A program made the position numbers and the translations under genes. DNA of 50,110 nt from a virus: IMG/VR virus record IMGVR_UViG_3300030329_004171, positions 1-50,110 of that record. One strand, written 5' to 3'. Positions 1 to 50,110 of the stretch are shown here, piece by piece. How positions within the stretch are numbered: the first letter of the stretch is position 1; each line of letters opens with the position of its first letter. The notes under the pieces were generated by a model that saw only the letters and a list, made by a program, of their open reading frames with translations, searched no databases and was not told the DNA's origin.

Positions 1-8
1 GATTCTTA

Positions 9-164
9 CTATTTAGTTTTCGTTTTTTCATCGTGTTTCTTTAAATTGTTATTAAATATATTTTGTCTTATATGACACTTTATTTGTGACGATATATACA
101 TTCCTATTGCTATCCCAAGTAATATCATCATTATTCCTGGGAAAAATATTGTTATTTTTTCCAT
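9..164 (-). CDS. Small single-span membrane protein (51 aa)
   Basis: This is a complete 51-codon reading frame on the minus strand, with ATG at 164 and TAG at 9-11. The first 25 residues form one hydrophobic helix (FFPGIMMILLGIAIGMYI). A short hydrophilic tail rich in Asn, Lys and His follows. This is the layout of a small inner-membrane peptide. It is the last gene of the leftward unit that starts at 943, separated from the gene before it by a structured segment. I recognise no family. A membrane-active or superinfection role would be a guess. Confidence 0.55.
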   Translation of the reverse strand: MEKITIFFPGIMMILLGIAIGMYISSQIKCHIRQNIFNNNLKKHDEKTKTK

Positions 165-202
165 ATTGCTTTATGTTTATGTTTTCTATTATATTTCTTT
201 TT

Positions 203-287
203 GTTAACAAACACAGAGGAGCCTGGTGCCTTTACACCAAGGTCAAGATCCACTTGCCTTTTGACTCCTCGTTTATGTTTGTTTGTT
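203..287 (-). other. Structured three-way-junction element between genes
   Basis: An outer helix is formed by 206-213 with 276-283 and by GAGGAG (216-221) with CTCCTC (265-270). Inside it are two hairpins. One pairs CCTGGTG (222-228) with CACCAAGG (235-242), with one bulge. The other pairs CAAG (244-247) with CTTG (253-256). The segment is more GC-rich than its surroundings and falls between two leftward genes. It could be a terminator, a processed 3' UTR or a small RNA. The pairing is seen directly; any function is inference. Confidence 0.5.
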
Positions 288-296
288 AGTTTCATT

Positions 297-716
297 TTAT
301 TTAAACCATTCACTTACGTTATATCTATGTCCATTTACTATTACTTTTACTTCTGGTGTATTAAACTCTTCTTGTCTACCTCTCAAATTTTCCATTTCAT
401 ACTCATGTTTCCATTTAGGTACAAATTTACCATCTTCTATCATATTTGCTTGATTTATATAATAGTTTTTGAGACAATAGGTTATTAAATATTCTAATCT
501 TTTTTGTTCACTATTTATTTTCTTTTTATTATTTAATTGATAATTACAATATCCACTATTATTATTTCTAACATAACCTGATTTAAACGATCCTACTTCA
601 ATAAATTTTCCATATTTCTTAATTGGTAATCTCCAAGTAATTGTACCATTTTTCTTTTGTCTTTTAGTTGTAACATCTTGTATACCAAGAAGTTGTATTG
701 TTTCTTTTATATTCAT
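297..716 (-). CDS. Hypothetical basic protein (139 aa)
   Basis: A soluble, Lys/Asn/Tyr-rich protein with no signal peptide or membrane segment. The N-terminal 70 residues have the alternating charge of a small beta-rich domain; the middle part looks helical. The ATG at 716 overlaps the end of the gene that begins at 943 by four bases, so the two are translationally coupled. No family is recognised. Expression should come from the promoter-like element at 948-986. Confidence 0.6.
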   Translation of the reverse strand: MNIKETIQLLGIQDVTTKRQKKNGTITWRLPIKKYGKFIEVGSFKSGYVRNNNSGYCNYQLNNKKKINSEQKRLEYLITYCLKNYYINQANMIEDGKFVPKWKHEYEMENLRGRQEEFNTPEVKVIVNGHRYNVSEWFK

Positions 717-943
717 CTTTTTTCTTTATAATTTATATCTTTATTACTTGTTAGAGTGTCTATTACCATTTTAACATTATTAAAATTACTCTCATGGATA
801 TATACATAACCTTTCATTTTTATTATATCTTTAGTATCTATTTCGTGATACTTTTTAGGTAGTTGGTGTAATTGGTGTGGTATATAACGTTCGTTATTTA
901 CTGTTAATACACCTGACATATTATTAATTTTAAATTTATTCAT
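713..943 (-). CDS. Hypothetical small protein (76 aa)
   Basis: First gene of the unit 943-9. Its ATG lies only 13 bp downstream of the GATAAT box of the element at 948-986. If that box is a -10 hexamer, the transcript would be nearly leaderless. The sequence is hydrophilic with two His/Leu/Gln-rich turns and no recognisable motif. It ends in an ATGA overlap with the next gene. Function unknown. Confidence 0.6.
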   Translation of the reverse strand: MNKFKINNMSGVLTVNNERYIPHQLHQLPKKYHEIDTKDIIKMKGYVYIHESNFNNVKMVIDTLTSNKDINYKEKR

Positions 944-947
944 ATTA

Positions 948-986
948 TTTATATATATTATCTTACTTTATTCGTATTTATTTTGT
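948..986 (-). promoter_or_regulatory. Bipartite phage promoter-like element, copy 1
   Basis: Read on the minus strand: ACAAA (986-982), AAATACG (979-973), exactly 10 bp, then GATAAT (962-957). It sits between the stop of the upstream unit (989) and the ATG at 943. The same three boxes with the same 10-bp gap recur at four other places in this arm. GATAAT resembles a -10 hexamer. The AAATACG box does not match the usual Bacteroidetes -33/-7 consensus. Confidence 0.65.
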
Positions 987-988
987 GA

Positions 989-1408
989 TTAATTCCACTC
1001 ATCTAATTTCATTCCTAATGTTTTTTCACCATTAAAATACTTTTCACAAAATAAATCTTCACCTAATTCACAATATTCATCAAAATACTCCCAATTCCAT
1101 TTACTTTTAGTTGAGTTTATACAGTGAGGAAATGCCATATACTTTGGGTTAGGGTTTTCTACCCAAGTTCCATCAAAATAGTATGGATCAAGAAATATTA
1201 TTTCTTTACCTGTTTTTTCTTTAATTTTCAATATTACAATTTCACAAGGAGTTCCTCGTTCTATCATAATTTTATTAAACATTTGTGGTGGGCTTATTGG
1301 TTTTTCTATATTTCCTGGGTAATTAAATCCTCTTTCTATCATAATAGTTTCTCTTTCACACGACATTAAAGTCGCTATTACACCTATTGTTAACATTACT
1401 TTCTTCAT
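989..1408 (-). CDS. Putative phage-encoded lipoprotein (139 aa)
   Basis: The N-terminus MKKVMLTIGVIATLMSC is a short type II signal peptide ending in a lipobox-like LMSC, which would place the mature protein as a lipid-anchored envelope protein. The mature part has several Cys residues and is rich in aromatic and acidic residues. No family is recognised. It is the last of four closely spaced leftward genes transcribed from about 2190 (2159, 1893, 1681, 1408). An exported phage lipoprotein fits superinfection exclusion or envelope modification, but that is inference. Confidence 0.6.
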   Translation of the reverse strand: MKKVMLTIGVIATLMSCERETIMIERGFNYPGNIEKPISPPQMFNKIMIERGTPCEIVILKIKEKTGKEIIFLDPYYFDGTWVENPNPKYMAFPHCINSTKSKWNWEYFDEYCELGEDLFCEKYFNGEKTLGMKLDEWN

Positions 1409-1411
1409 ATC

Positions 1412-1681
1412 TTAATCGTTTCTATGGTTATGACAAAATCCACTTTCATCTTTAGTTTTTCTTTTACAAGGTTTATTTTGTTTAGTAGTTCCATTACATA
1501 TTACAGTTTCATTTTCATTTTCTTTAATATGATTTGGGTCGTGATTATGACATAAACTATTACTTTTCTTAGTTATATTCTTACATTGAACATTATCCTT
1601 AGTAATTCCATTACATTGTGTTTGACTCATTCCAAGGAAGGAAACACACACCATTCCTATTATTAAACTTTTCTTTAACAT
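1412..1681 (-). CDS. Exported Cys/His-repeat protein, DUF5763-like
   Basis: The 89-residue product has a signal peptide (MLKKSLIIGMVCVSFLGMSQ) ending in the Ser-Gln junction typical of Bacteroidetes exports. Two tandem copies of a Cys/His motif follow: CNG-TK....C....K......C-HNH, at about residues 23-47 and 62-86. Three Cys and one His per copy suggest two small zinc-binding knuckles. The motif resembles the short CNGTT..C.R...YC..H repeat known as DUF5763 in Bacteroidetes proteins. It is three bases from the lipoprotein gene at 1408. The role is unknown. Confidence 0.6.
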   Translation of the reverse strand: MLKKSLIIGMVCVSFLGMSQTQCNGITKDNVQCKNITKKSNSLCHNHDPNHIKENENETVICNGTTKQNKPCKRKTKDESGFCHNHRND

Positions 1682-1698
1682 TTTATTTTATTTATTTA

Positions 1699-1893
1699 TT
1701 AATCTATTTCGTCACAATTTTCACAGTCAATATGAGGTTGGTAATACCATTGACTCATATTATGTTTGAATTTAGTTTTATTACAATTTAGTTTATTACT
1801 TCCACAACTACTTATTGCCATCACTACTATTATTAGTAGTATTATACCACTTAGAGTATATACTCTATTTAAGTTCTTTTCAAATTTACACAT
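1699..1893 (-). CDS. Small membrane or lipoprotein-like protein (64 aa)
   Basis: The first 13 residues are basic. They are followed by one hydrophobic helix (residues 14-28) ending in ISSCGS, which fits a lipobox. The mature tail of about 34 residues carries four Cys-type positions (NCNK, DCENC) and could bind a metal or form disulfides. The signal region is longer than usual, so a plain membrane anchor is also possible. It lies in an operon with the two other exported proteins downstream. Confidence 0.5.
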   Translation of the reverse strand: MCKFEKNLNRVYTLSGIILLIIVVMAISSCGSNKLNCNKTKFKHNMSQWYYQPHIDCENCDEID

Positions 1894-1907
1894 AATTCTA
1901 TTATTTT

Positions 1908-2159
1908 TTAATCTAAACTTGGTGTTATACCATTGTTTTTATCTATTTCAATACATTCTTTGATCGCTTTACCCATCAAATCTACTTCACGTTTTACTTC
2001 GTTAGACCATATTTCTTGAGCACTTTGTTCTAACTCTATCATATCTTCTTCATCGAAGTGAGTATAATAACCTAAATGGTGTTCTTGATTAAAAGAATCT
2101 ATCACATGAACTGTGAAATGAGTGTTACCTTCATATTTATTTATTGTTATTTTTCTCAT
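1908..2159 (-). CDS. Hypothetical acidic protein (83 aa)
   Basis: First gene of the leftward operon 2159-989. Its ATG lies 30 bp downstream of the GATAAT box of the element at 2181-2220. The N-terminal half is predicted beta (KITINKYEGNTHFTVHVID), and the C-terminal half is a Glu-rich amphipathic helix. No signal peptide and no known family. The regular composition and its place directly after a conserved promoter-like element support a real gene. Confidence 0.55.
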   Translation of the reverse strand: MRKITINKYEGNTHFTVHVIDSFNQEHHLGYYTHFDEEDMIELEQSAQEIWSNEVKREVDLMGKAIKECIEIDKNNGITPSLD

Positions 2160-2180
2160 GATTTTATATTTTATTTGTTA

Positions 2181-2220
2181 TACATTTATATTATCCAATA
2201 CTATTCGTATTTTGTTTGTG
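2181..2220 (-). promoter_or_regulatory. Bipartite phage promoter-like element, copy 2
   Basis: On the minus strand: ACAAA upstream, AAATACG (2212-2206), a 10-bp gap, then GATAAT (2195-2190) and an A/T-only leader to the ATG at 2159. It matches copies 1 and 3-5 in sequence and spacing. It is the likely start of the operon of exported small proteins. Confidence 0.65.
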
Positions 2221-2224
2221 TTTA

Positions 2225-2400
2225 GTTGTAGTGTGAGAATCGAACTCACAGAAACCATTACTACATTGACATTCGTATTATTTATACTCGTTAAATGTTT
2301 CTCAACACCGAGTTGTTAGTTTACTACTCAGGACTGATACCAATTTGGTCCCACTCAGTCCTACTCACGGATGAATATGTGAGTCTTATAAAGTAGTTTG
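2225..2400 (-). other. Densely structured intergenic segment with a tRNA T-arm-like hairpin
   Basis: Between the stop at 2403 and the promoter-like element at 2181-2220 there are five hairpins. The first pairs TGTGAG (2232-2237) with CTCACA (2245-2250). On the minus strand its loop is TTCGATT, the classic tRNA T-loop, extended by TGTAG/CTACA (2227-2231 with 2261-2265). The second is CAAC/GTTG (2303-2315). The third is an 8-bp stem, 2330-2337 with 2355-2362. The fourth is a 6-bp stem, 2363-2368 with 2379-2384. The last two are closed by ACTAC/GTAGT (2323-2327 with 2393-2397). No full cloverleaf can be drawn. It may be a small RNA, a processed 3' UTR or a decayed tRNA. Confidence 0.45.
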
Positions 2401-2402
2401 GA

Positions 2403-2633
2403 CTAAACTAACTCTTTACCTCGACACACCATTGGAATGTTATTAGTCGCAGTATATGACTTATACTTTTCCCAACATGGTAGAGTTTCTAATGTTGACT
2501 TCATTATTTCATACACTTTGTCATGATTATAAGTCACATTGTCACCTTTTTTAGTAGTGAAAGTTATTACTTGATTTTTACCGATTAAAGACTTTCTTAC
2601 TACGAATCTTTTTGATTTTAATACATTTTCCAT
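2403..2633 (-). CDS. Hypothetical protein (76 aa)
   Basis: A small basic soluble protein, monocistronic between promoter-like copy 3 (2691-2731) and the structured segment at 2225-2400. Beta-strand-like stretches (RFVVRKSLIG, QVITFTTKKGDNVTY) precede an amphipathic helix with a CW pair. The leader between the GATAAT box and the ATG is about 64 bp, the longest of the set. No family recognised. Confidence 0.55.
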   Translation of the reverse strand: MENVLKSKRFVVRKSLIGKNQVITFTTKKGDNVTYNHDKVYEIMKSTLETLPCWEKYKSYTATNNIPMVCRGKELV

Positions 2634-2690
2634 AATTTTAATTTTTATTTAGTTAATATTTTATTTTATTTATTTTGTTTGTTTGTTTTA

Positions 2691-2731
2691 TACTTATATT
2701 ATCCAATTGTGTTCGTATTTACATTGTAAAA
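2691..2731 (-). promoter_or_regulatory. Bipartite phage promoter-like element, copy 3
   Basis: Minus strand: ACAAT (one mismatch to ACAAA, 2727-2723), AAATACG (2720-2714), a 10-bp gap, GATAAT (2703-2698). It precedes the gene starting at 2633 with an A/T-rich leader. Confidence 0.65.
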
Positions 2732-2759
2732 GTATATTAATTGTTTAGTTGATAATTTA

Positions 2760-2812
2760 CATTGACTAGTATACCACTATGACTCTTTGTCATTGACATT
2801 TTGTCATTTATA
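2760..2812. promoter_or_regulatory. Adjacent small hairpins built from TGAC/GTCA words
   Basis: Two short inverted repeats abut: ATGAC/GTCAT (2779-2783 with 2789-2793) and TGACA/TGTCA (2794-2798 with 2802-2806). A further TTGAC lies at 2762-2766. They fall just after the stop of the leftward frame 2992-2813. They could act as a weak terminator or as repeated binding sites. The same TGACA/TGTCA words recur at 3361-3384 and 3490-3590. Confidence 0.35.
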
Positions 2813-2992
2813 TTAAAAGTTAATTTCAATTATATAAGTTTGATTTAAATTAGTATTTGTAATAGTAGTTTTATAATTGTTTAATAAGTATTCAATTTGA
2901 TTTGAAGAATTAGGAATAATTATAAATTTATTATTTTGATTTAAATAAGTTATATTGTTATTGTTGAGGTATTTAATAAGTGTTTTAATAAT
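2813..2992 (-). CDS. Candidate 59-aa protein with a non-ATG start
   Basis: An open frame on the minus strand ends at TAA 2815-2813. It reads as an Asn/Ile-rich, well-formed small protein (for example NKFIIIPNSSNQIEYLLNNY, ending in YIIEINF). There is no ATG, GTG or TTG at its beginning. The first plausible initiators are ATT codons at 2992 and 2989, just after an in-frame TAA. It has its own promoter-like element 40 bp upstream (3022-3066), which is the main reason for proposing it. It may instead be a decayed gene or need an unusual start. Confidence 0.35.
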   Translation of the reverse strand: MIKTLIKYLNNNNITYLNQNNKFIIIPNSSNQIEYLLNNYKTTITNTNLNQTYIIEINF

Positions 2993-3021
2993 TGATAAAG
3001 TTTAAGTTATTTATTTATTTG

Positions 3022-3066
3022 TTACATATATATTATCTAATATAACTCGTATTTACTTTGTATTAT
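3022..3066 (-). promoter_or_regulatory. Bipartite phage promoter-like element, copy 4
   Basis: Minus strand: ACAAA (3061-3057), AAATACG (3054-3048), a 10-bp gap, GATAAT (3037-3032), followed by ATATATGTAAC as in copy 5. It lies in the gap after the gene at 3063-3218 and points toward the frame 2992-2813. Confidence 0.65.
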
Positions 3067-3218
3067 AGTAATTCAATTGACATATTCAGTTCATCAAATA
3101 GTGGACCAAATTCAGAGTCATATACATTGTCAAGTGTGTAGACTACATTGTTGACTGTCATTTCATAGATATCATTATCCTCATCTATTCTAATTGTGAT
3201 TGTGTTTAAGTTATTCAT
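3063..3218 (-). CDS. Small acidic protein (51 aa)
   Basis: A complete minus-strand frame with ATG at 3218 and TAA at 3065-3063. The product begins MNNLNTITIRIDEDNDIYEM. It is acidic and probably one small beta/helix unit. It is the first leftward gene next to the divergent intergenic region and follows promoter-like copy 5 by 41 bp. No family recognised. Being first after the divergent region, it could be an early-expressed host-takeover peptide; that is inference. Confidence 0.6.
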   Translation of the reverse strand: MNNLNTITIRIDEDNDIYEMTVNNVVYTLDNVYDSEFGPLFDELNMSIELL

Positions 3219-3249
3219 AATTTTATTATTTAAGTTATTATTAATTTGG

Positions 3250-3293
3250 TTACATATATATTATCTAAGTAGATTAGTATTTACTTTGTAAGT
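3250..3293 (-). promoter_or_regulatory. Bipartite phage promoter-like element, copy 5
   Basis: Minus strand: ACAAA (3289-3285), AAATACT (one mismatch, 3282-3276), a 10-bp gap, GATAAT (3265-3260), then the same ATATATGTAAC as copy 4. The G-rich purine tract begins immediately upstream of it. Confidence 0.65.
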
Positions 3294-3296
3294 GGA

Positions 3297-3487
3297 GAGC
3301 GGGAGGAGGGAGAGGGGGAGGAGGGGAGGGGCAGGGGAAAATGCTATACACGTGACGTATTGTCATGACATGTTGACATGATGAGGTAGAGGTGAGGGAT
3401 AGGATGAAGGATGGGGAGAGAGAGAAGAAGAGGAGGAAGAAGAGGAGAGGGGAGAGAGGGAGAGAGAGGGAGAGAGGGAGAGGAGAG
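3297..3487 (+). other. G-rich polypurine tract in the divergent intergenic region
   Basis: 3297-3341 is almost all G and A, with only two C, and contains at least four G-runs of three or more with short spacers. 3413-3487 is 75 consecutive purines. Base composition is completely unlike the AT-rich genome around it. Such mirror-like GA tracts can form G-quadruplex or triplex (H-DNA) structures. The position between the leftward and rightward gene blocks suits an origin, a packaging site or a transcription-insulating element. None of these roles can be proved from sequence alone. Confidence 0.7.
3361..3384. promoter_or_regulatory. TGTCATGACA palindrome plus TGACATG direct repeat
   Basis: A perfect 10-bp palindrome (3361-3370) is followed at once by TGTTGACATGATGA, giving two TGACATG copies eight bases apart. 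It sits between the two purine-rich blocks. This is the geometry of an operator or iteron-like binding site. Confidence 0.4.
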
Positions 3488-3778
3488 TATGACAGAAGCC
3501 TATTAAGAGGGAGATAGTAGTAGGCAAGTGTCACAGTATAATGTGAAAGTATTATCTGAAATGTTTAGAGGGAAGTGATGTCAATATATATAATAGGGTA
3601 AGGGAAACCCAAAAAATAAATTGGAAAGAGAATTTTGAAATGAGGGGCTGGGTGTAAAAAGTTGACTTTTCCTAGAAAAACGGGGAAGGGGAGAGAAGGG
3701 GCAACGCAGTACCCCTATATTTATAATATGTTTTTTTTACTATGTAAAAATAAATTTAAATATGTAATTATCTAGAAT
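3488..3778 (+). promoter_or_regulatory. Leader region before the rightward gene block
   Basis: No gene is visible here. It contains scattered TGACA/TGTCA words (3490, 3529, 3586) and a short inverted repeat at 3656-3669 (AAAAGT-TG-ACTTTT, imperfect). A GGGG/CCCC stem lies near 3699-3716, followed by a T/A-rich stretch with TATAAT at about 3720-3726, about 50 bp upstream of the first rightward ATG. The TATAAT is the best -10 candidate for the rightward block. The conserved left-arm element is absent, so this promoter would belong to another class. Confidence 0.3.
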
Positions 3779-4018
3779 ATGAGTAAGCAGAAATTATCAC
3801 CCACAGCTAGAAGGGCTAAAGCAGCTAGAGATTTGGCATTCGCTAAAACACATGCTAGAAGACGTAAGAAAGCTGAGAACCAAAGATTACGTAGAGCAGC
3901 AAAGAAAGCTGGGAAGAATATAAAAGGTAAAGACTACGACCATAAAGATAGACGATTTAAAACTGTCAAAGCAAACCGCGGTAATGACGGTAAAGGTACA
4001 AAAAAAGAAAAAAATTAA
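3779..4018 (+). CDS. Very basic small protein (79 aa), probably nucleic-acid-binding
   Basis: About 40 percent of residues are Lys or Arg, with an Ala/Lys/Arg-rich helix (SPTARRAKAARDLAFAKTHA) and a Gly/Lys-rich tail. The composition suggests binding to DNA or RNA, as in small histone-like or capsid-packaged proteins. It is first in the rightward block, before the small structural-type genes. Similar Arg/Lys-rich first genes are familiar to me from marine Bacteroidetes phages, but no function is established. The ATG follows an A/T-rich leader. Confidence 0.65.
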   Translation: MSKQKLSPTARRAKAARDLAFAKTHARRRKKAENQRLRRAAKKAGKNIKGKDYDHKDRRFKTVKANRGNDGKGTKKEKN

Positions 4019-4039
4019 TAATTATTAAAAACAAAAGTT

Positions 4040-4585
4040 ATGCCAAAATTTAAAAAGAACACAAACCCTATATTTCAAGGACAGGTGAATCCACCTAAGC
4101 CTGAGTATAGACCTGATCAAGAGCAACAAATGTTAGAAGACGCTGGTGCTTTTAGACAAGGATCTGGGTTTAAGATGAAAGGACCTACTTTCTTTCAAAA
4201 ATCAATGAAGAAGTATGGTAGTGCTATGAACCAAGGTACCACGTTACCTACTGGATTAGGAGGACCTGCTACACCAGAAACAATTGGAGAACCTACATCT
4301 TTAGTTCAACCAGATGATGTAATAGAAGGAAATGCTCAAGCTTACGCTAACACTCTTGCTGCTAAAAAAGATGCAGCTGGTGGAAGAAAATATATGCCAG
4401 GTGGATCACCAACAACACAAGTTAACCCAAAACCTGCTAAAAGAGGTGCTGGTAACTTATCTTGGGCTCAAATGGAGTTTGAAGCTACTAAAGGAATGAG
4501 TGGTGCACCAACAACTCAAAGAAGAAAACCAAAAGATGCAAAAGATAAACACGATAGAAAATTAAATCCAAATAGAGATATATAA
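4040..4585 (+). CDS. Hypothetical Pro/Gly/Gln-rich protein with FKMKGP motif (181 aa)
   Basis: A low-complexity, basic, probably disordered protein rich in Pro, Gly, Gln and Lys. Residues 44-49 (FKMKGP) match a motif found near the N-termini of other proteins here (5157, 4920, 32858). Its position near the start of the late block and its composition fit a small virion-associated or assembly protein. No enzyme motif is present. The function is unknown. Confidence 0.6.
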   Translation: MPKFKKNTNPIFQGQVNPPKPEYRPDQEQQMLEDAGAFRQGSGFKMKGPTFFQKSMKKYGSAMNQGTTLPTGLGGPATPETIGEPTSLVQPDDVIEGNAQAYANTLAAKKDAAGGRKYMPGGSPTTQVNPKPAKRGAGNLSWAQMEFEATKGMSGAPTTQRRKPKDAKDKHDRKLNPNRDI

Positions 4586-4626
4586 TATATCCTATACCAA
4601 TTATTATTAACCAAAAACCAAATATT

Positions 4627-4920
4627 ATGACTTATTTGTATTACAAAACCTCGTATAGCGCGAGTACCAACAAACCTAATGAGAAAACTATTGAGCATTG
4701 GAAACATCTTTCAGAGAAGAAAAATTGGAGGATAACTCAATTACCAAATGGTTTTTACCAAACAGAGTGCCAAAATCCAGAAAATGAGAAACAATGGCAC
4801 GATGTCACACGTAGAGAAACCATAGAAGGTGCTGAAACCGCAATTGATGGAAGCATCGACCATTTCTCTAAAAAATTAGAGTCCGTAAAAGGACCTAAAG
4901 TTATTAAAACATTTGAATAA
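4627..4920 (+). CDS. Hypothetical protein (97 aa)
   Basis: A soluble, mixed-charge protein. The centre reads as beta strands (WRITQLPNGFYQTECQ), and the C-terminal half is an amphipathic helix region (GAETAIDGSIDHFSKKLESV). No motif is recognised. Its stop codon overlaps the next start by one base (TAATG), indicating coupled translation. Confidence 0.6.
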   Translation: MTYLYYKTSYSASTNKPNEKTIEHWKHLSEKKNWRITQLPNGFYQTECQNPENEKQWHDVTRRETIEGAETAIDGSIDHFSKKLESVKGPKVIKTFE

Positions 4921-5150
4921 TGAGGAACTTACCATTAAAAGGCATGTTAAAATTTTCAACTCAGGGTTATAAGAAAGATAGCCCTGATGTTGATAAGCCT
5001 TTTAATATCATTAATTCAGATTATATAACTATGGAGGACGTTAATTTTCCTGTTACTGGCGTGGGAAGCGACGGAGAAGTAAAACACATGAAGCCAGGTG
5101 TAAAAAAATATAAATTCAAGGGACCTGTTATAGAGTTCCCTACAAAATAA
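4920..5150 (+). CDS. Hypothetical small protein (76 aa) with KFKGP motif
   Basis: A basic protein beginning MRNLPLKGMLKFS. Near its end residues 64-69 (YKFKGP) resemble the FKMKGP motif of its neighbours. It is coupled to the gene upstream and lies six bases before the next start. Its resemblance to other small proteins in this block suggests a shared role in the virion or assembly, which is inference. Confidence 0.55.
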   Translation: MRNLPLKGMLKFSTQGYKKDSPDVDKPFNIINSDYITMEDVNFPVTGVGSDGEVKHMKPGVKKYKFKGPVIEFPTK

Positions 5151-5156
5151 AACAAT

Positions 5157-5474
5157 ATGGCATTTAAAATGAAAGGAAATCCTATGAAGCGTAATTTCGG
5201 AATAGGTGGTCCTGCTAAACAAAGAGGAGGTAATTTTACTGCAGGTACAGTATCTGCAGATCCATTAACTCCACCACATAAAAAACCTCATCCATCTGAA
5301 GGACCTCTAGATCCACAAATGGAAGGTGGTAGTCCTGCTGCACAAGATAAGTTTGCTAATTTAGCAAATATAGATTTAAATCCTAAAGTTGGTCATGGAG
5401 GAGTACAAGGAACTCACACTATGGAAGGATTAGAATCAGAAGGAGATCCTTCAATAGTGCCGCAAAAAAAATAG
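5157..5474 (+). CDS. Hypothetical Gly/Pro-rich protein with FKMKG N-terminus (105 aa)
   Basis: The N-terminus MAFKMKGNPMKRNFGIGGPA carries the clearest copy of the short Phe-Lys-Met-Lys-Gly motif. The remainder is Gly/Pro-rich and likely unstructured. I recall similar N-termini in small proteins of Bacteroidetes phages, but no function is known. It ends 32 bp before groEL. Confidence 0.6.
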   Translation: MAFKMKGNPMKRNFGIGGPAKQRGGNFTAGTVSADPLTPPHKKPHPSEGPLDPQMEGGSPAAQDKFANLANIDLNPKVGHGGVQGTHTMEGLESEGDPSIVPQKK

Positions 5475-5506
5475 CATAAATACAATACAATTTAATTTAA
5501 TAAAAT

Positions 5507-7072
5507 ATGGAATACAATCAGCCTAGCGAGATTGTCAAAGATTTAAACTTTGGTGATCAAGCTAAAACTAGAATATTAAAAGGCGTGGATAAACTTGCTC
5601 AAGCAGTTAAGTCCACCCTAGGGGCATCTGGTAAATGCGTTATTTATGAAGATGCTTTAGGGAAACCGGTTATCACAAAAGACGGAGTAACTGTAGCAGA
5701 ATCAGTTGTCTTGTTTGATCCGGTTGAAAATATGGGAGCTACTCTTATTAAGGAAGCCGCCAGAAATACAGTGAAAGAAGCGGGTGATGGTACAACAACG
5801 GCTACCGTCCTTGCTGAATCACTAATAAATGAAGTAAATAGCTGTAAAAAAGATGCAACTATTAGAGAAATTAAAGAAGGTATTGCGTCTGGACTTGAAA
5901 AGGTTAATAAATACCTAAACGATAACGCAATAAATGTAGAAGGAAACATGTTAAAAGATGTTAGTTCTATATCTTGTAACAACGACACTGAGTTAGGTGA
6001 CATTATAGCTGAATCTTATATAAAAGTAGGTAAAGACGGTGTTGTATTAATGGAAGAAGCAGAGGCAGATATTACATACGTAGACGTAGTTGATGGTGTT
6101 CAAATGGAATGTGGGCTTACATCACCTCATTTTGTAACAGATAATGAAAAACAACGCGCGGTATTAGATAATCCTTTAATTTTAATTGTTTCATCTGAAA
6201 TACCTAATGTCAGAAAGATACAAAAAGTATTAGAATTCGCAATAAAAAACAACCGATCTTTACTTATAGTAGCAGAAGTGTCACAACAAGTAAAATCGGC
6301 GCTTTTAATGAACAAAGTTAAAGGGAATATCAAGGTAAATATCGTAGATTTACCGGGTTTTGGCCCAACAAAGCAAGATACAATCAAAGATTTAGCAATT
6401 TTAACAAATTCTACTGTAATTAACGAAGAATTAGGCGATGATTTAGATGGAATATCACTAGATGTACTTGGAGAAGCTGAAAAAGTGGTTACAGATGACA
6501 AAAATACTGTTATAACTACACTAGAAAGTACGGAAAACGTTAAAGAACGGATTGATGAAGTTAAAAAGCTGTTAAAAAAGGAAAAAAACGAATTTTTTAA
6601 GAAAAAAATCGAACAAAGAATAGCTATGTTGTCAGGAAGAGTTGGTATTATACGTGTAGGCGCTAATTCTAAGGTAGAGTTAAAAGAAAAGAAAGATAGA
6701 GTTGAGGATGCGATATATGCTACAAAAGCGGCCCTGAAAGAAGGTATCGTCCCAGGTGGTGGTATTGCTTTACTCAACGCTTCTCAATGTATAACTCCGG
6801 ATAATATTGGTGAAACAATATTGTTGAAAGCAATTAAGTCACCATTTGAGACAATACTAGATAACGCTGGCTTTACACAAACAGCGCCTCGTCCAGAAAA
6901 AGGATTAGGAATAGATGTTGTCACGGGTAAAAGCGTTAACATGGTTGAATCTGGAATAATAGATCCAGTACTTGTGACAAAAACCGCTCTTAAAAACGCT
7001 GTAAGCGTAGTATCAACTATAATATCAGCAAATTGTGTTATATCTAATATGAGGACTAATGAAAGCAGTTAA
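5507..7072 (+). CDS. groEL: Phage chaperonin GroEL (Hsp60, 521 aa)
   Basis: This is a full-length group I chaperonin subunit that would form the 7-mer ring folding cage with GroES. Equatorial ATP-site motifs are intact: TKDGVTVA (57-64), GDGTTTAT (93-100), and the hydrolysis Asp in RVEDA with the GGG stretch at about residues 405-425. The apical SPYF patch is conserved as SPHF, so substrate and GroES binding look plausible. Two departures are visible. The phosphate-loop motif TLGPKG is TLGASG (37-42). The Gly-Gly-Met tail is missing; the protein ends MRTNESS. It overlaps groES by 14 bases. In this context it probably folds phage virion proteins. Confidence 0.95.
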   Translation: MEYNQPSEIVKDLNFGDQAKTRILKGVDKLAQAVKSTLGASGKCVIYEDALGKPVITKDGVTVAESVVLFDPVENMGATLIKEAARNTVKEAGDGTTTATVLAESLINEVNSCKKDATIREIKEGIASGLEKVNKYLNDNAINVEGNMLKDVSSISCNNDTELGDIIAESYIKVGKDGVVLMEEAEADITYVDVVDGVQMECGLTSPHFVTDNEKQRAVLDNPLILIVSSEIPNVRKIQKVLEFAIKNNRSLLIVAEVSQQVKSALLMNKVKGNIKVNIVDLPGFGPTKQDTIKDLAILTNSTVINEELGDDLDGISLDVLGEAEKVVTDDKNTVITTLESTENVKERIDEVKKLLKKEKNEFFKKKIEQRIAMLSGRVGIIRVGANSKVELKEKKDRVEDAIYATKAALKEGIVPGGGIALLNASQCITPDNIGETILLKAIKSPFETILDNAGFTQTAPRPEKGLGIDVVTGKSVNMVESGIIDPVLVTKTALKNAVSVVSTIISANCVISNMRTNESS

Positions 7073-7316
7073 CAACTATCTTATAATAGATATAATAAAA
7101 GATGAACCTAAAAAAGTAGGAGGATTAATTCTTACAGAAGAGGTAGATGATGACAATAGGTACTTAAAGGCAAAAGTAATATCAATAGGAAATCTTGTTG
7201 AAGGAATTAAAGAAGACGATATTATTTATTATGATAAACACGCTGGGCATGGAATCCAGCATAAAGATAAATTTTATCACGTTATTAAACAAATGGACGT
7301 GGTATTAATAGATTAA
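7059..7316 (+). CDS. groES: Phage co-chaperonin GroES (85 aa)
   Basis: A short Hsp10-type protein that would cap the chaperonin ring. The mobile-loop tripeptide region appears as KKVGGLILTEE (residues 18-28), matching the GGIVL loop of bacterial GroES. The typical AKVISIG strand (39-45) and the IKEDDIIYYDKHAG segment (50-63) follow. It is 10-15 residues shorter than cellular GroES, like several phage versions. The start at 7059 lies inside the end of groEL, so the two are made together. A 75-bp A/C-rich gap follows before the next gene. Confidence 0.85.
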   Translation: MKAVNNYLIIDIIKDEPKKVGGLILTEEVDDDNRYLKAKVISIGNLVEGIKEDDIIYYDKHAGHGIQHKDKFYHVIKQMDVVLID

Positions 7317-7391
7317 GCCTAAACCATAACCCAAAAACCCTAAACTTAAAACGACAATTAACCTAATTATTAACAAAAAAATCTAAAAAAA

Positions 7392-7817
7392 ATGACAAAA
7401 TTTTTGTATTTTAGAGTAGGAACAGCTACAGCTTCTGAAGATGACAACGCAACGGGGTCAATGGTTTATCCAGTAGAGAACTTTATGGGTGCTCACTCTG
7501 GTACTTCCAATGCTGCTGGTACTGTTACTGACGATGACGACGCTATCACGATATGGTTAAAGCCTATCATGAAAAACGGTGATGTTGTTGAAGGTGACAA
7601 TGCAGACGCAAACTTAGACTGTATTGTACTAGCTTGTGCTCAATACGGGCAAAGACAGCTTATAAAAGATTTATTAGCAAAAATCAACGGCGGACCGCAC
7701 GATGATAATCTAATAACTCTTTATGATGGCTATGCTGACAAGCCTGCTTCAGCTCCTACTAGTGATGTTGGTGCTACTGGTATCACTATTATTACTACGC
7801 AAGTTGCTGCTGACTAA
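7392..7817 (+). CDS. Probable small virion protein (141 aa)
   Basis: A Thr/Ala/Asp-rich acidic protein with beta-like stretches and one helical part (LDCIVLACAQYGQRQLIKDLLAKI, given here in pieces: residues about 76-90 and 91-103). No signal peptide. High Ala/Thr/Gly content and its place in the late block suggest a capsid decoration or other structural protein. No family is recognised. The ATG follows eight A residues, typical of A-rich Bacteroidetes-type starts. Confidence 0.55.
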   Translation: MTKFLYFRVGTATASEDDNATGSMVYPVENFMGAHSGTSNAAGTVTDDDDAITIWLKPIMKNGDVVEGDNADANLDCIVLACAQYGQRQLIKDLLAKINGGPHDDNLITLYDGYADKPASAPTSDVGATGITIITTQVAAD

Positions 7818-7823
7818 TCTTGA

Positions 7824-8264
7824 ATGAGATTAACAGCGCAGGATCTGCGTGAAATGAATATCCTTAAGTATTACAGGCTCGTTAGAAAATGGGCCTGTAA
7901 GACTTACGGGTTAAAAGATGCAGATTTAGAATTATTAATTTATTTAGATTGTAAAAAAAGATTTACACGAAAAGAGTTTATTGACGGAGTTTATACAATG
8001 AGTTGGGATAAAAACCGTTGGGAAAGATTAAGAAGAGAAGGTTGGATAGAAGTTTGGAGACATAGAAATCGTACTACTATAAAGTACTCTGTATTCAAAA
8101 CATCATTCAAATGCTCTCAATTAATAAGTAGAATATATAGAGTTCTACTTGGTGAGGAAGACTTACCGATATCAGAAAGAAGTGTATTTTTTAATAACAA
8201 ATCGTATACAGATAAAGTTTATAATAAAGCTATAGATGATATGATAAAAGATATAGAAAGATAA
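7824..8264 (+). CDS. Winged helix-turn-helix (MarR-like) protein (146 aa)
   Basis: Residues 34-90 read as a winged helix. DLELLIYL is helix 1, FTRKEF leads into helix 2, SWDKNRWERLRREGW (60-74) is the recognition helix, and a beta wing follows (IEVWRHRNRTTIKYSV). The C-terminus holds a conserved-looking SYTDKVYNKAIDDM helix. I recall this type from structural clusters of Bacteroidetes phages. It may regulate late genes or bind DNA during packaging. It overlaps the next gene by one base. Confidence 0.65.
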   Translation: MRLTAQDLREMNILKYYRLVRKWACKTYGLKDADLELLIYLDCKKRFTRKEFIDGVYTMSWDKNRWERLRREGWIEVWRHRNRTTIKYSVFKTSFKCSQLISRIYRVLLGEEDLPISERSVFFNNKSYTDKVYNKAIDDMIKDIER

Positions 8265-8707
8265 TGGGATTTAAACTAGGAACAGCAAGAAAGCCATATG
8301 CAGTAAGTGGAGAAATAAGAACTAAACTTTGTTTTCATAAAGAGTCTGGTGATGCTGATGCGTCTGTACCTGGTACACCTGTTATAAGAAAAAAGTTACA
8401 ACCAGGCATTATGGGTGAAGCTAATATGGACGGAAGTATATATCTTAGTGATCAAGTAGAGCCAGGCAGTGCACAAGAAAGGCAAACATTAATTCACGAA
8501 ATGAGACATGCTACTGATATGAAAATTGGTAAACTAGCTTATACTGATGATTATGTAATGTATAACGGCGAGAAGTTTCCTAGAAAAGATATCAATGGAA
8601 TCGATTCAATACTTGTTGATGGTGAATGGAAAGAAGCTGGCGATACTGATTTTCCTTGGGAAGTAGACGCAAACAATGGTAATAAAGAAAATATAACACA
8701 TTTATGA
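8264..8707 (+). CDS. Putative zinc metallopeptidase (147 aa)
   Basis: HEMRH at residues 78-82, preceded by QTLI and followed by ATD, is a zincin HExxH signature. A conserved-looking PWEVDAN (131-137) may supply the third, glutamate ligand. No signal peptide or membrane helix is seen. The N-terminus MGFKLGTARKP again begins with Phe-Lys plus Gly. Possible roles are virion maturation or a lysis-associated peptidase. It overlaps the holin gene by four bases, which slightly favours the lysis idea. Confidence 0.65.
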   Translation: MGFKLGTARKPYAVSGEIRTKLCFHKESGDADASVPGTPVIRKKLQPGIMGEANMDGSIYLSDQVEPGSAQERQTLIHEMRHATDMKIGKLAYTDDYVMYNGEKFPRKDINGIDSILVDGEWKEAGDTDFPWEVDANNGNKENITHL

Positions 8708-9096
8708 ATATATTAGGAATGTTAACTGGTGGAGGAGCTAAAGATCTTGTAGAAGGTGTAGGTGGTGTAATTGATAGTCTACATACATCTGAAGAAGAAA
8801 AGCTTGAAGCTAATCAAAAAATAAAAGAGTTAGTATCCAACTACGAGGTAGAAATGGAGAAAACTATAACAGAAAGATGGAAAGTAGATATGAATTCAGA
8901 TTCATGGCTTTCTAAAAATATACGACCTATGGTTCTTATATTTCTAGTTGTAGCAACAGTATTGATGATATTTATCGATGCTGGCGTAGTACAGTTTGAA
9001 GTAAAAGACACTTGGGTTGATCTATTACAATTAGTATTAATAACTGTGATCGGTGCTTACTTCGGTGGTAGATCACTAGAAAAAGTAAAAAAATAA
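8704..9096 (+). CDS. Holin, 3TM (gene-transfer-release) family-like (130 aa)
   Basis: An amphipathic N-terminus (GVIDSLHTSEEEKLEANQKI, 21-40) precedes the segment ERWKVDMNSDSWLSKNIRP (58-75), which matches the phage 3TM holin pattern (PF11351 type). Two strong membrane helices follow at 76-91 and 106-121, with a short basic tail. Holins permeabilise the inner membrane to time lysis. No endolysin is obvious next to it; the HExxH protein just upstream is the nearest candidate partner. Confidence 0.75.
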   Translation: MNILGMLTGGGAKDLVEGVGGVIDSLHTSEEEKLEANQKIKELVSNYEVEMEKTITERWKVDMNSDSWLSKNIRPMVLIFLVVATVLMIFIDAGVVQFEVKDTWVDLLQLVLITVIGAYFGGRSLEKVKK

Positions 9097-9100
9097 ACTT

Positions 9101-9691
9101 ATGTCAAAATCATACGATATAGATTATCACTTTGGGCAACAAGGTAGCGCTCATTGTAAAACAGCGGCTTCAATTATACCTCCAAAAGGTATGGTTATTG
9201 TAGCTATTCAATTTTTAGCTGATAACACACCAACAGTATTAAGATCAGAAAGATCTGTAGCTACACTTCAATCAGAAGGAACGCCGTTAGCTTTCTTTAA
9301 CACAGAATATGCGGCTCACAATAATGGTGATGCTCAGCAAGCATGTGTTAATAAGAGTTCAGATACTACGCACGCTTTAAGCGCTGCAAACAGTAGCATT
9401 AAAGTAGGTATGCAAGTTTTTTCTAATACAGAAAATTTATTACCAGATATTTTAGTTAATACTCCACCTTGTTTAGTTGAAACAATTGCTGACGAAGTAA
9501 TAACGTTTAATAGAGCTATAACATGCTCTAGTACAACCTTAACGTTCTCTCAGCATCTTGGAACTGGTGATGGTGGTGAAGACGCATCTGGAATTACATA
9601 TCCAAAAGGACTGACAATATATGGAAGGTGGTTAGAGGTTAAGCCATCAGCTGATGCAGATGGAGGTATAATTGCTTATTTCGGCCAATAA
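9101..9691 (+). CDS. Hypothetical virion-like protein (196 aa)
   Basis: A Thr/Ser/Ala-rich protein with mostly beta-type sequence and no membrane segment. The C-terminal piece IYGRWLEVKPSADADGG looks like the end of a small beta barrel. It lies between the holin and a LamG protein and ends one base into that gene, suggesting a shared structural role such as capsid decoration. No family is recognised with confidence. Confidence 0.5.
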   Translation: MSKSYDIDYHFGQQGSAHCKTAASIIPPKGMVIVAIQFLADNTPTVLRSERSVATLQSEGTPLAFFNTEYAAHNNGDAQQACVNKSSDTTHALSAANSSIKVGMQVFSNTENLLPDILVNTPPCLVETIADEVITFNRAITCSSTTLTFSQHLGTGDGGEDASGITYPKGLTIYGRWLEVKPSADADGGIIAYFGQ

Positions 9692-10437
9692 TGTTAGGAT
9701 TAGGAGGAGGTTGTCATAACGCGACAGAAGTTGGTTTCCACGATCAAGGATCTATTAATTTTGATGGCAGTAATGACTATGTACAAGTAGATAATTTAGC
9801 TGGTGTATTAGCAACGGCTTTTTTAGTTGGCGAAGCTAATCAAGTAAACTTTACAATATCTGCTTGGGTAAAATTAGAAACAATGAGTACTTCAGGCATT
9901 ATATTTCAAACTAGAGTTGGAACCTCTGATCACATGAATCTGTTTTATCATGGTAGTGGTAATCAACTTAGATGGCTATGTAAATTTGGTGGAGTTGCTG
10001 AAACATGTGCAGATTCGGCAAGTGGATATAATTTAAGAGAAAATGATGGAGTATGGTACCATTTAGTAGGAACAGCTACGCATGGAGGAAATGCTGAGTT
10101 ATGGTTGAATGGTGCAAAAGCTGATAGTGAAGCTATAGCCAATCCACTCTCAGGAACTTTAAGTACAGCTAATATAGGCGGTAATACTGCAGAAACTAAT
10201 TTTTGGAATGGAACTATAAATGACGTTGGTATATGGACTAGATGCTTAACTGACGATGAAATAGGTAACATATACAGAAATAAAACTATAGATTTAGCTG
10301 GTGCTTTAGGCACTAATTTAGTAGGCTATTATAGATTTGAAGAAAAAGCAGGTACTACAGCGATAAACCACGCAGACACGACCAATAATGGAACACTAAC
10401 AAATTCACCAACATATTCAACGGAAACGCAAGGATGA
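9691..10437 (+). CDS. LamG/concanavalin A-like lectin-domain protein (248 aa)
   Basis: The single domain covers residues about 18-200 and shows the laminin-G (LamG_3) hallmarks: SINFDGSNDYVQV, FTISAWVKLE, WYHLVGT, ELWLNG, and NDVGIWTRCLTDDEI. Such jelly-roll domains bind sugars and occur in phage head fibres and tail tips. There is no signal peptide, so it is most likely mounted on the virion to touch host polysaccharide. The start ATG follows the TAA of the upstream gene with one base overlap. Confidence 0.8.
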   Translation: MLGLGGGCHNATEVGFHDQGSINFDGSNDYVQVDNLAGVLATAFLVGEANQVNFTISAWVKLETMSTSGIIFQTRVGTSDHMNLFYHGSGNQLRWLCKFGGVAETCADSASGYNLRENDGVWYHLVGTATHGGNAELWLNGAKADSEAIANPLSGTLSTANIGGNTAETNFWNGTINDVGIWTRCLTDDEIGNIYRNKTIDLAGALGTNLVGYYRFEEKAGTTAINHADTTNNGTLTNSPTYSTETQG

Positions 10438-10658
10438 GAAAATACGTAATAATAAATGCTAGTGATGTTTCTTCAGTAAATTTTAATGAAGTTTTAGAGA
10501 CTTCTGCTAGCACATTGAGATACTCTTTAGACAATAGTAAAACATTTGTTAAATTTGAAGGTGACACTCCAAGTTTTTTAGATGGTAAAACACAATATAA
10601 TCACAGTCAAATAATAGAAATATTACAAACTAGTGATTGGTCTGAAGATGAAGACTAA
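10434..10658 (+). CDS. Hypothetical small protein (74 aa)
   Basis: A compact alpha/beta-like sequence beginning MRKYVIINASDVSSVNF, with FVKFEGDTPSFL in the middle and an acidic end. It overlaps the LamG gene by four bases (ATGA). I recall similar 70-80-residue proteins beside virion genes in marine Bacteroidetes phages, but without a function. A role linked to the LamG protein is possible from coupling only. Confidence 0.55.
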   Translation: MRKYVIINASDVSSVNFNEVLETSASTLRYSLDNSKTFVKFEGDTPSFLDGKTQYNHSQIIEILQTSDWSEDED

Positions 10659-10684
10659 ATAATAATTAACTTAAATTAAATAAA

Positions 10685-10966
10685 ATGGCAAAAAGAAAAA
10701 CACCGAAGGTTAAAAAACCTTCAAAAATTACTAATGAACACTTAAGTAAATTACAAGAGACTGTAAGTAAAATAAATAGAGCTCAACTAGATCTAGGTAT
10801 TTTAGAAACGAGAAAGCACAATTTATTACATGGTGTAGCTAGTATTCAAGATGAATTAACTTTAATGCAGAGCAAGTTTGAAAAAGAATATGGTACTACA
10901 GATATAGATATTCAAACTGGTGAAATAAATTATAATAAAAATGAGCAAACTGATCAGAAAAATTAG
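10685..10966 (+). CDS. Coiled-coil protein (93 aa)
   Basis: A basic N-terminus (MAKRKTPKVKKPSKIT) is followed by a long heptad-patterned helix (residues 18-75) with Leu/Ile at a/d positions, and a short beta-like end. It is probably an oligomeric structural or accessory protein. The next gene starts inside its last codons. Confidence 0.55.
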   Translation: MAKRKTPKVKKPSKITNEHLSKLQETVSKINRAQLDLGILETRKHNLLHGVASIQDELTLMQSKFEKEYGTTDIDIQTGEINYNKNEQTDQKN

Positions 10967-11162
10967 TGTAGGTAAAGATTATAAAAACGATGCAATGCAC
11001 TACGCTGTTGGCCAAGAGGTTTATGGTGGACATAAGATTTGTGATATAATAGAAGAAGACGAAAAGTTTTCTGTATATATTAGAAAAAATAAAAATGTTT
11101 TACCGTGGAAAGACTTTAATAAGAATATGGCTGTATCTGTAGAATATAATTTAGAGTATTAA
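10941..11162 (+). CDS. Hypothetical small protein (73 aa)
   Basis: The product begins MSKLIRKISVGKDYKNDAMH. It has a Gly-rich turn (YAVGQEVYGGHKICD) and ends in beta strands (MAVSVEYNLEY). The start overlaps the upstream gene by 26 bases, and the stop overlaps the next start by one base, so it is part of a tightly coupled series. The family is unknown to me beyond a similar look to other marine phage proteins. Confidence 0.55.
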   Translation: MSKLIRKISVGKDYKNDAMHYAVGQEVYGGHKICDIIEEDEKFSVYIRKNKNVLPWKDFNKNMAVSVEYNLEY

Positions 11163-11752
11163 TGAAAGCGCCTTTTGACTTTGTTATAGAGCCAAAAGGA
11201 GAAAGATATAATAATAGCAAGAAAGTTGGTGATAAAGATCTTATTTTAAATACTGAAGTGTTTAATCATCAATTTGTAAATAGAGAAGCTATAGTTAAAT
11301 CTGTTCCTACAGCTTTTAAGACAGATATAAAACCAGGTGATACAATTATAGTGCATCATAACGTTTTTAGACGTTGGCATGATATTAACGGTATAGAAAG
11401 GAACAGTAAAAGCTTTTTTAATGAAAACACTTATCTTGTAAAAGAAGATCAAATATTTTTATACAAAAGAGATAACGGGTGGAAAGCTGTAGATGGTTAT
11501 TGTTTTGTGCAACCAATAAAACAAAGAGATAAATTAGGTATTGATCAAGAAGATCCATGTGTTGGTATAATAAAATACACAGATGGAACCTATAAAAAAG
11601 AAGATTTAGTTGGGTTCATGCCTTTCTCTACTTATGAGTTTATTATTGATGGTAAAAGACTATATAGAGTTTATACTAAATTTATTACAATTAAATATGA
11701 ATATCAAGGAAACGAAAAGGAATATAATCCAAGCTGGGCAGAGAGCTGTTGA
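11162..11752 (+). CDS. Beta-barrel protein, possibly GroES-like (196 aa)
   Basis: Residues about 38-75 (REAIVKSVPTAF ... IKPGDTIIVHHNVFRRW) resemble the barrel strands of GroES-type proteins, where a GD-I-V segment follows a loop. A second similar half follows (GYCFVQPI, then CVGIIKY). The match is to a fold pattern only. With a true groES 4 kb upstream, a second capping or scaffold-like barrel would be notable. It may equally be an unrelated virion protein. The 3' end overlaps the small terminase candidate by 56 bp. Confidence 0.45.
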   Translation: MKAPFDFVIEPKGERYNNSKKVGDKDLILNTEVFNHQFVNREAIVKSVPTAFKTDIKPGDTIIVHHNVFRRWHDINGIERNSKSFFNENTYLVKEDQIFLYKRDNGWKAVDGYCFVQPIKQRDKLGIDQEDPCVGIIKYTDGTYKKEDLVGFMPFSTYEFIIDGKRLYRVYTKFITIKYEYQGNEKEYNPSWAESC

Positions 11753-11972
11753 TGAATTAATTAAAGTAGCAAAAGAACCTATAGTTGATTCAGATGACGA
11801 TATATCAGCAGATAGATTAAAAAATGCCGCGGCCACTAAAAAACTAGCTATATTTGACGCGTTTGAAATACTTAACAGAATCCAAGAAGAAGAAAACTTG
11901 CTTGAGGGAAAAGCACCTGAAGAGAGAAAGGAAAAAGTCTTTAAAGGATTCGCTGAAGGTAGATCTAAGTAA
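11697..11972 (+). CDS. Candidate terminase small subunit (91 aa)
   Basis: The reading frame is open from further upstream, but the best start is the ATG at 11697, giving MNIKETKRNIIQAGQRAVDE. Upstream codons overlap the previous gene and read as non-biological hydrophobic sequence. The product is helical and acidic with a charged C-terminus (EERKEKVFKGFAEGRSK). It sits directly before the large terminase, with the stop overlapping its ATG by one base. Position and size fit the DNA-recognition subunit of the packaging motor. No sequence motif proves it. Confidence 0.55.
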   Translation: MNIKETKRNIIQAGQRAVDELIKVAKEPIVDSDDDISADRLKNAAATKKLAIFDAFEILNRIQEEENLLEGKAPEERKEKVFKGFAEGRSK

Positions 11973-14188
11973 TGTACGAGCAAAGTTTAGTTAAAACGGT
12001 TGAGCCGATAAAAAGAACTACTGTAACACGTATGAACCGTGGAAAAAAGTGGAAATACGGTTATAATAAAGAGCATGATTTAATAGTGTTATCACATAAT
12101 GGGGTTATAGGTGAGATTATAGAAATACAAAATTTAGTTATAGCGTTACCAAAACCACCTAAAAAAGTGTATAAGCACGAAAGCAACAAATGGGTTAAAC
12201 AAGAATATCCTAAAGAGTTACAAAGAATAAAAAATATATTCGATTGGAGAAACTATCCAGATGAACAAAAAGAACAATGGTACGACTATATAGACGAGGA
12301 ATTTAAAAGAAGAGAAGAAGGTTTTTGGTTTATAAACAAAGGTAAACCAATATGGATAACAGGAACGCACTACATGTATTTACAATGGAGCAAAATTGAT
12401 GTAGGCGCTCCAGATTATAGAGAAGCAAATAGATTGTTTTTTATATTTTGGGAAGCGTGCAAAGCAGACAAAAGATGTTATGGTATGGCTTATCTTAAAA
12501 ACCGTCGTTCTGGATTTTCTTTTATGTCGTCCGCAGAAACAGTTAATTTAGCCACCATATCAAGTGATAGTAGATATGGGATACTTTCTAAAACAGGTGC
12601 TGATGCTAAAAAAATGTTTACAGATAAAGTAGTTCCAATATCAGTAAATTATCCTTTCTTTTTTAAACCGATTCAAGATGGTATGGATCGACCTAAAACA
12701 GAACTTGCATATAGAGTACCAGCGAGTAAATTTACTAGAAAGAAAATAACTAGTAATGAACAATTAGAAGACCTACAAGGTTTAGACACAACTATTGATT
12801 GGAAGAATACTGGAGACAATAGTTATGATGGTGAAAAACTTAATCTACTAGTACACGATGAAAGCGGTAAATGGGAAAGGCCTGATAATATTTTAAACAA
12901 CTGGCGAGTTACAAAAACATGTTTAAGATTAGGTAGCAAGATAGTTGGCAAGTGTATGATGGGATCAACATCCAACGCTTTAGATAAAGGAGGTGATAAT
13001 TTTAAAAAACTATATAATGATTCCGACGTTACCCAAAGAAACAGAAATGGACAAACAAAGTCTGGTTTATATTCTCTTTTTATCCCAATGGAATGGAACT
13101 ACGAAGGATTTATTGACGAGTTCGGTATACCAGTCTTTAATAACCCAGATAATGATGTACACGGACCGGACGGTGAATTAATAGATTATGGAATAATAGA
13201 GCATTGGGAGAATGAGGTTGAAGGATTAAAATCTGACCACGATGCTTTAAATGAATTTTACAGACAATTTCCAAGAACCGAAGAGCACGCGTTTAGAGAT
13301 GAAGCTTTGAATAGTATATTTAATCTTGTTAAATTATACGAGCAAATAGATTATAATGATGGAGTAGGTAGCTTAGCTAATATATCTACAGGAAACTTTC
13401 AATGGGTCAATGGAATTAAAGATACACAAGTTATATTTTATCCAAATCCAAAAGGTAGATTTAGAATAAGTTGGACACCCCCATCTCATTTGCAAAATAA
13501 AATTATAGTAAAAAACGGTATAAGGTACCCTGGTAACGAGCACATGGGCGCTTTTGGATGTGATAGTTATGATATATCAGGGACGGTTGATGGAAGAGGA
13601 TCGAATGGGGCTTTGCACGGCCTAACTAAGTTCAGCATGGAAAGCGCTCCAGCTAATCAGTTTTTTTTAGAATATATTGCTAGACCACAAACAGCAGAGA
13701 TATTTTTTGAAGATGTGTTAATGGCATTAGTATTTTATGGTATGCCTTTGTTGTGTGAGAATAACAAACCTAGATTATTATACTATTTAAGAAGAAGAGG
13801 ATATAGAGGTTTTAGTATGAATAGACCTGATAAAGTTTGGAATAAATTATCTACAGCTGAAAAAGAAATAGGTGGTATACCAAACTCAAGTGAAGATATA
13901 AAACAAGCCCACGCAGCAGCAATTGAAATGTATATTCAACAGCATATAGGACATTTAGGAGACGGGAATTACGGAAGTATGTATTTTAATAAAACATTAA
14001 ACGATTGGGCTAAATTTGATATAACAAAAAGAACTAAATTTGACGCGACAATAAGTTCTGGATTAGCTATAATGGCTTGTAATAGGCATTTATATGCTCC
14101 AAACGCGAAAATTGAAAAACCAAAACTAAATATAAATATTGCTAAATATTCAAACAAAGGTGATATGTCTAAAATAATTAAAAATTAA
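11972..14188 (+). CDS. terL: Terminase large subunit (738 aa)
   Basis: The DNA-packaging ATPase and nuclease. The ATPase half has a Walker-A-like KNRRSGFSF near residue 177, divergent from GKT/S. It also has a Walker B LLVHDES near 293 and a coupling motif GSTSN near 330. The nuclease half has an acidic motif GCDSYD near 528 and DATISSG near 690. The length fits the large terminases of Bacteroidetes podoviruses. The portal gene starts two bases after its stop, as in most tailed phages. Confidence 0.9.
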   Translation: MYEQSLVKTVEPIKRTTVTRMNRGKKWKYGYNKEHDLIVLSHNGVIGEIIEIQNLVIALPKPPKKVYKHESNKWVKQEYPKELQRIKNIFDWRNYPDEQKEQWYDYIDEEFKRREEGFWFINKGKPIWITGTHYMYLQWSKIDVGAPDYREANRLFFIFWEACKADKRCYGMAYLKNRRSGFSFMSSAETVNLATISSDSRYGILSKTGADAKKMFTDKVVPISVNYPFFFKPIQDGMDRPKTELAYRVPASKFTRKKITSNEQLEDLQGLDTTIDWKNTGDNSYDGEKLNLLVHDESGKWERPDNILNNWRVTKTCLRLGSKIVGKCMMGSTSNALDKGGDNFKKLYNDSDVTQRNRNGQTKSGLYSLFIPMEWNYEGFIDEFGIPVFNNPDNDVHGPDGELIDYGIIEHWENEVEGLKSDHDALNEFYRQFPRTEEHAFRDEALNSIFNLVKLYEQIDYNDGVGSLANISTGNFQWVNGIKDTQVIFYPNPKGRFRISWTPPSHLQNKIIVKNGIRYPGNEHMGAFGCDSYDISGTVDGRGSNGALHGLTKFSMESAPANQFFLEYIARPQTAEIFFEDVLMALVFYGMPLLCENNKPRLLYYLRRRGYRGFSMNRPDKVWNKLSTAEKEIGGIPNSSEDIKQAHAAAIEMYIQQHIGHLGDGNYGSMYFNKTLNDWAKFDITKRTKFDATISSGLAIMACNRHLYAPNAKIEKPKLNINIAKYSNKGDMSKIIKN

Positions 14189-14190
14189 AT

Positions 14191-16614
14191 ATGGCTGGAG
14201 TTGATAAAAATTATTTCCCAAGTCAAGTTGTAAGTGATGTAGAGAAATTAAGTTATGATTATGGTTTAAAAGTAGCTAAAGCTATAGAAACTGAATGGTT
14301 ACATAATGATAGAGATCACAATAGATACACTGTTAATAAAAATAATTTCCATAACTTAAGACTATACGCTAGAGGAGAACAATCTATTGAAAAATATAAG
14401 GATGAGCTATCTATAAATGGTGATTTGTCTTATCTAAATCTTGATTGGACACCAGTCCCAATAATCCCTAAATTTGTTGACATAGTTGTAAATGGTATAG
14501 CTGAAAGAACTTGGGATGTAAAAGCTGTTTCACAAGATCCTTTTGGTGTTGCTAAAAGAACGAAATACATGGAGTCTATATTTGCTGATATGGCTCTAAA
14601 AGATATGAAAGACTTTGTAGATGAATCTTTTGGAATTAATATATATAATAACGATAAAGCAACATTACCAGAAACGCAAGAAGAACTAGATCTTCACATG
14701 CAACTAACTTACAAACAAGCTGTAGAATTAGCTGAGGAACAAGCTATAAATGTATTAATGCAGGGTAACGATTACGAATTGATAAAGAAACGTTTTTATT
14801 ATGATCTAACTGTATTAGGTATAGGTGCTGTAAAAACTAATTTTACAACTTCTGAAGGTGTTACTATAGATTATGTTGATCCAGCTGACTTAGTTTATTC
14901 TTATACTGAATCTCCTTATTTTGACGATATATATTATGTAGGTGAAGTAAAAACAATACCTATAAACGAATTAGTTAAACAATTTCCCCACTTAGAACAT
15001 GAAGACTTAGAAGAGATACGTCAATCTAGTACTTTTCACACAACAAATTATAGCGACGGATCTATAAGTTCAAAAGATATAGATGGTAATAAAATACAGG
15101 TTTTATATTTTAATTATAAAACTTATATGAATGAAGTTTATAAAATAAAAGAAGTTTCCACAGGGGCTGAAAAAATAATACCAAAAGATGATAGTTTTGA
15201 TCCACCAGAAAGCAAAGAAGGTGGTTATAGTAGAATGCTTAGAAGTATAGAGTGTTTATATGAAGGAGCTTTAATAGTCGGGACAAATAAACTTCTTAAA
15301 TGGGAAATGGCTAGAAACATGATGAGGCCAAAAAGTGATTATACGAAAGTCAAGATGAATTATTCTATAATAGCACCTAGAATGTATAAGGGTAAAATAG
15401 AGTCACTTGTAAGACGTATCACTGGTTTTGCAGATATGATTCAACTTACGCATTTAAAATTACAGCAAGTAATGTCACGTATGGTACCAGATGGTGTGTA
15501 TCTTGACGCAGATGGACTTGCTGAAATTGATTTAGGTAATGGTACAAATTACAATCCACAAGAAGCTCTAAATATGTTCTTTCAAACTGGTAGTGTTATA
15601 GGTAGATCAATGACACAAGATGGTGACATGAATCACGCAAAGATGCCTATTCAAGAAATAACAAGTGGAAGTGGAGGCAACAAAATACAAGCCCTTATAG
15701 GTAATTATAATTATTACCTACAAATGATTAGAGACACTACCGGATTAAACGAGGCTAGAGATGCTGCTACTCCAGATCCAAACGCTTTAGTTGGAGTTCA
15801 AAAACTAGCAGCAGCAAATTCTAATACAGCAACAAGACATATATTACAAGGAGGTTTATTTTTAACAAAATCAGTTTCTGAATGCTTATCACTTAGAATA
15901 TCTGACATTATAGAATATTCACCAACTAGAGATGCTTTTATTCAAGCTATAGGCGCTCATAATTCAGCTGTTTTAGAGGAAATGTCTGAACTACATCTTT
16001 ATGACTTTGGTATATTCATAGAATTACAACCAGATGAAGAAGAGAAAGCGATGCTTGAAAATAATATACAAGTTGCTTTATCTAAAGAGAATATTGAACT
16101 AGAAGATGCTATCGATCTTAGAAACATTAAAAATATAAAACTAGCTAATCAACTATTAAAAATAAGAAGAAAGAAGAAAATAGCTAAAGATCAACAAATA
16201 CAACAAGAAAACATGCGGGCTCAAGCCGAAGCTAACGCGCAAGCACAACAACAAGCAGCTCAATTAGAAATGCAAAAGCAACAAGCTTTAGCTCAAACTG
16301 AAATGCAATTAGAACAAATGAAGGCTCAAATGGAAAGTCAAAAACTTCAACAAGAAGCTCAAGTTAAATCTCAGTTAATGGAACAAGAGTTTCAATATAA
16401 TATGCAATTAAGACAAATGGAAGTTGATGGTGTTAAAGGTAGGGAAAAACAAAAAGAAGATCGTAAAGACGAAAGAACTAGAATACAAGCTAGTCAACAG
16501 TCTGAACTTATAGATCAAAGAAATACTGGTAAACCACCTAAAAAATTTGAATCATCAGGTAATGATATAATAGGTGGTAATCCTATAGACATGTCTGGGT
16601 TCGGACCTAGATAA
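14191..16614 (+). CDS. Portal protein (807 aa)
   Basis: The dodecameric ring through which DNA enters and leaves the head. Identified by position directly after terL, by length, and by portal-like core segments. These include a wing/stem region with RRITGFADMIQLTHLKLQQV and GLNEARDAATPDPNALVGVQ near residues 410-540. The C-terminal about 100 residues (nt 16170-16440) are a Gln/Ala/Met-rich coiled coil, the barrel-like extension common in portals of this phage type. A Pro/Gly tail ends the protein. Confidence 0.85.
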   Translation: MAGVDKNYFPSQVVSDVEKLSYDYGLKVAKAIETEWLHNDRDHNRYTVNKNNFHNLRLYARGEQSIEKYKDELSINGDLSYLNLDWTPVPIIPKFVDIVVNGIAERTWDVKAVSQDPFGVAKRTKYMESIFADMALKDMKDFVDESFGINIYNNDKATLPETQEELDLHMQLTYKQAVELAEEQAINVLMQGNDYELIKKRFYYDLTVLGIGAVKTNFTTSEGVTIDYVDPADLVYSYTESPYFDDIYYVGEVKTIPINELVKQFPHLEHEDLEEIRQSSTFHTTNYSDGSISSKDIDGNKIQVLYFNYKTYMNEVYKIKEVSTGAEKIIPKDDSFDPPESKEGGYSRMLRSIECLYEGALIVGTNKLLKWEMARNMMRPKSDYTKVKMNYSIIAPRMYKGKIESLVRRITGFADMIQLTHLKLQQVMSRMVPDGVYLDADGLAEIDLGNGTNYNPQEALNMFFQTGSVIGRSMTQDGDMNHAKMPIQEITSGSGGNKIQALIGNYNYYLQMIRDTTGLNEARDAATPDPNALVGVQKLAAANSNTATRHILQGGLFLTKSVSECLSLRISDIIEYSPTRDAFIQAIGAHNSAVLEEMSELHLYDFGIFIELQPDEEEKAMLENNIQVALSKENIELEDAIDLRNIKNIKLANQLLKIRRKKKIAKDQQIQQENMRAQAEANAQAQQQAAQLEMQKQQALAQTEMQLEQMKAQMESQKLQQEAQVKSQLMEQEFQYNMQLRQMEVDGVKGREKQKEDRKDERTRIQASQQSELIDQRNTGKPPKKFESSGNDIIGGNPIDMSGFGPR

Positions 16615-16644
16615 ACAATTTTATTAATTATATAATATTTTATT

Positions 16645-17823
16645 ATGGCAAAAAAAAAGAAAGAAGAGGTAGTAGAAAAAACTACTGAAGAAACTAAACA
16701 ACAGGTTAAAGAAGACAAAAAACCTGATATTGATTTAAGTAAATTTGAAAGTAAAGACGATGATAGTGTTATAAAAATAGATCTATCAAAGCAAAAACAA
16801 GAAGTTAAAGAAGAAGTTAAAGAAGAAGTTAAAGAGGAGGTTGTTGAAGAAGTTGTAGAAGAGAAACCAATAGAAGAATCTAAAGAAGAAGTAGAAATTC
16901 CAATTTTAGAAGAAATAACTGAAGAGGAAGTAAAAGAAAAAGTAGAAGAAACAGCTGAAATAGTTGAGGAAGCTATTAGTGAATCTATAGAAAAAGGAAC
17001 AGAACTTCCAGAGAATATACAAAAGTTAATGCAATTTATGGAAGAAACTGGTGGAGATTTAACTGACTATGTTAAATTAAATCAAGACTACTCAAAATTA
17101 GATAATAACGAATTACTTAAAGAATACTATAAACAAACTAAGCCTCATTTAGATTCTGAAGAAATAGAATTTATGATGGATGATTATTTTTCATATGATG
17201 AGGAATCAGAAGATAGTAGAGATATAAAAAGAAAGAAATTAGCTTTGAAGGAGCAAGTTGCTCAAGCAAAGCAACACTTGGAAAGTGCAAAATCCAAATA
17301 TTACGAAGATATCAAACATGGTTCAAAGCTCACGAGTGAGCAACAGAAGGCAATTGATTTCTTCAACAAGTATCAAAAAGAGTCGAAAAAACAAGACGAA
17401 GCGGTTAAAAAGCAGAAGTCTACATTTTCAGAAAAAACTAATAAATTTTTCAATGATAAATTCAAAGGTTTTGAATATAATGTCGGTGAAAAAAAATATA
17501 GGTTTAATGTTAAAGATGTAGACAATATTAAAGAAACGCAAAGTGATATTAGTAATTTTGTCAAAAAGTTTTTGAATAAAAATAATGAAATGTCAGATGC
17601 GGAAGGTTACCATAGAAGTTTGTTTACAGCTATGAATGCTGATGCAATCGCTAATCATTTTTACGAACAAGGCAGGGCTGATGCTATGAAAAACAGTGTA
17701 GCCAATGCTAAAAATATAGACATGACACCTAGACAATCTCATGGAGAAGTTCAAAGTGGAGGTTTAAAGTTCAAAGTGTTAGATGATAGTAATGTTCCGA
17801 CTTTTAAAATTAAAACTAAATAA
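16645..17823 (+). CDS. Capsid scaffolding protein (392 aa)
   Basis: A highly acidic, helical protein between portal and major capsid genes, the usual scaffold position. It begins MAKKKKEEVVEK. Residues about 50-75 hold five tandem KEEV-type units encoded by 12-bp repeats (near 16799-16860). The centre is coiled coil, and the C-terminal about 60 residues are basic (GGLKFKVLDDSNVPTFKIKT), as expected for the coat-binding end of scaffolds. No protease motif is visible. Confidence 0.75.
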   Translation: MAKKKKEEVVEKTTEETKQQVKEDKKPDIDLSKFESKDDDSVIKIDLSKQKQEVKEEVKEEVKEEVVEEVVEEKPIEESKEEVEIPILEEITEEEVKEKVEETAEIVEEAISESIEKGTELPENIQKLMQFMEETGGDLTDYVKLNQDYSKLDNNELLKEYYKQTKPHLDSEEIEFMMDDYFSYDEESEDSRDIKRKKLALKEQVAQAKQHLESAKSKYYEDIKHGSKLTSEQQKAIDFFNKYQKESKKQDEAVKKQKSTFSEKTNKFFNDKFKGFEYNVGEKKYRFNVKDVDNIKETQSDISNFVKKFLNKNNEMSDAEGYHRSLFTAMNADAIANHFYEQGRADAMKNSVANAKNIDMTPRQSHGEVQSGGLKFKVLDDSNVPTFKIKTK

Positions 17824-17843
17824 CAATTTAAAAATTAAAAAAA

Positions 17844-19286
17844 ATGGCAATTACAGCAGGAGGTAGTTTGAATACAGTGCCAGCTCCTAAAAAAGCGACA
17901 CTTAGTTCAAATTACATCGATTTTATTGATGGTAGTACAGGTTGGGAACAACAGTACTTACCAGAGTTAATGGAGAAAGAAGCTGAGGTTTTTGGTAAAA
18001 GAACTATCTCAGGATTCTTAGCTCAAGTTGGCGCAGAAGAGCCAATGACTTCAGACCAAGTAGTTTGGTCAGAACAAGGTAGATTACACTTAGCATACAC
18101 AGGTACTGTTGATGCTTCTACATCTGTAGTAACAGTTTCAGGACATATTGATTCAAACGCTACATACACATCAGGATCTCATGGTCTTAGAGTTGGTGAT
18201 ACAGTTATAGTGGCATCTACTTCAGTTACAGCAAAATGTCGTGTATCGGCTGTTTCTACTAACGACGTTACTTGTCTTCCTTATGTTCAAGGACATTTAG
18301 ATGAAGCAGGTATAGGTATGGCAGATGGTGCGGTTACAGTACTTAAATATGGATCTGAATGGAAAAAAGGTTCAGAATCTCCATATAGTACAGCTAACGA
18401 GCCTTCTTTCAAATCTTTCAGCAACAAACCAGTTATTATAAGAGATATGTATCACGTTTCAGGATCTGATGCAGCTCAAATTGGTTGGGTTGAAGTTTCT
18501 GGAGAAGACGGAACTGGTGGTTACTTATGGTATTTAAAAGCTGAAGGTGACACTAGAATGCGTTTCGCAGATAATTTAGAGATGACATGCTTGGAAGGTG
18601 TTATGGTAGCAAATGACTCTACTGTAGAAACATCTATAGGTATGACTGCATCTAATCCAGCAGGTACACAAGGTTTATTTGACGCTATTGCTAATAGAGG
18701 AAATAAATCATCTGGTATTACTGGTACTAACGCTGCTACTGATTTAGCTGAGTTTGATGCAATTTTAGCTGAATTTGACAAGCAAGGTGCTATTGAAGAA
18801 AACATGGTTTTCCTTAATAGAAACACTTCGCTAGCTATTGATGACATGTTAGCTTCTATGAATTCTCATGGTGCTGGTGGTACTTCTTTTGGAGTGTTCA
18901 GTAACTCAGAAGACATGGCGCTTAATTTAGGTTTCTCTGGTTTCAGAAGAGGTTCTTATGACTTCTATAAATCTGACTGGAAATACTTAAATGATGCTGG
19001 TACTAGAGGAGCTATTAATAGTAGAGATACTGTTAATGCGATTCGAGGGGTATTTGTTCCAGCTGGTGTATCTTCAGTTTATGATGAAATGTTAGGAAAG
19101 AATCTTAAGAGACCTTTCTTACACGTTCGTTACAGAGCTTCTCAAACTGAGTCTAGAAAAATGAAGACTTGGATTACTGGTTCTGTTGGAGCAGTTACAT
19201 CTGATTTAGACGCAATGCAGGTAAATTACTTATCTGAAAGATGTCTAGTTACTCAAGGTGCTAATAACTTTATGTTATTAAACTAA
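17844..19286 (+). CDS. Major capsid protein (480 aa)
   Basis: Position after the scaffold, the length, and a highly regular codon pattern with strong A-rich leader (AAAAAAATGG) point to the HK97-fold coat protein. Residues about 75-150 form a Ser/Thr/Val-rich segment (STSVVTVSGHIDSNATY) that may be an inserted beta domain. The C-terminal part (AIRGVFVPAGVSSVYDEM, YRASQTESRKMKTWITGS) looks like the P-domain and A-domain of related coats. It is followed by a strong hairpin terminator. Confidence 0.85.
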   Translation: MAITAGGSLNTVPAPKKATLSSNYIDFIDGSTGWEQQYLPELMEKEAEVFGKRTISGFLAQVGAEEPMTSDQVVWSEQGRLHLAYTGTVDASTSVVTVSGHIDSNATYTSGSHGLRVGDTVIVASTSVTAKCRVSAVSTNDVTCLPYVQGHLDEAGIGMADGAVTVLKYGSEWKKGSESPYSTANEPSFKSFSNKPVIIRDMYHVSGSDAAQIGWVEVSGEDGTGGYLWYLKAEGDTRMRFADNLEMTCLEGVMVANDSTVETSIGMTASNPAGTQGLFDAIANRGNKSSGITGTNAATDLAEFDAILAEFDKQGAIEENMVFLNRNTSLAIDDMLASMNSHGAGGTSFGVFSNSEDMALNLGFSGFRRGSYDFYKSDWKYLNDAGTRGAINSRDTVNAIRGVFVPAGVSSVYDEMLGKNLKRPFLHVRYRASQTESRKMKTWITGSVGAVTSDLDAMQVNYLSERCLVTQGANNFMLLN

Positions 19287-19302
19287 GCATTTATTTATAT
19301 TA

Positions 19303-19337
19303 AAGAGTCGAGGCTTCGGCCTCGGCCCTTTATTTTA
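19303..19337 (+). terminator. Intrinsic terminator after the capsid gene
   Basis: The stem CGAGGC (19309-19314) pairs with GCCTCG (19319-19324) around a UUCG tetraloop. A flanking AAAG/CTTT pair and a T-rich tail follow. It lies 17-50 bp after the major capsid stop. It is probably partial, so that coat protein mRNA exceeds that of the next genes. Confidence 0.8.
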
Positions 19338-19360
19338 TTAATTTTATTATATATTATATT

Positions 19361-20203
19361 ATGGCAAAAAAGAAAAAAGTAGAGGTTGAAGAACCTCAAA
19401 TTGAAGAGACAGTTGTAGAAACTGCTCCGGTTGTAAAGCAACCAAAAATAAAAGAAGCACCACTACCTACTCCAGATCAAACTTGGGAAATAAAAGATAG
19501 AACATATTATTTAGTAGGTGGACAAACTCCTTTATCTTACATAATAAAAGCAGCAGATATTTATTATTTTGATGAAGAAAAAGGTTACGAAAGAGAACTA
19601 AAATACACAGCTAATCAACAAACTTGTTTTGTAGACGAAATGAAAGGTGACCAAAGATTAGCTCATATTATTTTTAGACACGGTATATTAGAAGTGCCTA
19701 AAAATAAAGTAGTTTTACAAAAGTTATTATCATTGTATCATCCATTAAAAGGTAAACTTTTTGAAGAATATAATCCAGTTAAAGAAGCTGTTGATCAAAC
19801 TGGTAGATTAGAAATGGAAGTTGATGCTTTATTAGCAGCTAGAAATATGGATATTGATATGGCAGAAGCTATTATGCGTGTAGAAAATGGTTCTAAAGTA
19901 TCAGAGATGAGTTCTAAGGAACTTAAACGTGATTTACTTATATTTGCTAAGAAAAACCCTAAGCTATTCTTAGATTTAGCAGATGATGAAAATGTACAAC
20001 TTAGAAACTTTGGTATTAAAGCAACTGAAATGGATATATTGAAATTATCTCAAGATCAAAGATTCTTTATGTGGGGATCTAATGATAGAAAGATAATGAC
20101 TGTTCCATTTGATGAGCACCCATACTCAGCTTTAGCACAGTGGTTTAAAACTGATGAAGGTATGGAGATATATGCGAATATAGAAAAAAGATTAAACCAA
20201 TAA
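19361..20203 (+). CDS. Capsid-associated protein downstream of coat gene (280 aa)
   Basis: A helical, charged protein whose first 20 residues (MAKKKKVEVEEPQIEETV) mirror the start of the scaffold, a Lys run followed by an acidic stretch. A Pro-rich linker leads to a globular part with PDQTWEIKDRTYYLVGG and a C-terminal DEHPYSALAQWFKTDEG segment. Proteins of this type follow the coat gene in many Bacteroidetes phages. The function is not established; minor capsid or completion protein is likely. Confidence 0.6.
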   Translation: MAKKKKVEVEEPQIEETVVETAPVVKQPKIKEAPLPTPDQTWEIKDRTYYLVGGQTPLSYIIKAADIYYFDEEKGYERELKYTANQQTCFVDEMKGDQRLAHIIFRHGILEVPKNKVVLQKLLSLYHPLKGKLFEEYNPVKEAVDQTGRLEMEVDALLAARNMDIDMAEAIMRVENGSKVSEMSSKELKRDLLIFAKKNPKLFLDLADDENVQLRNFGIKATEMDILKLSQDQRFFMWGSNDRKIMTVPFDEHPYSALAQWFKTDEGMEIYANIEKRLNQ

Positions 20204-20213
20204 TCAAACTGTA

Positions 20214-20246
20214 GTAAGCGATCGCCCTACGGGGCGATTGTTTTAC
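20214..20246 (+). terminator. Intrinsic terminator hairpin
   Basis: ATCGCCC (20221-20227) pairs with GGGCGAT (20232-20238) around TACG, with an outer AGTAA/TTACT pair and a run of T. Because of the flanking A and T runs it could act in both directions. It lies 10-40 bp after the gene ending at 20203. Confidence 0.8.
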
Positions 20247-20264
20247 TATATAAATTTAATTAAT

Positions 20265-20420
20265 ATGAAATCAAAAGGTTTAGGCGATACGATAGAAAAA
20301 ATAACAAAAACAACTGGAATTAAAAAAGTAGTTGATGAATTAAGTAAAGTAACAGGAAAAGATTGTGGTTGTAAAGAAAGAAAAGAATTTTTAAATAAGA
20401 AGTTTCCTTATAAAAAATAG
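20265..20420 (+). CDS. Small DCGC-motif protein (51 aa)
   Basis: The start is the ATG at 20265. An upstream TTG at 20238 lies inside the terminator stem and would add a hydrophobic, unlikely N-terminus. The product reads GLGDTIEKITKTTGIKKVVD and then DCGCKERKEFLN. The Cys-Gly-Cys near the C-terminus may bind a metal. I recall the same short protein in other Bacteroidetes phages and genomes, with no known role. It ends four bases before the connector gene. Confidence 0.65.
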   Translation: MKSKGLGDTIEKITKTTGIKKVVDELSKVTGKDCGCKERKEFLNKKFPYKK

Positions 20421-20424
20421 ATAA

Positions 20425-21132
20425 ATGGCAGTAAACGTCGATACAGTATACCAAAGAGTTTTAGCTTTAGCTAACAAAGAACAAAGAGGATATATAACTC
20501 CTCAAGAATTTAATCTATTTGCCAACCAGGCGCAAATGGATATATTTGAACAATACTTCTATGATTTAAACCAATTTAGAAGATTACCTGGGAATGATAC
20601 TGAATATGCTGATATGGTAGGTATATTAGAAGAAAAAATACAAGTATTTGATTTTACAGATGGAACTGCAGCTGTTAGTAATTATACTGGTGCTGGCAGT
20701 GGTGGTATAAATAAACAACTACCAGACTACATATATAGAGCTCACAGAATAGAGTACAACGGTAAAGAGTGCGAAATATTGAATACTAAAGATTTTACTG
20801 ATGCTAGAAATTTAAGATTAGGTGGTCCTAGCGATGAAAGGCCTATATGTAATATAAGAAATAATATATTAAGAGTATGGACTACTGAAGCCGTAACAGC
20901 TACTAGTGTAAGATACTTACGTATACCAGAAAAAGTTATTTGGGGATATGTCGTTATAAATGATAAAGCCTTATACAATGCTAATACTAGTGTAAACTTT
21001 GCTTTACATCCTTCGGAAGAAAGCGACTTAGTATTTAGTATATTGCAATTGGCTGGGATAAATATGGATAAAGAACTTTATACTATAGCGGCAACTGAAG
21101 AAAAGAAATCAATTCAACAAGAAAAAATGTAA
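20425..21132 (+). CDS. Head-tail connector / ring-like protein (235 aa)
   Basis: The N-terminal helices (VDTVYQRVLALANKEQRGYI, EFNLFANQAQMDIFEQYFYD) and a beta-rich centre resemble the first ring proteins below the portal in Bacteroidetes podoviruses. Position after the coat and before a tail-tube-like gene agrees. No enzymatic motif. The next gene starts five bases after its stop. Confidence 0.6.
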   Translation: MAVNVDTVYQRVLALANKEQRGYITPQEFNLFANQAQMDIFEQYFYDLNQFRRLPGNDTEYADMVGILEEKIQVFDFTDGTAAVSNYTGAGSGGINKQLPDYIYRAHRIEYNGKECEILNTKDFTDARNLRLGGPSDERPICNIRNNILRVWTTEAVTATSVRYLRIPEKVIWGYVVINDKALYNANTSVNFALHPSEESDLVFSILQLAGINMDKELYTIAATEEKKSIQQEKM

Positions 21133-21136
21133 ATAA

Positions 21137-22015
21137 ATGGGATTAATAACAGAAACCGCAAGCGCATATTATAATGGTAGTAATCATGGTGATTATCAAT
21201 TTGTTTCTTTAAATGATATTATCCAACAATTCATGATGTTTTATGTTGGAGAAGATAAAATAATAGGTAATATAAAAAGAACTGATGTTGCTTTTCATGC
21301 TCAAAGAGCTTTAGCGGAATTATCTTTTGATACTTTTAAGTCTGTAAAGTCACAAGAAATAGAAATACCAGATACGTTAATAATGACATTACCGCAGGAC
21401 TATGTTAATTATGTTAAACTGTCTTGGACTGATGCTGCTGGTATAAAACATGTTATTTATCCAACTAGTAAAACAATGAATCCATTTGCTATAAAACAAA
21501 ATACAGATGGAACTTATGATTTTAATGGAAGCGCAATTCAAGAACAAGATTCAACTACTCATAACTCAGACACATGGAGTAATTATAAAACTAACTCTCC
21601 TAATGACAATGTAGATCAATACGATGACGGTACTTATGATTTAGTACAAGGAGAAAGATACGGTATACACCCTGAGCTTTCACAAGTTAATGGTTCATTT
21701 TTTATAGATGAATTACAAGGAAAAATCCATTTTAGCTCTAATATTTCAGGAAAAACTGTAATACTAGAATATATAAGTGATAGTTTAGGTGAAGACGCTG
21801 AAATGAAAGTTCATAAACTTGCAGAGGACGCTATGTATAAATGGATGATGTTTGCTATATTATCTACACGTTCTAACGTACAGGAATATATAATTAACAG
21901 ATATAGAAAAGAAAAAATAGCTGCTGTTAGAAAAGCTAAATTAAGACTATCTAATATTAAGCTAGAAGAAATCACTCAAATCTTAAGAGGTAAATCGAAA
22001 CATATAAAACACTAG
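21137..22015 (+). CDS. Tail tube / second connector protein, T7 gp11-like role (292 aa)
   Basis: An alpha/beta protein with an N-terminal helical part (DVAFHAQRALAELSFDTF) and a beta centre. A C-terminal region rich in helices (AEDAMYKWMMFAILSTR, AAVRKAKLRLSNIKLEEI) follows. It lies between the first connector and the giant tail hub. The layout (AQRALAEL ... KWMMFAIL ... RKAKLRLSN) matches tail tubular A / ring proteins of Bacteroidetes podoviruses as I remember them. It is assigned by context more than by motif. Confidence 0.6.
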   Translation: MGLITETASAYYNGSNHGDYQFVSLNDIIQQFMMFYVGEDKIIGNIKRTDVAFHAQRALAELSFDTFKSVKSQEIEIPDTLIMTLPQDYVNYVKLSWTDAAGIKHVIYPTSKTMNPFAIKQNTDGTYDFNGSAIQEQDSTTHNSDTWSNYKTNSPNDNVDQYDDGTYDLVQGERYGIHPELSQVNGSFFIDELQGKIHFSSNISGKTVILEYISDSLGEDAEMKVHKLAEDAMYKWMMFAILSTRSNVQEYIINRYRKEKIAAVRKAKLRLSNIKLEEITQILRGKSKHIKH

Positions 22016-22018
22016 TAC

Positions 22019-25000
22019 ATGCCTGAAATGAAACACAATTTCTTAAAAGGTAAAATGAACAAAGACCTTGATGAGAGATTAGTACCAAATGGAGAATATA
22101 GAGACGCTTTAAATATAGATGTATCAACTTCAGAAGATTCTAACGTTGGTACCGTACAAAATATATTAGGTAATAAACTTATAAACACATACCCTGTTAC
22201 CGCTTCACCCGCAACATTTCTTCCTTCAAACGCAGTTTGTGTGGGTTCTATTTCTGACGAAGCTAACGATTCTTTATATTGGTTTGCAACTGGTGATAAA
22301 TTTCAAGAATTACATTATTTAAATGGCGAGCCTCAAATTCTTCAAACAGTTCCATTTTACGAAAAAGACATGATACTTAAATACAAAGATGGTGATATAA
22401 CACCTGTCTTTGTGGATATAAATACGGTTTTTATATCAAATGAGTCTGGTAATACACATAATTCTTTAGCTGTATCTAGTATAGACAACATAGGTAAAGG
22501 AACGACTGTTACTGGTTATACAGATAATGGTACTGGTTTTGTAGAAGAATTTACAGGTATTGTTGAGGACTTTGGTGAGATAGCGGCGAGTAATGTTGGC
22601 TGGACACCTAATTATGACACTGTTCAAGTTCTTAATCCATCAGCAAATCCTAATAATCCATTTTCAGCTCAAATTAAGGCTATACCAATTCCTGGTCCTA
22701 CTGGAAGTTTCGGCCCATCATCTCCCCCAACTTTATTAATAGACGCCCCATTTCCTGGCCAAACCTTAGGTATAGGTAACGTTGTTACTGGATCTTATAT
22801 TAATGTTGGTACTGAAGTAGTAAACATAACCTACCCATCAAGTTATTCTGGACAACCAGGAACATTTAACTCCGTTATAGAGGTCGAATTAAATCAATCA
22901 GCTATAGCCGTAGGTCCACACCCTTGGAATATACAAGTTAATTTTACAAATCCTGGATCAACTGTACCACAACAAGTATTAAATAACGTTTTAACTATAC
23001 CCGGAGCACAATGGGGTAATACACCTACTAGTCTTGGCATGCAAGTTGGCATGTTTATTGTTGGATCTGGAATACCGCAAAATGCCTCAATACACTCTAT
23101 AGATGAAACAACGTCAAGTACAGAAAGTTATATAACAATAGTATTTCCAGATGGCTCGCCAGCCCCTGTAACTAACACATCAGGAGGCGTTTTAAATGTA
23201 TACGGAAGTGGACTGCTTGAAAAAGTTATTTTAACAAAAAGTTTCCAACAAGGTAACACAGCTGTATCTTATCCTCAAGTTGATTACTTAGTATTTAAAA
23301 GCAATAAAGTTTTAAATTTTCATAAAGATAGATTAATCACAGGTATAAATATAATAGATGATATGCTTTTTTGGACAGATAATCATTCTGAACCTAAAAA
23401 AATAAATATAGAAAGATCTATTCGTGGTACGGATAAAGATGGTTTACACCATACTCATTTAGTAAACGACGCTAGAGATATAGGTATTATAGGTGAAGCA
23501 GTTCCTGTAGAAGAGCAACATATAACAGTTATTAGAAAAGGACCAACAAACGCACCTTTATTAGATATTGAAACTGAAAGACCTAAAGAAGGTGTAACTA
23601 CAATTACAGATGCTTTTTTAGTGCCATCCGCTGGTATACCTTTATTACCTGAGCAAACAACAAATATTACAATTAATCCTATAAACAATGCGGTGTTTGA
23701 ACCTGGTGATATTGTTTTGTTTCAAAGTGCTAGTGCGATTAGCCCGTTACCCGATAATTGGAAAGTAAAAGCTGAATTAGAGAGTTTAATATCATCTGTC
23801 AGTAATGAATGGAGTGTAAAAATTTTATCTATAAAATCAACTATAGCTGCTGGAGCACAACAGTTTGACGTTATGCAGGATTTAGCGCACTCCGAAAGAT
23901 TATTTAAATTAAAATTTCCAAGATTCGCAACTAGATATAAATATGAAGATGGTGAATATTCTGTATTTAGTCCTTTCTCAGAAGTTGCTTTTGTTCCTAG
24001 TGAATTTAGATATAGACCGCACGAAGGTTTTAATGTGGGAATGGAAAATACAGCTACAAAAATAACGCTAAAAAACTTAATTCCTAGAAATATTCCTGAT
24101 GACGTCGTTCAAGTAGATATATTATATAAAGAATCAGACGCTTCAAACATATATTTGGTAGATAGTATAAAACCAAAAGATCCAATTCCAAGCAATAAAA
24201 ATAGAAACTATTGGAACGAAACTTGGTATGGGGTGAGTGGTAGTGGAATTACAAAGGGTAAATATGAGATCACATCTGAAATGATACATGCTACTCTACC
24301 TGAAAATCAATTATTAAGACCTTGGGATAATGTACCAACCAAAGCTTTAGCACAAGAAATCACAGCGAATAGATTAGTTTATGGTAATTATTGGCAAAAC
24401 TATGATTTAACAAGAGAAGATGGTACTGATTTTAAACCAGAATTTAATGTTTCTCTTAAAACTTATTCTAGTACTCTAAATGATAAAAAATCTGTTAAAA
24501 CACAGAGAGAGTACCAAGTTGGAGTGAGTTATTTTGATGATTATGGTAGAGAAACTCCTATATTAACAGATCAATCTGGTACATTAAAAATAAAAAAGGA
24601 AACGTCTAATAAAGTTAATAGATTAGCTGTTCAATTAAAAGGTCAACCACCAGCATTTGCTAAAGCATATAAATTTTACGTAAAAGAATCATCCACTGAA
24701 TATTATAACTTAGCTATGGATAGATATTATGATGATGAAAGTGGATTTGAAGATAACATGTGGTTAAGTTTTTATTCTAATGATAGAAGTAAGTTAGAAG
24801 AAGGGGATTGGATAGAGTTAAAGAAAGGTAGTTTTGAAGAGCACATTAAAGAAGATGCTAAATATAAAGTTTTAGCTATAGAAAATGAAGCCCCAGAATT
24901 TGTTAAAAGAAAAAGAATCCCATTAAATACCGAAGTACATAATGCTACTAGTAATGATTTTTTTATTGATGATAATAATCTCCCAACGCAAAACAAACTA

Positions 25001-28000
25001 CATTTTGACGTCAATGGTGCACTTGCCGCCGGTACGTCTATTGATGAGCTTTATGATATAACCAAACCTTTAACAGTTAGATTTTATGATAGCATACAAA
25101 CAAGTAAAACGTATAAAGTCACCCGTGTTGCAGCAATCAACCCTTCACTCGCGGGTGGTGACAGCCAAGGTAATGATTTTAGAATATCAGTAGAATTTCC
25201 ATTTGGAGATGACGTGATATTTATGGAGGACACGTCTGGTGCAACTACCACAATAAAAGATGATGTCGCTTGTGAAATTAGTTTAGATGAATATAGAGAA
25301 AGAGCAGAGTATGAAGGAAGATTTTTTGTAAAAGTACTTAAGGATTCTAACTTGTTAACTCATGTTGTTGATTTTGATCTAAGTTCTAATCTATATACTT
25401 CAGTTAGTCAATCACTTTATTATTTTGATACTTTAAATATAGACGCTGGTGATAATACTAAATGGTTAAGAACAGCTTGGCAAAGTGGATTTTTACATCA
25501 ATCGGATGAAGGAAACTGGTGGGATTATTTAGATTGTTATAGAAGATGGTCAAGATACTTTGGAGATGTAGAAAATGCCAGCCCTTTAGGATGGGCACCT
25601 AGCACAGTGAATAACGTCGCAGATTATGAAGGTCCTAAGTGGTTTATTGATGCGTTACCTTTTGAGGCTTACCAACCATCCGGAACTGATTATGATGGCG
25701 GAACAGATGGGCCTAATGAACCGCACATGGCGTGGAGCCATCCTTTAGTTGGTAGTATGGCGCCTTCTACAGTAAATATGATTGATATACCAACTGATAA
25801 TATTTTTGGTGATCCTGTTAATGGGAATGTTTCTGCTACAGAAATAAAACAAAACGACGAGTACTTAAAACATTTTGGAGGGGTTGATCATACCTTCACT
25901 TTACCACCAGGTTCGCATGGCGCTATTACTATATCATATATTGGTATACCAAATGAAATGGCTTCAGTAAAAATTAATAGTTTTGGAGAAGCAAACGCAA
26001 TGCGGCATGGTTTAACTGATCATAACGATAATCCAGGATGGAATCAAGCGTTTATGGTCGGAGATATGGCTAACGCGTTCACTAGTTCAGAAAACGATAT
26101 AGTAACTAAGTTGTTAACACCAGGTCAAAGATTTAAGTTTACTAGTGACCCAAATGGGACTATATATACTAAAACAAGTCATAAACAATATCAAATATAT
26201 AATTTTGTTAACGCGGATAATGGTAAAGTAGGAAGATGGGAGCATGGAGGATTAGAAGCTATAGAGGATTGGAGTGGTGATGCTTGGCAATGGGATAGTG
26301 GAATCCCTGGAGTAATTAATGAAGTGGGATTTGGATCACAGGGTATTGTCTTAAACGATCCTGCTGATCAAATTATAAATCCTTTATTCGCTCAAACTAG
26401 ATGGACTTGCGTGTTGTTTTTAGACAAACCAGTAGGTTGGCATCCAAAAAATGATGGAGGCGCAGATCATGATACACCCACAACGATTGAGTTTTTAGAT
26501 ATAGAACCAAACGAAAATAAAGAAAAAATATTAAATCCTGTAATATGGGAAACAGAACCAAAACCTAGTACTGATATAGATTTATATTACGAAGCTAGTA
26601 ACGTTATACCTATAACTATGGATTTAGACTGGAACGAACAAGTTTTGCCACTTGGATCTACTGTTGAATGTATTTATGGTGGTGATTTAGACGCGGCATT
26701 TGATACTAACTCTAGTTCTAATACATTTGGTCAAGAACTTGATGTTATTTTAACCAATATACATGGTGGTAGAATAATGTTAGCTAACGCTAACGCATCA
26801 AATAATTTAACTCTTAATGACAATGCTTTATTAAAGTTTTGGAATGGAAACGAGTATATAACAGTTGCTGTTGAAGGTAGTCAAACAGGACAATTTCAAG
26901 GTATAGCTATTATAAATATAGATCCTAATTTTTATAATGGAAGTAGAACGTTAAATTGGTATAACTGTTTTTCTTTTGGAAATGGAGTTGAGTCAAATAG
27001 AGTTAGAGACGATTTTAATCAAGTTATTATAGATAATGGACCTAGAGCTTCTACTACAAGTATACTTCCTTATGAGGCTGAAAATAGAAAATACGGTATA
27101 ATATACTCTGGCTTATATAATTCTCAAAGTGGTGTTAACGATTTAAATCAATTTAGATCTGCAGAAAAAATTACAAAAGATATAAATCCTACTTATGGAA
27201 GTATACAAAAACTATTCACAAGAAGAACTAGTTTAGTTACTTTTTGTGAAGATAGAGTTGTAAGAATAACATCAGATAAAGATAAGTTATATAATGTTAA
27301 GTTTGTAGATCATATGGGTAATACACCTGAAACAGTTTTAGGTGACGCACAACCTTTTATTGGTGATTTTGGTATAGGAAAAAATCCAGAATCATTTGCT
27401 TCAGAGTCTTATAGAGCTTATTTTACAGATAAGAAAAGAGGGTCAGTTTTAAGATTATCAAAAGATGGTTTAACACCTATATCAGATTCAGGTATGAACG
27501 ATTGGTTTAATGATAATTTAAAATTAGGAAATACTATTCTTGGTAGTTATGACGATGATAAGTTAGAATATAATTTAACTATAAAAACTGATAATCCAGA
27601 AACAACAAAAACTATTAGTTATTCTGAGGCTGTGAGTGGCTGGGTTAGTTTTAAATCATTTATACCAGAAAATGGAATAAGTTTAGGTGGTGATTATTAT
27701 ACTTTTGATAAAGGTCAGCTTTATAAACATCATATGCCACTGCAGTACAATGGTGTTAATTGGGTTGATGTTGATGAAGAAAACGCTAAAAACTACAACG
27801 TTTTTTATGGGGTTGATTCTTATGAGTCTTATGTTGAACCTATTTTCAATGGTAATCCTAGCGTTATTAAATCTTATAAAACACTATCATATGAAGGTAG
27901 TCAATCTAAGATTGATAAATTTACAATAGAAAGCGGTTTTCAAGATTCAGCTGGTAATACTTTTGACATCGGAGACGGTGAGTTTTATAATTTACAAGAC

Positions 28001-31000
28001 AATGTTAAAGGTTGGTATGTTCAAAACATCGTCACAGACCAACAAGAGGGAAGTGTAAAAGAATTTATAGAAAAAGAAGGAAAGTGGTTTAATTATATAA
28101 TAGGGAAACCTAAAAACGAAAACATTATAGATCCAGAAGAGTTTTCTTTTCAAGGTATTGGTATAGGTATTAGTTCTGTAGTTGGAGATGTAGTTGGGTG
28201 TATGGATGCAAACGCATTTAACTTTAATCCGATGGCTAATGTAGCTTGCGCGGCTTGTTGTATAGATACCGTGCCTGGATGTATGGATAGTACTGCTAGT
28301 AATTATAACTCAGTGGCTAATGTAGATGACGGATCTTGTATACATACTGGCTGTACAGACCCTACCATGTTCAATTATAATCCTAGCGCAACAGTAGATG
28401 ATGGATCTTGTGTGGCATTTATATATGGATGCACAGATCCTACTATGTCTAATTATGATCCTACCGCAAACACACTAGATGGCTCTTGTGTTCCATTTAT
28501 TTATGGATGTATTGATGCTACCGCTCTTAATTATAACTCAACTGCTAATACTGACGATGGAAGCTGCGTATATTGTGTCTATGGATGTACTGATAGTAAT
28601 TACGCAGAGTATAATCCACTTGCTACTTGTGATAATGGTACTTGCGCTACATTAATATCAACGGTTACTGGATGTATGGACCAAACGGCAATTGATTATG
28701 ACCCAATATTTACTCATGATTGTAGTGGTGTTTTAGGTGGAACTGATTATAGTTGTTGTACTTATTGTGTATATGGATGTACCGATCCATTAGCTACTAA
28801 TTACGATCCTTCTGCCACTTGCGACGATGGAACTTGTATAACGTCTATCCCTGGTTGTACTGACCCAACGGCTACAAATTACGATCCAAATGCAAATGTA
28901 GATGATGGAAGTTGTGTTATTTGTTCTAATTTAGATATGACTGCTGTAATAACAGTTATAAATGACACAAACTCTAGCCCTTCTTCAGGTAATGGTCAAA
29001 TAAACTTCGTGCCTAATCAAACAAACCAAGATAATCCTTGGACACTGTCTTTGAATCCTGCTCATGGTGGTTTTGGTAATTGGGATGATTACACTTGGGT
29101 TAATGCTAATTCAGCAAACTCTCCTTATACAATTACAGCGACTACTGCAAACGGATGTACAGAAACATATTCTGTTAACGTCGGTTTAGATGCTGACGGG
29201 TGTATGGATCCAGCTGCAAATAACTTTAGCGCTATAGCAACTAATGATGATGGTTCATGTACGTACTCTGGTTGTACAGATCCATTATCTAACAATGGAG
29301 TAACTACATTTACACACCCTGTAGATGGTCTTACTTACTTAGCAACTACTGATGATGGTAGTTGTGTATATACTTCTGGTTGTACAGATCCAGCCGCTGC
29401 AAACTATGATCCATTAGCTAATCAAGACGATGGTAGTTGTTTATATGATGGTTGTACAGATCCAACAGCAAGCAACTACGATCCATTAGCTAATCAAGAC
29501 GATGGTAGCTGTGAATATTGGGGATGTACGGATCCTAATAATAGTGCATATAGTTCTAGTTTCACCCACAATTGCGATGGAACAGCTATAGGTACTACTC
29601 TCCCTGGTTGGGATGATTGTTGTGCCTCTTGTTTTGACTCGTTTGGAAATCCAATACCTAATTATAGTTTAAATACTGGCGCTAGTCAATTAAGTACAAC
29701 ATATAGTTTGTTAAATGGTAAATTACATGTTAACCCTGGTTCAAATAATAGTTTTTCTTGGACAGGTGTAGACTCTCAATCAGGTACGGTTAATATCGCA
29801 AATCCAACTAGCCACGTGATTGACAATCTTCCTCCTGGAGATTATACAGTTGTTGTAACTAATATAAATGGATGTGTTGATAGTTCAACTTGGACGATAA
29901 CAGAAGATACATACGGGTGTACGGATTCTACAGCTACAAATTATGATCCTAATGCGAATGTAGACGATGGGTCTTGTATTTATCCTGTTAATGGATGTAC
30001 TGATCCTAATGCTCAAAACTACGATCCTTTAGCAACTGTAGATGATGGAAGTTGTATAAGTTGCGATGGTGTAAGCTTAAGTGGTCTTGCTTACGTATCA
30101 CAACACGCTTCTATTTACGCATCTTCAAACGTAAACATGAACAATGTAATAGGTTCTGGTTTTACACCAGGTGGTTGTAATGGTGTTGTTGGTGCGCATT
30201 GTGACCCTGAAGTAACCGTGCCTTATTTAAATAATGGAATAGCTGGTCAAGGCTACGTAGTTAAAGCTAGCGTACCTGCTAATCACCCATCCCATCCAAA
30301 TCATCCAGGTCAAGATTTAACACCTCCTTCTGCAGCTTGGTTATGGAGTGCTTGGCAAAGTGGTTCTAGTGTAATGCCTCAAACATTTGGTTTATCACCT
30401 GCGTTCGCAAGCAATGGAACCGGAGCGAGTTATGAAGAAAATAATTTCTTCCAAAACGATCTTATTGTTAATTTAAAACTCAACAATACTCAATCACCTA
30501 ATTTTATACCTGCTTGTGACAGTAGAAATCTTAGCGTAATGGTAGATGTTTATGGGTGTATGGACAATACTAGCGTCGATGAGAATGATAAAGATTACAT
30601 AACGCTTGGTCAGTCAACTGGTGCTTGGAATTATGATTCAGCAGTTAATAACCCTCAAAACTCTGCGTCTGACACAACTAACGTTTGCTTAAAATGTAGC
30701 GATCATACAATGTCTTTCTCTAGTACACCAGTTCTTGGTAACGGTATCAACGCAGATAATACTTGTACCGCAGGTGCGGGTAGTGGTGACGGGGCGTATA
30801 ATGTTACGTTTGACTTTGGCGCAGATTTCAATTACTTTAATCAATCAGTTATACATCTAGAAATAACAGGTGCATCAGGTAATGCAGCAACATCTGGTTA
30901 TAATCAAGACCACTGGTATAACGACCCAATAGCAGGACCTAATAGCGTTTCGCAAACAATGAATTATTCTGATACAGCTCTTGATTGTGGTATTTATGAG

Positions 31001-31099
31001 TTCACTTGGACTTGGAGTAAAGAATACACAGATTTAACTGGTAACACTAATACTAGAACTTGTCAGAAAACATTTACAATAGAAATTCCAGCAGGATAA
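22019..31099 (+). CDS. Giant tail hub / stabilisation protein fused to adhesin repeats (3026 aa)
   Basis: Residues 1-2050 form the hub. It begins FLKGKMNKDLDERLVPNGEY, has INIIDDMLFWTDNHSEPKKI near 440 and a FPRFATRYKYEDGEYSVFSP segment near 640. Near 1730-1900 is a propeller-like end (QKLFTRRTSLVTFCEDRVV, KNPESFASESYRAYFTDKKR). This is the P22 gp10 / crAss stabilisation type. Residues 2060-2890 carry about 17 copies of a 24-residue unit GCTDPTA-NYDP-AN-DDGSC. Two SprB-like immunoglobulin modules are interleaved (nt about 28930-29190 and 29640-29920). The array probably contacts the host surface. Confidence 0.85.
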   Translation: MPEMKHNFLKGKMNKDLDERLVPNGEYRDALNIDVSTSEDSNVGTVQNILGNKLINTYPVTASPATFLPSNAVCVGSISDEANDSLYWFATGDKFQELHYLNGEPQILQTVPFYEKDMILKYKDGDITPVFVDINTVFISNESGNTHNSLAVSSIDNIGKGTTVTGYTDNGTGFVEEFTGIVEDFGEIAASNVGWTPNYDTVQVLNPSANPNNPFSAQIKAIPIPGPTGSFGPSSPPTLLIDAPFPGQTLGIGNVVTGSYINVGTEVVNITYPSSYSGQPGTFNSVIEVELNQSAIAVGPHPWNIQVNFTNPGSTVPQQVLNNVLTIPGAQWGNTPTSLGMQVGMFIVGSGIPQNASIHSIDETTSSTESYITIVFPDGSPAPVTNTSGGVLNVYGSGLLEKVILTKSFQQGNTAVSYPQVDYLVFKSNKVLNFHKDRLITGINIIDDMLFWTDNHSEPKKINIERSIRGTDKDGLHHTHLVNDARDIGIIGEAVPVEEQHITVIRKGPTNAPLLDIETERPKEGVTTITDAFLVPSAGIPLLPEQTTNITINPINNAVFEPGDIVLFQSASAISPLPDNWKVKAELESLISSVSNEWSVKILSIKSTIAAGAQQFDVMQDLAHSERLFKLKFPRFATRYKYEDGEYSVFSPFSEVAFVPSEFRYRPHEGFNVGMENTATKITLKNLIPRNIPDDVVQVDILYKESDASNIYLVDSIKPKDPIPSNKNRNYWNETWYGVSGSGITKGKYEITSEMIHATLPENQLLRPWDNVPTKALAQEITANRLVYGNYWQNYDLTREDGTDFKPEFNVSLKTYSSTLNDKKSVKTQREYQVGVSYFDDYGRETPILTDQSGTLKIKKETSNKVNRLAVQLKGQPPAFAKAYKFYVKESSTEYYNLAMDRYYDDESGFEDNMWLSFYSNDRSKLEEGDWIELKKGSFEEHIKEDAKYKVLAIENEAPEFVKRKRIPLNTEVHNATSNDFFIDDNNLPTQNKLHFDVNGALAAGTSIDELYDITKPLTVRFYDSIQTSKTYKVTRVAAINPSLAGGDSQGNDFRISVEFPFGDDVIFMEDTSGATTTIKDDVACEISLDEYRERAEYEGRFFVKVLKDSNLLTHVVDFDLSSNLYTSVSQSLYYFDTLNIDAGDNTKWLRTAWQSGFLHQSDEGNWWDYLDCYRRWSRYFGDVENASPLGWAPSTVNNVADYEGPKWFIDALPFEAYQPSGTDYDGGTDGPNEPHMAWSHPLVGSMAPSTVNMIDIPTDNIFGDPVNGNVSATEIKQNDEYLKHFGGVDHTFTLPPGSHGAITISYIGIPNEMASVKINSFGEANAMRHGLTDHNDNPGWNQAFMVGDMANAFTSSENDIVTKLLTPGQRFKFTSDPNGTIYTKTSHKQYQIYNFVNADNGKVGRWEHGGLEAIEDWSGDAWQWDSGIPGVINEVGFGSQGIVLNDPADQIINPLFAQTRWTCVLFLDKPVGWHPKNDGGADHDTPTTIEFLDIEPNENKEKILNPVIWETEPKPSTDIDLYYEASNVIPITMDLDWNEQVLPLGSTVECIYGGDLDAAFDTNSSSNTFGQELDVILTNIHGGRIMLANANASNNLTLNDNALLKFWNGNEYITVAVEGSQTGQFQGIAIINIDPNFYNGSRTLNWYNCFSFGNGVESNRVRDDFNQVIIDNGPRASTTSILPYEAENRKYGIIYSGLYNSQSGVNDLNQFRSAEKITKDINPTYGSIQKLFTRRTSLVTFCEDRVVRITSDKDKLYNVKFVDHMGNTPETVLGDAQPFIGDFGIGKNPESFASESYRAYFTDKKRGSVLRLSKDGLTPISDSGMNDWFNDNLKLGNTILGSYDDDKLEYNLTIKTDNPETTKTISYSEAVSGWVSFKSFIPENGISLGGDYYTFDKGQLYKHHMPLQYNGVNWVDVDEENAKNYNVFYGVDSYESYVEPIFNGNPSVIKSYKTLSYEGSQSKIDKFTIESGFQDSAGNTFDIGDGEFYNLQDNVKGWYVQNIVTDQQEGSVKEFIEKEGKWFNYIIGKPKNENIIDPEEFSFQGIGIGISSVVGDVVGCMDANAFNFNPMANVACAACCIDTVPGCMDSTASNYNSVANVDDGSCIHTGCTDPTMFNYNPSATVDDGSCVAFIYGCTDPTMSNYDPTANTLDGSCVPFIYGCIDATALNYNSTANTDDGSCVYCVYGCTDSNYAEYNPLATCDNGTCATLISTVTGCMDQTAIDYDPIFTHDCSGVLGGTDYSCCTYCVYGCTDPLATNYDPSATCDDGTCITSIPGCTDPTATNYDPNANVDDGSCVICSNLDMTAVITVINDTNSSPSSGNGQINFVPNQTNQDNPWTLSLNPAHGGFGNWDDYTWVNANSANSPYTITATTANGCTETYSVNVGLDADGCMDPAANNFSAIATNDDGSCTYSGCTDPLSNNGVTTFTHPVDGLTYLATTDDGSCVYTSGCTDPAAANYDPLANQDDGSCLYDGCTDPTASNYDPLANQDDGSCEYWGCTDPNNSAYSSSFTHNCDGTAIGTTLPGWDDCCASCFDSFGNPIPNYSLNTGASQLSTTYSLLNGKLHVNPGSNNSFSWTGVDSQSGTVNIANPTSHVIDNLPPGDYTVVVTNINGCVDSSTWTITEDTYGCTDSTATNYDPNANVDDGSCIYPVNGCTDPNAQNYDPLATVDDGSCISCDGVSLSGLAYVSQHASIYASSNVNMNNVIGSGFTPGGCNGVVGAHCDPEVTVPYLNNGIAGQGYVVKASVPANHPSHPNHPGQDLTPPSAAWLWSAWQSGSSVMPQTFGLSPAFASNGTGASYEENNFFQNDLIVNLKLNNTQSPNFIPACDSRNLSVMVDVYGCMDNTSVDENDKDYITLGQSTGAWNYDSAVNNPQNSASDTTNVCLKCSDHTMSFSSTPVLGNGINADNTCTAGAGSGDGAYNVTFDFGADFNYFNQSVIHLEITGASGNAATSGYNQDHWYNDPIAGPNSVSQTMNYSDTALDCGIYEFTWTWSKEYTDLTGNTNTRTCQKTFTIEIPAG
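28196..30690 (+). repeat. GCTDP...DDGSC repeat array within the tail hub gene
   Basis: About 17 coding units, typically 72 bp, start at 28196. Spacing varies where longer inserts occur. The units at 29378-29449 and 29450-29521 are exactly in register and nearly identical, a sign of recent tandem duplication. Each unit has a Cys pair and Asp-rich loops that could bind calcium. Confidence 0.85.
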
Positions 31100-31110
31100 A
31101 ATAAAAAAAT

Positions 31111-31506
31111 ATGCCATCAATAGAAATAAATTTTTCAGAAGAAATAAACACATCAGCTCAAGTAGGTGATTTTGTTTATTATATAGAACCTAGTACAGTT
31201 GGTGAGTTTTTACAAGCTAATTCAAGCAATATAAGTGTCGTAGGAGATCATACAGTATCACCTCCTGTGCCATACGCTATATCTAGTATATCATATAGCT
31301 CTCCTAGTAGTATAACTATTGACTTTCCAAGTAACGTTACGATAACTCATCCACCAAATGGAGCTTATATAATGTTTGGCAAAAAGAACCAAACTAACAT
31401 GTCTGGTTTAGTTGGGTATTATGCGAAAGCTAGATTTCAAAACAATTCAAAAGAAAAAGCGGAGTTATTTTCCGTTGGATCTAAAATACAAATAAGTAGT
31501 AAATAA
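31111..31506 (+). CDS. Hypothetical virion protein (131 aa)
   Basis: A beta-rich, Ser/Thr/Asn-rich protein starting MPSIEINFSEEINTSAQVGD and ending in a Lys/Glu-rich strand region (ARFQNNSKEKAELFSVGSKI). It lies 11 bp after the tail hub and 3 bp before the next gene. It is likely a small tail or baseplate protein by position. No motif recognised. Confidence 0.55.
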   Translation: MPSIEINFSEEINTSAQVGDFVYYIEPSTVGEFLQANSSNISVVGDHTVSPPVPYAISSISYSSPSSITIDFPSNVTITHPPNGAYIMFGKKNQTNMSGLVGYYAKARFQNNSKEKAELFSVGSKIQISSK

Positions 31507-31508
31507 TT

Positions 31509-32801
31509 ATGTCGTTAAAAATAAAAAACTTTAAAATAGATGTTTCAAATCTTCCAGTATCTGAGACACGTAGAGCGTTTACTATAACAGGTAATCCAGG
31601 GGCTATGTTTACTCTTTTTATTAATAACGAAGATTCTCCAAAAAAGTATTATAATTTTGATACTGAAACATTTACAACTACTTATAAAAGACTTGAAAGA
31701 GTAGAAATACCTAGTTCTGGAGTTATTAGTGGTAGTATAGTTTTTCCTACAGTCACAGATAGCGATCATTATGATATATTTTTAATAGCAGAAAAAGGTA
31801 CAGAGCACATGCCTTATAACAAGGTTTTAAAAGAAGATGATACTATAGATTACGCTTTAACAACAGGAGCACCTTCAAGTATGATGAAGAAAGTGATATA
31901 TCAATACACTAACACAAGAATAACATTTGCGGTAGCAGCAAAAGCAACATCAGGACAATACGCTACTATGCCAACTAGTTTACATATAGATGGTCTTCGC
32001 TCCTCTACTACCCCGCTTAAAAAAGACATTGATTGGACAGTAACAGCACAGCCAGCAGTGGCTGAAACATACGCTTTAAGTGTAACTAGACAACCTTTAG
32101 ACACTGATTTTGAAGTTATGCAAACTGTAACTATTAATGGTAGCGCTAGTAGTAGCACAACAGTTGTTGTTGATGATTTAGGTGGTTTAATTATTGGGAT
32201 GAAACTAGATAAAATACATAACACGTACGAAACTAGTTCTATAGCTACTATAACAAATATAAATAGTAGCACTAAAACTATAACGCTTGACACGGCTAAA
32301 AACTATACAGATGGACAGAATTTAATTTTTGTAGGTCAAGGACCTAATGATATAGCTAATTTTACAGAACAAAAGTCAACTTCAACTCAAATATATATTG
32401 CAGGAGCGCTTATAAGGTTTGAAGACTTAAAGGTTAAAACTACAGATTTTACATCTACAGTTAATGGAGCAACATCATCTAGCACATCGATAACAATGGA
32501 TAGTGTGGTTGGTATACGAGGCGGTGGATCTAGCGAGGCATCTCTTATGGAAGAAGATGGTGTAGAAGTGAGAGGCATTGGTTTTGATAATACTACAAGG
32601 CAATATGTAGAAACAGTTAATAATAGTACTAAAGTAATAACTGTAACCTCTGCTCAATCTTTAGCTGATAATACAATACTAACATTTGTGAATTGCGCTA
32701 ATACAGCTAGAATAACAGGTAAGATAACTGTTCTTAGAATGCCAGTTAACGATGTGACAATAACTTTGGATTTAGAAAACATAGTATTGTCCTCTACGTA
32801 G
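31509..32801 (+). CDS. Beta-rich tail/virion protein with duplicated domain (430 aa)
   Basis: A Thr/Ser-rich protein without signal peptide. Two similar segments are visible. One runs NGSASSSTTVVVDDLGGL to DGQNLIFVG, nt about 32130-32335. The other runs NGATSSSTSITMDSVVGI to DNTILTFVN, nt about 32455-32690. Both share the S-S-S-T ... V-N-x-S-T-K plan, indicating an internal duplication. The N-terminal part has an Ig-like look (FTITGNPGAMFTLFI). It is probably a fibre or tail appendage. Confidence 0.55.
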   Translation: MSLKIKNFKIDVSNLPVSETRRAFTITGNPGAMFTLFINNEDSPKKYYNFDTETFTTTYKRLERVEIPSSGVISGSIVFPTVTDSDHYDIFLIAEKGTEHMPYNKVLKEDDTIDYALTTGAPSSMMKKVIYQYTNTRITFAVAAKATSGQYATMPTSLHIDGLRSSTTPLKKDIDWTVTAQPAVAETYALSVTRQPLDTDFEVMQTVTINGSASSSTTVVVDDLGGLIIGMKLDKIHNTYETSSIATITNINSSTKTITLDTAKNYTDGQNLIFVGQGPNDIANFTEQKSTSTQIYIAGALIRFEDLKVKTTDFTSTVNGATSSSTSITMDSVVGIRGGGSSEASLMEEDGVEVRGIGFDNTTRQYVETVNNSTKVITVTSAQSLADNTILTFVNCANTARITGKITVLRMPVNDVTITLDLENIVLSST

Positions 32802-32857
32802 TCTAAAGTAAAAAAAATATAAAAACTGTAACTATAAAGTATACAAAATAGAACAAT

Positions 32858-33673
32858 ATGAAACAAATAATAGGATATAAATCTCCATTTAAAAATAAGA
32901 AACCTTCACCAGCAAAAGCATTTCCTGTTTGGGCGTTAGCTATACCAGGCTTGTTACAAGCTGGTAGTTCTCTTATAGGTGCTGGAGCAAGAAAAGATGA
33001 ATTTGAAAATTCAAGAAGGGAATACCAACTAGCAAAAGAAGAATACACCAACATGGAGTTTTCTAATCCATATGCTGGATTAACAAATCCTTACAGAAAC
33101 TTACAAAACACATATGAAGATTTAACTGTTAATCAAAAAGAAGCTAATTTCATGAAAAGAGAAGCGGCTAGATCTAGAGCAAATATAATGCAAAGTCTAA
33201 AAGGTTCTGCTGGTACTAGTGGTGCAGCGAGTTTAGCTCAGGTTTTAGCTAATAAATCAATAGATCAAAATGCTAAAATTGCAGCTTCTATTGGTAAACA
33301 AGAAACCGTTATAAATAGACTTAAAGCGGCAGAGGCTAGTAGATTACAGAAATTAGAGAAACAAGGTGAGTACCAAACTGATGTATTAAGAAGAAAAGGT
33401 GAATATCAAAAACTTTTACAAGAGCAACAACACCAACAAAATCTATACTCTATGTCTATGGATAGATATATGGCTGCCAGCGACGCTAGGCAACTCGCTC
33501 AAAAACAACTTTGGGATGGTTTAGGTAATTCAGCGTCTTCTTTTTTAAAAGGATTACAAATTTCAGGTGGAAAAATGACATTAGATAGTTTTACAACTAA
33601 TAAAGACAAAAACAAAGACAACAACAAAGACAACAACGAAAAATCAGACAATAATGGCGAAGAAAACAAATAA
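32858..33673 (+). CDS. Internal virion / DNA-ejection-type protein (271 aa)
   Basis: It begins MKQIIGYKSPFKNKKPSP, a member of the shared Lys/Pro motif. A short hydrophobic stretch follows (WALAIPGLLQAGSSLIGAGA), then a long Gln/Ala/Lys-rich helical region and a hydrophilic Lys/Asp/Asn repeat tail. The layout, a hydrophobic N-terminus plus amphipathic helices, is that of small ejection proteins (T7 gp14-like role). It precedes two larger internal-type proteins. The last 20 bases overlap the next gene. Confidence 0.6.
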   Translation: MKQIIGYKSPFKNKKPSPAKAFPVWALAIPGLLQAGSSLIGAGARKDEFENSRREYQLAKEEYTNMEFSNPYAGLTNPYRNLQNTYEDLTVNQKEANFMKREAARSRANIMQSLKGSAGTSGAASLAQVLANKSIDQNAKIAASIGKQETVINRLKAAEASRLQKLEKQGEYQTDVLRRKGEYQKLLQEQQHQQNLYSMSMDRYMAASDARQLAQKQLWDGLGNSASSFLKGLQISGGKMTLDSFTTNKDKNKDNNKDNNEKSDNNGEENK

Positions 33674-35387
33674 TAAAAAAGACGATCTTTTTGGTAGTAA
33701 AGATTTTTCAATAGTAGATCCTATTTTTGGGGCGACAGACGAAGCAGCGTTAGCTGGTTTATACAAAGAAACTGGTAGTAATATAGTAGAGAAACAAGCC
33801 GCTATATATAAACGTGAAGGCATGGGTAAAATGCTTCAAAGACAACAAAATCTTGGAAATATTTTTGATGATGTTATTGATCTTTGGGAAATGAAAAAAG
33901 TTAATGAAATAAATAAATATAACAAAGATGTATTAGCTCAACCAAAATTTGATAATAGTGATATATTTGGTAATATAGATTTTACAACTGAAATAACTAA
34001 TATAAATACTAAATGCGAATCCATTATAAGTCAGTTATCTAAAATGAATGGAAATGAAGAGGGTTATAAAGAATTGCGAAATGAACTAGAAAGCTTGCAG
34101 TCTCAAATAATATCTTATAACGATGTCAATCAGAAATTGTTAACAATACGAAACCTTGAAAAAAGAGGGTTAAGAAACGAATGGAGTGCCAACATGGATG
34201 ATGACCAAATTGCTATGTGGGAAGATATAATGAAAAGTAATGGTGAAAATATAAAGATAGTTGATGGAAAAGTAATATGGACAAATCCAGGTATACAAGG
34301 TATTCTTGGGACTAATGATTTAGGGGATGCGTTTTTGAATCAGTCTGGATGGAGTAAAACTACCAATATATTACAGTCAATTAGAGATGGATATATAACA
34401 GACGCAAATGGGAATCAAATAGAGATTTCTACTGATTTTTCAGAAGAAAACGAAAAGATTATGAATCTTCTTACTGGTACTGTAAATGGCGTTTATAGTC
34501 CTTTACAATTACTAGAAGAGATAACTAACATGTCAAAAATGTCGGGAGTAGAAGGCGCGCCTGATATAGAAAAAATAAAGGAACATTATGAAATAGAAGA
34601 TTACGAACATGAAGATTATATAGAAAATCTTCAAAATGCTTTAATAGCATTAGGCCCTGAATATGAAAAGCTACTTGGAGAAAACGGTGCTGATGGTAAA
34701 TGGGGGCCAGATACAGAGAAAGCTTTTAAATTGTATCTTGAAAATAGAGATGAAATAATGGATTCTGTTACTAGTACTTTTATGGAAACAAATGAAGATG
34801 CTTTTTTTAATAAAGGTCAAATTGGTGGAGGAACAGAAATAGATCTTAATGAAATAAATGTTGAAGGGCCTCAATTAAAATCAGATGCTTGGGTTGCTTT
34901 AAGAGATTTTAAATATAATCATGTTGATGATTTTGTTAATAGAGGGGGAGTTTATGACTCAGCAGAATACCAAAATACTTTGTCTTTTGAGGTAAATAGA
35001 ATGCTGATGAAAATGAGCGCGGAAGATTTAATGTCTACTATATTTGATAGTTTAAAAGGTGGTAATCTACACGAGGGTTTTGCCGATACCACTGGTTTTC
35101 TTAAGTTAATAATAGAAAACATACCTCAATTTGCAAACATGGCGGAAATGGATGCTATAAATTTATTAAGAGAATTAGGGCCATATACTCCATTGGGAGA
35201 TGAAAATGGAGTTATGTCAAAAGACACAACATTATTAAATATGTTTCAAGAATGGTTGATTTCGGATTACTTTACAGGCGCAGTTGAAGGATCTGGAGTA
35301 GATATAGAAGGAGAGGGAAGCGCCGGTGTTAAGTATGGGGCACTCCATAAGATGATAGAAGACATAAAGAAGAAAAAGAAAAACTAA
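33654..35387 (+). CDS. Internal virion protein with peptidoglycan-binding motif (577 aa)
   Basis: Mostly helical. Residues about 324-367 read LQNALIALGPEYEKLLGENG and then DGKWGPDTEKAFKLYL. This is the PG_binding_1 pattern (LQ-AL--LG ... G-DG-WGP-TE-A---) that docks wall-acting proteins on peptidoglycan. No catalytic domain is visible in this protein. It lies between the small ejection-type protein and the giant internal protein, so it may help the ejection apparatus cross the cell wall. Confidence 0.6.
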   Translation: MAKKTNNKKDDLFGSKDFSIVDPIFGATDEAALAGLYKETGSNIVEKQAAIYKREGMGKMLQRQQNLGNIFDDVIDLWEMKKVNEINKYNKDVLAQPKFDNSDIFGNIDFTTEITNINTKCESIISQLSKMNGNEEGYKELRNELESLQSQIISYNDVNQKLLTIRNLEKRGLRNEWSANMDDDQIAMWEDIMKSNGENIKIVDGKVIWTNPGIQGILGTNDLGDAFLNQSGWSKTTNILQSIRDGYITDANGNQIEISTDFSEENEKIMNLLTGTVNGVYSPLQLLEEITNMSKMSGVEGAPDIEKIKEHYEIEDYEHEDYIENLQNALIALGPEYEKLLGENGADGKWGPDTEKAFKLYLENRDEIMDSVTSTFMETNEDAFFNKGQIGGGTEIDLNEINVEGPQLKSDAWVALRDFKYNHVDDFVNRGGVYDSAEYQNTLSFEVNRMLMKMSAEDLMSTIFDSLKGGNLHEGFADTTGFLKLIIENIPQFANMAEMDAINLLRELGPYTPLGDENGVMSKDTTLLNMFQEWLISDYFTGAVEGSGVDIEGEGSAGVKYGALHKMIEDIKKKKKN

Positions 35388-35388
35388 T

Positions 35389-38300
35389 ATGATTAAAAAC
35401 TTAAAGTCTCCATTAAAACAAGAGTGGGATTGGACAGGCATAGGTGATGAAGATAAAAAAATAGCTCAAAATCTCATCAACAATGGCATGATACCAATTG
35501 AAGTGCCTGATCATGCTTGGGTAGAACATGGTAGCGCTTATTGGGAAGATGAGAAAACTGGTAGAATTTTATCAGCGTTTTATGATATGCATGATCTTTC
35601 TCCTACTGGAGCTTGGAGTCCTGAGTCAAATTTTATTGCCTTAGATGCTTTTGTTTACGGTAGAACTATGGAAGAACAAGAAACGTGGGTTAAGCAACAA
35701 GAGCAATTAAAGAAAGAAGAAGAAGAGTTAGCGATTAAATTAGAAGAAGAAAAAAAGAAAAAAGAAGAAGAAAAAATACTTAAAGACTTAGAAGAAACTG
35801 AAGATATACTAAACCAAATTAGAACTGGTGAAGCGTCAAATGGTGCTTATGAAATGGGGCCGTTAGAAAGACAATTGTGGAGTGATATGTTTAGTGGAAT
35901 ACAGGTTTCAGAGAAAGATTTTGATGATGCTAGACAAGCAGATAGAGATACGTACCACGAATGGAAAAATCCAAAAAAGTCAAATGAAAGTAAATCATTA
36001 GATGACCAAGTAACCTATATTCCTCATCTACCTGATGTAACAGTAGAGATTTCTGAAGAGCTTATTGAAAGAGGTGATGCGGTATTTGTAGGTCCCTTAG
36101 CTGATAAAGATGGTATTGATAATGATCTTGATGGGGAGATAGATGAACCAGGGGAGACTTTAATCATGACGTACGAGGAACTTTATGCTGACTTTGATCC
36201 ATATGAAGATATAAATATAAACTCTGAAAACGCAGGGCACGTATACACGTATTTAAGGGGTTTAAAAAACGAAGAAATAAAAAAGAAAACAAAAGAGGAT
36301 CTTAAAACTCAAGGCGCTATTAATCTTGGCTTTAATTCAACACCAGAGGATCATTATAGAGCTGATATGAATCCAGATATACCAACAGTTATTTTATCAA
36401 GAGATGATTTTGTTATTTACGATGGAGATGGTGCGTTAGATTACGAAACAACTTTAGAAGAAGCCCAATCATCACCAGATATATACGAAATTAAATTAAA
36501 AGACTGGAAATATAACGAAAATGGCCTACTTGTTCCCGTTGATATGAGCTCTTTTCAAAATAGATTATCAGAAATAGAAAGTTCAGATAAAGATAAGGAT
36601 GAAAAAGATAAAGATATTGAAAGGTTGATAAAAGATTATGATGAATTTATTAGGTTAGAGCCTTATACAACTGGAGAATTAAATGAAAAAGTTAAAAAAG
36701 ATAAAGAAAGATATAATGATTATATTGATGGTAAAATAGATTCTGAAATAATCAAAGAAGAAGGATTAGATAATAAATTTTATAGTCCTAAACTTGGGTT
36801 TATGACTGCAGAAGAGTTTGTTTTTAGACTTGAAACCTCAGGATATCCAAAAAATAAAAATGGAAGAGAACGTTTTATTAATGAGTATTTTATAAAAACT
36901 CCAAAAGAAATAAAAGAAGCAAAAATACAACGAGCTAGTGAAATTATAGAAAAAGAATCTTATGAAACGCTGTTGGATATCACGCAGAAGAAGTCTACTC
37001 CTGTTGGAGAAATATATCGAGTATTAACTGATCCAAACGGATACTTTAGAAAATATAATTTAGCTGTAAATGCGGTGGATGATTCTGGTTATGACGCTGT
37101 AAGAATATATATTCCCACGATTAAATACATGATGCTTGACGCTGATATATATGGAGGTGAGAGCTTTTATGAAGGCTATAGTCATCTTGATAATTATAAT
37201 GAAGACAGAGGTATTCTTGAAATATTTAAGAACGAGGGTGGACAAATTGATTTTTCAGAACAACAATTAAGGCATTTATTCGCTCTATTAGACAAGCAAA
37301 TAAAAGATCCAAGAGGTAATATACCTTTATTAAACTCTTTGTTTCATGATGAAGTTGGAGAAAAGATTGATTATGATTATAACCCCGCTAAAGAGAGAAA
37401 AACAACTTTAGATAACAGTCTTAGAATACTTTTTGCCCAACAGAATAAAATGAGGGATATGATAACAGGTGGTTACTGGACAGAGGAGGATTGGAAAGAT
37501 TGGGTCAAAACCGATTCAAGGCAAGTTGCAATAAGAAAAGAGATTCAAGAGGAATTAGATAATGATTTTAATTATTATTTTAAAGACGCTGGGTTACAAC
37601 TTCATTTTACAGATAATAAATTAAAACTTAGTAGAACTGACGGGATGTTTATGTATGATGCTAAAGGTACGAAACTACCATATGGATCAAGCCATATTTA
37701 TTTTGAACATACCATGGAGAGTGAGTCTAAAGCAGTAGGTGGTTTATCAACTGATGTTATAAGTTATTTAGCTCATTTTATAACTAAAAAAGAAATGCAG
37801 ACTTTTGAGACTAAAGCTGTAAAATACCAAAACGGTAAATTAATTGATCCATTAAAAGAACGTGCAGAGGAGATAGAAAAAGAAATATCTATAAATGATT
37901 ATACTGAGAAACAGGTAATGCAGCGGTTTTTTAAGAATAGGGAGATTACTCTTGATTTTTCTACTGCGGAAACAAAATATTCTAAATATGACGTTCCTAT
38001 TACGGGTGGAACTTTTGAACTTCCAGAAATAGAGATCAACACAGGATTTTTAAATATTTTTAAAGACAAGGATGATCCAAGTAAAAGCGAGTTACCTAGC
38101 GTAACAACTCAAAAAACAAAAGCGGGCGTATCTATAATAGTACCTGGAGTTAGCACTGTCGATGGTATGAAGTTTTTAAGTGGTAATTTTACTAATAGTG
38201 ATTGGGTTCCAAAAGAGATACAAGATATAGGTAATAATGCCGCTCAGTATACTCTTCAATATTTCTCTGATGCTTTAATGGAGGAAGGTATTAATCCATT

Positions 38301-41300
38301 TGCAGTGGTTGGAAGTAAAGAAGATTTAATTGATTACCTTAAGACCAACATGTTTAAAGGTAGAGGTGGAGCAAGTTTTACAGGTAGAGGAGCGTTGACA
38401 GATGAGCAAGGTGATTTAGCTTGGACGTGGTATAAAGCTATATATAATGAGTATTTAAACGATGCTTATGGTATAAGAGAAACCATGTATACTGAAGATT
38501 TTGTTAAAAAACTTCAAACTTATGCTCAATCTCAGATTGAAAATAAAGATTATCTTTTAACAACTGATAACGGAGATCTGTACATTGATAGAGATGGTAA
38601 CGAATTAATACTCAGTGATGATGAAATACAAGCAGATATAAATAAAAGATTAGATATAAACACCGATTTACTTGACCGTGCTTCAGAGACAACAATGGTC
38701 GCTTTACAAGATTGCTTTAAAAACGGTTTTCACGTTGATATTAGTTTTACTGAAGATGGTGAGATAATTTTTAACGGTATAATTAAAATTGACCCTGAAA
38801 AATACGATGAATATAATAAACTCAAGCAAGACCAAAAGTTAGGAGAATATGACTTAGTTGAAGAAGGGATAGGTACTTTAGTTGAGACAGATGAGGCTTT
38901 TGCAGAAGCACCATTAGCACAACAATTGTGGGAGGGTTTAAAATTAGGGAAAAAACCAGCAGTCGAATATGGCTTTGAAGTTGGTGGTGTGCCGATAACT
39001 ACAGATGTTTTTACTGTTATAGATGGAAAGGCTTATACAGAATCAGAGTGGAGTAAACTCATTGTTGAACATGATAAATGGAAGGCGGAAAAAAATGCTT
39101 TAGCTGGGGTTACAGATAAAGAAGTATTAAAAAAGAAATTAAAAGTTCTTATTCCTGAAATGCAAAAACTTCAAAACATGATATATAGAGGGGGTAAAAA
39201 CAGAGATGAGATTCAAAAATGGTTTGACGAGAATCCTAATGCAAAAATACAAAAAGAAAAAGAAAGTGATGAACAGTACCAAGCGTTTGTAGAAAATATA
39301 CAAAGCGGGTCACAAATGAGTAGATTAGAACTTTTAAATCTTCCAGAAGATCACGCGAAAACCGTGATGAATTTATATCATGCTATAGATATTTACAATG
39401 ACACTAGAAATGAGGTAAAATCAGATCGTCAAAAAATGATTAATGGAGAGGTAAAAAGAAAAGAGAAAGACTTTCTTTTAGCAATAGCCCAAGGAGAAAC
39501 GGGAATGGAGACTAGTTATTGGGAGAACTGGCGAAGAAGATCTGGAAGAGGTTTTGATAAGTTATACATGGGCCCAGCAGCACTATTTGGTCATGAAGGG
39601 GCTCAAGATGCGTTGTTAAAATATAATAAATCTGCTCAATACGAAAAATCTTACGGGTGGGGAGAAGGAGACAATTGGGGTGCATTTGGTATGGTTTGGG
39701 CAGATCAAGGCGCTAATATGCTTATGTTTGTAAGCACAATGGGAGTTGGTACAAGTGTTTTTGGACTTAGTAAAGCTGGGGCTATGATTACTCCATCAGT
39801 TCTTGTTGGAACTGGATCTGGTGGTAGTAAATATGTTGAATTAACTAGCTTACAAGAAGACGCTGCAAATGCCCAGTTGCAATTAGACGCTTTAAAACTT
39901 AATTATGAAAAAGGCAATGTAACTCCCAAGAATTTTAGAAATCAAAAAATGAGACTAAATGAAGTTATAGATAGAGGTGACATGTCTCAAACTCAAAAAT
40001 GGTTTTCTGTTATATCCACAGGTTTTATTGAGATGGGTTTTACATACGGATATGGTAGACTTGGTATTGGTGATATTGGAATTGCAAATAAGATAACAAA
40101 AGCCTTTTCTAAAAATACAAAAGGTTATAGAGGTTTATCAAGTTATAATCCTTGGGTGGGTGGTAAAGAAGCACTAAAAGGCATTGGAATACAAACCGGT
40201 GGTGAAATGCTAGAAGAAGGTAGTATATACGGTGCAACAGAGTTTGTTGATGGTATTATTTTTCAAAGAGATGGTGATTATAGTCAAATGTCTAAAGTTT
40301 TATGGGATGCGGCCGCTATGAGTAGTAGTGCTGGATCAGTATCAATAACTACCAATACGATGTTAAACCACAACTTAAAGATGGAGGCGCGTCGTAAAAT
40401 GGAAGAAGATATACAAACTTTAAAAGCGTTAGAAAGCAATATAGCAGATATAGATGAGCAAATACTTAATATACAGCTTGTAGCAAAAGATACAGATATT
40501 GAAATAGATAATAATGAACTTGCGCGTTTAAAAAAAGAAAGAGATATTGCAAACCAAGATCTTAGAGATGGAATGCAAGAATTAGTAATAAATTGGCAAG
40601 ATATGCATGTTCGTTTATTGGGAATGAGTGAGGGTGATCAAAAACAAATATATGAAAATAGTAGACTTCTAAGTAATTATCTTTTAGAAGCTGGAATACT
40701 ACAAGAGAACGCTAGTAACGAGAACCATGTCAATGCTAAACTAGAAATATATAGAAACAAATTAAATAAAAAGAAAGCTGGTTCTGGAGATGCTTGGATA
40801 GAAGGTTATCGTAAATTATATAATTCTAACGAAGATTTAAAAGATGCTTGGACACCAGAAATTGCTACTGAATCTATATATGGTCCTGATTATAAAGAAA
40901 ATGGATCAAGAAAAGAAATAAAAGATATAATACAAAAAGACAAATCTAAAGAAGGAAAAGAAAGAAAAGAAGCCTATAACAAAGCTGATGAAATCGGTAA
41001 GTTACGTATAGAACTAGATGTTATACAAAGGCTTCATTTAGACAACGCTACTTTAGAAATGAAACAAGATGAGAAAGTTACAACAACGGTAGACAACGCT
41101 GTTTGGAGCCAAAAAACATACGAAATAAACGGTGTAAAATACAATTCTAAAAAAGAATTTATAGATGAAATAAAAAGATTAAATGAAGAAGGAGAAGGAG
41201 GTGAGATTAAAATTGACGTTCAAAATGATCATCAAGCAAGTTTACTAGCTGATAACATTCTTCATAAAAACAACGAAACAACTTTTGTATCAGATGGAGA

Positions 41301-44300
41301 GGTTCAAACAAAACCAGATGAAGACGTTAAAGTTGATAAAGACGTTAAAGTTGATGAAGATGTTAAAAAAGAAAAAATTAAACCAAACGTAACAATAACA
41401 AACACCACAAACACTCAAACTAAACAAGAATGGGAACAACAAAATAAAGGTAAAAAAGGAGTTGTTGAAGATAGAAAACAAAGACTTAAAAAAGAGCAGG
41501 AGATATATGATTACTTAGCTAAAACTCATTATGCGGGTGGAGTTAGAGATTTACGAACATTTGAAAACGATAAATCAACAACAAAAGATATAGCTAATAT
41601 AGTTGAAGACGCTACAAATAGAAAATTAGAATTTGAAGAGACTGGTAGCTTTGATGGTCTTATAGATAAAGTTCAAGAACTACGTAGAGAATATAAAATA
41701 ACCGCTCAAGAAGCTATAAAGATGGTAAGACATCTGATTAATAATAGAAAAACAATAGAATCTAATCATAATGGTTTTCTTTTAGATAATAAATTTTTTG
41801 TTATAAACGAGAAACAAGCTAAGCAAAGAATAAAAGAAGATTTAGATGTTACTGGTGAAAACAAGTTTTTACAAGGAGCCGCTTGGTTACATGAAACTGG
41901 TCATTACTTAGATAATATAACTAAATCTGTAGAAGAGATTTCACAAAAAGGAATTTACTTAAATGAGTTTTTATTAAATGAAAAAAGTGAACGTGCTCAA
42001 GTACTAAATGAAAATGTTGAGAATGATCTCAGAAGAATGTCTGATGGAGATGGTACTTATTTAGGTAATAATGAAACAATAAAAGATATAATTGAAGAAA
42101 GAAAAACTGCGACTGGAGATAGGTTAGATAGAATAGACAAGATTTTAGATGAATACATTAGAGAAGTAACAACTAAGATGAAACATGAAAACTACGCTAA
42201 ACTACGTAATGATGTTATAAAGAGAGGTAGAGGTACGTTTGCTAGATTTACAAATAAAGATTATAAGGTTAAAAACGCTAAAGAAGCAGCTTATGAAGTA
42301 GTAAGCTTTATAGAGGATTTCAAAAAAGGAAGATTAACAGAAGCTTATAAAATTCAAATAGAAGCTGCCAAAGGAAGAAAGGATTTAGCTGGAGACGTTA
42401 GAGGTGAATTACAAGAGTCAACTACGGTAAAAGGAAAAACAAAACAAGAAGTAATAAATAATTTAGTTAGAGATAAAGAAGGGTCTGTTATTACTAAGAA
42501 GCAATACGATGACATGCTCAATAAAGGAGCTGATAAGGTAAGAAGAAAAGTTGGTGGGGAATGGACTGTTAAAACAAAACCTCATCCAGCTAACTTACTA
42601 ACTAATGATCCTAGTAAACCTGGATTTGACGAACTTAACGGTTCTATTAGAAACTTAGGCACTAGAATGGAAGGAGATAGAGTTTCTTTTGTTAAAGGAG
42701 AATCTGACTCAATGAGCGACTTCATTCAAGCTGTTAAAGACGAATTAACTACAGCTATTATTAATTATAACCCAGAAACAAAATATCAAGGCGTAGCACA
42801 AGGTGATTTATCAGGTTGGTTAGCTCAACATATCATATATAAAAAACCTGGTGTTATAGATAAGTTCAAAAAACAACAAGAAGCACGTGCCGCCGCCAAA
42901 CAAGGTGGTGAGTACAAAGGAGACGGTACACTTGACGTAGGAACAGTGGAAGGAACTGTTGTTTTTGCTAGAAAGTTAGGGTTTACAGAAGATGTTATTG
43001 GTCAAGACGAGAATGGAAACGATATAACTAGGAATGCTTTTGATTTAATAGTTGAAAAGAAGTTCAACGAGGTAATAGCACAAGACCCTAAGACTTATAA
43101 AGATACTAAGAGTTTAATAAAAGATAACGACGCTGTATTAGTCGAGATCTTAAACATGGTAGCAAAAGAATTTGGTGTAAAACCTAGTAAACTAATAAAG
43201 GATTCTGCTTTAACTACTGACGAGAGAACATCGATACAATTAAAAATCAATTCTATTGGAGCTAGGTCGATGTTAAATATGATGCCTGAGGCGTTTAATT
43301 CTTTAGGTGATGCCAACGGTGTGCAACCAGTGTTTTTAGATGGTGGTAAAGGAAAGGCTATAAATTCTGAAACTGGAGAAACGAATCTAATATACACCGC
43401 ACAAGAAGGAAGGGTAAAGACGACGAAACAGAGAATTGGTAATAAGATAGTATACGGCACATCGAAAAAGAAAGGGGGAGGAAAGGGATTAAAGATACAA
43501 AAGAAAAACTTTGTTGAAAATATAAATGAAGCAGATTATCTAGACATGCTCGGTATTACTCCTGTAGGAGTGAAGAGAAGATTTAGAACAGAAGATAGAG
43601 TTGTAGACGGGCCTTTGAGAGGATCTGTAATGCAGGTTGCTATTATTATAGCAAATCAATCTGTAACTAAAATAGCTGAAGAGAAAGGTTTAATAGGATT
43701 ACAATCTATGAAAGATGGTAAAGGAGATCTTATGCTTAGTTCTATTATAGATGGGTCTAAACAAGATTTAATTCAACATGTATATTGGGATGGTAGAAAT
43801 AAATTCCATTCTCAATTCGACAACGTTATATTAGACCCTACAAATGAAACAAATTTAAAAAATCAAATTACAAAAGCTTTTAATGAAACTTGGCCTTATG
43901 GAGAGGTTGTCAACGAAAATGGAAAAGACGCTTGGATAGGTAGTGATGGAGTTAATTATAGAAATAAGTTAATAAACTGGTACTCTAAAACATTACGTGA
44001 GAACTATCTTAAATACACAAAAGAAGATGTTGTAATGGATGGGAAAGATGTAAATAGTTTCCGTGATTTTTTAATGGCTGAAGATTCTAAAAGAGACGAT
44101 GGTTTTGATAGTATATCTAAAATACTTGAAACAGATCCTATAACTAAGTTATTTAGAGAGCGTTTAGAAATAAATAAAAAATACCAAAAAACCAACGCTG
44201 ATAGCTATGTAACAAAACTACAAGAAGAAGGTTTAACTGAAGAGCAAGCTAGAGAAAAGGCTTTAGGAGAATACATTAGAAATAAAAGTTTCTTAGAAAA

Positions 44301-47300
44301 CGGTACAATTGATCCTGCTAGAGGAATGACTTTTGGAGATCAAAAAGTTTTAAGGTTAAGAAATGAAGAATCACAATCAAAATACGGTAAGAATTTTAAA
44401 GAGTTAAATAAAGAACAGAAAAAGATTATAGAAAAAGCTATTCCGGGAAGACATAATGAAGTTTACACTCAAGAATTTTTAACACATATATATCCTGGGT
44501 TAATAAGTTATAAAAAAGGACCTAAAGTTTTAGATAAAAATGGGAAAGAAGTTAAAGATAAAGTAAGTTACATTATAGAGACTAAAAAAGAAGGTAAAAC
44601 TATACAAAAGACTATAGAAGTAACAAAAGCTTGGCCTCAAGCTACAACTAAAGATATGTTAACCACTACAAACGAAGATGGATCTATTGATTCACCTATG
44701 AGTATAGAAGAAGCTAATGCTAGAAGAAAAGATTCTAACGAGGCAATGAAGTTTTACGATGACATAACAGCTATAGCCGCTGAAAATTCTAAAGCGATGA
44801 AAAATGGTAAAGAACATTTCGCTATGCATATGGCAGCTATGAACGCTAATATGAAAACACCTTTAAGAAGAGGTGCTGTATTTACGTACGCTGCTTTGGA
44901 TGCGCCAGCAACCGCGTTAAAAGATGTTAACGGTAAGAAAAACTTTGAATTTGAACATGGGTTACCAGCTAAAGTAGTTAATGCTTTAATGATAGGTAGA
45001 CACTGGTTTAACAATGGTTTAAAATTAGAAGATATACAAAAAGCTTATGAAGTTGGTGTGTTACATAGAGACTTTAATGATAATGTAGGTAGATTATTTA
45101 AGGAGAGAATGCATTTTAATTATCAAATTGGAGATGGCGCTTTAAAAAGATGGTTAAGTAGATGGACAGCAACAGGGGCAAGTCATGCTCTTTACAATGT
45201 ATTTACTGGAAAGGTTGAAGGCAGGCAACAAGCTGAAAACCACAAAAGAACAAAAGAAAGTATAAAAGAAAAAACTATTGATAAGGCTATACAAAACTCT
45301 AGATTAATAAATGATAATGCGCAATCAAGAGGTATGTCTGCTTTTGATTTTGATGAGACTTTAATTATAGAAGGAGAAAATTTTATAATTGCTAAAAAAG
45401 GTAAAGAAACAATAAAGATATCATCAGAACAATGGCCAATTCAAGGACCAGAATTAGCTGAACAAGGGTATGAATTTGACTTTACAGATTTTGTAAATGT
45501 AAGAGGTGGAGTTGAAGGACCTTTAATGCAAAAACTTAGAAATAGAATCAATAAATTTGGTATAGAAAACACTTACATATTAACAGCTAGACCAACAGAA
45601 AGCGAAACAGCTATAAGAGGTTGGTTAAAAACAAAGGGTATAGATATGCCTTTAAAAAATATAACAGGCTTAGGAAATAGCACTGGAGAAGCTAAAGCGC
45701 TATGGATGGCTCAAAAATATGCTGAAGGCTACAACGACATGTATTTTGTTGACGACGCACTACCTAATGTTACTGCTGTTAAAAACATAATGGATCAATT
45801 AGATATAAAAGGATCTTCTGTTCAAGCAAAAATACAACTTAGTAGTGACTTAAATAATACATTTAATGATATATTAGAAGAAACAACAGGTATGAAATCT
45901 GAGAAAAGATTTTCAGATGCTCAAGCTAAATTAAGAGGAAAAGGATTTAAATTTAGAGGATTAGTACCACCGTCTGCACAAGATTTTGCTGGTCTTTTAT
46001 ATAACTTTATAGGTAAAGGTAAAAAAGGAGAACAACAATTTGAAACATTAAAGAAAGCTTTAATTGATCCTTTCGCTAGAGGTTATGATGAGTTAAACAC
46101 CGCGAGACAAAAAACAGCTGAAGACTATAGAAGTTTATTAAAAGAATTTCCTAATGTAAAAAAGATGTTAAATAAAAAAGCAGGTGACACAGGTTTCACT
46201 GTAGATCAAGCTATTAGAGTTTATTTATGGAATAAAGCTGGATTTGATGTCCCTGGGTTATCTAAAAGAGATTTAAACAATTTAAACTCTTATATTGCAA
46301 ATGATGTAGATTTACAGACTTTTGCAGATGCATTAGGTATTGTTTCTAAAAAAACAGAAGGTTATTCAAAACCTGGAGAGTATTGGTTAACAGAAAACAT
46401 AGCATCTGATTTAATGAGTGACGGTGCTATTGGTGACGCTAGAGCTAATTTCTTAGCTGAATGGCAACAAAATGTAGATCAAATATTTTCTAAAGAAAAC
46501 TTAAATAAAATTGAAGTTTTATATGGACGTAAATTTAGAGAAGCTTTAGAAGATATGTTGTACCGTATGAAAACTGGATCTAATAGACCTGTTGGTAGCA
46601 ATAGACTAACAAATATGTATATGAACTGGGTAAACAACTCAGTTGGTGCAATTATGTTCTTTAATATACGTTCTGCAGTTTTACAAACTATATCTGCAAC
46701 AAATTATATAAACTGGGGCGATAACAATGTGTTAAAAGCAGGTTTAGCTTTTGCTAATCAAAAACAATATTGGAAAGATTTTGTTATGATATTTAATTCA
46801 GACATGTTAAAACAAAGACGTGCTGGTTTAAAATATAATATCAACGAAGCTGAATTAGCTGCCGCTGTAGCAGGTAGTGATAACAAAGTAAAAGCAGCTT
46901 TAGCATGGTTACTTAAAAAAGGTTTTACACCTACACAAATAGCAGATAGTTTCGCTATTGCTAGTGGTGGAGCTAGTTTTTATAGAAATAGAGTTAAAAC
47001 TTATTTAAAACAAGGTTTAGATCAAAAAGCAGCAGAAGAAAAAGCTTGGTTAGATTTTCAAGAAACAACTGAAGTTGCACAGCAATCAGCAAGACCAGAT
47101 CTAATATCACAACAACAAGCTAATCCTCTTGGTAGATTAATATTAGCGTTTCAAAACACACCTATGCAGTATGGTCGTATAATGAATAAAGCGTTTAGAG
47201 ATTTAGCAAACGGAAGAGGAGACGCAAAAACACATGTTTCTAAAATAATTTATTATGGAGCCTTACAGGGAATAATATTTACCGCGTTGCAATCTGCTTT

Positions 47301-48324
47301 ATTTGCTGTTCTTGGAAGCGATGATGATGATGAAAAGGAAAAAATGTTAGATTCAAAAACAGATAGAATGGCAAACTCTATGGTAGACTCTTGGTTATCA
47401 GTTTTTGGATATGGTGGTAAAGCTATTAGTACAGTAAAAAACACTATAATGGAATTTAACAAGCAGAGAGCTAAAGATTTAGATGATAATTTTATGACCC
47501 GATCAGACCACGCTTATACTTTATTACAAGCTTTAAGCTTTTCACCCCCAATTGGTTCTAAAGTACGTAAAATATATCAATCTACTCAAACAGAAAAATT
47601 TAATAGAGATATAATAAGTGAAAGAGGATTTGCTATTGACAATCCTATTTGGAATGCTATTGGGAATACTATTGAAGGTGTTACAAATATTCCATTAGGT
47701 AGATTATCAAACAAATTAAACAACCTAAGCAACGCTATGGACTCAAGACACGAAACATGGCAACGAGTAGCATTGCTTATGGGTTGGAATTTATGGGATT
47801 TAGGTGTTAAAGATCCAGATATAGTTGCTTTGGGTGAAGATATAAAAGAAAGAAAGAAACAAGAGAAAAAAATAGAGAAAGAAAAAAAGAAATTTAAAGA
47901 TACACAAGAGAAATTAAAAGAGAAATATCCTGATAAAACAGAAGAAGAGGTTGATAAGGCTATTATAATAGAAGAAAAAACAAAAGAAGTTTTTAATTTA
48001 AATAAACGAGAACAAGTTAAAATTTTAGAAGAATATGATTTAAATCCTAAAGATTATCCTAAGGAAAAAGATAGAGTAGATAAAATAATGGAATTATATA
48101 ATAAAAATCCTAATAAAATAGACTCTTCATTAACAAATATAAAGAATTATGTTCCCTCTAAACAAGAAAAAAGATCTATCGATTTATTTAAAATGAATAA
48201 AAAAGATCAAGTAAACTTATTAATGGAATTAGGCTTATCTAGTAAAAAAATTAAAGAATTAAAATACGAAGAAGATAGAGTCAATAAAATAATACAACTT
48301 GAAAATAAGAAAAAAGGTAAATAA
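35389..48324 (+). CDS. Giant polyvalent internal virion protein (4311 aa) with zincin and HAD motifs
   Basis: A single 13-kb frame. Start MIKNLKSPLKQEWDWTG; Lys/Glu coiled coil at 102-142; a DKDGIDNDLDGEIDEPGE calcium-loop motif near 240; a hydrophobic stretch near 1444-1476. A zincin site HETGH lies at 2168-2172. HAD phosphatase motifs follow: FDFDETL near 3321, YILTARPTES near 3396, TGEAKALW (Lys) and MYFVDDALPN near 3450. The C-terminal part (NNSVGAIMFFNIRSAVLQTI, SQQQANPLGRLILAFQNTPM, near 3740-3950) is the conserved end of large internal virion proteins. It closes with two similar helical repeats (4202-4240, 4266-4309). It is probably ejected with the DNA. Confidence 0.8.
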   Translation: MIKNLKSPLKQEWDWTGIGDEDKKIAQNLINNGMIPIEVPDHAWVEHGSAYWEDEKTGRILSAFYDMHDLSPTGAWSPESNFIALDAFVYGRTMEEQETWVKQQEQLKKEEEELAIKLEEEKKKKEEEKILKDLEETEDILNQIRTGEASNGAYEMGPLERQLWSDMFSGIQVSEKDFDDARQADRDTYHEWKNPKKSNESKSLDDQVTYIPHLPDVTVEISEELIERGDAVFVGPLADKDGIDNDLDGEIDEPGETLIMTYEELYADFDPYEDININSENAGHVYTYLRGLKNEEIKKKTKEDLKTQGAINLGFNSTPEDHYRADMNPDIPTVILSRDDFVIYDGDGALDYETTLEEAQSSPDIYEIKLKDWKYNENGLLVPVDMSSFQNRLSEIESSDKDKDEKDKDIERLIKDYDEFIRLEPYTTGELNEKVKKDKERYNDYIDGKIDSEIIKEEGLDNKFYSPKLGFMTAEEFVFRLETSGYPKNKNGRERFINEYFIKTPKEIKEAKIQRASEIIEKESYETLLDITQKKSTPVGEIYRVLTDPNGYFRKYNLAVNAVDDSGYDAVRIYIPTIKYMMLDADIYGGESFYEGYSHLDNYNEDRGILEIFKNEGGQIDFSEQQLRHLFALLDKQIKDPRGNIPLLNSLFHDEVGEKIDYDYNPAKERKTTLDNSLRILFAQQNKMRDMITGGYWTEEDWKDWVKTDSRQVAIRKEIQEELDNDFNYYFKDAGLQLHFTDNKLKLSRTDGMFMYDAKGTKLPYGSSHIYFEHTMESESKAVGGLSTDVISYLAHFITKKEMQTFETKAVKYQNGKLIDPLKERAEEIEKEISINDYTEKQVMQRFFKNREITLDFSTAETKYSKYDVPITGGTFELPEIEINTGFLNIFKDKDDPSKSELPSVTTQKTKAGVSIIVPGVSTVDGMKFLSGNFTNSDWVPKEIQDIGNNAAQYTLQYFSDALMEEGINPFAVVGSKEDLIDYLKTNMFKGRGGASFTGRGALTDEQGDLAWTWYKAIYNEYLNDAYGIRETMYTEDFVKKLQTYAQSQIENKDYLLTTDNGDLYIDRDGNELILSDDEIQADINKRLDINTDLLDRASETTMVALQDCFKNGFHVDISFTEDGEIIFNGIIKIDPEKYDEYNKLKQDQKLGEYDLVEEGIGTLVETDEAFAEAPLAQQLWEGLKLGKKPAVEYGFEVGGVPITTDVFTVIDGKAYTESEWSKLIVEHDKWKAEKNALAGVTDKEVLKKKLKVLIPEMQKLQNMIYRGGKNRDEIQKWFDENPNAKIQKEKESDEQYQAFVENIQSGSQMSRLELLNLPEDHAKTVMNLYHAIDIYNDTRNEVKSDRQKMINGEVKRKEKDFLLAIAQGETGMETSYWENWRRRSGRGFDKLYMGPAALFGHEGAQDALLKYNKSAQYEKSYGWGEGDNWGAFGMVWADQGANMLMFVSTMGVGTSVFGLSKAGAMITPSVLVGTGSGGSKYVELTSLQEDAANAQLQLDALKLNYEKGNVTPKNFRNQKMRLNEVIDRGDMSQTQKWFSVISTGFIEMGFTYGYGRLGIGDIGIANKITKAFSKNTKGYRGLSSYNPWVGGKEALKGIGIQTGGEMLEEGSIYGATEFVDGIIFQRDGDYSQMSKVLWDAAAMSSSAGSVSITTNTMLNHNLKMEARRKMEEDIQTLKALESNIADIDEQILNIQLVAKDTDIEIDNNELARLKKERDIANQDLRDGMQELVINWQDMHVRLLGMSEGDQKQIYENSRLLSNYLLEAGILQENASNENHVNAKLEIYRNKLNKKKAGSGDAWIEGYRKLYNSNEDLKDAWTPEIATESIYGPDYKENGSRKEIKDIIQKDKSKEGKERKEAYNKADEIGKLRIELDVIQRLHLDNATLEMKQDEKVTTTVDNAVWSQKTYEINGVKYNSKKEFIDEIKRLNEEGEGGEIKIDVQNDHQASLLADNILHKNNETTFVSDGEVQTKPDEDVKVDKDVKVDEDVKKEKIKPNVTITNTTNTQTKQEWEQQNKGKKGVVEDRKQRLKKEQEIYDYLAKTHYAGGVRDLRTFENDKSTTKDIANIVEDATNRKLEFEETGSFDGLIDKVQELRREYKITAQEAIKMVRHLINNRKTIESNHNGFLLDNKFFVINEKQAKQRIKEDLDVTGENKFLQGAAWLHETGHYLDNITKSVEEISQKGIYLNEFLLNEKSERAQVLNENVENDLRRMSDGDGTYLGNNETIKDIIEERKTATGDRLDRIDKILDEYIREVTTKMKHENYAKLRNDVIKRGRGTFARFTNKDYKVKNAKEAAYEVVSFIEDFKKGRLTEAYKIQIEAAKGRKDLAGDVRGELQESTTVKGKTKQEVINNLVRDKEGSVITKKQYDDMLNKGADKVRRKVGGEWTVKTKPHPANLLTNDPSKPGFDELNGSIRNLGTRMEGDRVSFVKGESDSMSDFIQAVKDELTTAIINYNPETKYQGVAQGDLSGWLAQHIIYKKPGVIDKFKKQQEARAAAKQGGEYKGDGTLDVGTVEGTVVFARKLGFTEDVIGQDENGNDITRNAFDLIVEKKFNEVIAQDPKTYKDTKSLIKDNDAVLVEILNMVAKEFGVKPSKLIKDSALTTDERTSIQLKINSIGARSMLNMMPEAFNSLGDANGVQPVFLDGGKGKAINSETGETNLIYTAQEGRVKTTKQRIGNKIVYGTSKKKGGGKGLKIQKKNFVENINEADYLDMLGITPVGVKRRFRTEDRVVDGPLRGSVMQVAIIIANQSVTKIAEEKGLIGLQSMKDGKGDLMLSSIIDGSKQDLIQHVYWDGRNKFHSQFDNVILDPTNETNLKNQITKAFNETWPYGEVVNENGKDAWIGSDGVNYRNKLINWYSKTLRENYLKYTKEDVVMDGKDVNSFRDFLMAEDSKRDDGFDSISKILETDPITKLFRERLEINKKYQKTNADSYVTKLQEEGLTEEQAREKALGEYIRNKSFLENGTIDPARGMTFGDQKVLRLRNEESQSKYGKNFKELNKEQKKIIEKAIPGRHNEVYTQEFLTHIYPGLISYKKGPKVLDKNGKEVKDKVSYIIETKKEGKTIQKTIEVTKAWPQATTKDMLTTTNEDGSIDSPMSIEEANARRKDSNEAMKFYDDITAIAAENSKAMKNGKEHFAMHMAAMNANMKTPLRRGAVFTYAALDAPATALKDVNGKKNFEFEHGLPAKVVNALMIGRHWFNNGLKLEDIQKAYEVGVLHRDFNDNVGRLFKERMHFNYQIGDGALKRWLSRWTATGASHALYNVFTGKVEGRQQAENHKRTKESIKEKTIDKAIQNSRLINDNAQSRGMSAFDFDETLIIEGENFIIAKKGKETIKISSEQWPIQGPELAEQGYEFDFTDFVNVRGGVEGPLMQKLRNRINKFGIENTYILTARPTESETAIRGWLKTKGIDMPLKNITGLGNSTGEAKALWMAQKYAEGYNDMYFVDDALPNVTAVKNIMDQLDIKGSSVQAKIQLSSDLNNTFNDILEETTGMKSEKRFSDAQAKLRGKGFKFRGLVPPSAQDFAGLLYNFIGKGKKGEQQFETLKKALIDPFARGYDELNTARQKTAEDYRSLLKEFPNVKKMLNKKAGDTGFTVDQAIRVYLWNKAGFDVPGLSKRDLNNLNSYIANDVDLQTFADALGIVSKKTEGYSKPGEYWLTENIASDLMSDGAIGDARANFLAEWQQNVDQIFSKENLNKIEVLYGRKFREALEDMLYRMKTGSNRPVGSNRLTNMYMNWVNNSVGAIMFFNIRSAVLQTISATNYINWGDNNVLKAGLAFANQKQYWKDFVMIFNSDMLKQRRAGLKYNINEAELAAAVAGSDNKVKAALAWLLKKGFTPTQIADSFAIASGGASFYRNRVKTYLKQGLDQKAAEEKAWLDFQETTEVAQQSARPDLISQQQANPLGRLILAFQNTPMQYGRIMNKAFRDLANGRGDAKTHVSKIIYYGALQGIIFTALQSALFAVLGSDDDDEKEKMLDSKTDRMANSMVDSWLSVFGYGGKAISTVKNTIMEFNKQRAKDLDDNFMTRSDHAYTLLQALSFSPPIGSKVRKIYQSTQTEKFNRDIISERGFAIDNPIWNAIGNTIEGVTNIPLGRLSNKLNNLSNAMDSRHETWQRVALLMGWNLWDLGVKDPDIVALGEDIKERKKQEKKIEKEKKKFKDTQEKLKEKYPDKTEEEVDKAIIIEEKTKEVFNLNKREQVKILEEYDLNPKDYPKEKDRVDKIMELYNKNPNKIDSSLTNIKNYVPSKQEKRSIDLFKMNKKDQVNLLMELGLSSKKIKELKYEEDRVNKIIQLENKKKGK

Positions 48325-48368
48325 ACTGTAAAACAAGTGATTTTAAGATAATATAAAGACACAAAAAA

Positions 48369-48692
48369 ATGGCAAAAGAATTAAACGAAGATACTACATT
48401 TAAAATGAGTGTTAAAACCATGGTGGCTCTTGGTTTTGGTATTGCTACTTTAATAGCGGGTTGGTATTCATTAATGGCGGAAATACAAGAAGCTAAAGAA
48501 CAACCTGTACCTGTAGATGTTACAATAATTAAAGAAGAGATTTTAAAAGAAATTCCTGAAGCTGAAATTACTAGAATGGAGTTTGATATGAAAGATCAAA
48601 TGATTAGACAGAGTATTATAACTACTCAACAAGACGTTGAAGAAATTAAAAAATCTATTGAAAAAATAGAAGATAAACTTTATAACAGATGA
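48369..48692 (+). CDS. One-TM coiled-coil membrane protein (107 aa)
   Basis: Membrane helix at residues 16-34 (KTMVALGFGIATLIAGWY), then a Pro-rich hinge (QPVPVDV) and a C-terminal coiled coil from about 60 to 105. This is the layout of a holin, antiholin or spanin-like envelope protein. No known lysis family is recognised. The stop overlaps the next start (ATGA), coupling it to the exported thioredoxin-like protein. Confidence 0.6.
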   Translation: MAKELNEDTTFKMSVKTMVALGFGIATLIAGWYSLMAEIQEAKEQPVPVDVTIIKEEILKEIPEAEITRMEFDMKDQMIRQSIITTQQDVEEIKKSIEKIEDKLYNR

Positions 48693-49051
48693 TAAAATTT
48701 AGCGCTAAACGGAGAATATTCACGGTGTATATGTTAATCATTATTTTAACTATATTTGCTAATTCTGTTTTTGGGCAAATAACTGTAAAACATTTCAACG
48801 CTGAATGGAATAAAGCTAATAGCGCTGATTGGTTTATGGATTTAGAAGATTGTAACACTAAGAGCTATGTTGATATAGGTAAAGATCCAGAAGCACAAAA
48901 AAAATATAAAATAGCAGTTGTGCCTACTATCATTATATTTAAAGACGGTGAAGAAGTCGCTAGATTTCAAGCTGATTTAAGTTTTAAAATGTTAGCCACA
49001 AGAGAAGAGGTACAAGAAGAAATAGATAATCAATTAATGAGTGATTTTTAA
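48689..49051 (+). CDS. Exported thioredoxin-fold protein lacking CxxC (120 aa)
   Basis: A signal peptide of about 30 residues ends in SVFGQ. The rest follows the thioredoxin plan: VKHFNAEW, then a helix, a conserved cis-Pro in VVPTIIIFKDGEEVARF (Pro 79), and a C-terminal helix. Where WCGPC is expected, the sequence is WNKANSADW, so the redox cysteines are absent. It would act in the periplasm as a binding or chaperone module rather than an oxidoreductase. Related phage-encoded exported thioredoxin-like proteins are familiar to me in this host group. Confidence 0.7.
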   Translation: MIKFSAKRRIFTVYMLIIILTIFANSVFGQITVKHFNAEWNKANSADWFMDLEDCNTKSYVDIGKDPEAQKKYKIAVVPTIIIFKDGEEVARFQADLSFKMLATREEVQEEIDNQLMSDF

Positions 49052-49052
49052 T

Positions 49053-49181
49053 ATGGCAACAAAATTTAAACCACATATGATGTATAAAGGTAAAAGCTCT
49101 ATAATGGCTAATACCCACAAAAAACATTTAGAATTAAAGAAAAAAGGTTATGGGCACACAAAGCCTAAAAATAAAAAGTAA
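49053..49181 (+). CDS. Small Lys/Met-rich basic protein (42 aa)
   Basis: A complete small frame, with ATG at 49053 one base after the upstream stop and TAA at 49179-49181. It begins MATKFKPHMMYKGKSSI and ends KPKNKK. The Phe-Lys-Pro/Met-Tyr-Lys-Gly start resembles the shared short motif of proteins at 4040, 5157 and 32858. No domain is recognisable. Its place in a closely packed series (next start at 49182) supports a real gene. Confidence 0.55.
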   Translation: MATKFKPHMMYKGKSSIMANTHKKHLELKKKGYGHTKPKNKK

Positions 49182-50110
49182 ATGAAAAAATTATTATTAC
49201 TATTATTACTACCTATAATAACTTTTGCACAAAAAGAAGTTATTATACATATAAAAACAGATAGTTATCCAGGGGAAACTAAGTGGACTTTATATAAAGA
49301 TGCTTATCAAGGTGATACTATAGCTTATGTTCCCTATGGGCATTACACCCAAGGAAACACTATGCATCAGGATACTATTTATATGGCAGATAGTATTACT
49401 AATATATCTTTTGTTATATTTGATGGTTATGGAGATGGTATAATTAACGGGGAGTATTATGTTACTGTATGTGGGGATACTATAGTCGATTACCCTACGT
49501 CTACGTTTACAACTGGATTAATACATAATAGAACTGTACCACAATGCATGCCTCAACCACCACCATCATCTGGATGTGTTACAGCTATGGTAAATATTAA
49601 TTTAGATCAATACCAAAGTGAAACAACTTGGAATATAAAAGATTCAACAGGTGCTATTATAGCAGCAGGAGGACCTTACTCAAACGCTCCTGATTATGAA
49701 CCACAGTTTGAACCAGTATGTTTACCCACAGGTAATCTAACTTTTACAATATATGATTCTTATGGAGACGGACTAGCTGGTAGCTTGTGGGGAGGACAAG
49801 ATGGGTCTTACTACCTGATACAATGTGGAGATACCTTAGTGCATGGTACCGTTGCTAACTTTGGGACAGATTCCACTCATACCTTTATATCAGACACCTG
49901 TGTTCCTCCACCACCAGTGCCAGGATGTATGGATGAGAATTATTTAGAATACAATCCATTAGCAACTATTAGTGACAGTAGCTGTGTAACTATGAAAGTT
50001 ATTGGATGTACTGATTCAACAATGTTCAATTATGATTCTACCGCTAACTATATGGATTATATAGATAGTTGCGATTACACTCTTATACTACATGATCTTG
50101 TAGGTAATGG
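49182..50110 (+). CDS. Secreted adhesin-like protein, 5' part (window ends inside it)
   Basis: The frame is open to the window end (309 complete codons seen). A signal peptide MKKLLLLLLLPIITFAQ has the Ala-Gln junction. Two similar calcium-loop modules follow, marked by IFDGYGDGI and IYDSYGDGL with CGDT endings. A Pro-rich linker (CVPPPPVPG) comes next. Then repeat units of the same type as in the tail hub start: GCMDENYLEYNPLATISDSS and GCTDSTMFNYDSTAN. The gene is probably longer. It is likely exported and displayed on, or released from, the infected cell. Confidence 0.75.
   Translation, partial: MKKLLLLLLLPIITFAQKEVIIHIKTDSYPGETKWTLYKDAYQGDTIAYVPYGHYTQGNTMHQDTIYMADSITNISFVIFDGYGDGIINGEYYVTVCGDTIVDYPTSTFTTGLIHNRTVPQCMPQPPPSSGCVTAMVNINLDQYQSETTWNIKDSTGAIIAAGGPYSNAPDYEPQFEPVCLPTGNLTFTIYDSYGDGLAGSLWGGQDGSYYLIQCGDTLVHGTVANFGTDSTHTFISDTCVPPPPVPGCMDENYLEYNPLATISDSSCVTMKVIGCTDSTMFNYDSTANYMDYIDSCDYTLILHDLVGN

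Follow-up and report, generated by a model that had tools for sequence, protein, structure and literature searches.

A HAD phosphatase domain in a giant, probably virion-borne protein of an uncultured marine phage: a candidate nucleic-acid end-healing enzyme

HAD phosphatases, PNKPs and polyvalent proteins are each already known. The PNKPs that contain a HAD domain (T4 Pnkp, Capnocytophaga Pnkp1 and mammalian PNKP) carry kinase and HAD in one polypeptide, as do relatives of the phage protein described here. However, the kinase lies beside the HAD in the PNKPs but inside the HAD cap in these relatives, and here the unit is embedded in a protein of thousands of residues, of which the copy in the window (the whole 50,110-nucleotide stretch of virus DNA analysed, IMG/VR record IMGVR_UViG_3300030329_004171) has no kinase. 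Polyvalent proteins (Iyer et al. 2017, PMC5512222) are likewise giant, multidomain and encoded among virion genes, and the protein resembles them in having a slot for interchangeable enzyme domains and what may be a zinc peptidase motif. Neither a HAD phosphatase nor a polynucleotide kinase is mentioned in the main text of the Iyer et al. survey.

Three further systems come close. The CARF-HAD effectors named Chp (PMC12715507) also place a HAD phosphatase in phage-host conflict in Bacteroidota, but these are host defence proteins, switched by CARF, that act on nucleotides. Tenacibaculum phage Gundel_1 (Pachyviridae) belongs to a related terminase lineage and its gp74 has a distantly related C-terminal module; gp74 differs, however, in lacking a HAD, in its size (2482 aa) and in being encoded upstream of the terminase gene instead of at the end of the block. 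The uncultured 462-kb phage LR756500 has a stand-alone HAD (profile E 7.5e-9) that shares the motifs and resembles the window domain in its cap, but it is the product of a separate 187-aa gene and is 22% identical to the window domain.

The giant protein and its HAD domain

The giant gene is the last large ORF of a block of terminase, portal and structural genes, which it closes:

11972-14188: terminase (by PHROG), upstream of the giant gene in the block
14191-16614: portal (by PHROG), upstream of the giant gene, together with virion structural proteins also assigned by PHROG
35389-48324, plus strand: ORF of the giant protein, 4311 aa (ORF listing and translation)
41890-41904, plus strand: HETGH, a zinc-peptidase-like motif of the giant protein (sequence)

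Residues 1-3300 are almost unshared among relatives, while the HAD and the C-terminal module are shared; the HAD opens this block, residues ~3300-4130, which is found in nearly all relatives. The HETGH region is common to only about 5 of the 79 relatives compared. Pfam gave no match to it, so the peptidase identity of the motif is unconfirmed. As in polyvalent proteins, several unrelated domains that differ between relatives are thus found in one large polypeptide.

A second giant ORF of the window (22019-31099, 3026 aa) matches virion protein PHROG14478 at its N-terminus; its positional counterparts in relatives that are cultured or named reach only about half this length (1470 and 1551 aa). 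The phage encodes a GroEL (5507-7072, 521 aa, PF00118 E 6e-50), which is annotated also in the related record MW202828. The protein encoded at 9691-10437 has a concanavalin A-like lectin domain (Laminin_G_3 E 3e-22) and may function in host recognition.

The features of the HAD domain are as follows:

45331-45834, plus strand: HAD phosphatase domain, residues ~3315-3482 (motifs, conservation, AlphaFold2 model)
45346-45363, plus strand: motif I, DFDETL, from residue 3320, with nucleophile Asp3320 and acid/base Asp3322
45397-45408, plus strand: tip of the cap hairpin, the approximate kinase insertion point in eight complete relatives (relatives and nested model)
45580-45594, plus strand: motif II, LTARP, from residue 3398, with Thr3399 followed by an invariant Ala-Arg
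45694-45696, plus strand: motif III, Lys3436 in EAKALW (sequence and conservation)
45745-45762, plus strand: motif IV, FVDDAL, from residue 3453, with Asp3455 and Asp3456

A preliminary description of this DNA had reported all four HAD motifs, correctly ordered and spaced, in the 4311-aa protein, and their order and spacing are as it gave them. All fall within residues 3320-3456 and have the residues of a HAD: DxDx[T/V] with two Asp in motif I, Thr in motif II, Lys in motif III and an acidic pair in motif IV. When the giant protein is shuffled, 41 of 2000 versions (2%) still match a loose regular expression covering all four motifs; the motifs by themselves are therefore suggestive, and it is conservation that settles the domain. 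The AlphaFold2 model (mean pLDDT 73.8, pTM 0.66, best core blocks 83-92) runs in the order motif I strand, small cap (hairpin 32-37/40-45 and helix 49-58), motif II strand (95-99), Lys helix and Asp-pair strand; motifs I, II and IV each fall at the end of a strand. This element order is that of a Rossmann-like core in which the insert follows motif I, the core that the structure prediction proposed in the preliminary description was to look for.

Conservation and the exchangeable slot

A search of viral contigs with the HAD domain found 242 relatives, and 80 sequences, window included, were aligned. The six catalytic residues are invariant in 80 of 80, a set that was found via the HAD itself and partly selected by the motif I peptide, so that a selection effect is possible. 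Because this peptide was among the queries, the residue count was repeated on a HAD-independent sample retrieved with two queries free of HAD sequence, the C-terminal module and a DNA pattern. The HAD is present in 157 of the 199 members of this sample, absent in 14, and 28 are too short to decide; absence was scored only where at least 480 upstream residues were available, giving 171 decidable proteins. Among the sequences covered at each position, which are 36-74% identical to the window (median 46%), both Asp of motif I are found in 140/140, Thr and Arg of motif II in 154/154, Lys of motif III in 156/156 and Asp-Asp of motif IV in 156/156. Non-catalytic HAD positions vary freely.

Invariance of the catalytic residues down to 36% identity is the mark of selection for catalysis, and the window HAD is thus very probably an active enzyme. 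The active phosphohydrolase proposed in the preliminary description thereby gains strong sequence-based support, while its delivery with the DNA, the other half of that proposal, draws on gene position and distant homology.

The HAD directly precedes a constant C-terminal module of ~650 aa:

45835-47778, plus strand: constant C-terminal module, residues ~3483-4130, common to ~62-77 of the 79 HAD-bearing relatives compared
47257-47319, plus strand: single predicted hydrophobic helix, possibly membrane-spanning, residues 3957-3977 (Kyte-Doolittle)

Profile A2 spans residues 3735-3965 of the module, which no Pfam model matches. The hydrophobic helix is the sole segment above 1.5 over 19 residues in a Kyte-Doolittle scan. 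Depending on the relative, the slot ahead of the module holds the HAD, a kinase, both or neither; where the HAD is missing, the slot is either empty or filled by other sequence. The absence of the HAD from 14 of the 171 decidable proteins makes it an exchangeable module and no obligate structural part. The domain is kept in close relatives, whose lack of it would have told against the preliminary description, but these 14 more distant relatives, which share the C-terminal module, do without it.

Other occupants have also been seen. In two relatives (L200 and L240) an 'IEVK' motif, PD-(D/E)XK nuclease-like, is found where the HAD usually sits; no Pfam family was found for this or the other slot occupants, and their identities are unconfirmed. 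Three (L111, L229 and L290) have an extra domain of ~430 aa with a conserved SNPWC motif between the HAD and the C-terminal module; this domain, present in some nested-kinase relatives, is without a Pfam family.

The nested kinase and the candidate substrates

Nine relatives have a P-loop kinase of ~190 aa fused to the HAD. Eight of them are complete in this region, and in these the kinase follows motif I, with one strand of the cap hairpin on either side; the nested-kinase relatives keep all HAD motifs. As far as could be tested, this nesting of a kinase in a HAD cap is undescribed. Three other relatives (L178, L228 and L276) have the kinase without the HAD in the slot, and 148 of the 157 HAD-bearing proteins of the HAD-independent sample have no kinase. 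The window protein is one without a kinase, and no AAA_33 kinase was found in the incomplete 50-kb record. Kinase and phosphatase are thus combined in one polypeptide, as in a PNKP, in nine relatives but not in the window protein, and for this reason the window domain is not filed as a PNKP. In a HAD-core tree (135 columns, poorly resolved) the kinase insertion needs three changes, at least two of them forced, hence no simple single gain. One nested kinase (L280:1928-3082) has GSGKG as its Walker A instead of GSGKS/T and may be altered or inactive.

The nested unit of one relative (L290:6499-7653) was modelled with pLDDT 82.8; hairpin strands 21-26 and 227-232 flank the kinase at 37-225. PNKPs rank top in its Foldseek search, Capnocytophaga Pnkp1 first at 7.6e-8 (PMC4411300). 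Clostridium thermocellum Pnk (9.1e-8, target TM 0.72), T4 Pnkp (3.6e-7) and mammalian PNKP (2.5e-6) are also matched, and a zeta toxin stands behind the Capnocytophaga, Clostridium and T4 enzymes at 2.1e-6, target TM 0.51. PDB chains with both a kinase and a HAD are mostly PNKPs, so the top rank partly reflects composition. The kinase matches Pfam AAA_33 and Zeta_toxin, both significantly (Zeta_toxin in 9/9 members, best 4.8e-14), and PHROG505 polynucleotide kinase at 3.9e-11, and zeta and PezT are among its PDB matches. The Walker A Lys and a later Asp are invariant in the nine kinases, residues that cannot separate PNK from zeta.

The HAD domain alone is poorly covered by any library model searched. 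Searched as a single sequence against Pfam, PHROG and the PDB, the window domain had no match over noise, and PDB sequence-profile searches returned no HAD, only chance matches to thioredoxin-like proteins. 'Ribonucleotide reductase' matches in Pfam and NCBIfam were weak and were discounted. Foldseek of the HAD model against the PDB was also weak (none below 1e-3), led by the Legionella HAD proteins Ceg4/Lem4 and PH1952. In a viral structure library, the matches are led by giant proteins that have the same domain and come from uncultured viruses, and PNKP phosphatases reach only E 3e-3 against the HAD alone. Among phage families, PHROG415 'polynucleotide kinase' fits the HAD alone best, being matched by 25/32 and 8/13 members (best E 5.9e-5 and 1.7e-7). 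NCBIfam HAD-IA variant 3 is matched by 25/32 members (best 9e-6), the window member being under the curated cut-off.

We infer catalysis, substrate, virion presence and ejection, and our best reading, a tentative one, takes the HAD as a nucleic-acid 3'-end phosphatase, the PNKP-like healing half, in a polyvalent protein that would be ejected. The nested kinase of the relatives, the PNKP structure matches and PHROG415 lend real support to nucleic-acid ends as the putative substrate. Of the candidates named in the preliminary description (nucleotides, nucleic-acid ends and signalling nucleotides), it is nucleic-acid ends that gain this support.

The best surviving alternative, though unlikely, makes the HAD a nucleotidase or an NTP/dNTP phosphatase that early in infection would alter the host nucleotide pool or destroy a nucleotide used in defence signalling. 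HADs often act on nucleotides, the CRISPR-linked Chp HADs of Bacteroidales and Prevotella dephosphorylate dATP, ATP and IMP (PMC12715507), and other nucleotide-metabolism domains occur in polyvalent proteins (PMC5512222). However, the family match is poor (PHROG8630 'nucleotidase', 1/32 members at 0.033) and the cap-nested kinase of the relatives is left unexplained. The second alternative is a pair acting on a small molecule or precursor sugar: a zeta-toxin-like kinase would phosphorylate, for example, UDP-GlcNAc, and the HAD would reverse or limit this reaction, or remove another sugar or protein phosphate. The Zeta_toxin matches of all nine kinases and the zeta and PezT structures argue for it, as do the zeta-like kinases on record in polyvalent proteins (PMC5512222), the Legionella HAD effector proteins that are the nearest, if weak, solved HAD structures, and the annotation 'UDP-N-acetylglucosamine kinase' on one HAD relative. 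Polynucleotide kinases nevertheless outrank zeta structurally (Foldseek), and an antidote-only role would be odd since most HAD-bearing relatives have no kinase; this pair is less likely again than the nucleotidase. A HAD fold that has lost catalysis and is a structural or binding part of an ejection protein is very improbable: the domain forms part of a giant protein encoded in the virion gene block and is dispensable in the cultured relatives examined, but its catalytic residues stay invariant where other positions are free, and the 14 relatives without a HAD show that it is not structurally required.

The HAD fills the slot before the constant C-terminal module, in a polyvalent protein of giant size that is probably virion-borne. 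If it is an end phosphatase, the Asp nucleophile would attack the terminal phosphate, with the second Asp as acid/base, and the resulting hydroxyl end would be ligatable; DNA or RNA broken on entry or by host nucleases could then be resealed. In the nested relatives, the 5'-kinase-like P-loop domain would supply the 5' phosphate, making a two-activity end-healing unit. Sealing would fall to a ligase from another gene of these phages or to a host ligase, and the target may be phage DNA, host RNA that defence nucleases have cut, or other. Of the 12 records above 60 kb, 10 encode an ATP-dependent ligase (DNA_ligase_A_M); none was found in the window's incomplete 50-kb record. Phage ATP-dependent ligases are common for replication, which counts against the ligase as evidence of end healing.

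Phage lineage, delivery and significance

The source is probably an uncultured marine phage with a Bacteroidota host. One terminase family is common to all of the 49 records tested, and its cultured members infect Flavobacterium, Cellulophaga, Tenacibaculum and Maribacter; the HAD is absent from the cultured relatives examined. Cellulophaga phi14:2, considered as a cultured relative, was rejected as a crAss-like phage of another lineage. A pattern scan of 84,980 species genomes found the HAD in two only (L087 and L088), MAG contigs labelled Sphingobacteriales and Maricaulis that are probably phage contigs binned along. The C-terminal module is distantly homologous to Gundel_1 gp74, which is annotated as structural (profile E 3.2e-10). 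Since the giant gene closes the structural block and its module resembles gp74, the giant protein is probably virion-borne, as judged from gene position and this homology.

A further step is to see here an undescribed class of injected end-healing enzyme, a kinase in a HAD cap within an ejection protein of a large uncultured phage clade, with the window as its phosphatase-only form. This is possible but somewhat doubtful.

The HAD family is plentiful in marine viral metagenomes and nearly invisible in cultured phages and domain libraries. The kinase-in-HAD-cap arrangement joins two activities already familiar from RNA and DNA repair in a fusion topology that is new. Phages are most exposed just after their DNA enters, and bringing enzymes in along with the genome is one way to meet this. 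If the end-healing reading is true, ends broken at entry would be repairable ahead of any phage gene expression, and the conserved phosphatase described here, sometimes with a cap kinase, would allow a direct test of whether a virion protein repairs ends at once.
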